This document shows, piece after piece, positions 1 through 64,000 of a DNA stretch of 64,000 bases. Under the pieces are notes generated by a model. The model was given only the letters and a program-made list of their open reading frames with translations, did no database searches and was not told where the DNA came from. The position numbers and the translations under genes were made by a program. The DNA is from Tomocerus qinae (lineage: Eukaryota > Arthropoda > Collembola > Entomobryomorpha > Tomoceridae), in contig CM034548.1 of NCBI GenBank assembly GCA_020055645.1, forward strand, positions 50,212,296-50,276,295. The letters run 5' to 3'. Position 1 is the first letter of the stretch, and the number at the start of each line of letters is the position of its first letter.

Positions 1-504
1 TGGTTCACCCCTTAGCTTGGTACACTAGTATCTTTTTTTCATGCAACAGAAATCCCCTACTTTATAGTCTTGTATTTAAATGTATTTACATGGTGCATTT
101 CACAACCATAAAGTCCAGTTTTGCAGCTTTATTCAGTCTGTCCTGTCTTAATCCATTTACTAAATATGCGTTGATCCATTTAAAATTATATTATATTCAG
201 AATTTCGGAACCAATTTCTGGAATATATAAACATAGTACACAATAGTGTTATTTTACCTGTCAGTAGAACGTATATTGATACATTGTGAAGTATATACTT
301 ATTTCATGTAATAATAAACATGCTGGAAACTGATAGTGAAGCCTTTGATAGTGATAGTGAAACTTTATCTACACATTTTTATCAACACATTCATGAATAA
401 ATTTTTCCCTTGCCTATTACATAGATAGGTATGAACCTAAATCTTGCTATCAGACAGACACATATGTAAAATGTAAACGCACAGCCACACATACAAACCG
501 ACAG

Positions 505-735
505 AAACACAATCGATCAGACACGTATAAACAGACACACACTCGATCAGACACGTATAAACAGACACACACTCGATCAGACACGTATAAGCAGACACAC
601 ACTCGATCAGACACGTATAAACAGACACACACTCGATCAGACACGTATAAACAGAAACACGCTCGATCAGACACGTATAAACTGACACACACTCGATCAG
701 ACACGTATAAACAGACATACATTCGATCAAACACG
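505..735 (-). repeat. 30-bp minisatellite in left foldback arm
   Basis: About eight tandem units of 30 bp, each with the core cgatcagacacgtataaac. Because 30 is a multiple of three, open frames run through it without being genes. The mirror copy lies at 4228-4458. Confidence 0.9.
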
Positions 736-1284
736 TACAAGCAGACATACACTCAAACAGAAACACACTCACGCAAACATACACTCACGAACTGACAGAA
801 ACATATACAAACAAATAAGACATACATACAAACGAACGGACAATCATGTATGCAAACGGAAAGACACACCTGCTATCAGACGGACACATATGTAAAATGT
901 AAACACACAGCCACACATGCAAACCGACAGAAACTCACTCAAACAGACGCACACTCAATCAGACACGTAAAAACTGACACACTCAAACAGACAAGCATAA
1001 CAAAATAACAAGCATTTCTGTTGTTTAAGATAGTTGGACAAGGTTTCCTTTACAATCTCATAATATATTGCATCATAAAATGGGGACAATGCTAAAAACA
1101 TTTTAGAAACAAGATACAGCGCAACAAATAATTGAAGTACAAGATACATGATATCTCAAATTTAATTTATAATACTAAAATATTCAAACCAATATATAGT
1201 ACAGTTAATTCTTTTTACCAATATTATAATATTCTTCAATCAAAGTGGTTAATAATTTTACAATAACTGAATACAGTATACATC

Positions 1285-1600
1285 CTCATTAATTTAAAAC
1301 ATTTGGATTTAGATATTCTCTTTAATCTAAAACATTTTGTATTAGATATCCACATTCATTCAATACAATGTGAATTAAACACCCGAATTAATTTAATACA
1401 ATGTGAATTAAACATTCGAATTAATTTAATACAGATAAAATTAAGCATCCGCGTTAATTTAATACAGATTGTATTAAACAACCATACTATACAATTTGAA
1501 TTAAACATCTATATTTGTATTACAAAGTTGCAAATGATCATCTGTGTTAGTCTGGCAAGTTTGTATTAATCATCTACATTAATATAACAAAGTTTGTATT
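1285..1600. repeat. Degenerate tandem repeat, left part of foldback loop
   Basis: Repeated AT-rich units of about 30-33 bp built on aattaatttaatacaatgtg and similar. Together with the array at 2620-3250 it appears to be one loop array split by the 1000-bp palindrome inserted at 1605-2604. Confidence 0.6.
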
Positions 1601-1604
1601 ATTA

Positions 1605-2604
1605 GTAGTTCGCTTTAACATCTACCACAATGGATACAATGGAAACAATGAAACACCATCGCTAATTGGATATTTTGTATTGTGTTGCTAATTGCTTTTT
1701 AATTGCCTTTCCTCGACGCTCGGCGAAGCGAATGCAGTAGTGAATGTGTTGTAGACAGCAGCTCGATGGCGGGGGCAATAAAACTGGCGAAGTTGTATCT
1801 TCAATATACCGAACGGAGATTATAATACACAATCTCACACACAAAGTACCAAATAGTAATAAATAACATATTAAGAAGCTTACCACGCATGCCTGCATAG
1901 TAACCACAACCACATAGACCTTGCTAAATGCATGTTAAATAATGTTTTACATCTGGCTTTATTCCTCCCGAAGGATAAGTCCGATTTTTATGGGACTTAA
2001 ATATTTGGAATCCTGGAGTATCGAGGAACACACGAGGGTTGCTGGATTTTTTATATCGTTGCTTTAAATGGTGCAAAAAGTGAACATTCTATAAAAACGA
2101 AAGCTGGTCCACTTTTTTTGGAATTTGACATTTTTTAAACATTTAAAACAGTGGTATCAAAAATCCAGCAACACTCGAGTGTTTCTCGATAGTTCAGGAT
2201 TCCAAATATTTAAGTTCCATAAAATCGGACTTATCCTTCGGGAGGAATAAAGCCAGATGTAAAACATTATTTAACATGCATTTAGCAAGGTCTATGTGGT
2301 TGTGGTTACTATGCAGGCATGCGTGGTAAGCTTCTTAATACGTTATTTATTACTATTTGGTACTTTGTGTGTGAGATTGTGTATTGTAATCTCCGTTCGG
2401 TATATTGAAGATACAACTTCGCCAGTTTTATTACCCCCGCCATCGAGCTGCTGTCTACAACACATTCACTACTGCATTCGCTTCGCCGAGCGTCGAGGAA
2501 AGGCAATTAAAAAGCAATTAGCAACACAATACAAAATATCCAATTAGCGATGGTGTTTCATTGTTTCCATTGTATCTATTGTGGTAGATGTTAAAGCGAA
2601 CTAC
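1605..2604. mobile_element. Nested 1000-bp palindromic element with TTA duplication
   Basis: The left arm, starting gtagttcgctttaacatc, is mirrored at the right end (gatgttaaagcgaactac). The arms of roughly 470 bp are near-identical and meet around 2104. The flanks read TTA at 1602-1604 and 2605-2607, a 3-bp duplication as in PIF/Harbinger-type elements (inference). The 83-residue ORFs on opposite strands in the two arms are mirror images of one sequence and have no recognisable domain; no transposase is visible. Confidence 0.75.
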
Positions 2605-2619
2605 TTATAAATACCTGCA

Positions 2620-3250
2620 TTTGTATAACCAAGTTTGTATTAAACATCTGCATTTGTATTACAATTTTTTATTGAACATCTGCATTTGTATTACAATTTT
2701 TATTGAACATCTGCATTTGTATTACAATTTTTATTGAACATCTGCTTTTTTATTACAATTTTTTATTTAACATCTGCATTTGTATTACAATTTTTTATTG
2801 AACATCTGCATTTGTATTACAATTTTTTATTGAACATCTGCATTTGTATTACAATTTTTTATTGAACATCTGCATTTGTATAACAAAGATTGTATTAAAC
2901 ATCTGTATTTGTATTACAAAATTTGTATGAAACATTCCCTCAGTTAGATATCCGCATTCATTTCAAACATTGTGTATTTACATAATCGAGTTTAACTTTT
3001 AAAATTTGTGCAACAGTTTGTATTGATACATCCGAGTTTTATCTACATATTTCAAAACTTCGAATTAATAATACAAATTGTTTTGAAACACCCGAGTTTT
3101 ATCTACATATTTCAAAACTTCGAATTAATAATACAAATTGTTTTGAAACACCCGAGTTTAAATTTATATCATAATTTCTGCATAGATGTAATACAGTTTG
3201 TATTGATTCAATCGAGTTTAATAAAATTGATGTTAAAGCTTCCGCATTAG
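2620..3250. repeat. Tandem repeat, right part of foldback loop
   Basis: About ten units of 31-33 bp with the core catctgcatttgtattaca, followed from about 3008 by longer units of about 67 bp repeated twice (atttcaaaacttcgaattaa). It is in the same loop as the array at 1285-1600. Confidence 0.75.
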
Positions 3251-3265
3251 TTCAATACATTTTGG

Positions 3266-3900
3266 ATTGATAAACGGAGTTAAACATTGGTATTTATATT
3301 TGTCCATATTTGTCTGTATCTTTATGTTTTTTCCATATTTTGTGATTGTATGTATTTTGTGTGTTTGTCCATTTTTTTGTGAGTTTATCCATATGTTTGA
3401 TTGTTTGGTTGTATTTTTGTGTGTTGTTTTTCAGTGTTTGTCCGAGTTTTTGTGTTTCTTTGTATTTTGTGTGGTTTTCCATTTTTTTGTATTTTCCGTA
3501 TTTTTAAGTGTTGTCCATATTTATGTCAGTTTTGTACTTATTTTGTGTGTTTGTCCATATGATTGTGTGGTTTGTAAATATTTTTGTGGGTTTGTCCGCA
3601 TGTTTGTGTGTATTGTACGTATGCTTGAGTGTTTATCCGTATGTTTGTGTGTTTTGTACGTATTTTTGTGTCTGACCTTATTTTTGCATGTTTGTCTATA
3701 TTCTTTTATGTCTGACCGTATTTATATATGTCTGGACGTATTTTCATGATTATCCACATTTATGTGTTTGCCTGTATTTGTCTTAGTTTATGTTTTTGAG
3801 TGTTTGTTGATATTTTTTGTGAGTTTGTCCGTATTTTTTGTATGTCTGAGTATATTTTTGTAGGTCTGCCCGTTTGTATGTGAGTTTGTTTGTTCGTTGT
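3266..3900. repeat. T/G-rich degenerate repeat
   Basis: Irregular repetition of tttgtgtgtttgtccatat-like words. The long ORF here (160 residues, F/V/C-rich) is a by-product of the composition and not a gene. Confidence 0.6.
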
Positions 3901-4227
3901 ACATCTGTTAGTTTAAATCTGTCTCTCTGTTAGTGTCTGTCTGTTTGCGTGAGTGTGTGTCTGTTTGTACGTGTCTGTTTGAGTGTGTCAGTTTTTACGT
4001 GTCTGATTGAGTGTGCGTCTGTTTGAGTGAGTTTCTGTCGGTTTGCATGTGTGGCTGTGTGTTTACATTTTACATATGTGTCCGTCTGATAGCAGGTGTG
4101 TCTTTCCGTTTGCATACATGATTGTCCGTTCGTTTGTATGTATGTCTTATTTGTTTGTATATGTTTCTGTCAGTTCGTGAGTGTATGTTTGCGTGAGTGT
4201 GTTTCTGTTTGAGTGTATGTCTGCTTG

Positions 4228-4458
4228 TACGTGTTTGATCGAATGTATGTCTGTTTATACGTGTCTGATCGAGTGTGTGTCAGTTTATACGTGTCTGATC
4301 GAGCGTGTTTCTGTTTATACGTGTCTGATCGAGTGTGTGTCTGTTTATACGTGTCTGATCGAGTGTGTGTCTGCTTATACGTGTCTGATCGAGTGTGTGT
4401 CTGTTTATACGTGTCTGATCGAGTGTGTGTCTGTTTATACGTGTCTGATCGATTGTGT
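4228..4458 (+). repeat. 30-bp minisatellite in right foldback arm
   Basis: Mirror image of the array at 505-735. Units have the core gtttatacgtgtctgatcg. Unit-by-unit variants, such as the one reading cagtttatac, appear in the same order on both arms, so the arms have been homogenised or were copied together. Confidence 0.9.
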
Positions 4459-4930
4459 TTCTGTCGGTTTGTATGTGTGGCTGTGCGTTTACATTTTACA
4501 TATGTGTCTGTCTGATAGCAAGATTTAGGTTCATACCTATCTATGTAATAGGCAAGGGAAAAATTTATTCATGAATGTGTTGATAAAAATGTGTAGATAA
4601 AGTTTCACTATCACTATCAAAGGCTTCACTATCAGTTTCCAGCATGTTTATTATTACATGAAATAAGTATATACTTCACAATGTATCAATATACGTTCTA
4701 CTGACAGGTAAAATAACACTATTGTGTACTATGTTTATATATTCCAGAAATTGGTTCCGAAATTCTGAATATAATATAATTTTAAATGGATCAACGCATA
4801 TTTAGTAAATGGATTAAGACAGGACAGACTGAATAAAGCTGCAAAACTGGACTTTATGGTTGTGAAATGCACCATGTAAATACATTTAAATACAAGACTA
4901 TAAAGTAGGGGATTTCTGTTGCATGAAAAA

Positions 4931-5175
4931 GATACTAGTGTACCAAGCTAAGGGGTGAACCATGGACTGGAGAAATTCAGCAGGTTGCCCATCACAGTAA
5001 TATAAACAATTCCGGAGAATCATGGGTAGTTCCCTTAAATTATTATATGAATTTTATAATACAATATTTTAAATATACTTTAATCTTCTACTCTACTGGA
5101 TTGGAAAACTAGCTACAGCTCCAACTGTCTGATCAAACGTAGCATCAAGTACAGGGAAACAATGAAATACACCAT
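4931..5175 (-). repeat. Dispersed repeat copy C (minus)
   Basis: Read on the minus strand, this matches the 3' half of the copies at 11832-12266 and 14763-15250. All three share words such as ttactgtgatgggyr, cctgctgaatttctc, gctgtagctar and the end ccccttagctkggtwcactagtat. Its end overlaps the outermost 32 bp of the foldback arm. Confidence 0.65.
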
Positions 5176-7789
5176 TTTTTAAAAATAAACCCCAAAAATT
5201 ATCGAGAATCTCCCATTTAAAAAAAGTTCTACAAAAAATGTGTGCCAACTGACACAAGCAGTCAATGGGATAGTAAAATGTACCATCAGCTCTACTAAAA
5301 AATGTTAATTAATTTTTTCGATATTGCAGAACGATATATATATACGTACATTATAATCATTAAGAATTCGAAATGTATTACGACTCAATTCAACCATGCT
5401 TTTCTCTATGTCAACGCTCGTGCAGTAAATTTGCCTTGCGAATTTCCATTGTGCCATAGCTTGTACAGCAGTACAGTAATTCGATCCCATGGTTACGGAT
5501 TACTGTCCCATAGGACAGTGCATTAGAACATTACATGAGTGCAAATGTGTACCAAGGTGATATCGTGACCAATTCAGCCTTTTTGTGCAGCAGCCTGTTT
5601 TAAGTCTGCGTCTGGGTGTATTCAGTTAACTTTTAACTGGGCATATACTAAGATTAAGCCTGAAATAGCTGAATATGCCCAAAGTCTTTGTTATATTTGT
5701 TTGATGCCATCTTTCATAATTTAATCATTATTATTGGCTAGTTAACAGCCAATGAAAACGAGTGATATGAATAAGGTCTACCTTAAGCTTTTACTTGATG
5801 TTTTTGAAGTAAAAGGTTTCTTTGGTGTGAATAAAAATATTAGCAATTACTTATGCTTAATCTTAGATTAAAACTATTTGTTAAACTTCATGAAGCATTT
5901 GCTACCATTAGAAGTAAATACTACATTTTGGTATGAATAATATCTAGTATTTACTTCTAATTTGAGTAGTTACTTCAAAAATTTGAACTTCACCTTTTGC
6001 TTCCCCGCGCTAAAGAGTAGGATTCAAGATTAATTTTCTAAAGTGAAGCATGGATAACTCTGACCGATTACTTATAACCATGACCACGAGGATGCATTTG
6101 TCAATTAAAGAGTATAGATGCGATTCTTTGTTGGTCTCTGATTGGCTGAGCCATAGTAACCAAATTATGTTCTTAAAAAATTGCGAAGTAAATACTACAA
6201 ATGCAAAGTAAATGCTTGGTAGGAAAAGTATTTTTTGTTCATTCGATTTAAAGCAATTGCTTTTGCTTCTACCTTTTACTTCAAGTCAAGTTATTTATAC
6301 TTTTTACTTGGTAGTAAATACTTATTCTTATTCATACCAATCAATGACTAAATCATGACCACCTCTGGTGGATTGGAGTTTGAGAACAGGCGCCAATTCG
6401 TGGTACAATAGTTTGGCGGTATAGGCATTCAAATTTGCCTTCATAGACTTTCAAAAAATGCTTTTTTCTGCTATGAATACTTACTGTGGAGCCAAACCGT
6501 GGAATTAGACTATTATTAATGGGTTAAACTGGAAGAATAATAATATAGAAATTAAGGGTGACTAACAGTGGAGGCTTAGCTCCTCTTACAAGTAGATCAA
6601 TGCTAGCAAAAGCAAAGCTAACTGCACTATACTAAAAATTAAATCCGTCCCTGGTATAAAGTAGTCCCTTTGGCACTCAAAATTCCGCCAACACAAAATG
6701 ACATTTACCTTCGCACACAAACAACAGATTAGATAGCTGACAATTTATACTTTTATAACATCCGGATATATTTTCAAATGGATCAAAAATCTGTAAGAAA
6801 GACGGAACTAGGACAAAAAACAAATATCTAGTTGTTTTGAGTGTGCACTGTAACCTGTAACTCTAGTTCCATAACTGTTTTGTGTACTCTGCCACTCTAG
6901 ATTTGTGGGTCGTTCTCTGATGGTTTTGCTTATACATTTTTTCAAATTACAGACCTTCAGAATAGTGGACATAAATCAAAAAATAATCCACCGATTTCAT
7001 TTCGGTAAATTTTGTGTTGATCCTCCAGGATTTGTCTGGAACATGCGTCTCTCAGATTTTTAAATTATTTGATTGTAATAAAAATACATCACAATATTGT
7101 CGCAGAAAATTTCCACGCCCTTTTTCTATTAAAAAATTTTTTTGAAACGCTAATTATGACCCATTTGGTTTGTTTTTGAAAATTCGGAGGGCCACAAGTT
7201 CCAGGGAAATGTTCAATCTTTCCAACAATAGTCACCAAAATCTTGTAGGTGCAATTACTGCAGATATTTTCACTTTCCTGAGATAGGAAATTAACATTAC
7301 TGATAGTCAACCTTAAAGCTTCAGAATGAAACAGAGCCCTCTAACTGTAAGAGATTTAACTACCGTGTTAAAGTAAGGCAACGGACCTGGAACAACAGCG
7401 TCTTCTGTAGATAAGTCATAGATTTGGATAGATTGGACATCTCCATTCATTTAATGTAAAATTGCATTTTTATGACCTGCGAAGGAGACTTAAGAGTGAA
7501 TTGGGTAAAAGGCGGACAATTTAAAAGCTCAATTGATTTGTTTGACAACATTGAGAATATTGAGATTGTCATATTGTATTAGGCAAGCGGTATTTTTTGT
7601 ATTTGCCTCAGTTTATCCAAATTCCAAATGTAAACAAAAGTTCAATCATGTGACCGTATATCGCATCTAGATCTACAGTGTGTAGTCATATAATCTAAGA
7701 GATAAGTTAATTCAACTACGTCAAACTACATGGACAATTGCTGTTCTATTAGTCCATAAGATTTAACTATACTTTCCAGTGGGTTGAGC
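5176..7789. other. AT-rich stretch, no gene seen
   Basis: Short ORFs only, none with a recognisable domain or paired splice sites. From about 5760 to 6345 words like aagtaaatacttattc and its complement recur, with ggtatgaataa near 5930 and ttattcataccaa near 6335. This suggests an old inverted-repeat element, not delimited. Confidence 0.4.
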
Positions 7790-7974
7790 CAAACTAAGAA
7801 TGAACTCGATGCGACAAAAACAGCCGTTTTACAGTTATTTTTTCTGAGTACTATATTCATTATCACTATGACTACTAATGCTTGTGTTGGCGAATGGGGA
7901 ATAATAAATTACAGCACCCAGAAAACTAACCGTAAGACAGCTGTTTTTGTCAAATCGAGTTCATTCTTATTTTG
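7790..7974. mobile_element. Hairpin MITE, about 185 bp
   Basis: The end at 7790 (caaactaagaatgaactcga) is mirrored at 7974 (tcgagttcattcttattttg). The inverted match continues through acaaaaacagc for about 45 bp with a few mismatches. There is no coding capacity, and no target duplication could be fixed. Confidence 0.65.
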
Positions 7975-9212
7975 ACTCTTCTGTGCAGTGTACAAAACAA
8001 GGTATCGAAAAAACCGGGTTTTTAGGAAAAAACCCTCGACCCCGGATTTTTTTGGGTTTAAGGGTTTTTATATAACTATAGGCATAAATACAAGCATATA
8101 CTATAGTATATATAGGAAAACCACAGCTGACAAAAACAACAACCATGTAATCCTAAAACTACGATTATTTGCGTCTATAAAATCAAAAATTAAGGCATAA
8201 AAAATTAATTTTTAACATATTTTAGCACAGTTAATAGTATTTTTTGTGAGCACCTATATTAATTATTATACTGTTTGATAACAACTAGTGAAAACGATGC
8301 ATTATTATATTTTACTGATTACATTGACTTTAAGAATTTCCTTCATTAATGTGGAGCTTAAAGTAGTACAGTAATAAATATGGAAGTGATTAATTCAGTA
8401 TAATTAATGTTTCCACGTATATGTACCCCTAAGCATTCATTTGCGATTCTGAAGTAAAAGTTAATTATATTAAACAAATATCTTCGTAGCGATTAAAATA
8501 TACATAAAACAAATAATATATAGACATCACGATCGTGATTGTGATGCCTATATATTTATGTGATTCACGACACAGAATTACTGCAAGTATTAAAGCTAAT
8601 TATCTTGTTTCCACCTGATTATACATTTGTTTACATTTTTGAATAGAAATCTGACAAAATTAGTGTGTTTTGCTTATATAGAAGGAGTTTTAGTGCACAT
8701 TATTGTATGTTTTGTAAAAAACCCAATAAATCTCGGGTTTTTTAAGTGAAGCGGGGTGGGTTTTTTTGCCAAAAACCCCCAACCCATAAAAAACCTGACC
8801 CACAACCCTGTTACAAAATACCGTTTACCACTTACCATTGGTAAGTGGGTTTCAATGGTTTTTAAAGTTAAATACCACCACCTAAAAAAGTAGTGGTAAG
8901 TAGTATAAATGGTAAAAAATAGTTTCATTTAAGTTTCGTGTTTGAAATAGCTTAGCAGCTGATAATTGTTGTCATAAATTGATAAGTGTTCATCGATCAG
9001 AGTTAGATGCAACCGATGGGGGCACTAATCGCCATTATTTGCCGATTGAGAAACTCATTGCAATTAAATTGGCACATTATATCAATTTTAAATTGGCGAT
9101 ACTAAATGCAATCTTGGTTTTAATAGCATTTTTTATAACTTTTGGTGAACAAGCGAATGAATAGGATTAAATTGATTAATTAAGGGGTTAATTGGAAACA
9201 TTTGAAATAAAT
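7975..9212. other. AT-rich stretch with two aaaaaccc-rich patches
   Basis: 8008-8066 and 8706-8812 are rich in gggttttt/aaaaaccc words in opposite orientation. A short inverted repeat (catcacgatcgtgattgtgatg) lies near 8525. No gene is supported. Confidence 0.4.
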
Positions 9213-9500
9213 AAATGCATGTGCCTGAGTACATAGGGATAATGCATGTGCCTGAGAACATAGGGATAATGCATGTGCCTGAGAACATAGGGATAATGCA
9301 TGCGACTGAATACATAGAGATAATGCATGTGCCTGAGTACATAGGGACAAACACAGGCAAGCTTCAGCTGCATCCATGCATAAGAAAGGGACATGTGTGG
9401 CTGAGAATGAAGGGAGAAGGCATGCAGTGCATTAGAACATAGGGAAAAATGCATGTGGGCCGGAGTACATAGGGACAAATACATGTGGGCCTGAGTACAT
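9213..9500. repeat. 27-bp minisatellite
   Basis: About five clear tandem units with the core catgtgcctgagaacatag, degenerating to about 9500. The period is a multiple of three and keeps frames open on both strands, which explains the four overlapping ORFs here. Confidence 0.85.
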
Positions 9501-9731
9501 ATACCTATCCATGTATAAGGAGTAGGGGCATACCTGTCCATACTAGGGCTCTTCCCCCCCACTCCCTTACTACTCATGTCAACGCCGAGACAAACCAAGT
9601 AGAAGTAGACGCAAAGTCTACGTGGTTGCGTTATGGTGGTGAATACATTCCACTCTCTAAAACCAAGGAGTCAACCATAGATGATTATAGTCTAGCCCTA
9701 TCCCGTAAAGCCTCCTCTGTAGCTTCTTCTG

Positions 9732-10250
9732 ATGCAGTCAGACTCTCATACGGTGGCTAAAATAAACCAAGACTCATACACTAAGTTATGGTGTCAACAA
9801 TTAAAAGTCCCACTGATCGATTCTTTACAATTGTTTCAGTTTCCTTTCGGAAAGGTTCAAATGTACATCACGAATCGGGCCACATTTTCAGCAGTAAATC
9901 CAAAGTTCTTAGATAAACTTAAGAAAATAAATCACGCTTTCACTACAGTTGATAAACCAGTGCCTGTGAAATATAGCTTAGCTTGGTTAGGTACGCCGTC
10001 ATCCGAAGACATAGTCACTGTTAAGTCAGGAGCTAGTTTTGCAATTCCTTTGGATAATGTTAACATCACAGCAAACTTTCTAATCGTTCAAAGGTTACCA
10101 TACGATTTAGTTATTGGATCCGACGTCATAGACTTCTATAAAATTACTGTCAATCCAAAGAACGAGAAAGTCAAAGTCAACTGCCCTAAATACCTATCTC
10201 AAACAAATCCGTCAATTGTTGCAGATTATAGTTCAGATTCTGCCGATTAA
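9732..10250 (+). CDS. Retropepsin-like retroelement ORF, catalytic site lost
   Basis: A 172-residue ORF. The middle and C-terminal part resembles the aspartic-protease region of LTR-retrotransposon Gag-Pol proteins. Around residue 48 the strand-loop reads MYITNRATFSAV, where the family carries a catalytic D-T/S-G followed by A-T/S. Around residue 135 LPYDLVIGSDVIDFY matches the second signature (LPYDVILGxDxL). The D-T-G position reads T-N-R, so it should be proteolytically inactive. The preceding frame (about 9585-9760) may be the upstream part of the same polyprotein, shifted. No reverse transcriptase or LTRs are seen, so it is a fragment or a domesticated derivative. Confidence 0.5.
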   Translation: MQSDSHTVAKINQDSYTKLWCQQLKVPLIDSLQLFQFPFGKVQMYITNRATFSAVNPKFLDKLKKINHAFTTVDKPVPVKYSLAWLGTPSSEDIVTVKSGASFAIPLDNVNITANFLIVQRLPYDLVIGSDVIDFYKITVNPKNEKVKVNCPKYLSQTNPSIVADYSSDSAD

Positions 10251-10356
10251 TTTCAGTCGTAAAATTGTTAATGTCCTTCCATAATGCTTCAGCTTGTTCC
10301 CATGCTTCTGCAATAGCCTACGTTACCATTTAGATTACTAGCTTATAGCGTTTCAT

Positions 10357-10704
10357 TTGCAGATCATGGACGACAAAGAGCTTGGAGTTGGCCGTGCTCG
10401 TGAGATCCCTTCGTCTCCCAAAAGAGCTCGCCTGGACTCAATTCTAGCGACCCCTATCCCTAATCCAGTCACACGTAGTCCCAATCGCGAATTTAAATTC
10501 CGAGTTCCACTTCATATAGCCCCAATGCCCTGGAAATTATATTTCGAACGATTTCGTGCCCTCCCACCTGAGGCAGTTGAACAAATTCTGCATTCGTGGC
10601 GAGTATTAGAAACTCCTCCCCCCAGACCTAAGCCTTCATATCAAGTGCGATTAGAAAGGGAAGAGTTGAAGAGTTTATCTCGGAGAATGTTTCAATCGGA
10701 TTAG
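10357..10704 (+). CDS. Unrecognised 115-residue ORF next to protease-like ORF
   Basis: An open frame with coding-like composition, unlike the surrounding AT-rich DNA. It is proline- and arginine-rich (PSSPKRARLDS, ETPPPRPKPSYQ) with a short aromatic helix-like segment (MPWKLYFERFRALP). A polypyrimidine tract and tttgcag lie just before it, so it could start as an exon whose first in-frame Met is at about 10366. Its place about 100 bp after the retropepsin-like ORF suggests the same element or the same transcription unit. No function can be assigned. Confidence 0.4.
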   Translation: MQIMDDKELGVGRAREIPSSPKRARLDSILATPIPNPVTRSPNREFKFRVPLHIAPMPWKLYFERFRALPPEAVEQILHSWRVLETPPPRPKPSYQVRLEREELKSLSRRMFQSD

Positions 10705-11831
10705 TTATGTCGCTAATTGTCCCTCAACCTCCTTTCGACCTGGAATGTTTTTGATTTGTCTCATCGTTGATCTCTCATCTGGATCTCAACAATCCCAATT
10801 TGTAATTCCAATGATTTAAAGTGTGCATGTCTATCAAGTATGAATGTATAAGTTTATTTTATATTATTTCATTATTCTTTGCAATGTTTTGCTGTCCGAG
10901 TATCCATCCAATGACATGTACATTAATCATTAGTTTCAATATTATTTCATTTCAATTTGCATTGTATAAAATTCATTGCCATTTAGTTGTAAGCAAGTTA
11001 TGTCACAAATATTATTTTGTATTCATTAAGCAATTACACTCGCTTCAATGCTACAACAATGCCTGTACCCTACAACCATCTGTCAAATTTTGTACAGTCG
11101 ATATTTATTTGTCCCATTAAACAAATAGTATTTGGCCATTCATAAACAACATCCATATGCAGTCCCCCGGGACCTGCGCAATCAAGCGCGTAACCCCCCG
11201 ATGAAAGATCCGGGGAACGTAAGGGCATGACAGAATACAACTTAAATTGCATTCTACCTTTTCCCAGAATCCAGCAAGCAACACAGCTAATTTGCTTATC
11301 TCTGTTACTTGCTGGACAGAGTTCATTACCTCCAGCCCACGATTGGCCAGTACTACCTGTGCATGCCTAATTCATGCACATATACCCATAACATGACTAT
11401 ATGACACGTAGTAATTGTAATAGCATAAGAAAATCCCTGATTTTCTTATGCTTCTCCGATAAGATTCTTCCATCTTGTCGGGACTCTCTTTTCTGCTGTC
11501 AACGGACACACAGCTTTTCTGCCCCAGTGGCTTTATTCTTGTCCCTTTAACGAAAAATAATATTTCGACTAAAATAGTCAAGTTTGCTACGGACGCTAAA
11601 TGTACAGTCGTTCCAATTAAAAATAAAATAAAGTATATTCCAGTATAATAACCATAGTGTCATTATTCTCCTATGACATCATTCTGAGTGACGTGTACCA
11701 TTATACACATCATTCTGACAATAGTAATGCGCGTATTAAATAGCATTTCAAACTTCTAATCCAAATTGGTTCTGCTACATCGACAAACTTATTCAACATT
11801 ATTTAGTTGAGCTGGGTTTACTTTTTACTAC
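10705..11831. other. No gene seen; GC-richer patch near 11160
   Basis: Mostly AT-rich. 11160-11230 is GC-richer (cccccgggacctgcgc) and could be the untranslated tail or end of the element carrying the ORFs at 9.7-10.7 kb, but no terminal repeat was found. Confidence 0.35.
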
Positions 11832-12266
11832 CTTCTTGATTCCTTTGTGCCAGTTGCGACATCTTTTTGTAGAATTAAATAACAGTACTGGGTACCACTA
11901 TTTATTCTTTAAAAATATTTTATTCGTAAGTTGTACTCATGGATTTTGTATGTCTTTCCAAAATCCTAGTGTCTTTCATTGTTCTCTGTATTTGGTGTAG
12001 GTGCTATAATCCACAGTTATTATTTTGGTGTAGGAAATTCCTTTTTAATAGGAATTTGGTGCTGCAGCTAATTTTGCCTACCACTGTGGAAAATAAAAGT
12101 ATATTAATTTAAATATACTTTGTAGTTACAAAGTTTTTGGGTTAGTTTACCTAATGGGATGTTTTCGAATTTCGAAATTGTTTTTATTACTGCTTATTAT
12201 TGTTTGCATGGCTTGCTGAAGTTCTCTTGAGTGCTAGATTTGCCCCTTAGCTGGGTTCACTAGTAT
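11832..12266 (+). repeat. Dispersed repeat copy A
   Basis: About 435 bp matching copy B at 14763-15250 throughout, from ttgattcctttgtgccag to gctgggttcactagtat, with small indels. It belongs to the same family as the end of the foldback element at 4931-5175. Confidence 0.8.
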
Positions 12267-12304
12267 TTTCTAAAGTTGCTAATTAAAGTCCTTTTATCAC
12301 CCGC

Positions 12305-12455
12305 GCAGCATTTGTTTTAATTTCGAAATATTGTAATTATTCTTGCGCCTGCGTAGTTACACCAAGTTCATCTTTTACATTTATACATTATCACGGAAAT
12401 TTTTTATTGCGCAACTCCACTTTAGAATTATCTTATGGGTATGATGACGAATGTC
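12305..12455 (-). repeat. Old dispersed repeat; empty-site copy of the satellite element's target
   Basis: 12318-12353 matches the complement of 38607-38645 (ttcttgcgcctgcgtagt), and 12354-12450 matches the complement of 29905-30002 (ttgcgcaactccacttta). The two halves are contiguous here but are separated by 8600 bp at the second locus. Confidence 0.75.
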
Positions 12456-12685
12456 AGTTCACTTGTATTAAAAATCATTCTTCATGTCAATTACTTAAAT
12501 CCACATACATCATCCCAATATCAGCTACTTTTGAAATTCTTAGAAGCGACACATTTAAGTGAATGGGAATGTAAGGTGTATTGTTGAACAAGATGATAAA
12601 TGAAAATGCATAATAGCCATGATTAAAAAGAAGCTACTAGTATAGTATGATGCTATGAAAGTAAATAAGGTGTTAATTTACTTAG

Positions 12686-12886
12686 ATGAGGCACCAAATG
12701 TTAAAACTCCTTATTGATGCGACTGAGAGGCGTGAAGGAGGGATGAATGCTTATGTGGACTACATGGATAAGAACCTGGGAAACCTCAACCACAATCTCA
12801 CTCCTTGCTCTTTCCAAATCGCTTTCCGCGCCCTGTGGCGGGAGAACTTAGCTGTCATCCACGATCTCATCAAAATCGGAATTAAT
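12686..12886 (+). CDS. BAIAP3: BAIAP3-like exon, end of MUN/MHD2 domain
   Basis: Acceptor tttacttag precedes ATGAGGCAC and donor AATTAAT/gtacta follows. It encodes 67 residues in phase 0 at both ends, including RREGGMNAYVDYMDKNL and ALWRENLAVIHDLIKIG. The first codon is ATG by chance; this is an internal exon, since the MUN domain needs hundreds of residues before it. Confidence 0.8.
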
Positions 12887-15800
12887 GTACTATTTTTTAT
12901 TTTACGTCCTAATTTTGACAATTTTAAAATCAAGGAAACGTGGTTTTGACAATTTTAAAATTAATGAAACGCGGTTTTGACAATTTTAAAATCATTGAAA
13001 CGAGGAGGTTTTGACAATTTTAAAATTAATGAAACGCGGTTTTGACAATTTTAAAATCATTGAAACGAGGTTTTGACAATTTTAAAATCAATGAAACGCG
13101 GTTTTGACAATTTTAAAAGCAATGAAACCTAATTTTGACAAAGTAAAGAAAAGCTATTTTGACATTTTTAAGGCAGTTAGACGCAATGTCAGCAATTTAG
13201 AAAGGAGTTATACACAATGTTGCCAATTTGGAAAGCAGTGAAACGGGGTTTGACAATTTTAAAAGCAATGAAACCTAATTTTGACAGTTTTTAAAGTAAG
13301 GAAAAGCTATTTTGACATTTTTAATCAGTTAAACGCTATATTGATAATTTAACAGAGTATAAAGTCGGCATGCCGTAAATTATTTTCAGAAGCCGCATGC
13401 CGTAAATTCCGTAAAAGCCGTAGAATACATAAGACACTGCATAGACAAAGTTCAAAGTAAGCTTTATTATAGTGACAAAAAAGACATATTCAATTGCAAA
13501 TACATTCACAATCAAAACTGAACAGACATGCTGTGCTGACTGCAACACTTTTAGTACCTCCTCCCATCAACTGCGCACGTAATATATACAGGCTGATTAA
13601 AAGCAAAATGCGCAAGCCCAATTCTTCCAAACCAACGAAATGAGTCGTTTCATATTATTATAACATCAAAATAATAATAGAAATTTACATAAGAAGGTTG
13701 AATGGTGCGTGGGGATCGAAAGGAAATGATTAGCGAAAGGGAACATTTCGAGTGAGTATTAAATAACATTTCAAAATTTCTAATCTAAATTGGTTATCCA
13801 AACTGATAATCTAATTCCAACTGCAATTCTTGTTTCTTCTTCTCATACTCCAGTTTTTCGATTTCTTCAGCTATTTCGATATTTGCCATAGATCTAGATC
13901 AATGAATGATTTTTTGCCTTCGAGGTTTTGCTTCTTACAGATTTCACAGATCTAATAGAAGTCATAACCATGGATTCTCCAGAAACTTCATCCACATTTT
14001 CTTCCACCTCCACAGGAACTTCTGCTTGAGAGTTGTTTCTTTCTCGTCGGATTCTTGGGTACTCTCCAACCCCGAACATAGGCTTTTCTCCCATCCATCT
14101 TGAGCTCCTGCGAATCGGAATTTTCTCAGTGGAATTTCTCTCCATAGTTTCTTCCACCGCCAGACTCTTCGAGTCTTTGGGTACTCTCCCATTCCGAATT
14201 GAGGCTTTTCTCCCAGTATTCTCGAACTCCTACGGAATCTTCAGTGGAATTTCTTTCCATAGTTCTGTATAGTTTTTCTCGAAGGACCATTTGTTGCAGA
14301 AACAGAATTGGTAGAATCAGTTAAACATTAACATTAACAATTTATTTCATAAGATTTCAGCAGTACTCCGAGTGAGCACCTTCTCGTACAAGTATTTCTG
14401 ACACACTGATCATATTTCATTAAAGTTTCGTATAATATTGCAACATCATGAACAAACAAATAAAATAGAAATATAGAATAGTATCTAGGGCAAGGCGGTA
14501 GATTTAAAATTTTCTTCTTTATACAGGTACATTCGATTCGTACTTAAATTTCAGTAGGGCGGAGTTATGCTGTGTGACGTAAGCGGGAGTACAATTTGTG
14601 CATTACAATTGGTCGCGCCTACTTTTACCACCAATCATACAGCTGTCCTCCAGCTGACTCATCAAATTTTCAAGCTCTGTACGATCTAATGTACTGTACC
14701 TGATAGACAAAGTTAGCTGTGATCTAAGGCCTTGTATCTAGGGGATATCTTCCAACGACAACCCTCTTGATTCCTTTGTGCCAGTTGGGAAATCTTTTTG
14801 TAGAATTAAAGAAAGCACTGGAGGCTACTATTTATTGTATTCTTTAATAATATTTTTTCGTAAGTTGACCTATGGAGTTTTTACGTTTTTCCAAAATCCC
14901 ACGAGGAATCTTATGTTTTTGATTTTAAAAGGGAGCTTTTCGGTGACTGAGTTTTTTTCGAAAATGGAGTCTTTCATTGTTCCCTGTATTTGATGCTACC
15001 GTCTACAGTTATTGTTTTGGTGTAAGAAATTCCTTTTTATCAGGAAGTTGGGGCTGTAGCTAATTTTACCAACCACTGTAGAAAATAAAAGTATATGTAT
15101 ATTAATTTAAATATACTTTGTATTTACATGGGTAACGTAATAACCTAATGGAATGTTTTCGAAATTGTTTTTATTACTGTGATGGGTGGCCTGCTGAATT
15201 TCTCTTGAGTGCTAGATTTGCCTTTGCCCCTTAGCTGGGTTCACTAGTATTTTATAAAATTTCAGAACATAAATATTTCATACATTTAACCATACCATTT
15301 CAACAGAATTCACCGCATGCGGCATTTACGGCACACTAGGCACCTTGTAATTTAATAACAGTTATAGTTGCAATGTTGACAATTTTGAAAGTAGCAGACG
15401 CTTCGATGAGATTTTAAATGTTTTGTCACGCCTTAAAATGAATCATAATATATTACTAATCCATTTCAGCATCAAATTTAATAAAGGTTAAGATTTAAAG
15501 CAGTGGAATACATGGAGCAGTGGAAGCAGTGGAGTCGCTGTGTGCTCTGATTGATGTGATGATTGAATTAATTGACAATTATTGCAGGCCATCACTAAGA
15601 CCTGCGAATTGTACATTGTACCCAATCAGACATACAACGACAAATCTATATGTAATCGTCCTATGAGACTTCTCCATGCATGAGCAGATTATGCATGTTA
15701 TGAATAAAAATGTCAATCTGATTTATGATGAATGAAGATTTGAAGATGTTAGAAGTTTTCAATTGTTTGACAAGTTTGCAGCTAGTATAAAAATGTTTGA

Positions 15801-18800
15801 CAGAAGATGAAAGGGCCGAAGTACTTCAAGGACCTAGAAGTGATTTTTGCGGACATGAAAAACTTATTTCATCTGGACGACAACGGGAAGGCCTGCAGTC
15901 CGCCGCTGCAAATGAATGACACTCGGGAGATGGTGGGTCAGGTCGAGGGTCTCCTCAGCATCCACGGGGCGGATGTGGCTGACCTGAAGCTGAAGTACTA
16001 TGAGGGGAGGTATGAGAGACAGAGGGACCCCACACCCCACGGAATCCTCACCGTCAAAGTGCAATATGCAGAAGAATCCGCATCGCTCGTCGTCGACGTC
16101 CTCAATGCCAAAAAACTTAAATCTTACGACTCCGACGGTAGCAATTCTAAGTCTATTACTTTTACATTTCATGGGCCATCGAATTATATTAATTTCCATG
16201 AAAACAGGTCACGATCACGACTAAACAAACTCTTCAAAACTTTTTACTACTTAATTTTTCAAATTTTGACTAATATTGCCAATTTCCCGCGAATTTTTCC
16301 AACTTCTCTCTCTTCTCTCAAACTCTTCAAAATTCCTTTTTTACTGTCATTTCTCTATTTAAATGTTGGCAAATAGCTTCTGCTGTGAATAATTTGGCAA
16401 ATTCATTCATAGAGTTTGGCAAAATGTGGACACTGGAGTCATTCTGGCAAAATAATACAGGATTAATACTCCTATTAGTGGTATAGTAATGCTTTTCTTA
16501 GCATTTGTTTGTGAGACGCATTCAAGTATTAGACGCGTCGCGTAGGAAATAGAAATGATAATTTTTGTTGTACAAGCGGATCACGGATAACTTGTATAAA
16601 TTATTTCGTATATGAGGGTAGTGAAACTTGTATTTGCAAAAGGATATCCCGTATATGGATAGTGACAACTTGTATACCCAAATGGATATCCCGTATATGC
16701 TCTTAGCATGGATTATTATGATCATTAACATGATTATTAATGCATTACTATCCCTTATATGGATAGTCATGCGTTCGCATTTGTATTAATCTTTTACTTC
16801 ATGTCAATAATCTATGCTAAAAGAGCATACCGTATTAATCGAATTAATTCTCCGTATTGAAATAGTGCTCCCCCGGGTAACTATTTCGATTTTTCTCGTT
16901 TTCAAGAGCAAAATAATAGCCTTTGAAATATAATTCTCCGTATTGAAATAATTCACTATCCCAATCTAAGTGTCAGTAGGTACAACAACAAGAACAAAGT
17001 ACCCAATATCCAGAAACTGGTCAGCCAATAAGCCAATAACTGAAGAGGATGACATACGAACGACGAAGAAATGACTATAGACCTCACTGAACTCATGGCC
17101 ATTTCTTCAGAAAAAGACTAATTACAATCCATTTAATTTTAAAACTATTTCTAATTTTTTAATTTTCAATAAGTAACCCCTAGCAAAGTAGCAAAAGGTG
17201 TTGGTTGAAATAACGTCGTGTGTTCGTTATTTAGTTGTGATCAAAAAATGACCGTCAAGCCTACAATACATATTTGTGAGACTTTAAATTCTAATTTTGA
17301 CATTACGATAGGCTATCCACAAGAAATATCCATAACGGAAATTTTTGGTTAATTCTTAACGTTCTGAGGACGTCTAAATGGTGACGTCTAAATGGTGACG
17401 TCTAAATGGTGACGTTAGCTGGTCGACACGATTTGACATCAACTTTACGTTAAATAATAACGTCCAGCCAGCCCTAACTTGACTTTAGGTTAATTTGACT
17501 AAAATAAAGATTTGTAGGTGAATTAGAACGCTTAACACTTACTATGGCTGATTAGCCTAGTTGAACTGATGGGACGTGGACTGGTCAAGGCTTTCAACCC
17601 TGGTCATAAATTAACTTTTTGATCTTTTTCTCGGATTTTTTGACTTGCCAACCGAAAGCTACGTTAATTATATAATTTTAGGTGGTATTAGTTTTGTTGT
17701 ACGAAAGCTAGATTCACAGTTATTTACGTTCACTTTTAGTCATAGGGTGGTTAAATTTTGACGATGTCTCCACAACGGAAAGTGGGACATTTTTACGTGA
17801 CAGTTTCGTTACTAGAAACGTTGTAGCAACCTTGTGCACGTCAAATTCGGACGTTAGTTCAACTGTATTACAACCAAAATTTCTGCTACTAAAAAATTGA
17901 CTGTTTGGAAAATAATTCTCCGTATCGAAATAATTCACCATATGGTTAACTATTTCGATTTTCGTCGTTTTCAGGAGCTAAAAAAAGGCCAATGAAACAA
18001 TAACAACCCGGAGAATTAATTCGATTAATACGGTATACAGGATATCCCGTTGCGTATACAAGTAGGACCAATCGATTGGTCTGCACAATATCCTACAATC
18101 CTACAACATTCAGGAATTTAAGGGACGAAAAGATGTTCCAAGGACCATTAATTTAATAGAAGTAATATGGGAAGATACGATTATCTTTTTCGAAATCCAT
18201 CAAAATTATTGCATTTGATATAATGGAACTTAATGTGACTTATAACTATATAATTATGGATGCTATTTAATGGGACATCGAAATAATTTAAAATGTCCCT
18301 GAATAATAATTTAAAAGGTCATTTTTGAAGGTGTCCCTGCGAATAATTTAGAAAGTCCCTAAACAAAAATTGAAAATGTCCCTGCAACCCGTGATTGTTT
18401 ACATACGCAAGTTATTGTGTTTCTTCCTGGTAAGAGTATTAAACTGTTGGCAATGTCATAGTATATTAAGTCATAATCAAAAGAATTCAGTGTAATTAAT
18501 TAACATTGATAATCAGTATCATTAATTAATAGTAATATGTACACAGAGAAATATCCAAGTGTCCACTTTAAAGTTCGATTGGTAACCTCTAATACATTGT
18601 TAGTAGATGGAAGGCCACGGCCAGTATGTTATCGTTATGTGTTTGTCTGTTGCATGGAAGTCACAGATCCTTGAAGTTTACACAAAATTTCCTTTGGTTT
18701 TCTGATGATGTTGTCGAGTATCCGTAGTTAATTTTTTTGAAAATTGAAAATGGGCAATGTCTTTTATCATAAAGAAATTAGCTGTTTGCAGAGCTTTAGG

Positions 18801-21800
18801 ATTAATTGGCATTATCAAAGTAACCAGTAGTGCCAGTAGAGTTACTTAAGTAAAGTAAAAAATTGACCGTACAATAGTATGGTTGGATGTCGACTTGGTG
18901 ATATGAGTAGACCAGAATTCGAAAGTACTCAGGTTCGAATCCTGAATTGACCATCAAATAAATTTTTTAACTTTACTAATTACACCTGATGGTTTAATAC
19001 TAATTTCTAAATATTTTCATCATCAAACACCAGTGTATAACTTTGCCACTACTGGTGAAATTCACTGACTTTTGTGTCCATGCCAAAAGGAGTTCCACTT
19101 TAGCTTCCTCTTCTGTGGGATACATCTTACAAAATACCCATTTTGGTCTTTTTAGCACAATGTGGGAATCACTCTTTTCTGTCTAGGAATCAGATATGTA
19201 ACTTGACTAGAAGATCTTAGTATTGTAAGACCCCCAGTACAGTTATTAAATTTAAAGTATCGATCCTTTTCGGTGTAATTGTCTTTTGAGCATTCGAAAC
19301 CTTTCTCAATAAATTAGGTAGCAAGCAATAGCTTAAAAGTTTGGGGAAGAAACTCCCAAAATACTTTTTTAAATTAAACTTTGAAATCTTTCCATTACAT
19401 ATTATATCATATGAAGTGTTGACAGTGCTGCTTTGGATTACTCTAAAAATCAAATAGAAAATGCTTTTACAATTTGCAAGCTACATTATGAAAATGTTAT
19501 GAAGCCTTCCGTTCCACCTTAGAAGAAAAGAAGGATTTAATTAGCCATTAGCCGCAGGGGCGTATCTGCGAATTTGATCAATGGGACTCATAAGCAAAAA
19601 AGTTGTTTCCAATATAACTTTACCTTATCCATTCTTATCGGCCAACAGAATAAAAGAAATTAACATATTTACATACTTAAAATGCTCTCCCTCCAAGTAT
19701 AAAGTATACTATCTGTGTTCACCTACCACAATTTACCTTTTCAGTGTCTGCAGGTACATTTTCAATTTTTGTTTAGGGACTTTCTAAATTATTTGCAGGG
19801 ACACCTTCAAAAATGACCGTTTAAATTATTATTCAGGGACATTTTAAATTATTTCAATTACCCATTAAACATATTCCTATAATTATCTGGTAAATTTGAC
19901 AGGTGACCGAAGCCGGCCCTCCTGGCCACCTCGAAACTCCAATGTCTCCACTGCCAATGTAATTATTTTGGCACCCCACTCCGTGTCAGTGTTGTGCAGT
20001 GGTTAAAACCACTAGTGGTCATAATGGTCAAAATGGTCTGGTCAAAATGAAACTGAAAAGTGGTCAAAATGGTCAAAATGTAATTTGGGGCACTTTGAAA
20101 CCACATTAAAGCCAAGGAAGGAGGCTATGTATTTGTGTGTTAGGGGGAGAGCACGGCTACTACTATTGATTAGTAGAGCTATGCTACCGCTCAAGCCGCG
20201 AGGGCTTACTTGCAGTGGCTCCCGGAACAACTTTACTAAGTGTACAGACTTACACGAAGAGACTTAGTGAAGAGTACTGAACCATGAGACGGAACGACTC
20301 AACACTGTCCCGCAACTCGATCTGGTGGGCAGTCAGAGAGGGACCGGAACATGTAAGCCGACCGCCAGTGACCACAGACAAATCACTTATAGCAGTCTAC
20401 TTCAATCCACCTTATCCCCTCATGTGCATCCCATTGTCCAGACTTGTGCTAGGTAGAACTCGTAGCACGTATACAGAATACAGACCAACAGAACAATCCA
20501 TACACTACAGACAGGGCATTGATAGATAATCATATTGTCACTAAGATAGGCAAATCAATGCTAATAACGAATATACGGCAATGACAGCTTCTCCCAGCTC
20601 CAGACTACTACCTTATAGACCTAAGGCGCTCCAGAGATTCGAACCCCAGACCTCAGCCGCAGCCTGAGAAGCGGCTGTTTAGACCACTAGACAGACCTGT
20701 ACGCCCAGGCTATGTATTTACGCAGATGTACGAATTGTTTTTACATTTTACAAGTACATTTTACGACCAGTATGACAATAATTTCATTTTGTAGCATTCG
20801 ATATTTAAATTAATTTAAAATGTCTGTTATAATTCATGATGGACGCATTAAATAATAAAAATTACATCCTCAGAAGCATAATCTCGATTGTCGGGCAAAA
20901 TTTCTTACTGTGACCTGCGACGTAACTTCACAGAAATTTAAGGTTGGTTTTACGGGTTTCCATTATGTTTCGCAAAATCCTCCTACCTCCATTACCACAA
21001 GGTGTACGAACCCAAATTTGAAATTGAAGATTCTTCGACTTATTATCTAGTGAACCTAGTCCTTAGAATTTTTTTAAACGGAAGTAAAATAGTATTTTTT
21101 GATTTTTGAAAATAAAAAGTTGAGTCATTTTCTGCAAAAGTTAATACATGCAAAAGAGCCTGTGAGACAGATACATTACATCGGCAGTCGTTACTAATGG
21201 TGTAATTGAGAAAAGTAAGCTATAGGTTCACTAGATACTTTTCTTCTCTTTCTTTTTGGTATCTTTACAAAATCCTCAAAAGTGACCCCAAAAGGTCAAA
21301 TCACGATTTTCAGATATTAGATGAGAGGATTGATATCATTGAGTAGGATGTCACTCTATTACCAACAGTAAATAGGAAAACCTGAAATGAAAAGTTTTGC
21401 TGCTCATTTGTGATTGCGCTTGCCAGTTATAATACCCAAAATGTTACAATGTGCTTATAGCATAATATTTACGTAATAAAATAATGAGCATAATGTTTTT
21501 GCAACAAGGTGGTTTTAAATGTTCAATATTATGTGGTATAAAAATTGATTCATTCAGTGACACGGAACAAAACAGAGTAGGTATTATACAATACACTACC
21601 TACACTACACTAAATTATGGGGAGTTCATGTTTTATGTTGCTCTACGGCGCGAGAGTGGGCAGTATTTAGTAAAAGGTGAAAACTAATAGAGCCAGCCTT
21701 AAAATACCTAATTCTGACTCCGACTCCGGATTTCTGTATAGGAAGTTACAAAAGTTAATATTTCGTAACTTTTAAAAGGACATGCAGTGTGGATATAACA

Positions 21801-23522
21801 ATGCAAGCATAATATTTACTATTTTTATAATCCTAAATATGTTTAGCTGCCTGCTTATTTATTTGACTTATACTTAATATTGTCTTCCTATTAAAAATAT
21901 TCGATATTTTATACAGTTAGGTACGATTTGCTATTCAAAACATATGATTACAGTTTAAGTAGCTATAACAAGCGCGGGTCTAGTACGCATGTGCAAGTGA
22001 TGACGCGCATTTTGACCGTTTTGTCCATTTTGACCAGTGGCCTGTTCAAACTGCAAAAAAGTGGTCAACTGTGCAACACTGCTCCGTGTGCTATAATTAT
22101 GTAGTTTAACTGGAGATGCGGAGTGGCCAGTGGGTGTGAAGAATAATGTGAATAACTAACTGTGTTGTTGCGCCTGATTTAACTTAATTTGTGATAATGA
22201 AAACTGACTTTTGCCAAAATGGTGGTAATCCATTTTCCAACTTTTCTCTGAGACTTTCCAACTTTTGGTTAACATTTTCAATTTTATTAGCTCTATAATC
22301 AGACAAGATTTTTTTCTATTTTTGGTTTAGGACTGAGTGACCCTTATGTGGAAGTGAGTGTGGTGCCAACCGAGAATTTTCGCAATGCCCAGAAAATGAG
22401 CACCAGTGTCAAGAAATGCACCCTATTTCCTTTGTTTGACGAAACATTTTCTATGTAATTTCGGTTTACAAATAGTGTATATCCTATGCTGAACTCTAAA
22501 CTACTCATTGGCCTTTAACTGTAGAATATTATTTCTATTGCTCTTTCATATACCTTTAATTTCCAATTTTGGAGTCGAAACTTTATACACAATCTAACCT
22601 AACCTTGTTGTCTTGGTGTTCTTTGACCCACTGCTTTGACATTATCCGTGCTGATAATGCTAGCTGATAATGATTTGAAGAAAATAGTGAAATAATATAT
22701 TTTCATTTTGATGGAAAATTTTGATAGATTGATAGAATGTAAATTGTAAACTACTACTATCAACTCTTTCGATTGTTAATTGGTTCGTAGTACCAAACAC
22801 GTATCCAGTAGAAGGCGGTGGGGAATACCACGCCAACCCCTAAATCTGAGAATTTTTTTTTCCAAAATGCTTAAAATCGAAAATATTGAGCCCCACTTGA
22901 CCTTTCTGGATACGTGCCTGAGTGGTACTGTCTCATTAGATTAGCTACATACATGCTACAGAAAGTAGAAAGCGGAGTGAGATCAGGCTTTCTAAAGCTG
23001 GTCATGCACATTACTACTGGTTGGAGAGATGAGTAGTCATCTAATGTGAAATCTATTATATCTAAGAATCTTGTCTTTTATAATTATTCTTATTTTTGCC
23101 TACTTTTTTGTGTTGTATTAAAACTTTAGGTTTAATATTTATTATTTTTCCTTATTGATATTTTTTCGTTTTTTTATTTTCATGCTGTAGTTGTTTGTTT
23201 TAGTTAACTATTAATTGTATTTTTTGTTTATAATTATGAATAATTCTGTTTTTGCAGAAATATTTCACTACAAGAGATGGAGAGTGGGAGTTTTTTGAGT
23301 TTGGGTGTGTATGACTATGACTATATAGGGAAGAACGATTTCCACGGAGAAGCCTTTCTGCCGCTTAGTCTGGTGACCCGCCCACCGCAGAAGCCGGCTC
23401 AGCTGCATTTGAATGTAGACAAACCAAATGGGGATGACACCCTCATTTTGGAGACATTGGAGAAACGGGGAACAGCCGCCAGATTTGTCAAAGAGGAGAA
23501 GATGAAGATGGACGTTTTATAA
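12686..23522 (+). CDS. BAIAP3: Munc13-4/BAIAP3-family protein, C-terminal exons
   Basis: Munc13-family priming factor for vesicle or granule exocytosis, acting with SNAREs at the plasma membrane (family knowledge). Four exons are visible: 12686-12886, 15804-16137, 22331-22454 and 23258-23522. They join in phases 0, 1 and 2 without a stop to give about 307 residues. The first exon is the end of the MUN/MHD2 region (MDKNLGNLNHNLT, ALWRENLAVIHDLIK). The others give a linker and a full C-terminal C2 domain: ILTVKVQYAEESASLVVDVL, GLSDPYVEV, LFPLFDETFS, VYDYDYIGKNDFHGEAFLPL. The acidic residues of the Ca2+ loops are present. The stop is followed by AATAAA at 23545. Upstream exons must lie before the window or in the repeat-filled left part. 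BAIAP3 versus UNC13D cannot be separated by eye. Confidence 0.88.
12910..13345. repeat. 31-bp minisatellite in BAIAP3 intron
   Basis: Tandem units of about 31 bp with the core gttttgacaattttaaaat followed by gaaacgcg-like endings. There are about six good copies, then degenerate ones. It starts within 25 bp of the splice donor at 12887. Confidence 0.85.
13346..14762. other. Intron sequence with a local duplication
   Basis: 14033-14155 and 14162-14268 are two diverged copies of a block of about 100 bp (ttgggtactctccaaccc / ttgggtactctcccattc). The overlapping minus-strand ORF (13894-14157, charged, VEVEENVDEVSGES) may be a degraded retroelement fragment. Nothing else is assignable. Confidence 0.4.
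14763..15250 (+). repeat. Dispersed repeat copy B
   Basis: Matches copy A (11832-12266) in the same orientation, and copy C in reverse. It carries an extra internal stretch around 14880-14970 and ends tgggttcactagtat. Confidence 0.8.
15804..16137 (+). CDS. BAIAP3: BAIAP3-like exon, linker and first half of C2 domain
   Basis: Acceptor tgtttgacag, donor GACG/gtagca. Its 111 residues begin KMKGPKYFKDLEVIFADM and run through a linker to the first C2 strands (ILTVKVQYAEESASLVVDVL) and the first calcium-loop residues (KLKSYDSD). It ends in phase 1 and continues in the next exon as GLSDPYVEV. Confidence 0.88.
16138..18265. repeat. Intron with a repeat family built on ctccgtattgaaata
   Basis: A 27-bp perfect inverted pair lies at 16828-16854 and 18009-18035 (both ending or starting with the cggagaattaattcga motif). 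Related direct copies of tctccgtatygaaataattc occur at 16938 and 17917. ggatatcccgt words occur at 16642, 16683 and 18042. This looks like one or more decayed inverted-repeat elements between about 16545 and 18070. A 15-bp unit (gacgtctaaatggtg) is repeated three times at 17369-17413. Confidence 0.5.
18266..19869. mobile_element. 1.6-kb element with about 125-bp terminal inverted repeats
   Basis: 18266-18390 is mirrored by 19745-19869. Shared words include tttaatggg at the outer ends, cagggacattttaaatta, aggtgtccctgc and gggactttctaaattatt. Internally there is a tRNA-like sequence and no transposase. A target duplication was not identified. Confidence 0.75.
18881..18953 (+). tRNA. Degenerate tRNA-like sequence (possible SINE head)
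   Basis: 73 nt with a perfect T arm (tcagg ttcgaat cctga) at standard positions 49-65, an intact B-box (ggttcgaatcc) and a partly paired acceptor stem (ggttgga with attgacc plus a). The D and anticodon stems pair badly, so it is unlikely to be a working tRNA. More likely it is a tRNA pseudogene or the pol III promoter of a SINE inside the TIR element. Confidence 0.35.
20110..20265 (-). repeat. LINE 3'-end fragment (same family as 39.2-42.7 kb)
   Basis: Read on the minus strand, it matches the stretch just after the LINE stop codon at 42550-42655: a cggragcractgcaagtaag block, cctcgcggcttgagcggtag and the acacacac tract. It is a short 3' copy nested in the hAT element. Confidence 0.7.
20625..20705 (-). 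tRNA. tRNA-like sequence with A- and B-boxes
   Basis: On the minus strand, 81 nt begin ggcgtac and end agcgcc, so the acceptor stem pairs well. The A-box region reads tgtctagtgg and the B-box ggttcgaatct. The middle forms a cagccgc/gcggctg hairpin with a 10-nt loop instead of a 7-nt anticodon loop. It is therefore a tRNA-derived element or pseudogene. A tRNA scan would decide. Confidence 0.4.
22331..22454 (+). CDS. BAIAP3: BAIAP3-like exon, central C2 domain
   Basis: Acceptor ttttggtttag, donor TCTAT/gtaatt. It enters in phase 1, completing a Gly codon, and leaves in phase 2. It encodes LSDPYVEVSVVP, the basic stretch MSTSVKKCTLFP, and LFDETFS, the standard C2 core. Confidence 0.9.
22794..22920. 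mobile_element. Small hAT MITE in last BAIAP3 intron
   Basis: The left end caaacacgtatccag mirrors the right end ctggatacgtgcctg. The flanks cgtagtac and agtggtac match at six of eight positions, consistent with an aged 8-bp duplication. Confidence 0.65.
23258..23522 (+). CDS. BAIAP3: BAIAP3-like terminal exon
   Basis: Acceptor ctgtttttgcag. Phase 2 input gives INISLQEMESGSFLSLGVYD and the third C2 calcium loop (YDYDYIGKND), then GEAFLPLSLVTR. The tail (ETLEKRGTAARFVKEEKMKM) resembles the basic helix at the end of Munc13-4/BAIAP3 proteins. The stop is TAA at 23520-23522. Confidence 0.9.
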
Positions 23523-23544
23523 ATAATGTACTCTGAGTATTGGC

Positions 23545-23550
23545 AATAAA
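23545..23550 (+). promoter_or_regulatory. Poly(A) signal of BAIAP3-like gene
   Basis: AATAAA lies 22 bp after the stop codon. Confidence 0.7.
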
Positions 23551-23756
23551 ACATTAATTTATTCATACATTAACATATTTGATTCATTTACATTTAACTA
23601 GCAGCTGTAAATGATTTATGGTCAAACACAAGAAAAATGTTTTCGTAGGAGTGTACCGACAAGCCGACAAAAGATTTTAATGGGAATAACTACAATAATA
23701 AACCGTTAGGAAGCAGAAATATTATGGTAGAGAAGCTTATTGTAGTCGTAACCACG

Positions 23757-23926
23757 CAGGGACGTAACTTGAAATTTGGTCAAGGGGACGCAAAAAACAA
23801 TTGTGACAAAAGCTTAACTTATTCGCAAAAATGATTGCGGCTTTTGGCATTTCTTGTGAAAAAAACCATTTGTCTCAGATTTAGGGAGAGCGTTGCACCT
23901 GCTTCCCCCCACTGGATACATGATTG
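23757..23926. mobile_element. Possible hAT MITE
   Basis: The left end cagggacgtaacttg loosely mirrors the right end cactggatacatgattg. The flanks taaccacg and taactata match only partly. It resembles the nearby CAGGxxCGTATCCAG-type MITEs. Confidence 0.35.
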
Positions 23927-24912
23927 TAACTATATAACTACACCTAATATCCACCGGCTTAAGTTTTAACGAAAGTTTTAGCAATTTTCATGTTCTTACC
24001 CAATTCCCCTTTTGGGGGGTTCGACTGCTCTATCCCATTTATGAACTTGGTGTTCCATTTACTCCTAGATTGTATCTTAAAAATTTTGTTTTTCTCAAGC
24101 AGTTCATATTTATCTGGACAGAGCATGTATAAATGTATAATTTTTAGGGACTGCAGACAACCGGTGCGATTAAGATAAACCATATTCATCGCTAAAATTC
24201 CCTACCTGGCGAACATGGTAATAATTTCATAGTTCAAGTAATTTATCTTAAAAATTGAATTTTTAAAACAAATAAGACGGGGTGAGCATGTGCAGAACTT
24301 ATTTCAAGTGAAATTATTGAATTAAAGGCTAAATGTTTATTTCATTTATTCCAAAAATTACAGTTTTCAAAGAAAATATTTGGATAAAGAAATTATTGCC
24401 AAATCTGGATGTCAATTTTACTAAATAAATATATCACAAGTTGGAAACCAGAATTATATACATTGTTAAGGAAGGGTTGGGACTTTGTTTGTATTATTTA
24501 CTATACGGTAAATAAGCGCCTTTTTGAATTATTGCCAGCAAAAATGAACAAAAATCAAAATATATTTCTTGTATGTATTCCCCTACTCAAAATCATATTT
24601 TTTGAACTGATATTTTAATGCTTAAAAAAGTTTATATACTTAGTGTGGTCTGCAAATATATCACTGGACTCAAGGGGTTAATATATCTCTAATAGTTTTT
24701 TGATTTTGAATTTTTTGACGATTTAGTGCTTGTAAATGTTGTAATTGCACAATGTCTGTAATAGCCATGTTCCATAGAAACATGGCGGATCGTGACGAGA
24801 GCGAGTGAGAGCGGATAGATCTCATGGCAGGAAGTTTGATTTGGGAGTCTGTGCCCGTTCCTGCGTTGATCTGAATATATTTCGATATTCTGTCAGACTG
24901 TGAATTATTCGC
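23927..24912. other. Intergenic space between convergent genes
   Basis: Short AT-rich ORFs only; no domain, splice-bounded exon or repeat recognised. Confidence 0.5.
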
Positions 24913-24918
24913 TTTATT
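24913..24918 (-). promoter_or_regulatory. Poly(A) signal of RSPH3
   Basis: AATAAA on the minus strand lies about 75 bp after the proposed RSPH3 stop codon. Confidence 0.55.
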
Positions 24919-24991
24919 GCCGCTTCAGTCGATTAAGTTCAATAAATTTGTTGGTTTCATTTTGAAGGGGATGGGTATTTAATAATAGGCA

Positions 24992-25071
24992 TTAGAGATC
25001 TAGAAGACGTTCCAAATGGATGTCCTCACATCTGTCTCCGTCGTAAGATCCAGAGCCCAGCGTCATTCCCT
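24992..25071 (-). CDS. RSPH3: RSPH3 proposed terminal exon
   Basis: Acceptor gcttgcag on the minus strand. Its phase matches the upstream exon (phase 1), giving EGMTLGSGSYDGDRC and a stop after LERLLDL. The residues do not resemble the usual RSPH3 C terminus, so the link rests on phase, order and the downstream AATAAA. Confidence 0.4.
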
Positions 25072-28000
25072 CTGCAAGCAATCATTCGGCATAATTAGCA
25101 GGTTTAGAAATAAATCTGTCCCCCACAATTACATTGATTAGGTAATAATTGCAACAGGCCTCATCTAAATACCTGCATGATCGGGTGGGTGGAGAGTTCA
25201 GAATTCAGGCAATTCAGAGTATGCACATGCAGACATCTCAGACCAGGGCCGCAGCCAGAAAAAAATTTCGGGAGGGGCCCGACAAATAATAATTGAAAAA
25301 AGAAAAATTTTTGGGTTTTAAGGCAAAAATTCCTATCTTTTCTTCGATTTCGGGGGGGGGGCGGGCCCCCTGCCCCCCCCCTCGCTGCGGCCCTGTCTCA
25401 GACATGACACTTTTAAAATTTTAAAACATTATAACATAACATAACATCCCACGCCCCTTGATAAATGAAAATTTATTTATTTCAGTTTTCAAAAAATCAT
25501 TTTTGAAATAAGAAAAGAATGAAATGTCTGGTTGTTTAAGAACCGAATTGTTTCTCGTATTCAGTATGCTATGTACAAGTTACAAGAATGTATAGCTACT
25601 ATATTTGCGTATTATAGTACTTTATGATAGAGACGTTAAGATCAGTACTGTATTTAAAAGTCGATTTCGGAGGGCGCAAAATGACGTTAAACCCATATGT
25701 ATTAGGCATATTCACTTACACTAATTCTAACTAATCAATTTTGTGATTCCCAGAATGTCATTATGTTTTAGTTTTCACAACCCGATAGGCATAATCCTTT
25801 CAATAACAATATTAAATGATTTCAACTTGCCTTCGTTGAGGTTATTTGGAAGGAAGCCTTCCTGGCGAAGAGAGTTGAGTACCGAGGGAAGTAATTCCAA
25901 CAAAATGGACGTAGAAAACATGGGCTCTTCCAGTTCATTGGAAACCGAATCCCGATCATTGGCACTCAGTTTACTCTGCTCAGCCTCCAAATGCTTCCGA
26001 AATCGTTCCTACCATACATAAATCATTCATTTAGTCTAGATGTAATTAGTATCATGTACATCAGGCATTGTTGAAAATAGGACACAGGCTCCACTTTTAG
26101 ATTCGAAACAATTATTCTTCACGCCCACACCGTGTCACCCGCTATACTCTCTAATTATAGCACACGGAGTGTAGCGCTCGAACAATTACATTTATCTTTC
26201 AAGATTGACAGGCGACCAAGGTGAGGGCGGTCGGCTTCATATTTTAAAAGTAGAGGTTTGTGTCCAGTAGGGCGCATGAATTGTATATTATTTTCTAATA
26301 AAGGCGGAAAACTTTTGAAAGTTTTATTTTTGAAGAAAGGCATTTTCATGGTTTCTCATTTGGTGGGTCGGAGTCAGAGGTAGAGATTTTAAATTGATAG
26401 GTATAGGGACTTATGTTTTAGAAAACTGTCCGTATCTCCGGACACGGAGGAGGTACTTGGCATTTGGCAAGTGTATTATCTTGTATCATAATTTCAACAA
26501 TGTAAATGGCTAAATTTTAAATTTTCCCGCAAATGAAATAATAAGGACCTTAACAGTCAAATTGAAAAAGAACATGCGAAAGCATCCTTTCGCTCATCCC
26601 TTGCGAAGGTAGGATTCAATCCTTTGCTTTCGAGGAAATCGACAACGGAAATCGCTCCTTTCCTTTCACAAGCATTGATTTAGAGAGATCTCTCTCCAAC
26701 CTCTCCACCCGCGAATGAACTTAACCAATCACCATTCAGGTGGGAGGTGAGATTGAGGTGGGGTATTGTGATCGGGGCAAGTCCCATCTCAGTCTTGTGC
26801 TGTAATCAAGGTGATCTAGTATGCGCACAGTCAGTTATGAGACATGAGACCAAATTGAGACGTGTATTAGGTATGAAAGCATGGATCAAAGGAAGGTCAG
26901 CCGGATGCTTAAACTCTCACTCACATTTTGGATGTTGAGAGTACCGCACGTTTGATTGTCGATACTAAAATCGTGAGCAAAGCAAAAGTCTGTCCTTTCC
27001 GTGTCAGAATTGTTTATTGTCAATATGAGCCTAAGCGAACCGAAACCTGAAAATTTGCATACAGAACGCATTAACTGCGTTGTTATACGGTTTATTTAAT
27101 TGAAGGAAGGATTTTCAACTAACACGTAGCAGCGTAGCACAACAGTGACTTTAAAGATTTTACCATCGAGCAAGCATGTATCCATAAAACCAAGTTCCAT
27201 CTGGATGGAATTTAGCATATTTAGCAATGAACCAAATACATATATCAACTATATGAATAATCTATATGAAACACTAGTTGAATCCTAGCACATAAAGTGT
27301 GCTAGAAAATGTTGAAATCAGTAAATTTCTAGCGACTGCGCATTGGCCCGAATTTCATAGACCGTTGATTGGACTCCGTACTGATAGCCTAGTCCTTGCT
27401 CATTAATTACAAAATATTACCCTTACTCATTAATTACAAAATATTACCCTTACTCATTAATTACAAAATATTACCCTTACTCATTAATTACAAAATATTA
27501 CGGACATAGATACAAACATTTATTCAAGAATAGAGAAAGAATCCCATGCGCATGCCCCACTTTATGTTTATGTAGAGTAAAGATTGAGAAAACTACAATA
27601 AAAATCATATGATACGGCTAGCCCTAAACCGCAAAAAATTTCAATGCTCATATGAAGATGGGGTTTTAGTCACCGGTTTTAGTCATTACTCTACATAAAC
27701 GTAAAGTGGGACATGCGCATGGAATTCTTTCACCATTCTTGTATAAAGGTTTGTATATACGTCCGTAATATTTTGTAATTAATGAGGAAGGGTAATATTT
27801 TGTAACTTGACTTCCTAATACTGTAACTTAATTTCGGATACTAGTAGTTCGGCACTCAGTCCAAAAGCTTATATCTGTCGTTACATGTATACCTTGATTT
27901 TCATCGAATAAAAACTTACATTACTTACTTACACATCATATTTGCGACAACGTTTGCTTTGCGAACTCACTCTCATTGTCTTTCCTTTTCTTATAATATC

Positions 28001-31000
28001 TTAGGACCAGTTACGGTCTGGGTAAAGTGATCGCTAGTTCACCTATAAAATGGACTCATCCTTATCCGTTGCATTCATTTTAAAGATCTTTTTTGTTTAC
28101 ATCCATAAAGAGTTCAGGTTTTTACCCACTTCCCCCGTCAGGGATAAATTTAAGCAAATGTGGCAGTGCTACTGAATATGATGTTATTCGATCGAGCTGA
28201 AATGCACGTCTTTCTACGTTGTTCATGAAGGACTTGATTTTTGGTTTTTAAACACCCCCTCCCCCAGTCAGAGGTTACAACCGATTTCGTTCATTTTCAA
28301 ACTGCACACGAGTTTTGACTTTGGCATGAGTTAGATTCATTTCGCAGTCGTTAACAGTACTTAAAATAATTACATAAAGTTAAAGCAGATTTAATAAAAT
28401 AAAATGTAATTGTAATTAGCATTAATTTAATTGCACAAATTAAATGGTGACATTTTATAAAAACATTTGAAGAAAAAATTTCGACGTTTTTTGTGAATAT
28501 TTAAATAAATATTATCAGGTTTAAAAAAATAAATGTCACGGCTATAATTATAATTAATCACCTTCTCAGCGAGTATGCGTTGTTGCTGTTCGTGAAGGAG
28601 TCTCAATTCTCTCTGTTCGCGTTGGCGGGTTTGGTGGAACCGATTCTGCTGTTCCCTCAGAGCCACCAGCTCCTCTTCCTCCATCGTCTCCAAAAGACAC
28701 TGCAATTAAAACACTCAGTCTTCAAACAATGAAATAGTAACAAGAATATTTCAAGATTTTATCCCCCTTTGGTAGATCGTCTAAACAGGGAAATTGTGCT
28801 ATATATATAGATGTAGCCGGGAGTTTCGGCTGTGACCAGGTAAGTATGCACTCAATTGAACCAGATTTAACAACGTTTTTTTTAACAATTACAAAAATTA
28901 TATTTCTAAATATAAATTGTGCACCTGTTCCAAGATTTTGGCGACGAGTGTTTTTATGACAGGTTGTATTTCTTGTTCGAAGTCGAAAAGTTCTTCGGGG
29001 TTGACCTGGGTGGCGGCGTCGACGCCGAAGGTGGAGGAGACAGAGGTGGGGGAGGGGAAGGGGGCATTGTAGTGAGGCTCCGTCTGCACCACGGCGTCCA
29101 TCTCCTCCAGGTCAGTCTCTGGCTGCAGCTCCTCCAAGATTCCCTCCGTCTGGAGAGGGTAGTTTCGACGTCCCGGTAGCGGCGGAGGAGTCACCCGACT
29201 CGAAACTTTGTAGTTGCCCCCAACCCCTTTGCTTTTATTTCTCCCGTGGCTACGCCGCTTACGTCCTTTTCCCATCTCGTAACTCCCTTCTCCAGACTCC
29301 TTTAACGCAAAGCACAAATTCTTCAATTTTTAGCGGATACGAGTAAGGTTACCCGTCCTACGGACGGGGTTAATAACAGGGTGCTTGAAATTTCAAAAAA
29401 ATGAAAAGTAATTATTTTTAATTTAAAAACTAATTTAAAACAAACTTCAAAAATTTATTATTTACAAAAATGTTTTAAATTATTGTTTTAATTTTTAAAT
29501 AACAAACCCTTAAACTTAGGAATTTAACTCCATACCCGTGCGTGTACCAAGTTTAGAGATTTGGATTGATGTCTCCCACCCATGCTATGCTAATTTAATA
29601 ATATGAGTTGGAAATCTCCCACTTATGCTACACCTTTTAAGAATATGAGTAGGAAGTCTCCCACTTATGCTACACCTTTTAGGAATATGAGTTCGAAGTC
29701 CCCCACTTGTGCTACACCTTGTAGGAATATGAGTTCGAAGTCCCCCACTTATGCTAAACCATTTAGGAATATGGGTTGGAAGTCCACCACTTGTTTAGGA
29801 ATATGAGTTGGACGTCTCCCACTTATGCTACACCTTTAGTAAATTTTAATTGGAAGTCTCCCAATTATGGTTTTAGAAATAAGTTGGTCAAGCCGAGAGT
29901 CGGGAGTATAATAATCATCATACCCATAAGGTAATCTTAAAGTGGAGTTGCGCATTGAAAAATTTCTGTGATGATGTTTGAATGCAAAAGATGAACTTCG
30001 TGTATTATGGTCCCAAGCAATCTTTTTTTCTATTCAATTGGAAGAACAATGAATCATATGGTACTACACAAAAGGCTTGCTTCGACCAGAACTCGAAGCC
30101 AATAAAAACAACGTGTGAGGTCCAACTACACTACAACTCTGCGGGTACCATTTCATATCCGAAGCACGTTACGATTTGCCGACCGATGAATGCTACTTAC
30201 TTGATTACAGATTGAGCTCAATGACCATATGTTTCGCGATCTGACGTAAAAATCCTTACGACATTAACCTCTACCGCGGAAAAAAGCTAATACAAGGCGC
30301 GTCGCTCATTTTAACCATTCATATTATTAAGCATACGTACTCATCAACAACATAGTAAAGCAATAATGAATTCTCATCTGGAATGCTTTACTTTGTTTTA
30401 TAAATTAAAAATACTAAAAGTGTCCGTGGACTTAGACAAACAGTATCAAAGTATAAGCACAAAATGATTTTTGACAATTATAACTGCCTATATTTCACCC
30501 GATGGCGATAAGAGTAAAGTCGATAAATTACGAGTAAATTCGAATTTTTACTGGTAAATTCGATAATTTACTGGTAAATTCGAATTTTTACTAGTAAATT
30601 GGATAATTTACTGCTAAATTGGATAATTTACTGGTAAATTGGATAATTTACTGGTAAATTGGATAATTTACTGGTAAATTGGATAATTTACTGGTAAATT
30701 GGATAATTTACTGGTAAATTGGATAATTTACTGGTAAATTGGATAATTTACTGGTAAATTGGATAATTTACTGGTAAATTGGATAATTTACTGGTAAATT
30801 CGATAATTTACTGGTAAATTCATAATTTACTGGTAAATTCGATAATTTACTGGTAAATTCGATTTTTTACTGGTAAATTCGATAATTTACTGGTAAATTC
30901 GATAATTTACTGGTAAATTCGATAATTTACTGGTAAATTCGATAATTTACTGGTAAATTGGATAATTTACTGGTAAATTCGATAATTTACTGGTAAATTC

Positions 31001-34000
31001 GATAATTTACTGGTAAATTCGATAATTTACTGGTAAATTCGATAATTTACTTATAAATTCGATAATTTACTGGTAAATTCGATAATTTACTTATAAATTC
31101 GATAATTTACTGGTAAATTCGATAATTTACTGGTAAATTCATAATTTACTGGTAAATTCGATAATTTACTGGTAAATTCGATAATTTACTGGTAAATTCG
31201 ATAATTTACTGGTAAATTCGATAATTTACTGGTAAATTCGATAATTTACTGGTAAATTCGATAATTTACTGGTAAATTCGATTTTTTACTGGTAAATTCG
31301 ATAATTTACTGGTAAATTGGATAATTTACTGGTAAATTGGATAATTTACTGGTAAATTGGATAATTTACTGGTAAATTGGATAATTTACTGGTAAATTGG
31401 ATAATTTACTGGTAAATTGGATAATTTACTGGTAAATTGGATAATTTACTGGTAAATTGGATAATTTACTGGTAAATTCGATAATTTACTGGTAAATTCG
31501 ATAATTTACTGGTAAATTCGATAATTTACTGGTAAATTCGATAATTTACTGGTAAATTCGATAATTTACTGGTAAATTCGATAATTTACTGGTAAATTCG
31601 ATAATTTACTGGTAAATTCGATAATTTACTGGTAAATTCGATAATTTACTGGTAAATTCGATAATTTACTGGTAAATTCGATAATTTACTGGTAAATTCG
31701 ATAATTTACTGGTAAATTCGATAATTTACTGGTAAATTCGATAATTTACTGGTAAATTTGATTTTTTACTGGTAAATTCGATAATTTACTGGTAAATTCG
31801 ATAATTTACTGGTAAATTCGATAATTTACTGGTAAATTCGATAATTTACTGGTAAATTCGATTTTTTACTGGTAAATTCGATAATTTACTGGTAAATTCG
31901 ATAATTTACTTATAAATTCGATAATTTACTGGTAAATTCGATAATTTACTGGTAAATTCATAATTTACTGGTAAATTCGATAATTTACTGGTAAATTCGA
32001 TAATTTACTGGTAAATTCGATAATTTACTGGTAAATTCGATAATTTACTGGTAAATTCGATAATTTACTGGTAAATTCGATAATTTACTGGTAAATTGGA
32101 TAATTTACTGGTAAATTGGATAATTTACTGGTAAATTGGATAATTTACTGGTAAATTGGATAATTTACTGGTAAATTGGATAATTTACTGGTAAATTCGA
32201 TAATTTACTGGTAAATTCGATTTTTTACTGGTAAATTGGATAATTTACTGGTAAATTGGATAATTTACTGGTAAATTGGATAATTTACTGGTAAATTGGA
32301 TAATTTACTGGTAAATTGGATAATTTACTGGTAAATTGGATAATTTACTGGTAAATTGGATAATTTACTGGTAAATTGGATAATTTACTGGTAAATTGGA
32401 TAATTTACTGGTAAATTCGATAATTTACTGGTAAATTGGATAATTTACTGGTAAATTGGATAATTTACTGGTAAATTGGATAATTTACTGGTAAATTGGA
32501 TAATTTACTGGTAAATTGGATAATTTACTGGTAAATTGGATAATTTACTGGTAAATTGGATAATTTACTGGTAAATTCGATTTTTTGCTGGTAAATTGGA
32601 TAATTTACTGGTAAATTGGATAATTTACTGGTAAATTGGATAATTTACTGGTAAATTGGATAATTTACTGGTAAATTGGATAATTTACTGGTAAATTGGA
32701 TAATTTACTGGTAAATTGGATAATTTACTAGTAAATTCGATAATTTACTGGTAAATTCGATAATTTACTGGTAAATTCGATAATTTACTGGTAAATTCGA
32801 TAATTTACTGGTAAATTCGATAATTTACTGGTAAATTCGATAATTTACTGGTAAATTCGATAATTTACTGGTAAATTCGATAATTTACTGGTAAATTCGA
32901 TAATTTACTGGTAAATTCGATAATTTACTGGTAAATTCGATAATTTACTGGTAAATTCGATAATTTACTGGTAAATTTGATTTTTTACTGGTAAATTCGA
33001 TAATTTACTGGTAAATTCGATAATTTACTGGTAAATTCGATAATTTACTGGTAAATTCGATAATTTACTGGTAAATTCGATAATTTACTGGTAAATTCGA
33101 TTTTTTACTGGTAAATTCGATAATTTACTGGTAAATTCGATAATTTACTTATAAATTCGATAATTTACTGGTAAATTCGATAATTTACTGGTAAATTCAT
33201 AATTTACTGGTAAATTCGATAATTTACTGGTAAATTCGATAATTTACTGGTAAATTCGATAATTTACTGGTAAATTCGATAATTTACTGGTAAATTCGAT
33301 AATTTACTGGTAAATTCGATAATTTACTGGTAAATTGGATAATTTACTGGTAAATTGGATAATTTACTGGTAAATTGGATAATTTACTAGTAAATTCGAT
33401 AATTTACTGGTAAATTCGATAATTTACTGGTAAATTCGATAATTTACTGGTAAATTCGATAATTTACTGGTAAATTCGATAATTTACTGGTAAATTCGAT
33501 AATTTACTGGTAAATTCGATAATTTACTGGTAAATTCGATAATTTACTGGTAAATTCGATAATTTACTGGTAAATTCGATAATTTACTGGTAAATTCGAT
33601 AATTTACTGGTAAATTCGATAATTTACTGGTAAATTCGATAATTTACTGGTAAATTCGATAATTTACTGGTAAATTCGATAATTTACTGGTAAATTCGAT
33701 TTTTTACTGGTAAATTCGATAATTTACTGGTAAATTCGATAATTTACTGGTAAATTCGATAATTTACTGGTAAATTCGATAATTTACTGGTAAATTCGAT
33801 TTTTTACTGGTAAATTCGATAATTTACTGGTAAATTCATAATTTACTGGTAAATTCGATAATTTACTGGTAAATTCGATAATTTACTGGTAAATTCATAA
33901 TTTACTGGTAAATTCGATAATTTACTGGTAAATTCGATAATTTACTGGTAAATTCGATAATTTACTGGTAAATTCGATTTTTTACTGGTAAATTCGATTT

Positions 34001-37000
34001 TTTACTGGTAAATTCGATAATTTACTGGTAAATTCGATAATTTACTGGTAAATTCGATAATTTACTGGTAAATTGGATTATTTACTGGTAAATTGGATAA
34101 TTTACTGGTAAATTGGATAATTTACTGGTAAATTCGATAATTTACTGGTAAATTCGATAATTTACTGGTAAATTCGATAATTTACTGGTAAATTCGATAA
34201 TTTACTGGTAAATTCGATAATTTACTGGTAAATTCGATAATTTACTGGTAAATTCGATAATTTACTGGTAAATTCGATAATTTACTGGTAAATTCATAAT
34301 TTACTGGTAAATTCGATAATTTACTGGTAAATTCGATAATTTACTGGTAAATTCATAATTTACTGGTAAATTCGATAATTTACTGGTAAATTCGATAATT
34401 TACTGGTAAATTCATAATTTACTGGTAAATTCATAATTTACTGGTAAATTCGATAATTTACTGGTAAATTCGATTTTTTACTGGTAAATTCGATAATTTA
34501 CTGGTAAATTCGATAATTTACTGGTAAATTCGATAATTTACTGGTAAATTGGATAATTTACTGGTAAATTGGATAATTTACTGGTAAATTCGATAATTTA
34601 CTGGTAAATTCGATAATTTACTGGTAAATTCGATAATTTACTGGTAAATTCGATAATTTACTTATAAATTCGATAATTTACTGGTAAATTCGATAATTTA
34701 CTTATAAATTCGATAATTTACTGGTAAATTCGATAATTTACTGGTAAATTCATAATTTACTGGTAAATTCGATAATTTACTGGTAAATTCGATAATTTAC
34801 TGGTAAATTCGATAATTTACTGGTAAATTCGATAATTTACTGGTAAATTCGATTTTTTACTGGTAAATTCGATAATTTACTGGTAAATTGGATAATTTAC
34901 TGGTAAATTGGATAATTTACTGGTAAATTGGATAATTTACTGCAAATTGGATAATTTACTGGTAAATTGGATAATTTACTGGTAAATTGGATAATTTACT
35001 TGGTAAATTGGATAATTTACTGGTAAATTGGATAATTTACTGGTAAATTCGATAATTTACTGGTAAATTCGATAATTTACTGGTAAATTCGATAATTTAC
35101 TGGTAAATTCGATAATTTACTGGTAAATTCGATAATTTACTGGTAAATTCGATAATTTACTGGTAAATTCGATAATTTACTGGTAAATTCGATAATTTAC
35201 TGGTAAATTCGATAATTTACTGGTAAATTCGATAATTTACTGGTAAATTCGATAATTTACTGGTAAATTCGATAATTTACTGGTAAATTCGATAATTTAC
35301 TGGTAAATTCGATAATTTACTGGTAAATTTGATTTTTTACTGGTAAATTCGATAATTTACTGGTAAATTCGATAATTTACTGGTAAATTCGATAATTTAC
35401 TGGTAAATTCGATAATTTACTGGTAAATTCGATAATTTACTGGTAAATTCGATAATTTACTGGTAAATTCGATAATTTACTTATAAATTCGATAATTTAC
35501 TGGTAAATTCGATAATTTACTGGTAAATTCATAATTTACTGGTAAATTCGATAATTTACTGGTAAATTCGATAATTTACTGGTAAATTCGATAATTTACT
35601 GGTAAATTCGATAATTTACTGGTAAATTCGATAATTTACTGGTAAATTCGATAATTTACTGGTAAATTGGATAATTTACTGGTAAATTGGATAATTTACT
35701 GGTAAATTGGATAATTTACTGGTAAATTGGATAATTTACTGGTAAATTGGATAATTTACTGGTAAATTGATAATTTACTGGTAAATGATTTTTTACTGGT
35801 AAATTGGATAATTTACTGGTAAATTGGATAATTTACTGGTAAATTGGATAATTTACTGGTAAATTGGATAATTTACTGGTAAATTGGATAATTTACTGGT
35901 AAATTGGATAATTTACTGGTAAATTGGATAATTTACTGGTAAATTGGATAATTTACTGGTAAATTGGATAATTTACTGGTAAATTGGATAATTTACTGGT
36001 AAATTGGATAATTTACTGGTAAATTGGATAATTTACTGGTAAATTGGATAATTTACTGGTAAATTGGATAATTTACTGGTAAATTGGATAATTTACTGGT
36101 AAATTGGATAATTTACTGGTAAATTCGATAATTTACTGGTAAATTCGATTTTTTACTGGTAAATTGGATAATTTACTGGTAAATTGGATAATTTACTGGT
36201 AAATTGGATAATTTACTGGTAAATTGGATAATTTACTGGTAAATTCGATAATTTACTGGTAAATTCATAATTTACTGGTAAATTCGATAATTTACCAGTA
36301 AATTCGATAATTTACTGGTAAATTCGATAATTTACTGGTAAATTCGATAATTTACTGGTAAATTCGATAATTTACTGGTAAATTCGATAATTTACTGGTA
36401 AATTCGATAATTTACTGGTAAATTCGATAATTTACTGGTAAATTCGATAATTTACTGGTAAATTCGATAATTTACTGGTAAATTCGATAATTTACTGGTA
36501 AATTCGATAATTTACTGGTAAATTCGATAATTTAATGGTAAATTTGATAATTTTACTGGTAAATTCGATAATTTACTGGTAAATTCGATAATTTACTGGT
36601 AAATTCGATAATTTACTGGTAAATTCGATAATTTACTGGTAAATTCGATTTTTTACTGGTAAATTCGATAATTTACTGGTAAATTCGATAATTTACTGGT
36701 AAATTCGATAATTTACTGGTAAATTCGATAATTTACTGGTAAATTCATAATTTACTGGTAAATTCGATAATTTACTGGTAAATTCGATAATTTACTGGTA
36801 AATTCGATAATTTACTGGTAAATTCGATAATTTACTGGTAAATTCGATAATTTACTGGTAAATTCGATAATTTACTGGTAAATTGGATAATTTACTGGTA
36901 AATTGGATAATTTACTGGTAAATTGGATAATTTACTAGTAAATTCGATAATTTACTGGTAAATTCGATAATTTACTGGTAAATTCGATAATTTACTGGTA

Positions 37001-40000
37001 AATTCGATAATTTACTGGTAAATTCGATAATTTACTGGTAAATTCGATAATTTACTGGTAAATTCGATAATTTACTGGTAAATTCGATAATTTACTGGTA
37101 AATTCGATAATTTACTGGTAAATTCGATAATTTACTGGTAAATTCGATAATTTACTGGTAAATTCGATAATTTACTGGTAAATTCGATAATTTACTGGTA
37201 AATTCGATAATTTACTGGTAAATTCGATAATTTACTGGTAAATTCGATTTTTTACTGGTAAATTCGATAATTTACTGGTAAATTCGATAATTTACTGGTA
37301 AATTCGATAATTTACTGGTAAATTCGATAATTTACTGGTAAATTCGATTTTTTACTGGTAAATTCGATAATTTACTGGTAAATTCATAATTTACTGGTAA
37401 ATTCGATAATTTACTGGTAAATTCGATAATTTACTGGTAAATTCATAATTTACTGGTAAATTCGATAATTTACTGGTAAATTCGATAATTTACTGGTAAA
37501 TTCGATAATTTACTGGTAAATTCGATTTTTTACTGGTAAATTCGATTTTTTACTGGTAAATTCGATAATTTACTGGTAAATTCGATAATTTACTGGTAAA
37601 TTCGATAATTTACTGGTAAATTGGATTATTTACTGGTAAATTGGATAATTTACTGGTAAATTCGATAATTTACTGGTAAATTCGATAATTTACTGGTAAA
37701 TTCGATAATTTACTGGTAAATTCGATAATTTACTGGTAAATTCGATAATTTACTGGTAAATTCGATAATTTACTGGTAAATTCGATAATTTACTGGTAAA
37801 TTCGATAATTTACTGGTAAATTCGATAATTTACTGGTAAATTCATAATTTACTGGTAAATTCGATAATTTACTGGTAAATTCGATAATTTACTGGTAAAT
37901 TCATAATTTACTGGTAAATTCGATAATTTACTGGTAAATTCGATAATTTACTGGTAAATTCATAATTTACTGGTAAATTCGATAATTTACTGGTAAATTC
38001 GATAATTTACTGGTAAATTTGATAATTACGAGTAAATTCGAAAGTTTACGAGTAAATTCGAAAGTTTACGAGTAAATTCGAAAGTTTACGATTAAATTCC
38101 AAACTTTACGATTAAATTCAAAAATTTACGATTAAATTCCAAAATTAACGAGTAAATTCAAAAATTTACGAGTAAATTCAAAAATTTACGATTAAATTCA
38201 AAAATTTACGATTAAATTCCAAAATTTACGATTAAATTCCAAAATTTACGATTAAATTCCAAAATTTACGATTAAATTCCAAAATTTACGATTAAATTCC
38301 AAAATTTACGAGTAAATTCAAAAATTTACGATTAAATTCCAAAATTTACGAGTACAGTATACAGTCATCACATTTGGCTATTCAGTCATTACATCATTTG
38401 CATTCAGCTCAATATGTTAAGTACATACTATTCATCAGTCGGCAAATAGTAGTGGGCTTCGCGTATGAAATCGTACCCGCAGTGTGGTAGTCTCATAGTA
38501 CAGTTCTCGGCTTCGAGTTCTGGTCGAAGCAAGCCTTTTGTGTAGTACCATATGATTCATTGTTCTTCCAATTGAATAGAAAAAAAGATTGCTTGGGACC
38601 ATAATAACTACGCAGGCGCAAGAATAATTACCATAATATTTCGAGTCGGTCGTAACATTACAACGCCACTGAGCCAAATTCAGGCTCTCAAATAATAACT
38701 CACACACTTTACAATAATCTTATTGATAGGAATACTAAAAAACGGTTCAATGCATTGTACCATACGTCGGTTAAATTTTAAGGAGGACTTCTTGTGTACT
38801 ATGGAACAAGCACGTATGCAGAACTGAGTTTCGGAAGGGGCTAGATGAAAATTTTTGGCATTTTTTTGAAAGAAATGAGTCAAAAATGGCCTAAATTGGC
38901 AAATAATCGCGCGGAGCGCGAAATTTTTTGCTATTTTGAGAAAAATATTCTCTTTTTCTTGGATTTCGGGGGGGGCGGAGGCTTCAGCCCGAAAAGCCCA
39001 TCCCTAAATACGTCCTTGCTGTAGAAAATGATTCAAAATGGTTTGGATGGGATGTTTAAATTTTTTGGATGTTCTTGGTGATGGGCTGGATGGGATGTTG
39101 ATATTTTCTTGGATGTTTGGAGATGGGATGGAAGGGATTGGATGTCCCATCTTTTGGAGTGGATGGGATGGGATGGGATGTTTACCCACAACTTACATCT
39201 ATGCTGTGTACACATACGGCGATTACCTGATAAGGAAAAAAATCCTATTTCAAAAGAAGTAGATAGTTTAGTCAACTTTTGCAACCAAAATTCTTTACCC
39301 ATACTATTTGCTGGGGATGTCAATGCCCACAACACAGTATGGGGTAGCACAAATACTAATGCACGAGGCGAAGCACTACTTGATTTCATAGTAGGATCTA
39401 ACCTTGAAATACTTAATCAAGGACATAAACCAACTTTTCGTGATGGTATGGGCAGAGAGGAGGTTCTAGACATCACGGTTTGTTCTGAAAACCTTTTACA
39501 ACATATCCACAACTGGAGGGTTGAGAATGATATCACACTCTCAGATCATATGTATATTTCTTATGAATTAGAAATCGAAAGCCCTAAGCAAATTCAATTT
39601 AGAAATCCAAAAAAAGCGGACTGGTCCTTATATAGCAGGACGGTCAAGAAAAACCTAACAAAAATATCTTGCACTCCAATTGCAACTGTTGATCAACTTG
39701 ATGAACAGGTCAATAGGGTCAATAAAATTATCATTGACGCCTTTCATAAAGCATGTCCACTGAAGACCATAAGGAGTGGGGGCAAACTTTCTCCCTGGTG
39801 GAATCAGGAATTAACCAGTCTTAGAAAAAAATTAAAGGTAGCTCTTAGGAAGTACAAATCCAAGAGAACTTTAGAATCAAAAGCAGAGTTAAGAAACATC
39901 CGCATCCTTTTTAACAGCACTTTGCGTAAAGCAAAAAGGGATTCATGGAGAACCTTTTGCAACGAAATTGAAGAACTCAACAAGCATCCAAGCTTGCGAA

Positions 40001-43000
40001 AATTCTCGTGAAAGACCGAAGCAGGACACTAGGTCCACTAGAAACTGCTGATGGTAGCTATACTTCGAATATGGATGAATCATTAACATACCTTCTGAAA
40101 ATTCATTTTCCCAATGATCACAAACTGATTTATACTATACCAGACTATAACATCTGTGCTGATAGCTCTATTGCAGAGTTAATCACTTTAGAGAAAGTCC
40201 AAAGGGCTATTAGCTCTTTTGGGCCTTACAAAGCTGGTAGCTGCGATGGCATTCTCCCAGTCATGCTTCAGATGGCTAGGAAAGAATTAACTCCATATTT
40301 GTACAACATTCTTAAAGCCAGTCTCGATTTTGGGTATATACCTAAAGCTTGGAGACAAACTAAAGTAATCTTCATACCAAAGCCAGCCAAGAGTAGCTAT
40401 CAAAAAGCTAACTCGTGGCGGCCAATATCACTTATCTCTACTTGTATGAAAATACTTGAACGTCTTATTGACTGGAGTATCAAAACTCCAGAGCTTGAAA
40501 ACAAAATGAAGGACGCAGGACAGTTTGCATATTTACGTGGTATTTCCACGGATGCTGCTCTTCATCAATATATTGCTCGCACGGAATGTGCTCTCAAAAG
40601 TAATCAAATGGCTCTTGGCATTTTCCTCGATATCGAGGGGGCATTTAGTCATGCCACTTTCGAATCAATTCATTTAGCTTTAGAAAGAGAAAGAATAAAT
40701 GTAGCCATCATTCGTTGGATAGAACGAATGTTAAGGGATCGTACCGTAAACGTAACAGTTGGATCCGCTATTCAAAGTATTAAAGTTGAAAGAGGGTGCC
40801 CTCAAGGGGGGGTACTATCGCCTTTATTATGGAATCTAGTCATCCATGAGCTCTTAGAGAAACTGTCCAACGTCAGTTCTATCTATAGACAAGCATTTGC
40901 AGATGATCTTGGCCTTCTTCAGGTTGGCATAGACGAAGATACGATGAGAGCTTTAGGGCAAAGAGCCCTTAACATCATCGAAAATTGGTGCAGTCAGCGG
41001 GATCTTTCCATTCACCCTGACAAAATCGAAATTATTATATTTCATACACGGCATAAAAAACCCAAAATGAAACCTCTCAGATTAAGAGGTAAAAATATTG
41101 CATTTGTCAACAATGTGCGGTACCTAGGTGTTCATTTGGATAGTGGACTGACTTGGAGTACCCACTGTAATGTTAAAAGTAGCAAGGCTAAAGCAGCTCT
41201 TATGCAATGTAAAAGAGCTGTTGGCCAAACGTGGGGTCTTTCACCAAAAATCACCTTGTGGCTATATACAGCTGTAGTCAGACCAACCTTATCTTACGCA
41301 GCTTGTTCGTGGTTAACGGCTGTTCACAACAAAACTAGAATATCAACTTTGGCTAGTGTTCAACGACTAGCCTGTTTAATGACTACTAGTGCAATGCATA
41401 GTTCACCCTCTGCAGCGTTAGAATGTATAGTAGGTATTGAGCCTATAGATATATTCCTTACTAAGACCGCTATTTCAACAGCACATCGATTGCGTTGTAC
41501 TGGAAAATGGCTGCCCTGGTATGGGAGAGGGAGCCTTAAAAGATTAACGCATGTTGATCTAATTGCAAATCTTTTGAAACAATTGCCTGAGTTGGAATTT
41601 CCAATGGACTCAACTCCCTTCACTGCCCTCATGCGTAAAAATTTTACTGTACTTGACACAGAAAAACCTGTCATTCTTCAACCTTCAAACCAGAGACTGG
41701 TCTGTTATACAGACGGGTCGAAAATGGACAATTTAGTAGGATGTGCTGCTATAATTACTAGCACTGATAGTCATATCATCATACAACAATGTTTAGGACA
41801 ATATGCAACTGTGTTTCAAGCGGAATTGATAGCTATACTTATGGTCATAACTAAAATCACAGATCTGGACTGGAGAGATGAAGTAGTCATCTATAGCGAC
41901 TCTCTCAGTTCTTTAAAAGCCCTTGAGGCTAATTACACGGACTCGGCCTTGATACTTGAATGTTTCAGAGCCTTGCACAAACTTTCAGAAAGTGCATCCG
42001 TTACTCTACAATGGGTTCCCAGTCATACTGGTATTATAGGAAACGAAGAGGCTGATTTATTAGCCAAAGAATCCACAAAAATGGCAGTTTTTGGTCCTGA
42101 ACCAATACTGCCATTTTCTTCGCAATGCGCAAAAACTGTTATCTCCAAAGCTTTTAACAAATTAAATATTCAAAATTGGAAAAGACGTTCAGATTGTAAA
42201 ACTACAAAATTATTTTTACCTTCACCCTCATATACCAAAAGCAAATATTTCACAAGTTTGAGTAGAAGAACGCTCAGGGTCTTCACTCATTTAATTACTG
42301 GTTTCTCCTCCTTGGCCAAGCATCAGAATCTATTGGGGAATCATTCGTCTCCGCTCTGCCCATTGTGCGCACTAAGCGTCGAGACGTCGGTCCACCATGT
42401 GGCTGAATGCCCAGCTTTGAGCGAGTTGAGATTCAAACACCTGAGTAAGTTTCTCATTCACGTGGATGAGTTACCGGGGTTGCCCTTGTCGTCTCTGCTT
42501 TCATTTTGTATGTCTGCAGGACGAATGAGTGGCTTCTCCGAACAGTAAAGCTGTTCAGGGAGCAACTGCAAGTAAGTCCTCGCGGCTTGAGCGGTAGTGT
42601 GTCTTTACTCTTCAATAGTATTGATCATACTCTCCCACTAACACACACACACACATACGGCGGCGTACAACTCTCACAGGTTAGCGCACCGCTAGCGACT
42701 AAGAGAGGCTCAAGTCCTTTGCATAGGGACACAATTTTTTCTTTGTCGTCACTAGTGGTAGAAGCCTAAAATCACTTTGTATCATATTATTGGGGCACAC
42801 TGAAATTAAATTATTGATCAGCAACGCCTGTTCCTGTTCAAGCGCGGATAATTCGAAAACCATTGACAGTCTCACCAGTTTGATAGTTTTAAAAACCATA
42901 GAAGTATAGACAGTAGTATTACAACAATTTAAAAAATATTTCTCCCCTGCTTTTGCCAGGTTTATTATTGTATTAATTAAACTCATTCAGACACAATCAT

Positions 43001-46000
43001 AGCATAACTTTTAGCCCAGCCGATGCTCAGAAAAGCATAAGAAGCAGTAAAATAGTTTTTAGTAAACGTTTAAAAGATGTCTCACGGGTTCTTGGAATGT
43101 TTTGGTAGAGGAGGTTGTTCCACGATGAACATGAGGATCCCACATGACGTTGAAGTAATCGTGAACGCCTCTCGGTCTGCAAGAACAAAACATCAGATGT
43201 CAGATTCAATCTGATTCAGTAGGTTAGGTAGTTATGGCAATAAGGGAGTGTGGGCACTTTTGGGCGATTATGATTACGGAAAATCTTATGAATTCAGCAT
43301 TTTCAGTTTCAGAATATATTAATTTTGTAAGACGAGCATTTAAGATTTTTGAAAAACATTTTTTAAACCATCAAAAATTCAATTTAAAACTTAGGCTTAT
43401 TTTCATTGGCCGAGCCATCTGCGATCAGATTTTAGATTAGAGACAACCCAAAAGGCATGTTTTCTTTATCGAAGGTAAATTGTGCGAATTTTCTATTCAG
43501 TGTGTCAGTCAGTTCCCCTATTATGTCAAAGCATCCTATACAAGTAGATAATTATTCTTGTATATATAACGATTGGCTAATAAAGTCGCCACTTAAGGGT
43601 AGTTAATAGAGGAGTAATGTGAACATACACTTTATGTGTATGTGTATTACTTAGGATTAGAGTATTATATAGCCCGTATTTATTTACCAAAAAGTCTTCA
43701 AAATTTCCAAAAAGTGCGGGAGGGGAATATCTCGGACTTGTGGTTCCAATATATTAAAAATAATTAATACATTTTGAACTATAACGTAAGCGGGAAAACA
43801 TGATTTCTCGCAACGCTATAATTCAAAACTTATTCGAAATTTCAAATTTTTTGGAACCACAAGTTTGAGATGTTACGGATCAAGTTACTTCGTTATTAAC
43901 CACCCTTAAGACAAGCACTCGGCTTAGCAGAGTTTCAACACACTAAAATTATATAGCTACCATGACTTAAATATCTTCAAAAGAAAAAAATCATGAATTT
44001 GGAAAATAGGGATTAAAAAATAATATTGGGTATCAACCAATTATCGGGTTCATTTTAAATAATATTTTTCCTTGTTTAAAATGTTAACGATTTTGAATTG
44101 ACGACGATCATTAAATAAAATGGCTAATACTATTAAACGATAATATATGGAAATATAGTCATTCATTAGGTTTTAGAATTGGGAAAGCTGTATGTATGTA
44201 AAGAAAGCGTGTAAAGGGAAAAAGCTGAATGAGCATGTGGCCACCTCCATTAAGCTACATGCAGCAATAAGTAACCAAAGACTATAGGAGAGAATTAACC
44301 GAAAGAAGGAATTGCGATGGAAATCGTCAAAGTGGAATGAACTAAAAAGCAGAAGAGAATCGTCAGTAAAACTTTCGGAACCTCTAAACGAAAATAAATA
44401 TTTAATCGCTAACTAAGAAAGCGCTTAAGTCGAGGTGGACGACCGACCCACATACATCAAGAACAGCAAGAATTATGACTACCAAGAGATAAACTTACGC
44501 AGAGGTGCAAGAACCTCTCTGAGCTACATTTGACACCAGAGCTCAACAAGCCGGTGGCAAAAGTGGTTAGTGGGCGGGTACATTGAGAAATGGTTACTGG
44601 GCAAAAGTCAAAATGAGGCTAAAAGATATACTAAAGGATGTAAAAAATTGGCGCAAGATTTTGAATTTCAGTCCTTTTGTATTTATTGCCAACTACCCAC
44701 TTTGCCCCTTTTTCCCCGGTGAGTAAGCAAATGTAGTGTGTTCCATTTTTCTACGGGGAGAAACTGCAAAGCAGGCAGCGCATTGCCCGAAGGGCAATGT
44801 GTGGTTTCACCACTTATACTGTACTTCTGACGTAGGTAAAATTTTGTCAACTGGAATTGCTCGTAAACTAGCAGCTTTTATAAAATAATGCAAGATACCG
44901 TAAACGTAAAGAATTTCTTTGAGGGGTGTGCTTTAATATCAAATCAGCTTTTCGGTGTCAACTTTAGCATTAGGAACCGGAAGAATGAATTTTGAAATTG
45001 TTTGGTCATCTAATTTATCTCCTTAGCTACTTGGTACAATGCATCATAGTCATAGTCAATTGGGTACTGGATAGAGTGTATGGACTAGGAATACACATTT
45101 AAACATTCCATTTCCTAATTCAATCTCCGTAGATACGGAGGAGTATAGAGCACTGAATTGGCAGGCATCATTTCAATAATCAACCTGCGGACAATGTCAA
45201 CTAAAATGAAAAGTGGGATTTTGGGTGAATTTTTTGAGCTTACGTCACAGGTTAGGGGGTCGGGGGTTTTACCATGTATTTTGATAGGCATTTTCAGTGT
45301 CCTCAAAACAAAGTCAAAATATCTATGACAACAAATTTGCATGGACCGTGAGTTCCGGCCCACCGTCCTACTAGATACATGTTGACAGTGACGTCAGCTG
45401 CCGTCATTTTTGAAATACATGTAAAAGTATACTCTTTTGTCCGAACCTTTATCCCTATATACTTCTATTATCTTTGTTCAATAATAGTAAGTCGGATTTA
45501 AAGATGTATTATTCCTATTACGTAGTATTCCCATTCCCAATAATCCCAGTCAAGGCCGTATAGAGGGGGGGAGCATTGTGGGCAAATGCCCACCCCGAAA
45601 TCCAAGAAAAGGGAAAATTTTTTCTTAAAATTTTTTTAGGCTGTTTTTGAATCATTATAGAAGAAATAAGCCAAAATTTTCGATTATGACTAATACATAT
45701 AAGTTTATGACGTCATTTCCCCCTCCGAAATCGACTTCTAAATACGGTACTGATCCCAGTCACATTCACATCTCAATATTCTCAATGCAAATACCGACTA
45801 CTGGGAACAATTCCAAGGATGGAAAATATTAGATTTCGGGGCACTTACAGGGATTTAAAAAAATAAAAAATGAAAATTTCAGGGGTGGAAAATATTGTTC
45901 GATTTCAAGCATAGAAAATGACAAATTGTAATAGCCACACGTATCTATAATGCTCATTGCTACTAATACTAATACAAACATTTACGCTTTGCTCGCTCGT

Positions 46001-49000
46001 GCTGTGTTTTACTAACTTCAAGGATACCAACTCTCCTCAAGCGGGGATTTGGGGGCGGCAGCCCCCACTAAAAAATAAAATAATTTTATTACATATATAA
46101 TATATTAATAATTTTGCGAAAAAATCAAAATAAAGTTGTAGCTCAAATAACATAGTGTAATAACATGTATAGTTTTCCATATATGTAAAATTTACATAAC
46201 CAAGGACTCTAGTTCTGTACATTGTCGTGCGCTGTATTACTGTATTGTAACATCCATAAATAATTTGATAATCTATAATATAATATTATAGATTATAATA
46301 ATATAGACTATAATAATATTCATAATCTGATTAAGCCTTTTGTAATTCGTAGCTATATGATAGTTATAACCAGCTATACCAAGAAAAACAATAAAATAAA
46401 AAATATAACAGGTGGAAATAAAACATATAACCTGGAAAAATATACGGTGAGAATGCCAGACAAACTCGAAAACAAGATATATTTAGATACCAATATATAA
46501 TTAAAGCTCTTAATTTTACAATTTTCTTCAAAAAAATCTCCCCGTGCGTTTACAGTTAATTTCCTTGCAACAACTATACAACTTACCAAAAACACTAGAT
46601 ACACACTAGTATCAACTAGATTTTACGTGCTAATAACTCCAAATATAAATTTTATGGAAATGTAAATATTGAAATGAGAAGATCCTGTAATACTTCAAGA
46701 CAAAAAACTTTTTGTATAAAAAGCAGAACATTCTTATTTCACAGTTACTTTGTACATTGTTGCGATTTCTTCACACTAACAACCTTTTTTATTGCATTTT
46801 GGGCATTTAGTTGACAATTGTAGCGCCGTCATATCTAAATATATTTTACTGCTAGATGTTGTTAATATGGAAAGATTTATACTCTTAATTGTTGCTTAAT
46901 TACTATGGATACAACAATTTAACCTGGTTTTGATTTTCAGAAAATAACTTGAGTCGTTACAATTACTGAGCGAATACTATTTTGTATGTACGATTGCAAA
47001 GGTATTCCCATAGAACACTAAATTGCAACTTTGACTGGTGTTCCCTTATTCTAAAATATTTTCCACCCCCGCTTCAGGAGTTAATTCAATCGCTATTGTG
47101 TTTTCCCTATAAAATGCTTTGTTTTTCAAAGAAGTTAGTTGCATATATGTAGTAAGTAGTATCTATATCTGACATGTTGAGATGAGCTGAAAAAAATACT
47201 TGACAACCATGAGGCAAAGCCCGCAAAAAATTTAATTCTGCATAGTACATCCGTTTCAAATTCAATTTATTACCATGGATTCATGGATATTAACGGGCCA
47301 GTATGTTCATTGCTATGACAGTTTCAATAGAACTCATGTCTAAAACTGTTTTAACTGCATCGCCGGCTTTGCCTACCAATCAAAATGCAGTAAAATTTCT
47401 TAACACAGAGAGTGTTAAGAATGTCTATTGTTAGTTGCAAGTGAATTACCAGTAAACGCACGGGGAGAGTTTTTTTTGAAGAAAATTGTAAAATTAAAAG
47501 CTTTAATTATATATTGGTATCTAAATATATCTTGTTTTCGAGTTTTTCTGGCATTGTCACAGTATATTTTTCCAGGTTTTTACCTGTTATATTTTAGCCG
47601 GCTGACAATGATTTTGACCAGCCAGCCGGCTAAAATGGCTGAAATAGCTAGTGGCCAAAATGGCCAAAAATCATGATTTTTAAATTTCGCGCCAAACCAA
47701 GGATGATTTTCTCAGTTCACATAGCCCTATTTTTGGCCATTTTGGCCAATTTAGCCACTGGCTAACAAAGAATTTAAACCAGACGGCCGGCCATTTAGCC
47801 AGCCATTTTAGCCGACCAGCCGGCTGGTCACTGAACTCTGGATTTAGTAGTGTCCGGCTAAAACTGGAACTCAGCCTTACACATTTATAACCTTAATGCT
47901 AAAAGAATTTTAAGGGTGAGTGATTTTTGAAAGAATGTGATTCCAAGTAATCGGCTGAACGTAAAGTAATAGCCATTTCATAATCTATCAGGATGTTTTA
48001 AGCTGAGTATGAAAGCAATTATTTTTAAAACATCGGAAATTTTGTTGTAAGTTGATGTTGAAGTAAACTGTCAAAAATATTTAAATTATCCAAAGTTTAA
48101 CTAATTGATTTTGAAAAAAAATTGGTCTGCTGTAAAATTGTGGTTCAGATTTAAGAAAAGTGTTGAGAGAAATATGATACATACATGTTGAAAGAAATAA
48201 AAATACTATGGAAGCCTGCTGGTGTATGCATTTTGTTAGATAGAGACATTAGGTTTGCATCTCTGATACTGAGACTGGGATCTGGCGGTAACAAAGTCTG
48301 AAAAAATTTCGCCCCAGAAATGTCTTCGCTAAAAATATTCAATGTTTTTTGTCACCGATTAGTATCTTTCCATCAAACCCTACAGGTCAAAGAATCAATG
48401 TTGTTGTCTACCAGAGGTGGGCAAATATATTGTCGGCCGGACCTGGGCTGCAGCCGTTTTTTTTTTTGACCACTCATCAACCCGGCCTGGGCCGAATATG
48501 TACGTTCAAAAATTTTAAAAATTTCGGCTGGCCTGAGGCCGGCCTATATCAAAAATAATTTCCTAGCGGCCGGCCTGATACTACGTATAAAAAAGCGCGG
48601 CCGGTCTACGGTCGGCCTGATACTACGTATAAAAAAGCGCGGCCGGTCTACGGTCGGCCTGATACTATGTATACAACAACGCGGCCGGCCTCCGGCCGGC
48701 CTACAAGCCCTATTTAAAAATTTCGGCCGGCCCATATGTTGTTGATATCAGGCTACTACTATATATCTACTATTCACGTGAGTATATATATCTACTATTC
48801 ACGTGAGTATATATATCTACTATTCACGTGAGTATATATATCTACTATTCACGTGAGTATATATATCTACTATTCACGTGAGTATATATATCTACTAATC
48901 ACGTGAGTATATATATCTACTATTCACGTGAGTATATATATCTACTAATCACGTGAGTATATATATCTACTATTCACGTGAGTATATATATCTACTAATC

Positions 49001-51080
49001 ACGTGAGTATATATATCTACTATTCACGTGATTATATATATCTACTAATCACGTGAGTATATATATCTACTATTCACGTGAGTATATATATCTACTAATC
49101 ACGTGAGAATATATATCTACTATTCACGTGAGTATATATATCTACTATTCACGTGAGAATATATATCTACTATTCACGTGAGTATATATATCTACTATTC
49201 ACGTGAGTATATATATCTACTATTCACGTGAGTATATATATCTACTAATCACGTGAGTATATATATCTACTATTCACGTGAGTATATATATCTACTATTC
49301 ACGTGAGTATATATATCTACTATTCACGTGAGTATATATATCTACTAATCACGTGAGTATATATATCTACTAATCACGTGAGTATATATATCCACTAATC
49401 ACGTGAGTATATATATCTACTATTCACGTGAGTATATTTATCTACTAATCACGTGAGTATATATATCTACTAATCACGTGAGTATATTTATCTACTATTC
49501 ACGTGAGTATATTTATCTACTAATCACGTGAGTATATATATCTACTAATCACGTGAGTATATATATCTACTATTCACGTGAGTATATATATCTACTATTC
49601 ACGTGAGTATATATATCTACTAATCACGTGAGTATATATATCTACTATTCACGTGAGTATATATATCTACTATTCACGTGAGTATATATATCTACTATTC
49701 ACGTGAGTATATATATCTACTAATCACGTGAGTATATATATCTACTATTCACGTGAGTATATATATCTACTAATCACGTGAGTATATATATCTACTATTC
49801 ACGTGAGTATATATATCTACTAATCACGTGAGTATATATATCTACTATTCACGTGAGTATATATATCTACTATTCACGTGAGTATATATATCTACTATTC
49901 ACGTGAGTATATATATCTACTAATCACGTGAGTATGGTGATATTTCGATAAAATCTGCCGGCCTTCAGCCGGGCTGATACTATCATTTTTATAGTTCGGC
50001 CGGCCTGTTATCATGTGCATTAGATATCGGCCGGCCTGGATAGGCAGATGTAAAATTTCGACCGGCCTTTAGTCGAAAAATGTGCAGGCTGGGCCGCGCC
50101 CACCTCTGTTGTCTACCGCAGGCCAGTATAATTTGATTGTCCTTAATCGATTCATTTAGTATCTAGTAAAAGCTACAATTTTACTTTGTGGGAAATAATT
50201 GGAAATTTAAGAAATACATCTTCTGCGATGCGATGAAGAAATTAATGCGGCAACTTCAGGTCTATATCCCATGATTTCCCAACTTTGTCATTTTCCACTT
50301 AATTTTAATGCCCACATTTTGCAGTTGTAAATAGAAAATTTCCATTTTAGTGGTATTTCCCAGTCGAAACCTTGAAAAGCAAACTTTTAGGCCTTTATAA
50401 AATGCCGTAACGTAAATGACAACAGATGGGTACTTTATTATGGTTTCACTCTCACGTTAATCTCTTTGTATTCGAAAGACAATGGATCATATGTTGCAAT
50501 ACAAAAGGTTTAACTTCAGCGCAAACTTCGAGTCGAGCATATCAACTTGGGAGGTCCATTGTAATGAAACATATGATCCATTGTCTTTCGAATTAACGTG
50601 ACGTAAGTGATTAACGTGAGAGTGAAACAGTTATAACGACAACGACGTGTGGAGACTTTAAGCTGAATATGAAATCTGTTGAATGTACACAAACAGTAAT
50701 ATAAGTAGCCTTTTCAGTTTCAAAATCCATTCCATGGGAAACTTTGGATATAAGTTGGAAATTTTGGGGAAAAGCTAGAAAATTTCAAAATAAAAATATT
50801 TCGAAGCCTGGTCTGGTGATAAGTGATAATGAAAAAGCGAGTACTGGGATTTTGTGGAGTCTGCTGGTATATGTCGTGTGATGATGGAGCACTGGTGCCT
50901 CGGGACGAGTCCGACGGGTCTGGGTCGACTGGAGAATGTGAAGATGCTCCTCTCCACCATCAGATCAAATTTGGAGGGCAGGAAGCGTCCGCGGGTGACG
51001 GTTGTGATGAACGGCGGCCTCTCGCACGAGAAGCGGTTGGAGGGATGGCTGTGGGCGAGGGTTGGACCGGGAATGGCCAT
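24992..51080 (-). CDS. RSPH3: Radial spoke head protein 3 homolog (RSPH3)
   Basis: RSPH3 anchors radial spokes to axonemal microtubules and is an A-kinase anchoring protein in motile cilia and flagella (family knowledge). Six minus-strand exons are proposed: 50845-51080, 43086-43176, 28925-29299, 28562-28699, 25831-26008 and 24992-25071. Phases 2, 0, 0, 0 and 1 match at every junction, giving about 365 residues. Recognisable parts in order are SIFTFSSRPRPVGLVP, NVMWDPHVHRGTT (family N-I-M-Y-D-R-R-V-x-R-G-N-T), VTPPPLPGRRNYPLQTE and GILEEL. These are followed by GVDAATQV, EELFDFEQEIQPVIKTLV, LLETMEEEELVALREQQNR and LLELLPSVLNSLRQEGFL. Human RSPH3 continues after this point with a further conserved segment that is not seen here. 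Only the last exon and the exact start Met are uncertain. Introns 1 and 2 (7.7 and 13.8 kb) are packed with mobile DNA. Confidence 0.88.
25244..25395. mobile_element. hAT MITE, 152 bp, perfect 8-bp target duplication
   Basis: Ends cagggccgcagc and gctgcggccctg, flanked on both sides by tctcagac (25236-25243, 25396-25403). The interior is C/G-run rich. It lies in the last RSPH3 intron. Confidence 0.9.
25831..26008 (-). CDS. RSPH3: RSPH3 exon 5
   Basis: Minus-strand acceptor tatgtatggtag. It starts in phase 0 with ERFRKHLEAEQSKL and includes the conserved LLELLPSVLNSLRQEGF. The donor is proposed as GAAG/gcaagt, a GC-AG intron of the usual GC consensus; no nearby GT donor keeps the frame as well. 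Confidence 0.75.
26009..28561. other. RSPH3 intron 4
   Basis: Apart from the hairpin element at 27405-27812, nothing identifiable. A GC-richer patch at 26740-26940 has no matching splice sites. Confidence 0.5.
27405..27812. mobile_element. Hairpin element with tandem-repeated arm
   Basis: The left arm, including catgcgcatgcccca and tttatgtagagtaaa, is mirrored by 27690-27812. The left end carries a 27-bp unit (attaattacaaaatattac) four times; the right end has about one copy. Confidence 0.75.
28562..28699 (-). CDS. RSPH3: RSPH3 exon 4
   Basis: Acceptor ttttaattgcag, donor GAGAAG/gtgatt, 46 codons, phase 0 at both ends. It encodes CLLETMEEEELVALREQQN and a Q/R/E-rich coiled-coil stretch (RELRLLHEQQQRILAEK). 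With the end of exon 3 it forms the amphipathic helix that binds PKA RII-type docking domains in RSPH3 proteins. Confidence 0.92.
28925..29299 (-). CDS. RSPH3: RSPH3 exon 3
   Basis: Acceptor ctttgcgttaaag, donor GAACAG/gtgcac, 125 codons, phase 0. It opens with a basic segment (MGKGRKRRSHGRNKSKG), then VTPPPLPGRRNYPLQTE, VVQTEPHY, GVDAATQVNPEELFDFEQ and IQPVIKTLVAKILEQ, the core of the Radial_spoke_3 family. It is noticeably GC-richer than its surroundings. Confidence 0.92.
29573..29880. repeat. 42-bp minisatellite in RSPH3 intron 2
   Basis: About seven tandem units of 42 bp with the cores aatatgagttggaagtctcc and cacttatgctacacctttta; later units are shortened. The 67-residue ORF here is the repeat translated. 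Confidence 0.85.
30520..38020. repeat. 20-bp satellite array, about 375 units
   Basis: Tandem units gataatttactggtaaatt plus c or g. Each contains the near-palindrome aatttactggtaaatt (7-bp arms around TG). There are two main unit types (ttcgataa and ttggataa), found in blocks. Marker variants are gattttttactgg, acttataaatt, acttagtaaatt-like changes and 19-bp units lacking one base (attcataattt). One unit near 36290 has the centre inverted (taccagta). Confidence 0.97.
38026..38352. repeat. Diverged edge of the satellite array
   Basis: About 17 units of about 20 bp with aaaatttacgattaaattcc or acgagtaaattc. They are related to the main unit but lack its palindromic centre. A few such units also sit at the left edge (30517-30540). 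Confidence 0.85.
39030..39182. repeat. ggatgggat-type simple repeat
   Basis: Irregular gatgggatg/ggatgtt units directly before the 5' break of the LINE. Confidence 0.7.
39196..40011 (+). pseudogene. LINE endonuclease C-terminal part
   Basis: An APE-type endonuclease fragment. FAGDVNAHNTVWGS carries the catalytic Asp-Asn, EVLDITVCSENLL follows, and TLSDHMYISYELE holds the terminal Asp-His. It then enters the linker before RT (SPWWNQELTSLRKKLKVALR). The upstream third of the domain is absent and the frame breaks near 40008, so it cannot make a full protein. Confidence 0.85.
40008..42548 (+). pseudogene. LINE reverse transcriptase and RNase H
   Basis: An 846-residue open frame, one step out of frame with the endonuclease part. 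RT motifs in order are KVIFIPKPAKSSY, NSWRPISLISTCMKILERL, LGIFLDIEGAFSH, GCPQGGVLSPLLWNLV and the catalytic QAFADDLGLL. RNase H runs from VCYTDGSKM through FQAELIAILMV and IYSDSLSSLKAL to WVPSHTGIIGNEEADLLAK, with all four acidic residues. The tail has CPLCALSVETSVHHVAECP (C-C-H-C). The RT and RNase H appear intact, so the copy is fairly young although 5'-truncated and frameshifted. Confidence 0.93.
43086..43176 (-). CDS. RSPH3: RSPH3 exon 2
   Basis: Minus-strand acceptor tttgttcttgcag, donor AACCC/gtgaga. It starts by completing the Gln codon split from exon 1 and ends in phase 0. It encodes PRGVHDYFNVMWDPHVHRGT, matching the short conserved N-terminal motif of RSPH3. Confidence 0.85.
43592..43912. 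mobile_element. Hairpin MITE, about 320 bp
   Basis: The outer ends cttaagggtagttaatag and ttattaaccacccttaag are inverted. An inner pair also mirrors (cttgtggttcca and tggaaccacaag). There is no coding capacity. It lies in RSPH3 intron 1. Confidence 0.7.
44880..47130. repeat. Dispersed repeat block, inverted copy of 60.3-61.8 kb
   Basis: Matches 60300-61800 in inverted order over several segments: caattgactatgactatgat complement near 45045, the tttacgctttgctcgc region at 45985, ggggatttgggggcggcagc at 46042, and the interior at 46800-47130. The 45 kb copy holds an extra hAT MITE. No ORF is evident. Confidence 0.75.
45551..45752. mobile_element. hAT MITE, 202 bp, perfect 8-bp target duplication
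   Basis: Ends caaggccgtat and atacggtactg, flanked on both sides by atcccagt (45543-45550, 45753-45760). It is inserted in the dispersed repeat block, dating it after that block. Confidence 0.85.
46402..47594. mobile_element. Inverted-repeat element, 1.2 kb
   Basis: The left terminal region (aacctggaaaaatatacgg, gataccaatatataattaaa, ctccccgtgcgtttac) is mirrored by 47430-47594. The same ends bound 60150-60848. It carries no transposase. Confidence 0.75.
47597..47835. mobile_element. Hairpin MITE rich in ggcc/agccggct
   Basis: agccagccggctaaaatggc and ctagtggccaaaatggcc on the left are mirrored on the right by ggccattttggccaat and ccattttagccgaccagcc. It sits directly after the 1.2-kb inverted-repeat element. 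Confidence 0.65.
48412..50108. mobile_element. hAT element carrying an E-box minisatellite
   Basis: Ends cagaggtgggc and gcccacctctg, flanked on both sides by ttgtctac (48404-48411, 50109-50116). The terminal sequence is the classical hAT form. Subterminal repeats contain cggccggcctgatactac. The centre is a 25-bp tandem array. No transposase is present. It lies in RSPH3 intron 1. Confidence 0.93.
48760..49937. repeat. 25-bp minisatellite, 47 units with CACGTG
   Basis: CACGTG ends at 48780 in the first unit and 49930 in the last, exactly 46 periods of 25 bp. The unit is gtatatatatctactattca plus cgtga. One position varies between t and a (ctattcacgtg / ctaatcacgtg) in an irregular order. Every unit keeps the palindromic E-box core CACGTG and a TATATATA stretch. 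Confidence 0.97.
50443..50628. mobile_element. Hairpin MITE related to the satellite element's ends
   Basis: Ends gtttcactctcacgttaat and attaacgtgagagtgaaac. The interior pair gacaatggatcatatg and catatgatccattgtc is inverted. The interior resembles the 30.0-kb terminal repeat (aacaatgaatcatatggta, caaaaggctt, aactcgaag). Confidence 0.7.
50845..51080 (-). CDS. RSPH3: RSPH3 first coding exon
   Basis: The minus-strand frame is open from Met at 51080 (MAIPGPTLAHSHPSNRF) and contains SIFTFSSRPRPVGLVPRHQ, the typical N-terminal RSPH3 motif. It ends at TCCCA/gtactc in phase 2, completed by the A at the start of exon 2. In-frame Met codons further upstream, to 51167, are possible starts; Met at 51080 is chosen as the one closest to the motif with +4 G. 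The region is GC-rich. Confidence 0.75.
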
Positions 51081-51167
51081 CTGAGTTCCACACCCTCCAG
51101 CCACCAAAATTCCAGACACAAATCCTTTATGCACTCGCGCACCCTTCACGCTCATCAATGTCAACAA

Positions 51168-52270
51168 CAGTCAATCGACAATCCGGTCAACTTTAAAAAG
51201 TCTCGCTATTTCACTGGCCATTCACACCTTGTTAGTCCTGCTTACGATTGTCCTTTGGGCACAGGCCTCATTGATTACAAGTTTAGGTTTAGATCGTACC
51301 CAAAGTAGTTGACGGTCGACATCATACCCACTCTTCATGTTCCAAATATTAACTTTGGGAACTACCTAAGCCGGCAAACAAAATCTGAATCCCCCACTGA
51401 CCGATACTAGAAGACAAACCTATAAACCTATTATTATAAATTATATTTTGCTTCCCTAGATAGGGTATTATTAGAGTTAGGTTATTAGTTGGTATGTTAT
51501 GTTTGTTTTTAGTATCTGTCGGTTAGAGGTTCATTGTTTTGTCTCCGTCAGTTTTGTGTATGTATAAATCGGATGTCGACTTTCGGCCACTTTGGATTGA
51601 ACCTTCGATACAAATTGTTTTCCCTCAAACGCAGCACTAGCGGTACTAATAACAATTCCTTTACGCTCTCTTGTAGGTTAAAAGTTTATTGAGTTAATAC
51701 GTACTGGATGTAATTTGGGCATTTAACAGATTTAGATTTAGCAGTGAATTTCCAAAAATGAAATGAATCTGACTACCTGTATAATGTTGGCATTTAGGCT
51801 TCCTAAACATTTAATCAGACTTTCAATAATTAGTACCATACCTAAACATTCTGGGTGGAAATGTGTATTTCTAGTGGAAGATTTAAATTTTAACCAAAGT
51901 GGTAAGCTCCAACCTATTTGGGGAAAAGGGTTAAAAATGGATAGGATCTTCTGAGCAAAAATTCTCAAAGTTTTTCTACACTAATCTATGGTATCATTAG
52001 ATTTTCCCCTATGAGAATTCCTCCCCACCTCCCGGCAGACTTCCTCCCATGCAGTTAGACTTCCTCCCGGTAAGAAAAACGGCAGATCGAATATCGAAAC
52101 TGCAACACTTGGTAACTTAAGACGTGAGAGTGGGTGGTACACTGGTACATGAGAGTGGAGGGATTGTACCTTACACTCTCAAAGAGTGGAGATTAGAGTG
52201 GGAGTGTTTATTTAAAATATGGGCCTAAGGAACTCCAATAATGTAATGGAAAACTTATTTCTCTTGCTAT
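51168..52270. other. Upstream of RSPH3, no gene seen
   Basis: Probably holds the RSPH3 promoter and 5' untranslated region. No TATA box could be singled out in AT-rich sequence. Confidence 0.35.
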
Positions 52271-52896
52271 CAAGGGCGTATCTAGAAATTGGATGTAGGG
52301 GGTGCTAATTTCTAAAAATGAGTACTGCATAAATGAAATAAATTGGGACGTCACAGAATATTGGGAAAAATAAGACATTTCGCGCGAAGCGCGAAAAAAT
52401 TTGCAATTTTTATTCTACTTTTTCAAAAAATCCCCTTTGTATTGAGATTTAGTGCGGTGGGGTTTAGTACCCCTTCTAAATACGTGATTTATCTGTCATC
52501 ACCCGCTTAGTTTGGCGCATTTAATTTTAGGCGATTTAAACAGAAAACCTCATTTTAAAAGTTACCCATTGTTAGATACATTTTCATTTTGTAACCATAT
52601 AATATAAGATAATTTCAGATACTAAGGTTCAATATGGGATAAATAGGATTCGAAAATTCTCAAATAGATTACAGATTAAAAATGCTCAAACAAATTCGAA
52701 AATGCTCGAAAATAAGATAATGCAATTGTGTCATCTAAAAAAAAGATGTTCCTCTTTCCAGTTTGGAATTAAACAATTAAATATTAAATAAATGGAGAAA
52801 ACACGATAATATCTAAATATTGTTTTCTGTGTGTGTGTTTTCCAAATATTTAGGGGGTGCTTAAGCACCCTAGCACCCCCCCTAAATACGTCCTTG
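52271..52896. mobile_element. hAT element, 626 bp, perfect 8-bp target duplication
   Basis: Ends caagggcgtatctag and ctaaatacgtccttg, flanked by cttgctat on both sides (52263-52270, 52897-52904). The interior has gcgcgaagcgcg and gggggtgctt/aagcacc hairpins. A lone right end of the same kind (ctaaatacgtccttg) is at 39004-39018. Confidence 0.85.
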
Positions 52897-52904
52897 CTTG
52901 CTAT

Positions 52905-55900
52905 ATAGATCTTTTAATCACGCATCAAAAATGTTTTGCAACCTTGTTGCTAAGAAAATCCGATGAAGCGGGATGCTGGTAATGGAGACTGCCTGGCAAT
53001 ATCGGAATCGAAGGCTACCTAAAAATAATTTGGAGGGTGAGTGTCCTTGCTAATATTGGTAGGAGGATGGTTCTTGGGAATATTAGGGGTTGTAGGCTAT
53101 CCCCAGTAATATAAATTAGGGGGAGTCCTAATTTTAGCATAATTTCTGTTCCAGTTCCCATTATTTCCATTACAATTTGTTATCCACACTTCCCAGTGGG
53201 AAACTTCCCATTATATCGGTACCTCTCAACCGAAACCTTTGCAAATTGGGCTAGAGAAGTCTTTTTCTGATTAAAGAACGAGCATTGAAGCTGGTTGTAA
53301 TGCACTGTACACTCTTTTCTAGTCACGTAAATCTTCTATTTACTCCTCTTGAAATTAGCTTTGTTTTCAAATCTCAAAGACACACCTTAAAAATACAAAC
53401 CACTGCATCTACACTTAGCCAACCAATTAAGTAGTTATTTCCGAAATTCAAAAACTGGTCTCACTTAAAGTGCAAAGGAGATAATGTTTGGCCAATTCAA
53501 AGTAATCCGAAATTTCTACGAGGTCATTTCGACCGAGAATAGATTGAATTTCAAAATCTTCATTCTAGACGAGCAATTTATACTTGAAACATTTGACAAT
53601 CTTTTCTACACTGAGTTTGTCATGAATGATTACCGCAAAATCAATAATGTTTCTCGTAACTATCTTGAGATAGGAGCTATTGAGTAACACCCAAGTCACT
53701 TAAAATGTAGAATAAATGTATAAGTAGTTTATCAGAATAAAACATTTAAAATGCAACCACTAATCCAAAAAATTATTGTTAGTTATTAGGTACTTGGCGT
53801 TTCAGTGCACAATGAAAAAACCTTAAAACATTCAAATAACGTCAAATAAAATCGAAATTTCGGGCCACATTGAGCTACGCAATTTTTGTCTAAATCATAA
53901 ATCCGCAGTATTTTTCCACATGAGTAACAGATTTGAACAATTTGAGTTAAGTGTAGTACTTTAAGGTAGTTTACTTTTAAACGCTAAGTACCTATTACTG
54001 AAATTATTGTCTAATCAAATAAATTTGTCTGAGAAAAACGATAAAGTTAAAACAACGAAATAAGCAGATTTGTCAAAATGCGAATATCTGATAGACAATC
54101 AATTTTTTGTTTTGTGCAGGTAATTGTAACACAGGGAGTTGAGCTGGTGCTGGAGCTGATTAGCGACTGAGGAGGAGGTGAGAAGGAATGGAGTTTGTTC
54201 AGTGATCGATCGGAGCCAGTCGGAACTCAAAGTGAATGACTCTTGCTCGGATGTGCAACCGACTTTTTACCGATATTATTTCTTTCATTCCGCCATCAAC
54301 CACACAGCGTAGGTAATTTTTCCAACATCATTTAATAATAGCCACCAATTCCTATCCTCAAAAAGTCATACAAAAATTGCGCCACAAGTCATTTAATTAA
54401 TAAATCTGTTCCATCTTTGAGATGTTATTCCTTAATTCGTACGCAAGCATCGCAAATATTTGCTATCCTGGTAACTGAGGAAATTTTGAAATACAGCTGA
54501 AAATTTACGAAAAACATATTTGGAAAATAGTTGGAAAAAGTTTTAGGAAAATTTGGGAAATATACTTGGGTAAATGTTGGAAATTTTGATATTTTACCTG
54601 AATTTTGGAAATTTTGGAAAAAATGGGAAATTTAGTAAATATGCAAAATTTTGAGGAAAATTCCACATTTTGGAATATTTATTCTTTTTGAAGTAAGTTG
54701 GAGTATTTGGAAGCAATTTAAAAATTGCGGAGAAAAGTGTGAAAATGTACAAATAATTTAAACTTATCGAAACAATTGGGAATTTGTAGGGGCAAAAATA
54801 TCCAAATGTCAAATGTGGAAATATTTTGAAGTGGAATTTTGAGGTGTGGCTTTCTGAGATACTACGCGACGTAGTGGTTGGAATTTGCGTTATCCTTGTG
54901 TATACCATATGTGTATCTGGTCAGTAAACTAATTTTGGCTACCGCCTGACTTTCAGATTAATAAAATATAAATATGCAAACCCAACCTTGGGTTGTAATA
55001 ATCTACCTAGTATTAAAAATTTTGATTTGCGTATTTTCTACAAACTCCCTTCGTGAATTATTCTCAACACTACTGTATTTAAAAGTAGGAATATTTACTA
55101 AAATAAGCCCTACTGAATAAGCCAAAAGTGGTTTTGCTATTTTGAGAAAATATTATTCTTGGGTTTGGATTGGGATGCTTTGCCTCCTATGCCCCTTTAA
55201 TAAAAAATCATACCTTTGACTGAATTTAGGGATCTAATCTGCCATATTAGAAAACGCTAATCGTACTGCCTTAATCCAATCCTTTATGTTCGGATTGCTT
55301 CAAACGATTTTTCCCTAATACAAAATTAATAGCACTAAATATTTTATTATTTTGCAATGGAAAAATAAATATTCGGTTTAGTGCCCAGTGCAACTGGTAA
55401 CTGCAACTTCCCAGTGCAACGTGATCCAGATTTGCGCCCCTGTCGAAGGAGGAAATTGATTTCGGACAGTTAGTTAATGCAAACGGCAAGAGAAGAGTGT
55501 GGGCGAAATCGATTTATTCGATTAGCTTGCATCATTGCATGACAAGCAACGGAACGAGGCGAAAGCCTGAAAACTAGGCAAAGTTTTCATTCCGAGTAGA
55601 AAGTTATCAAAAACAGGATCTATCCATAACTATATTTTATTTGGTTTTAAATAAAATCAAGTCTACGATTCATTTATTACTTTTAGGTTCGGCAAAATTG
55701 CTTTAGTAGAATTAATACTTTGTTATATATGATGAGCGAGCTAGTATTAACATCTGTTAATTAATTCTCTGCTCATTTCATAGTATGTATCGGAGATTTA
55801 CCCCTTTGCCGAGAATTGGGAAAAAACATTTCATTTCCGACTCGGAAGTGTGATGTGGGTATCCAAATGAAATGGGAAATTTAGCAGAAGTTGTGCCATA

Positions 55901-56280
55901 TAATTCAAATCTAGGAGGCTTCCTAGATTTGAATTTCCTATGACTATGACTAAATTTTACTATTACCTTAAACCTTGTGATGTTGCCTGACTTGACCTTG
56001 GCTTGACCTAATGATTGAACTTTTCGAACGAGCTTCATGATGTTTTACAATGAGTACAACTAAAATTACGTCAATTTTTGGTTCTGGAACCACCCACACA
56101 GACAGAGGGTGTGTTCAGTGTTCGATGTTACCAATTTTCAAACTCGATTTTATTTTTCACCTCTAGACTACGTATACAGGAAGTTTGAACTGATTAATAT
56201 CTCAAACCGTTCTTGAATAATGGTGCTTTTAGACAGACGGAGACAGAGAGGGACAGACAACCCATACCCTTAAAGCAGCC
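52905..56280. other. Mostly unassigned AT-rich sequence
   Basis: 54480-54850 is a low-complexity ggaaattttgg-rich stretch. A strong acceptor-like site (tttttgttttgtgcag, ending 54120) precedes a short open frame ending VELVLELISD and a stop at 54169-54171. This could be a terminal exon of an unrecognised plus-strand gene, but it is too short to claim. Confidence 0.3.
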
Positions 56281-56291
56281 CGCTACTTAGT

Positions 56292-56486
56292 AAAGATTTT
56301 CCCTAAATGCCATCTCAATTCTGCGGAATTCGGCTTTAAGAATGTGGCTGGAAGCTGCAAGCGGCAAGGCCGATGACATTGAAAAAGCACAAGTTGCTTT
56401 GCAATAATGCTCCATTCTGCACGCCATAAACCAATTAGCCAACAAGCCACTGCCTCTAAAATACCACATTCAATGTTAAACACATT
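56292..56486 (+). pseudogene. Coding-like stretch with one in-frame stop
   Basis: In one plus-strand frame the sequence reads SILRNSALRMWLEAASGKAD, then DIEKAQVALQ, a TAA, and continues open as CSILHAINQLANKPLPLKYH. The composition is GC-richer than the surroundings. Two minus-strand frames are also open, so the strand is uncertain. No family recognised. Confidence 0.25.
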
Positions 56487-56931
56487 TGCAATGATTGAGT
56501 TGTTCTAATCAGACATATCGAATATTCGGATTCCCAGGGTGACATGCTCCGTCAACTTCCCAATCCCCTGTACTCCTATCGCATATCGCCATATAATTGT
56601 GATGTAATTATCTAGACATCCTGTTCGGGCGGGTTTTTAATGTTATATGGGAAAATGTTGATTTGTAGTGTAGTTTTAAGTTGTGGATGGGAAAACCGCC
56701 ATTCCTGTGTCTAATTGTTGTGTGTTATTCTCTTATATGTAAACTGACTAAATTTACTTGTAAAATGTGCTAATTTGTTTAGGCGACTATTAATAATATG
56801 TAAGGCGACAACATTATTCGATATCGTATGACCTATTCTATTATTTAACGTAATGTATAAGCTTAACTAATGTGTGTTATTCTATGTTCAGACCGTATAA
56901 TGTTTAATGTGAAATCTTGTATTATCTCATA

Positions 56932-57001
56932 AATGGGGAGACCATCATATAAATGTGGAGACCATCATATTAATGTGGAGACCATCTCATACATAGAGTA
57001 C
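56932..57001. repeat. Short tandem repeat, three units of about 21 bp
   Basis: Units of gtggagaccatcatat with small variations. Confidence 0.6.
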
Positions 57002-57774
57002 GATACAATGAACTCTATCCATGTAATGTAATGTAGTTTATGATGTGTTCATATTCGCGTACTTTCGTGTCCAGACATTATGTTAATTAATGTAAGAAAA
57101 TCACTATCTTAATCCCCAATGTCAGGATTTGTACACTTTTATTGTATGTATTTGACCTCTTTGTGTTATATGGACTTACTTGTATTAGTTAAGATGTTAT
57201 ATATTGACTCGTGTATACTAATCTCTTACCGAACTTTCTAGAACTTAATTTTGTATTCATGGCGTCCCTAATTACGCATTCATGTAGCTTTCTGTTGTAT
57301 CCTTTTCAATGTATTCCAATTGTCTATATATAGGACCCATGTCAATGTAATTCAACGCGATCTCTTTAATCTTGTGTGAGCATTCGGTCAGACTAGTCAG
57401 GAACTCTTGTCGTCTTTTTACTTGAAATTAAATTATCCTGACTAGAATTTTCTTGTTTCCGAATTATTGATTTATTTCATTTACTTGTCGTTTTTGATTC
57501 TCATTACTCGTTTTACTTAGAGTCAATTGCATTCTGTTTTGTAGTCAGTATTTGAGTTCATAACTTCATTTATCTCACTTAAGCTCATTCGCCATAACTT
57601 ACAACATCATTTCATTCAACATTTTGAATCGCATCTAATCATTATTAGACCACTAATCCTTTTTCCAATTCTTTCCTACAGCCCAAAACACATCCCAATA
57701 TCCTAATTTCCAGGTATATGCTCCCCCTTATTCATATCCTTTCCGTTCCCCACATCCCCAATTTCCATGCATAG

Positions 57775-57933
57775 CTGCGACTTGAAAGTGTCCCTGAAGC
57801 GGCAAATGAAGATCGGATTGAACCTGGATGCCGAAAATTCTCAATGCCTGGTTTAATCCAGCAATTAGCACTGCACGTTGCCCAAAAAAATACTGCGAGT
57901 GGTATAAAGATACAGAGTAGTTTCGAATCATAA
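57775..57933 (+). CDS. Candidate terminal exon of an unrecognised gene
   Basis: A pyrimidine-rich tract and atgcatag precede an open frame that starts LRLESVPEAANEDRIEPG, continues GLIQQLALHVAQKNTA and stops at 57931-57933. It has coding-like codon use against an AT-rich background. No poly(A) signal was confirmed and no domain recognised. An opposite-strand frame is also open, so the call is tentative. Confidence 0.35.
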   Translation: MRLESVPEAANEDRIEPGCRKFSMPGLIQQLALHVAQKNTASGIKIQSSFES

Positions 57934-58426
57934 ATTATTCATGATGTTCAATTTCAAATACTATAAATTGAAATCAGATTCTTAAATTCCACATGTGACG
58001 AAAAATTGTTTTACCAATAATACTATTGGCCACTAATTTAAAATAATTATAGACGTGCAATCCCATTAGAAACAAATTGATAAGTCTTATTTTGTACACC
58101 GTTACCCATTTATAAATGTATTTAATGTCAATATTAGAATTATTGTTAGTCATTATAAATAGCACAAAGTAAAAAAAACTATCAAACGATTTTTAATGAC
58201 TAACTATTTTTATTTATTCTTGGCTGGTCTATAGGTTTATACGTCATGAGTGTGTGGATGGAGTACAAGCCGTCATGAGGTATGAAGCGTATGTGTAGTA
58301 TTACTTATGCTATCAGGTTCGCTATGCTATTTACTTTTTTATATGATACAATGTAATTCATATTCTTAGCTATTAATTTTAAATCTGTATCAGTACATTT
58401 ATCAATTTCCTCCAAAATAGTATTTT

Positions 58427-59420
58427 TTATAATTTCTGCTTGATTATGTATGGATTACAATTATTTATATTATTGCTATCATTGTGTACAATATCAATGT
58501 CGTATTTAGTTAGTATCTCTGGATTGTGAATTTTTAGAATATTTAACAGAAGCCGATTCTTAGGAATTAACATTTTATTTTTATCAATATTATTAAGCTT
58601 TTTTAATACAGAATTCAAAACTGCTTGAAGGTAGTCACGTTTCTTAAAATTTTCTGCCATTTTTGCAAGCTGAGACATTTCATCCTCTTCATTAGAACAT
58701 ATTTTAATTATTCTAATTACCTGAGACAATGGCAAAGAATTTTTTAAATAAATAGGATGGTTAGATAAATAATGAAGATATTGATTTTTTGACATTGGTT
58801 TTAATATTTGAATAATGAAGTGGATATTATATTATTAGTAACACTAATTTCTAGGTCTAGGTATACAACAGAATTTGCACTATGCTCAAATGTAAACTTA
58901 AGAAAATCATGTTTTAGTTTCTCATTTAACCATAAATCGAGATACTACTGAAATTGAAAGGATGGTGGTCACACGAATTGGCTAATTACTATTCGGATAT
59001 TATAATTAAAATTAAAATTATATCCATCACTATCATAATTGGCTGATGTATACACATTCGAACCTATGTTATATTTTTTGTTTACTATTATAAATTCACA
59101 AAGCAGTTTGACAAAGATCTCTCGAAACCGGTAACTGCTGGTTTGTTTAAAATAAATCAAAATTATTTGCAATTCAAACGTATAGAGTTAGAGTTGATTT
59201 TAGTTCTGCATCAAGCATTTTTAAAAACTACGAACTTAATCCAACATTAATATTTGTACAGTCAACAATTAGAAATAAATTGTCTAGGAAACGTTTGTAA
59301 AGAATTACTTCCGACATCGATTCTACTATGACTTTGATTTCTTCATAAACAGTTATATTTGCTATTGAGCAGGATGCAGTGCCCCTCACTTGTATACCAT
59401 TAGTTTGATTATAGAATTAA
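58427..59420 (-). pseudogene. Decayed reverse transcriptase, probably Penelope-like
   Basis: Read on the minus strand in broken frames, in order. GIQVRGTASCSIANI aligns with the Gly-Thr-Ala motif. YKRFLDNLFLI is the catalytic motif, with the second Asp changed to Asn. KFTFEHSANSVVYLDLEIS and NNIISTSLF follow. Then MSKNQYLHYLSNHPIYLKNS and SQVIRIIKICSNEED form the C-terminal RT/thumb region typical of Penelope-like elements. At least two frameshifts and one stop separate the parts, and the GIY-YIG nuclease was not found. It is a dead remnant. Confidence 0.65.
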
Positions 59421-59904
59421 TTTTCATATCTTATATAAATAAGATCGAGATTTAAAACTAACACGAAATTTTAAATTTACGTTCAGTTATAACGAAAGGT
59501 TTTTTTAAACTTGCATAATATTATCTAGTAGCTTTTCTGATTTTATAAGTATTTAGTAAGGACTGAGACTTAACTGCGGGGTGTTATGGGATAACCCAAT
59601 AGAGACTCAGTGCATAGTGTACATCAGAGGTGGGCTTTATCGTGCTTGCATACATACTTTGCCCTACCCCTACCATACTCAACTTGTAAAATAAGGGAAC
59701 CATATCTTACCCCGTGTCCGGCGATGTGGCCCCATGGAAACTGACCACCCGGACACCTGGGCCCATGGCAAGTGGCCCTATGGATAGCTGGCACCAAGTG
59801 GGAGGAGCTTTCGTGTATAGTCCGAGCTTATCGAAGAGTCTACTTCCATCAATCCCAATCAATGTACTGGCCCTCAGAAGGGCCATCACATACATACTAC
59901 GACA

Positions 59905-60075
59905 CTCTCCCATGCTAAGTCCGTCGTCCCATGCATGCTTAGTCCGTCGTCTCATGCTAAGTCCGTCGTCCCATGCTAAGTCCGTCGTCTCATGCTAAGT
60001 CTGTCGTCCCATATGCTAAGTCGTCCCATGCTAAGTCCGTCCTCCCATGCTAAGTCCGTCGTCCCATGCGAAAAG
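59905..60075. repeat. About 19-bp minisatellite
   Basis: Eight or so units of catgctaagtccgtcgtcc, with c/t variants and shortened units. Confidence 0.9.
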
Positions 60076-60149
60076 TCGCAAATCTAACGCGCATGCGTGG
60101 AAACATTTTGCAAATGTGCTATTTAATTTGGCTGAGTGGATTTGTTAAA

Positions 60150-60848
60150 AATATAACAGGTAAAAACCTGGAAAAATATACGGTGAGAATGCCAGGATAA
60201 CTCGAAAACAAGATATATTTAGATACCAATATATAATTAAAGCTCGTAATTTTACAATTTTCTTCAAAACCATCTCCCCGTGCGTTTACTGCTAATTCAC
60301 TTGAAACTATCTTCGAAAAAATGCATTTTAAAGAACAAAAACACAATAGTGATTCAATTAACTCCTGAAGCGGGGATGGAAAATATTTTAGAAAAAATAA
60401 CACCAGTCAAAGTTGCAATTTAGTGTTCTATGGGAACACCTTTGCAATCGTACATACAAAATAGTATTCGCTCAGTAATTGTAACGACTCCAAGTTATTT
60501 TCTGAAAATCAAAATTCAGGTTAAATGGTTGTATCCATAGTAATTAAGCAACACTTAAAAGTATAAATCTTTCCATATTAACAACATTTAGCAATAAAAT
60601 ATATTTAGATATGACTGGGCTACAATTGTCAACTAAATGTCCAAAGTAATTTATATGTTCTGCTTTTTATACGGAAAAGTTAGTCTTAAAATATATAGGA
60701 TCTTCTTATTTCAATATTTACATTTCCATAAAATTTATATTTGGAGTATTTAGTATTTAATTATATATTGGTATCTAAATATATCTTGTTTTCGAGTTTT
60801 CCTGGCATTCTCACCGTATATTTTTCCAGGTTTTTACCTGTTATATTT
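60150..60848. mobile_element. Inverted-repeat element, 0.7 kb
   Basis: Terminal regions aacctggaaaaatatacgg and gataccaatatataatta are mirrored at 60755-60848. It has the same ends as 46402-47594. Its interior (60310-60680) is the reverse complement of 46800-47130. Confidence 0.8.
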
Positions 60849-61800
60849 TTTATTTTATTGTTTTTCTTGATATAGCTGGTTATAACTATAACTATCGTAT
60901 AACTACGAACTACAAAAGTTTTAACCAGATTATGAATATTTCGAAATTATTTATGTACGTTACAATAGAGTAATACAGCGCACGACAATGTACAGTACTA
61001 GAGTAAACCTCTATTTAATATGTCCCCATTTCCGAAATATTTATCGCTGTTATTTGAGTTACATCTTTATATTGATTTTTTCGCAAAAGTATTAATATAT
61101 TATGTATGTAATAAGTTAATTTTATTTTTTATTGGGGGCTGCTGCCCCCAAACCCCCTCTTGAGGGGATAAATAGTTAGTATCCTTGAAGTTAGTAAAAC
61201 CCAGCATGAGCCAGCAAAGCGTAAATGTTTGTATTAGTAGTAATGAACATTATAGATATGCATGCCTATTACAATTTGTCATTTTCTATGCCTGGAAATC
61301 ACTCAATGCTAATTTTTTCCATCCCTGAAATTTTCCTCATTGTTTATTTTACAATCCTTGTAAGTGCCCTCAAGCCTAATATATTTCCATCTCTGGAATT
61401 GGGAATACTATGTAACAGGAACAATGCATCTTTAAATCCGACTTATTCTTGAAATGATGCCTGCCAATGCCAATTCAGTGCACTCAGTATACTCCGTATC
61501 TACTCACTATGTATCTATTCACTACACTTAGTACTCGGAGATTGAATTAAGAAATGGAATGTTTCACTGTGTATTCCTAGTTCCATTATCATGAGTCCAT
61601 CCACTCCAGTACCGAATTGACTATGACTATGATGCATTGTACCAAGTAGCCAAGGAGATAAATTGGTGACCAAACAATTTCAAAATTCATTCTTCCGGTT
61701 CCTACGGCTAAAGTTGACACCGGACAGCTGATTTCAAATTTATGCACACCCCGCAGAGAATTCATTATTGTATATTATTCAATATTCAAAATTGTTGCCG
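60849..61800. repeat. Dispersed repeat block, inverted copy of 44.9-46.4 kb
   Basis: Continues the match with 44880-46400 in reverse order: ctgctgcccccaaac near 61140, tttacgctttgctgg-like near 61215, ttgactatgactatgatg near 61617 and attcattcttccggttcc near 61685. Confidence 0.75.
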
Positions 61801-61954
61801 TCTTCGCATTCGTTTGCTAGTAGTTTGCAAAAAACTATTGTAGGGAATACAGTGTATTGTTCGTTATCAAATGCATTGCAGACTTTAAATATTATGTATG
61901 TTTTACCTTGGCTGAGAAAAAGAGGAAAAGTGGAGGGGTGAGTGAAGTTTAACA

Positions 61955-62100
61955 ATCCTCCATTTATACCTCCTCCTCCACCTCCTTACCTCACTCCACC
62001 TCCTCCTCCACCTCACTCCCCCACCTCCTCCACCTCACTCCCCCACCTCCTCCACCTCACTCCTCCACCTGCACCTCCCTCCTCCACCTCTGCAACCACT
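61955..62100. repeat. cctccacct low-complexity tract
   Basis: Imperfect cctcctccacctcact units, pyrimidine-rich on the plus strand. Confidence 0.8.
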
Positions 62101-62526
62101 GTCTTACTTTATCCATTCTTCCCATCCCTAATATCACACAAAAGTAAGGAATGAGTATGGTTATGGGTCATATTTGGAAGACTAATGTAGGGATGGTGCC
62201 CATCTTTGGTGTACGTTTATTATTTCACGTGGTAAATGTTGATATAGCAACCAAACTCCTCACACACCACCGCTTTAATTTAACGGTCTGCAAAATCTGT
62301 AGCTGTTTTTTTGACTCCTGTGCTTGAAAAAGTTTTCAAAACTGTCGTATTACCTTTCAGTTAATGTTAATACAGAAACGATACAATTCACGTTTTCTCC
62401 AGTAAAACCAGATAAGCTCCAACCCGACCGGTTTAGCTATTTGACAGTGTGGCATTATGGCAAAGGCTGTTACCACAACGGATTGTAGAGATATGTATTT
62501 ACTTAATAATCTTTTTTTACTCAAAG

Positions 62527-62698
62527 CACTTCTGCGGCAGAATTGGCTATTAGAAAGCACGATAAACATCTGGATATACGTCTACGTCAACTCAGAATTC
62601 TTTCTTACCTACAGAGTGAAGGATTGTCCATGGTCAAAGTCAGCAAAACTCTCGGCGACCTTTTAATGTCGAATAAACAAAGCATTTATTCTTTGCAG
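62527..62698 (+). CDS. Candidate internal exon of an unrecognised gene
   Basis: Acceptor ttttttactcaaag, donor TTTGCAG/gtttgg. The frame leaves one base at the start and gives 57 residues: TSAAELAIRKHDKHLDIRL, RQLRILSYLQSEGLSMVKVS and KTLGDLLMSNKQSIYSLQ. It is mostly helical, with coding-like composition. No family recognised; other exons were not located within the window. Confidence 0.5.
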
Positions 62699-64000
62699 GT
62701 TTGGAAACAATTCTGCAAAATCATCTAATCGAAGGGTACTTTCATGTGACTCTTCCGGGGATTGACCTGATTTTATTTCTGTAGCAATATTTATCTAAAA
62801 TATACTTATCAACTACGTCATTTAACATGCTATATATACAATGCGATTGTGTCTTTACGATTCTATTAGCAGTAACTACATATGGAGCTGTAAAATGTTA
62901 CTTTACAGCAGCTAGGTTTTTGGGTAGTACTTAGTACTACAGGGACCAGTGAAAATAAAAAGGAAGTAAAACGAGTAATAAAAAGCATTCACACTCACAG
63001 AGAATTTTATGGATTTTCATTATTTCAATTAAATTATTTGGAGATGCAAATTTATGTCAATATTTCCGGCAAACATTTAATATATTCATTTACATTGAAA
63101 AATTATATTCGTAGAAAATTATTACTTGTCGAATAATGTGTAAACTAAGTAATAGTGTAAACTCTTGCGACCAATCATCTATATAAAATTATTTGTTCCT
63201 ATGTTGCATGTAGGCATGTAACTATGTCTCTATTTATGCCATGGACTTTGAGGTTTTTTGTTTCAATGCGCAAGCACGTATGTAATGCATCATCATCTCT
63301 ATATTATAACAGAGCAATATATTTACCTGCCTATATATGTATGTAACTATATGTGGTAGGGCGTGCTCAGGCACGTATCCAGGAATTGGGGTAAAGGGAG
63401 TCGCAACAAATAGTTATGGCAAAAACTGAGCTGAGCAGGGTAGGGGGCCCCTCTAAACTCTTCTGGGTACGAGGTTGGTCCCAATATCCAATACGCATGA
63501 TTACGCTGGATGCCTATACCATTCGAAATTTAGTCACATATGCTGGGGGCTACTAGTCATCTATATAAAATTATAAGAAAATCGTGGATGTTTGGCTTTT
63601 TGTTGAACTGCACCAGCGCGGATGCCATGCACAGCGTAGTTTGGCTTGATCTATCTCTGTCTCTGCTCATGTCTGCTGTCCCAGTGCTGTCTGTTGTCCA
63701 ACTGCTGTCTTCTTCATCCCAGCTGGCATTGATAATTCCGATTCAAACAATAACAAATGACACATTCGGTTGATTGTACTCGGGCAGGAAACCGAATCGT
63801 TTTTAAAATTATTATTCATAGTAAAATGAGCACATTAGTTTGATCCACATGGCTACTCCCCCGCATACAGTAATGACCAAAATAACAAAAATTTTGCACC
63901 GAAGTTTGATGTTTGAATGGGATCTTGGGTGGCAGCCCAACACATGGAGTCAATAGCAACAATTTGCAAAATCTACACCCAAATTATCCAACCTGCGGAC
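62699..64000. other. Unassigned end of window
   Basis: AT-rich. A hAT-like left end (caggcacgtatccagg) occurs at 63368, but no matching right end with an 8-bp duplication was found. The 77-residue ORF at 63540 has no recognised domain. Confidence 0.3.

Follow-up and report, generated by a model that had tools for sequence, protein, structure and literature searches.

The 64,000-nucleotide stretch of the Tomocerus qinae genome analyzed here (the window) contains an element of 8,600 bp at 30005-38604 with TA at each border, referred to below as the TA element. Its left terminal inverted repeat (30005..30100, plus strand) starts with TTATGGTCCC and is matched perfectly over 96 bp by the right one (38509..38604, minus strand); with the TA of each side included, the inverted repeat reaches 98 bp. 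The flanking TA copies, both unstranded, lie at 30003..30004 and 38605..38606. Because TA is its own reverse complement, neither the inverted repeat alone nor a count of TA-flanked 14-bp inverted repeats can prove a target duplication; the evidence for it comes from an empty site with a single TA. Among 750 compared joins of the two flanks, three were equally best, and all of them contained exactly one TA. The joined flanks align with the reverse complement of 12323-12447 at 89.06% over 128 columns (11 mismatches, one gap, E 3.5e-44), and the next match in the window, the element's own flanks excepted, has an E of 0.077. The stretch at 12323..12447 (minus strand, inverted relative to the filled one) is thus an empty copy of the target, namely a paralogous copy of a repeat of about 130 bp and not the other allele. 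The original prediction of precise borders and of an unoccupied target copy at 12.3 kb is borne out, and the flanks, whose alignment had been set beforehand as a possible refutation, form one contiguous repeat.

Inside the arms, an array of a 20-bp unit (core unit GTAAATTCGATAATTTACTG and variants; 30514..38349, plus strand) occupies a central position between two differing inner parts. Tandem Repeats Finder (TRF) counted 392.9 copies with 96% matches, and the array fills 91% of the element, which had correctly been described as almost entirely satellite. The left inner unique part (30101..30513, plus strand) is about 79% similar to the right inner part over 30130-30223, an old subterminal similarity, and 30423-30513 is present, whole or partial, in L029, L030 and L052-L055 and absent from the other fetched copies. 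The right inner unique part (38350..38508, plus strand) is 76-100% identical in the 19 other copies compared, and at least 96.9% in 18 of them; L010 and L019 gave partial matches. Eight open reading frames of 30-90 amino acids overlap the element, none is longer, and the array is rich in stops. By the length of its reading frames, the TA element has no transposase of its own and codes for nothing evident.

The array itself is composed largely of two tandem blocks on the plus strand, at 30803..34413 and 34414..37980. Their alignment contains 3532 matches, 15 mismatches and 84 gap columns, whereas eight controls with shuffled unit order contained 106-126 mismatches. In the assembly, much of the 8.6 kb is one block doubling. 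Older duplications are nested within the blocks, with offsets of 458, 819 and 1239 bases and a divergence of about 2-4%. At the right edge (38020..38349, plus strand), the units end in TTTACGA; of the 21 additional paired copies described below, 17 contain units of this type and no core unit.

A search of the host genome (334 Mb) for the 96-bp ends, proposed with the original prediction as a check, gave 156 candidates, of which 40 were scored at 99-100% identity, a sampling that favours young copies. These 40 ends belong to 23 loci, and both ends are present in 22 of them. Within this sample, every paired copy (22/22) has TA borders and encloses the 20-bp repeat. Lengths range from 573 to 8600 bp (median 1460), many copies are near-identical, and the number of units ranges from 2 to 382; no copy seen is longer than that of the window, partly owing to its doubled block, and the 21 others hold 2-71 units. 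The two arms of a copy are identical in 17 of the 22; as a control, pairing left arms with right arms of different copies gave identity in 162 of 462 cases. The ends of copies with only 2-4 units (L012, L019, L023) are as intact as those of the others. Inner sequences keep to the same side of the array between copies, and the order of unit types is constant among copies having the core unit.

Mapping of the satellite led to the same family. Two patterns gave 672 exact matches (345 and 327), and the first 100 of each were listed. Among these listed matches, all 16 loci carry family ends, 10 being known from the end search and 6 new; both ends, whole or partial, are found in 15 loci (one of them the rearranged L017/L031), and L070 shows one family end within the fetched stretch. 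Six additional copies that retain both ends are L052-L055, L068 and L069; four of them have TA on both sides, and L055 and L068 have it on one side only, the opposite end being altered or cut. From the 22 pairs and the 16 listed loci it follows that the satellite is a habit of the TA family: the habitual cargo, variable in length, of a multi-copy family. The claimed carriage of a satellite by a mobile element with exact borders is thus supported both by the contiguous flanks and by the association of ends and satellite across the genome. The rarity assigned to such an element holds for the length of the window copy and not for the presence of the repeat. Scanned against viral contigs, the satellite and the terminal repeat gave no matches.

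Some copies invited other readings. The core unit, which ends in TTTACTG, was found in 5 of the 22 paired copies and in L017, and a birth in the window copy or a recent sublineage was proposed; this was withdrawn when the unit turned up in L052-L054 as well, three loci found by the satellite pattern alone whose ends have diverged further (85-95% in the longer of the aligned segments). Judging from these sequences, the core unit looks old in the TA family. L010 (3,090 bp) was considered as an autonomous copy encoding the transposase; its extra 2 kb or so, located between repeated CATAGTACA, was instead read as a nested insertion, the reading frames of which we take by eye to be P-element/THAP-like. 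In L017, the array is split by a 1,700-amino-acid reading frame, presumably of a BEL-type retrotransposon as judged by eye.

The arrays change in length more quickly than their surroundings change. Outside the array, 1-3 of 673 positions separate L014, L015 and L016 from L013, and the arrays among these four copies hold 57, 36, 29 and 32 units. (The distance table of the family omits L010, L012 and L023, and its row for L029, misaligned at the shorter left inner part of that copy, was not used.) Aligned through the array, L015 and L016 show 5 mismatches next to 141 gap columns; the order within the array is therefore inherited. No identical arrays were found at different sites among the 16 of 22 TA-family copies compared (all except the window copy, L010, L011, L012, L027 and L030), and the case for intact movement in this family therefore rests on shared array order. 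Outside its array, the window copy is 4 substitutions, three left and one right, away from a consensus of the family copies compared, after nine of twelve left-hand differences, located at the array start, were dropped as misalignment; for this comparison, L012 and L021 were omitted at the left and L010 at the right.

A second satellite carrier is located in the same window at 48412..50108 (plus strand). Its ends are CAGAGGTGGGC, its 8-bp duplication is TTGTCTAC, and at 48760-49935 a 25-bp unit is repeated to 47 copies; relatives in the genome contain arrays of 21-28-bp repeats. Of 12 fetched loci, 9 have the same 8 bp on either side of CAGAGG/CCTCTG ends, and no such flank was found within the fetched stretch at the other 3. 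An 8-bp target duplication and CAG...CTG ends are features of hAT transposons, and by these sequence features the element and its relatives are classed as hAT-like. Like the TA family, they combine short matching ends, an internal array of variable length and near-identical copies; unlike it, they have an 8-bp target duplication, other ends and another unit, and the end regions of the TA element gave no match to the hAT-like element in the self-comparison of the window. Two hAT-like copies outside the window are identical at 1564 of 1564 bp with differing 8-bp duplications and differing target sites (L056 was left out of this array comparison). Arrays can therefore move intact.

The 20-bp unit had also been called near-palindromic, which holds in part. 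Compared with its reverse complement, the unit is identical at 14/20 positions, a value matched by 20% of 3,000 shuffled units. Folding of tandem units fares better: three units reach -4.6 kcal/mol per unit, whereas 100 shuffled units average -1.5 and one of them was as good. For 240 bases of array, the folding z is -12.6 and -11.2 for the two strands, against a control that also destroys the tandem repetition and so flatters these values. The core units of both arrays, TA and hAT-like, outfold 96-99% of shuffled units, and 5 of the 11 units folded are unremarkable. Single strands might, hypothetically, fold into chains of hairpins.

The terminal inverted repeats, the TA duplication and the shortness of its reading frames place the TA element among non-autonomous cut-and-paste DNA transposons. 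Its ends, TTATGG, presumably do not resemble Tc1 ends. Among the closest designs in the accounts consulted is miDNA4 of Xenopus tropicalis (Scalvenzi and Pollet 2014), described as a Tc1/mariner-type MITE with an internal satellite (PMC12628747, PMC9659126); it is likewise non-autonomous, with inverted ends and an internal tandem repeat of one to many copies that grows inside the element, and differs in host and unit (compared by description, not sequence), the TA family having a 20-bp unit and an 8.6-kb copy. MITEs are short, with a length of about 400 bp given in PMC9659126, and form many homogeneous copies; the TA family has many near-identical copies, but these measure 573-8600 bp. The foldback transposon Tetris of Drosophila virilis is also described as non-autonomous; the number of its tandem repeats varies between copies and alleles, and arrays as long as 66 copies of about 220 bp are reported. 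Its repeats lie in the terminal repeats and its target duplication is 8-10 bp (PMC4079207). The single central array and the TA of the present element speak against the foldback class. Helitron-like elements are not known to have terminal inverted repeats or a target duplication, and the 96-bp repeats and TA duplication argue against that class as well. Cg_HINE elements of Crassostrea gigas, of Helentron type, resemble the TA family in that non-autonomous elements disperse satellite-like arrays, there with monomers of about 140-180 bp and a longest array of 29 monomers in the account given by PMC7492417.

The TA element is very probably a non-autonomous cut-and-paste transposon of a multi-copy family, in which the array is a standing part, spread by transposition and then changing quickly in length. 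A transposase encoded elsewhere in the genome would act on the 96-bp ends, and transposition would carry ends and array jointly, scattering the satellite. At each site, units would be gained and lost quickly through slippage and unequal exchange, with the rest nearly unchanged. The window copy may have grown by nested block duplications after its insertion, the last being the tandem doubling of about 3.6 kb that gave an array of 7.8 kb; a hairpin-forming unit could, speculatively, favour slippage.

That the element instead arrived at its present length, with no growth after insertion, seems rather doubtful. The intact movement of hAT-like arrays in this genome and the youthful look of the insertion, with its few substitutions outside the array, are in its favour; however, none of the 21 other copies exceeds 71 units, and the model of Scalvenzi and Pollet, as cited in PMC7492417, makes repeat number inverse to mobility. 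Somewhat less credible is an assembly error, in which two alleles, or a repeat collapsed and then re-expanded, were set in tandem and the true element measures about 5 kb or less. The blocks do differ in an allele-like manner (15 of 3547 aligned bases and the gap columns), and the small arrays of the other copies would fit, yet the nested duplications suggest that block growth is habitual for this array, and ends and flanks were not doubled along with the block.

Two further readings concern the array in general. It may be functional, for example as a site used by the transposase or by a host protein for binding or replication, and selected for mobility instead of being a passenger. The minimum of 2 units, the presence of the repeat in all paired copies examined, the same design in the hAT-like family and the folding of both core units point in this direction; against it, the intact ends of copies with 2-4 units show long arrays to be unnecessary, descent from one founder explains the presence, and nearly half of the folded units do not stand out, so we consider this reading improbable. 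A free satellite array, flanked by chance or invaded by two terminal repeats and spreading independently of the transposon, draws what room it has from the fact that the satellite loci come from the first 100 matches of each pattern. It is largely refuted by the repeat inside all paired ends, the family ends at all listed loci, and the constancy of inner sequences by side and of unit order, and is extremely improbable.

A wider conjecture, which we offer tentatively and think unlikely, makes satellite carriage a recurrent trait of cut-and-paste elements in this genome. Unrelated families (TA, hAT-like, and perhaps the long-arm element at 1-4962) may have convergently gained hairpin-prone cargo arrays, in which length mutates faster than sequence, with an occasional runaway to kilobase satellites. 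If so, the arrays would be more than passengers, and a foldable unit would drive expansion in transposon-associated repair.

Satellites inside MITE-like elements are a kind already known. The origin and dispersal of satellites is an old question, mostly argued from remnants. In this one assembly, the steps can be seen together: an empty site, young copies near-identical outside the array with 2 to 382 units inside, the hAT-like movers of intact arrays, and one array with a 3.6-kb doubling. The rate at which arrays change per insertion thereby becomes measurable, and two carrier families make comparison possible. In this springtail, the satellite appears to spread as cargo, with its length altering on the way.

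The element at 30005-38604 carries a 20-bp satellite between inverted ends that are perfect over 96 bp, or 98 bp with the flanking TA included. Further inside, at arm positions 97-219, the arms are still alike, 86 columns matching, 22 mismatching and 15 holding gaps (similarity score 115; maximum 52 among 200 shuffles), and their identity differs from that of the outer part, 96/96 (Fisher p 2.9e-7). The array is sited between these inner parts at 30514-38349; its 393 copies make up 91% of the element. The ORFs that overlap it number eight and are all 30-90 aa long. Beside it, at 39109-42548, is a LINE whose endonuclease, reverse transcriptase and RNase H domains are spread over two adjoining frames. 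The top matches to its reverse transcriptase ORF reach 44% over 99% of the query; the best organism-named ones, at 38-40% identity, are from the springtails Orchesella dallaii and Folsomia candida, with moths and a seisonid further down. The host may be a springtail or some other arthropod.

The ends were searched in a 334-Mb assembly of 115 contigs, in which the window occupies G000:C3:50212296-50276295. Among 156 candidates, the 40 scored all had 99-100% identity, which biases the sample toward young copies. They fell into 23 loci, and the 22 beyond the window copy were examined. Simple end pairs were found at 22 of the 23 loci, window copy counted; the exception, L017/L031, is one copy with an end shortened by two bases, fused to a second, left-truncated copy containing a retrotransposon-like ORF. 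Each of the 22 paired copies is bordered by TA left and right and encloses the 20-bp repeat. They measure 573-8,600 bp (median 1,460), with 382 units in the window copy and 2-71 in the others. Sequence additional to the array is present in L010, L011 and L027. At L010 ~690-2050, CATAGTACA flanks both sides of a probable nested insertion, whose ORFs we take by eye to be P-element/THAP-like. A 1,700-codon open frame, by eye presumably a BEL-type retrotransposon, lies within the 20-bp array at L017 2677-7779.

The converse search started from the satellite. Exact dimers of the core unit (ending TTTACTG) numbered 345 genome-wide, including 166 in the window, and those of the edge unit (ending TTTACGA) 327; reversed patterns of both gave 0. 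Loci were derived from the first 100 matches of each, all on contig C1; the remaining 472 of the 672, among them the window's own 166, lie outside this set. The original prediction that the satellite is carried by the element held in both search directions, which support carriage by the TA family: ends led to repeat in 22/22 pairs, and repeat led to ends at 16/16 loci among the matches listed. Ten of these 16 were already among the end-found loci, and six were new among the matches listed: L052 (one end interrupted by other sequence), L053, L054, L068 (one end without its last 9 bases), L069 and L070 (one end visible, the examined stretch stopping short of the other). L055, located through the inner-left junction, which occurs at 6 places in the genome, has both ends.

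The flanks had also been expected to align as one contiguous repeat with a copy at 12.3 kb, and this was confirmed: once joined, they form a single contiguous alignment with the reverse complement of 12280-12500 (89% over 128 columns, E 3.5e-44). Of 750 flank joins compared, three tied for best, each retaining exactly one TA. No comparable second match to the joined flanks was found elsewhere in the window, the flanks themselves excepted. Since the empty copy has the opposite orientation and differs by 11 mismatches, it is another, paralogous copy of the target repeat and not the other allele.

Start-motif splitting divided the window array into 381 units of 25 types. A 47-unit run with 17 unit-type changes (best of 50 shuffles, 9) has an exact second copy, the offset being 3,548. 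Blocks 30803-34413 and 34414-37980 differ by 15 mismatches in 3,547 aligned bases, with 84 gap columns, against 106-126 mismatches in shuffled-unit-order controls (n=8), and duplications within blocks at offsets 458, 819 and 1,239 are ~2-4% diverged. This block doubling and the internal duplications show the array, as assembled, to have expanded through nested block duplications, its length being dependent on the assembly. Its right edge consists of a unit type different from the core; edge-type units occur without the core unit in 17 of 21 other paired copies.

Units had been described as near-palindromic and foldable. The palindromy is not exceptional (14/20 to its own reverse complement, matched by 20% of 3,000 shuffles); the foldability stood, with the core unit in tandem folding at -4.6 kcal/mol per unit versus -1.5, equalled by 1 of 100 shuffles. 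In six-unit tandems, units a and g are about as foldable (-4.0) and the t unit less so (-2.2). Five of 11 units folded were unremarkable against shuffles (edge unit F and the 27-, 30-, 32- and 42-bp units), and the 25-bp hAT-like (3-4% of shuffles as good) and 31-bp (2%) units stood out. Hairpin formation by array units is thus possible on these predictions; a contribution of hairpins to array growth is speculation.

Young TA-family copies are nearly the same outside the array. Over 673 non-array positions, L014, L015, L016 and the window copy differ from L013 at 3, 1, 2 and 5, respectively; the arrays of L013, L014, L015 and L016 hold 32, 57, 36 and 29 units. An alignment of L015 with L016 that runs across the array has 5 mismatches and 141 gap columns, so the array is passed on by descent, with units later added or removed. 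Changes also recur on both arms of a copy: T20A in 7/22 copies, T4G in L027, and six changes in L052 (58 bases compared). Arms are identical within 17/22 copies, versus 162/462 when the left arm of one copy is compared with the right arm of another. This covariation points to founder copies whose ends had been homogenized, presumably by gene conversion. Counting against homogenization are the unequal arms in 5/22 paired copies and the 5-7 mismatches between arms in the older copies L053, L054 and L055.

A second satellite carrier, hAT-like, lies at 48412-50108; its ends are CAGAGGTGGGC, its 8-bp duplication is TTGTCTAC, and its array consists of a 25-bp unit in 47 copies. Its left part, used as a genome query, gave 44 matching pieces; of the 12 loci returned, which include its own, all 12 have arrays of 21-28-bp CACGTG units, and nine have matched 8-bp duplications. 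The other loci are ~79% identical to it over the left 254 bases, so it is a relative outside the near-identical set. Within that set, L062 and L066 agree at 1,564/1,564 bases and have different 8-bp duplications; L058 has 1 difference from L059 in 1,334, and 1 base different from L060, yet 274 gap columns. The L062/L066 identity and the L058/L060 gaps show directly that the array moved intact and that its length changed fast. At L054 ~5360-7284, beside a TA-element copy, a hAT-like relative (72% over query 3-240) is accompanied by 23-bp and 25-bp arrays; no ends bearing a matched 8-bp duplication were found there.

Other inverted elements were also observed. That at 1-4962 has 100% complementary arms (35-1000 and 3965-4930), each with 8.7 copies of a 30-bp repeat, in a foldback-like design; its left end may lie beyond the window. 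Between its arms, apparently within a 32-33-bp repeat, is a palindromic element at 1599-2610 (arms 99%). The 152-bp element at 25244-25395, with ends CAGGGCCGCAG and 8-bp duplication TCTCAGAC, is perhaps a small hAT-like MITE. In the palindromic element at 27394-27805, the tandem array is confined to one arm, with four 27-bp copies in the left and ~1.5 in the right. The arms of a short inverted-repeat element at 50435-50636 have ACAATGRATCATATG in common with the TA element's ends, possibly a shared transposase site. Two 21-bp arrays facing in opposite orientation at L029 6705-8862 are a candidate for another satellite-bearing inverted element.

Reviews mention MITE-borne satellites, including miDNA4 of Xenopus (PMC12628747, PMC9659126), and carriers have been described in Tetris of Drosophila (PMC4079207) and in Helentron-like elements of oyster (PMC7492417, PMC5139131). 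Thus, transposon-carried satellites are a kind already known. Long carrier-linked arrays have likewise been reported, as in TIR-220, with up to 66 copies of ~220 bp (PMC4079207). Among the titles found in open-access literature on springtail satellites and transposable elements there was none on such elements, and among those on satellite carriage nothing closer than miDNA4, Tetris and the Helentron-like elements. What is new here is the completeness of the series within one assembly, and the presence of a second carrier within the same 64 kb as the TA element.
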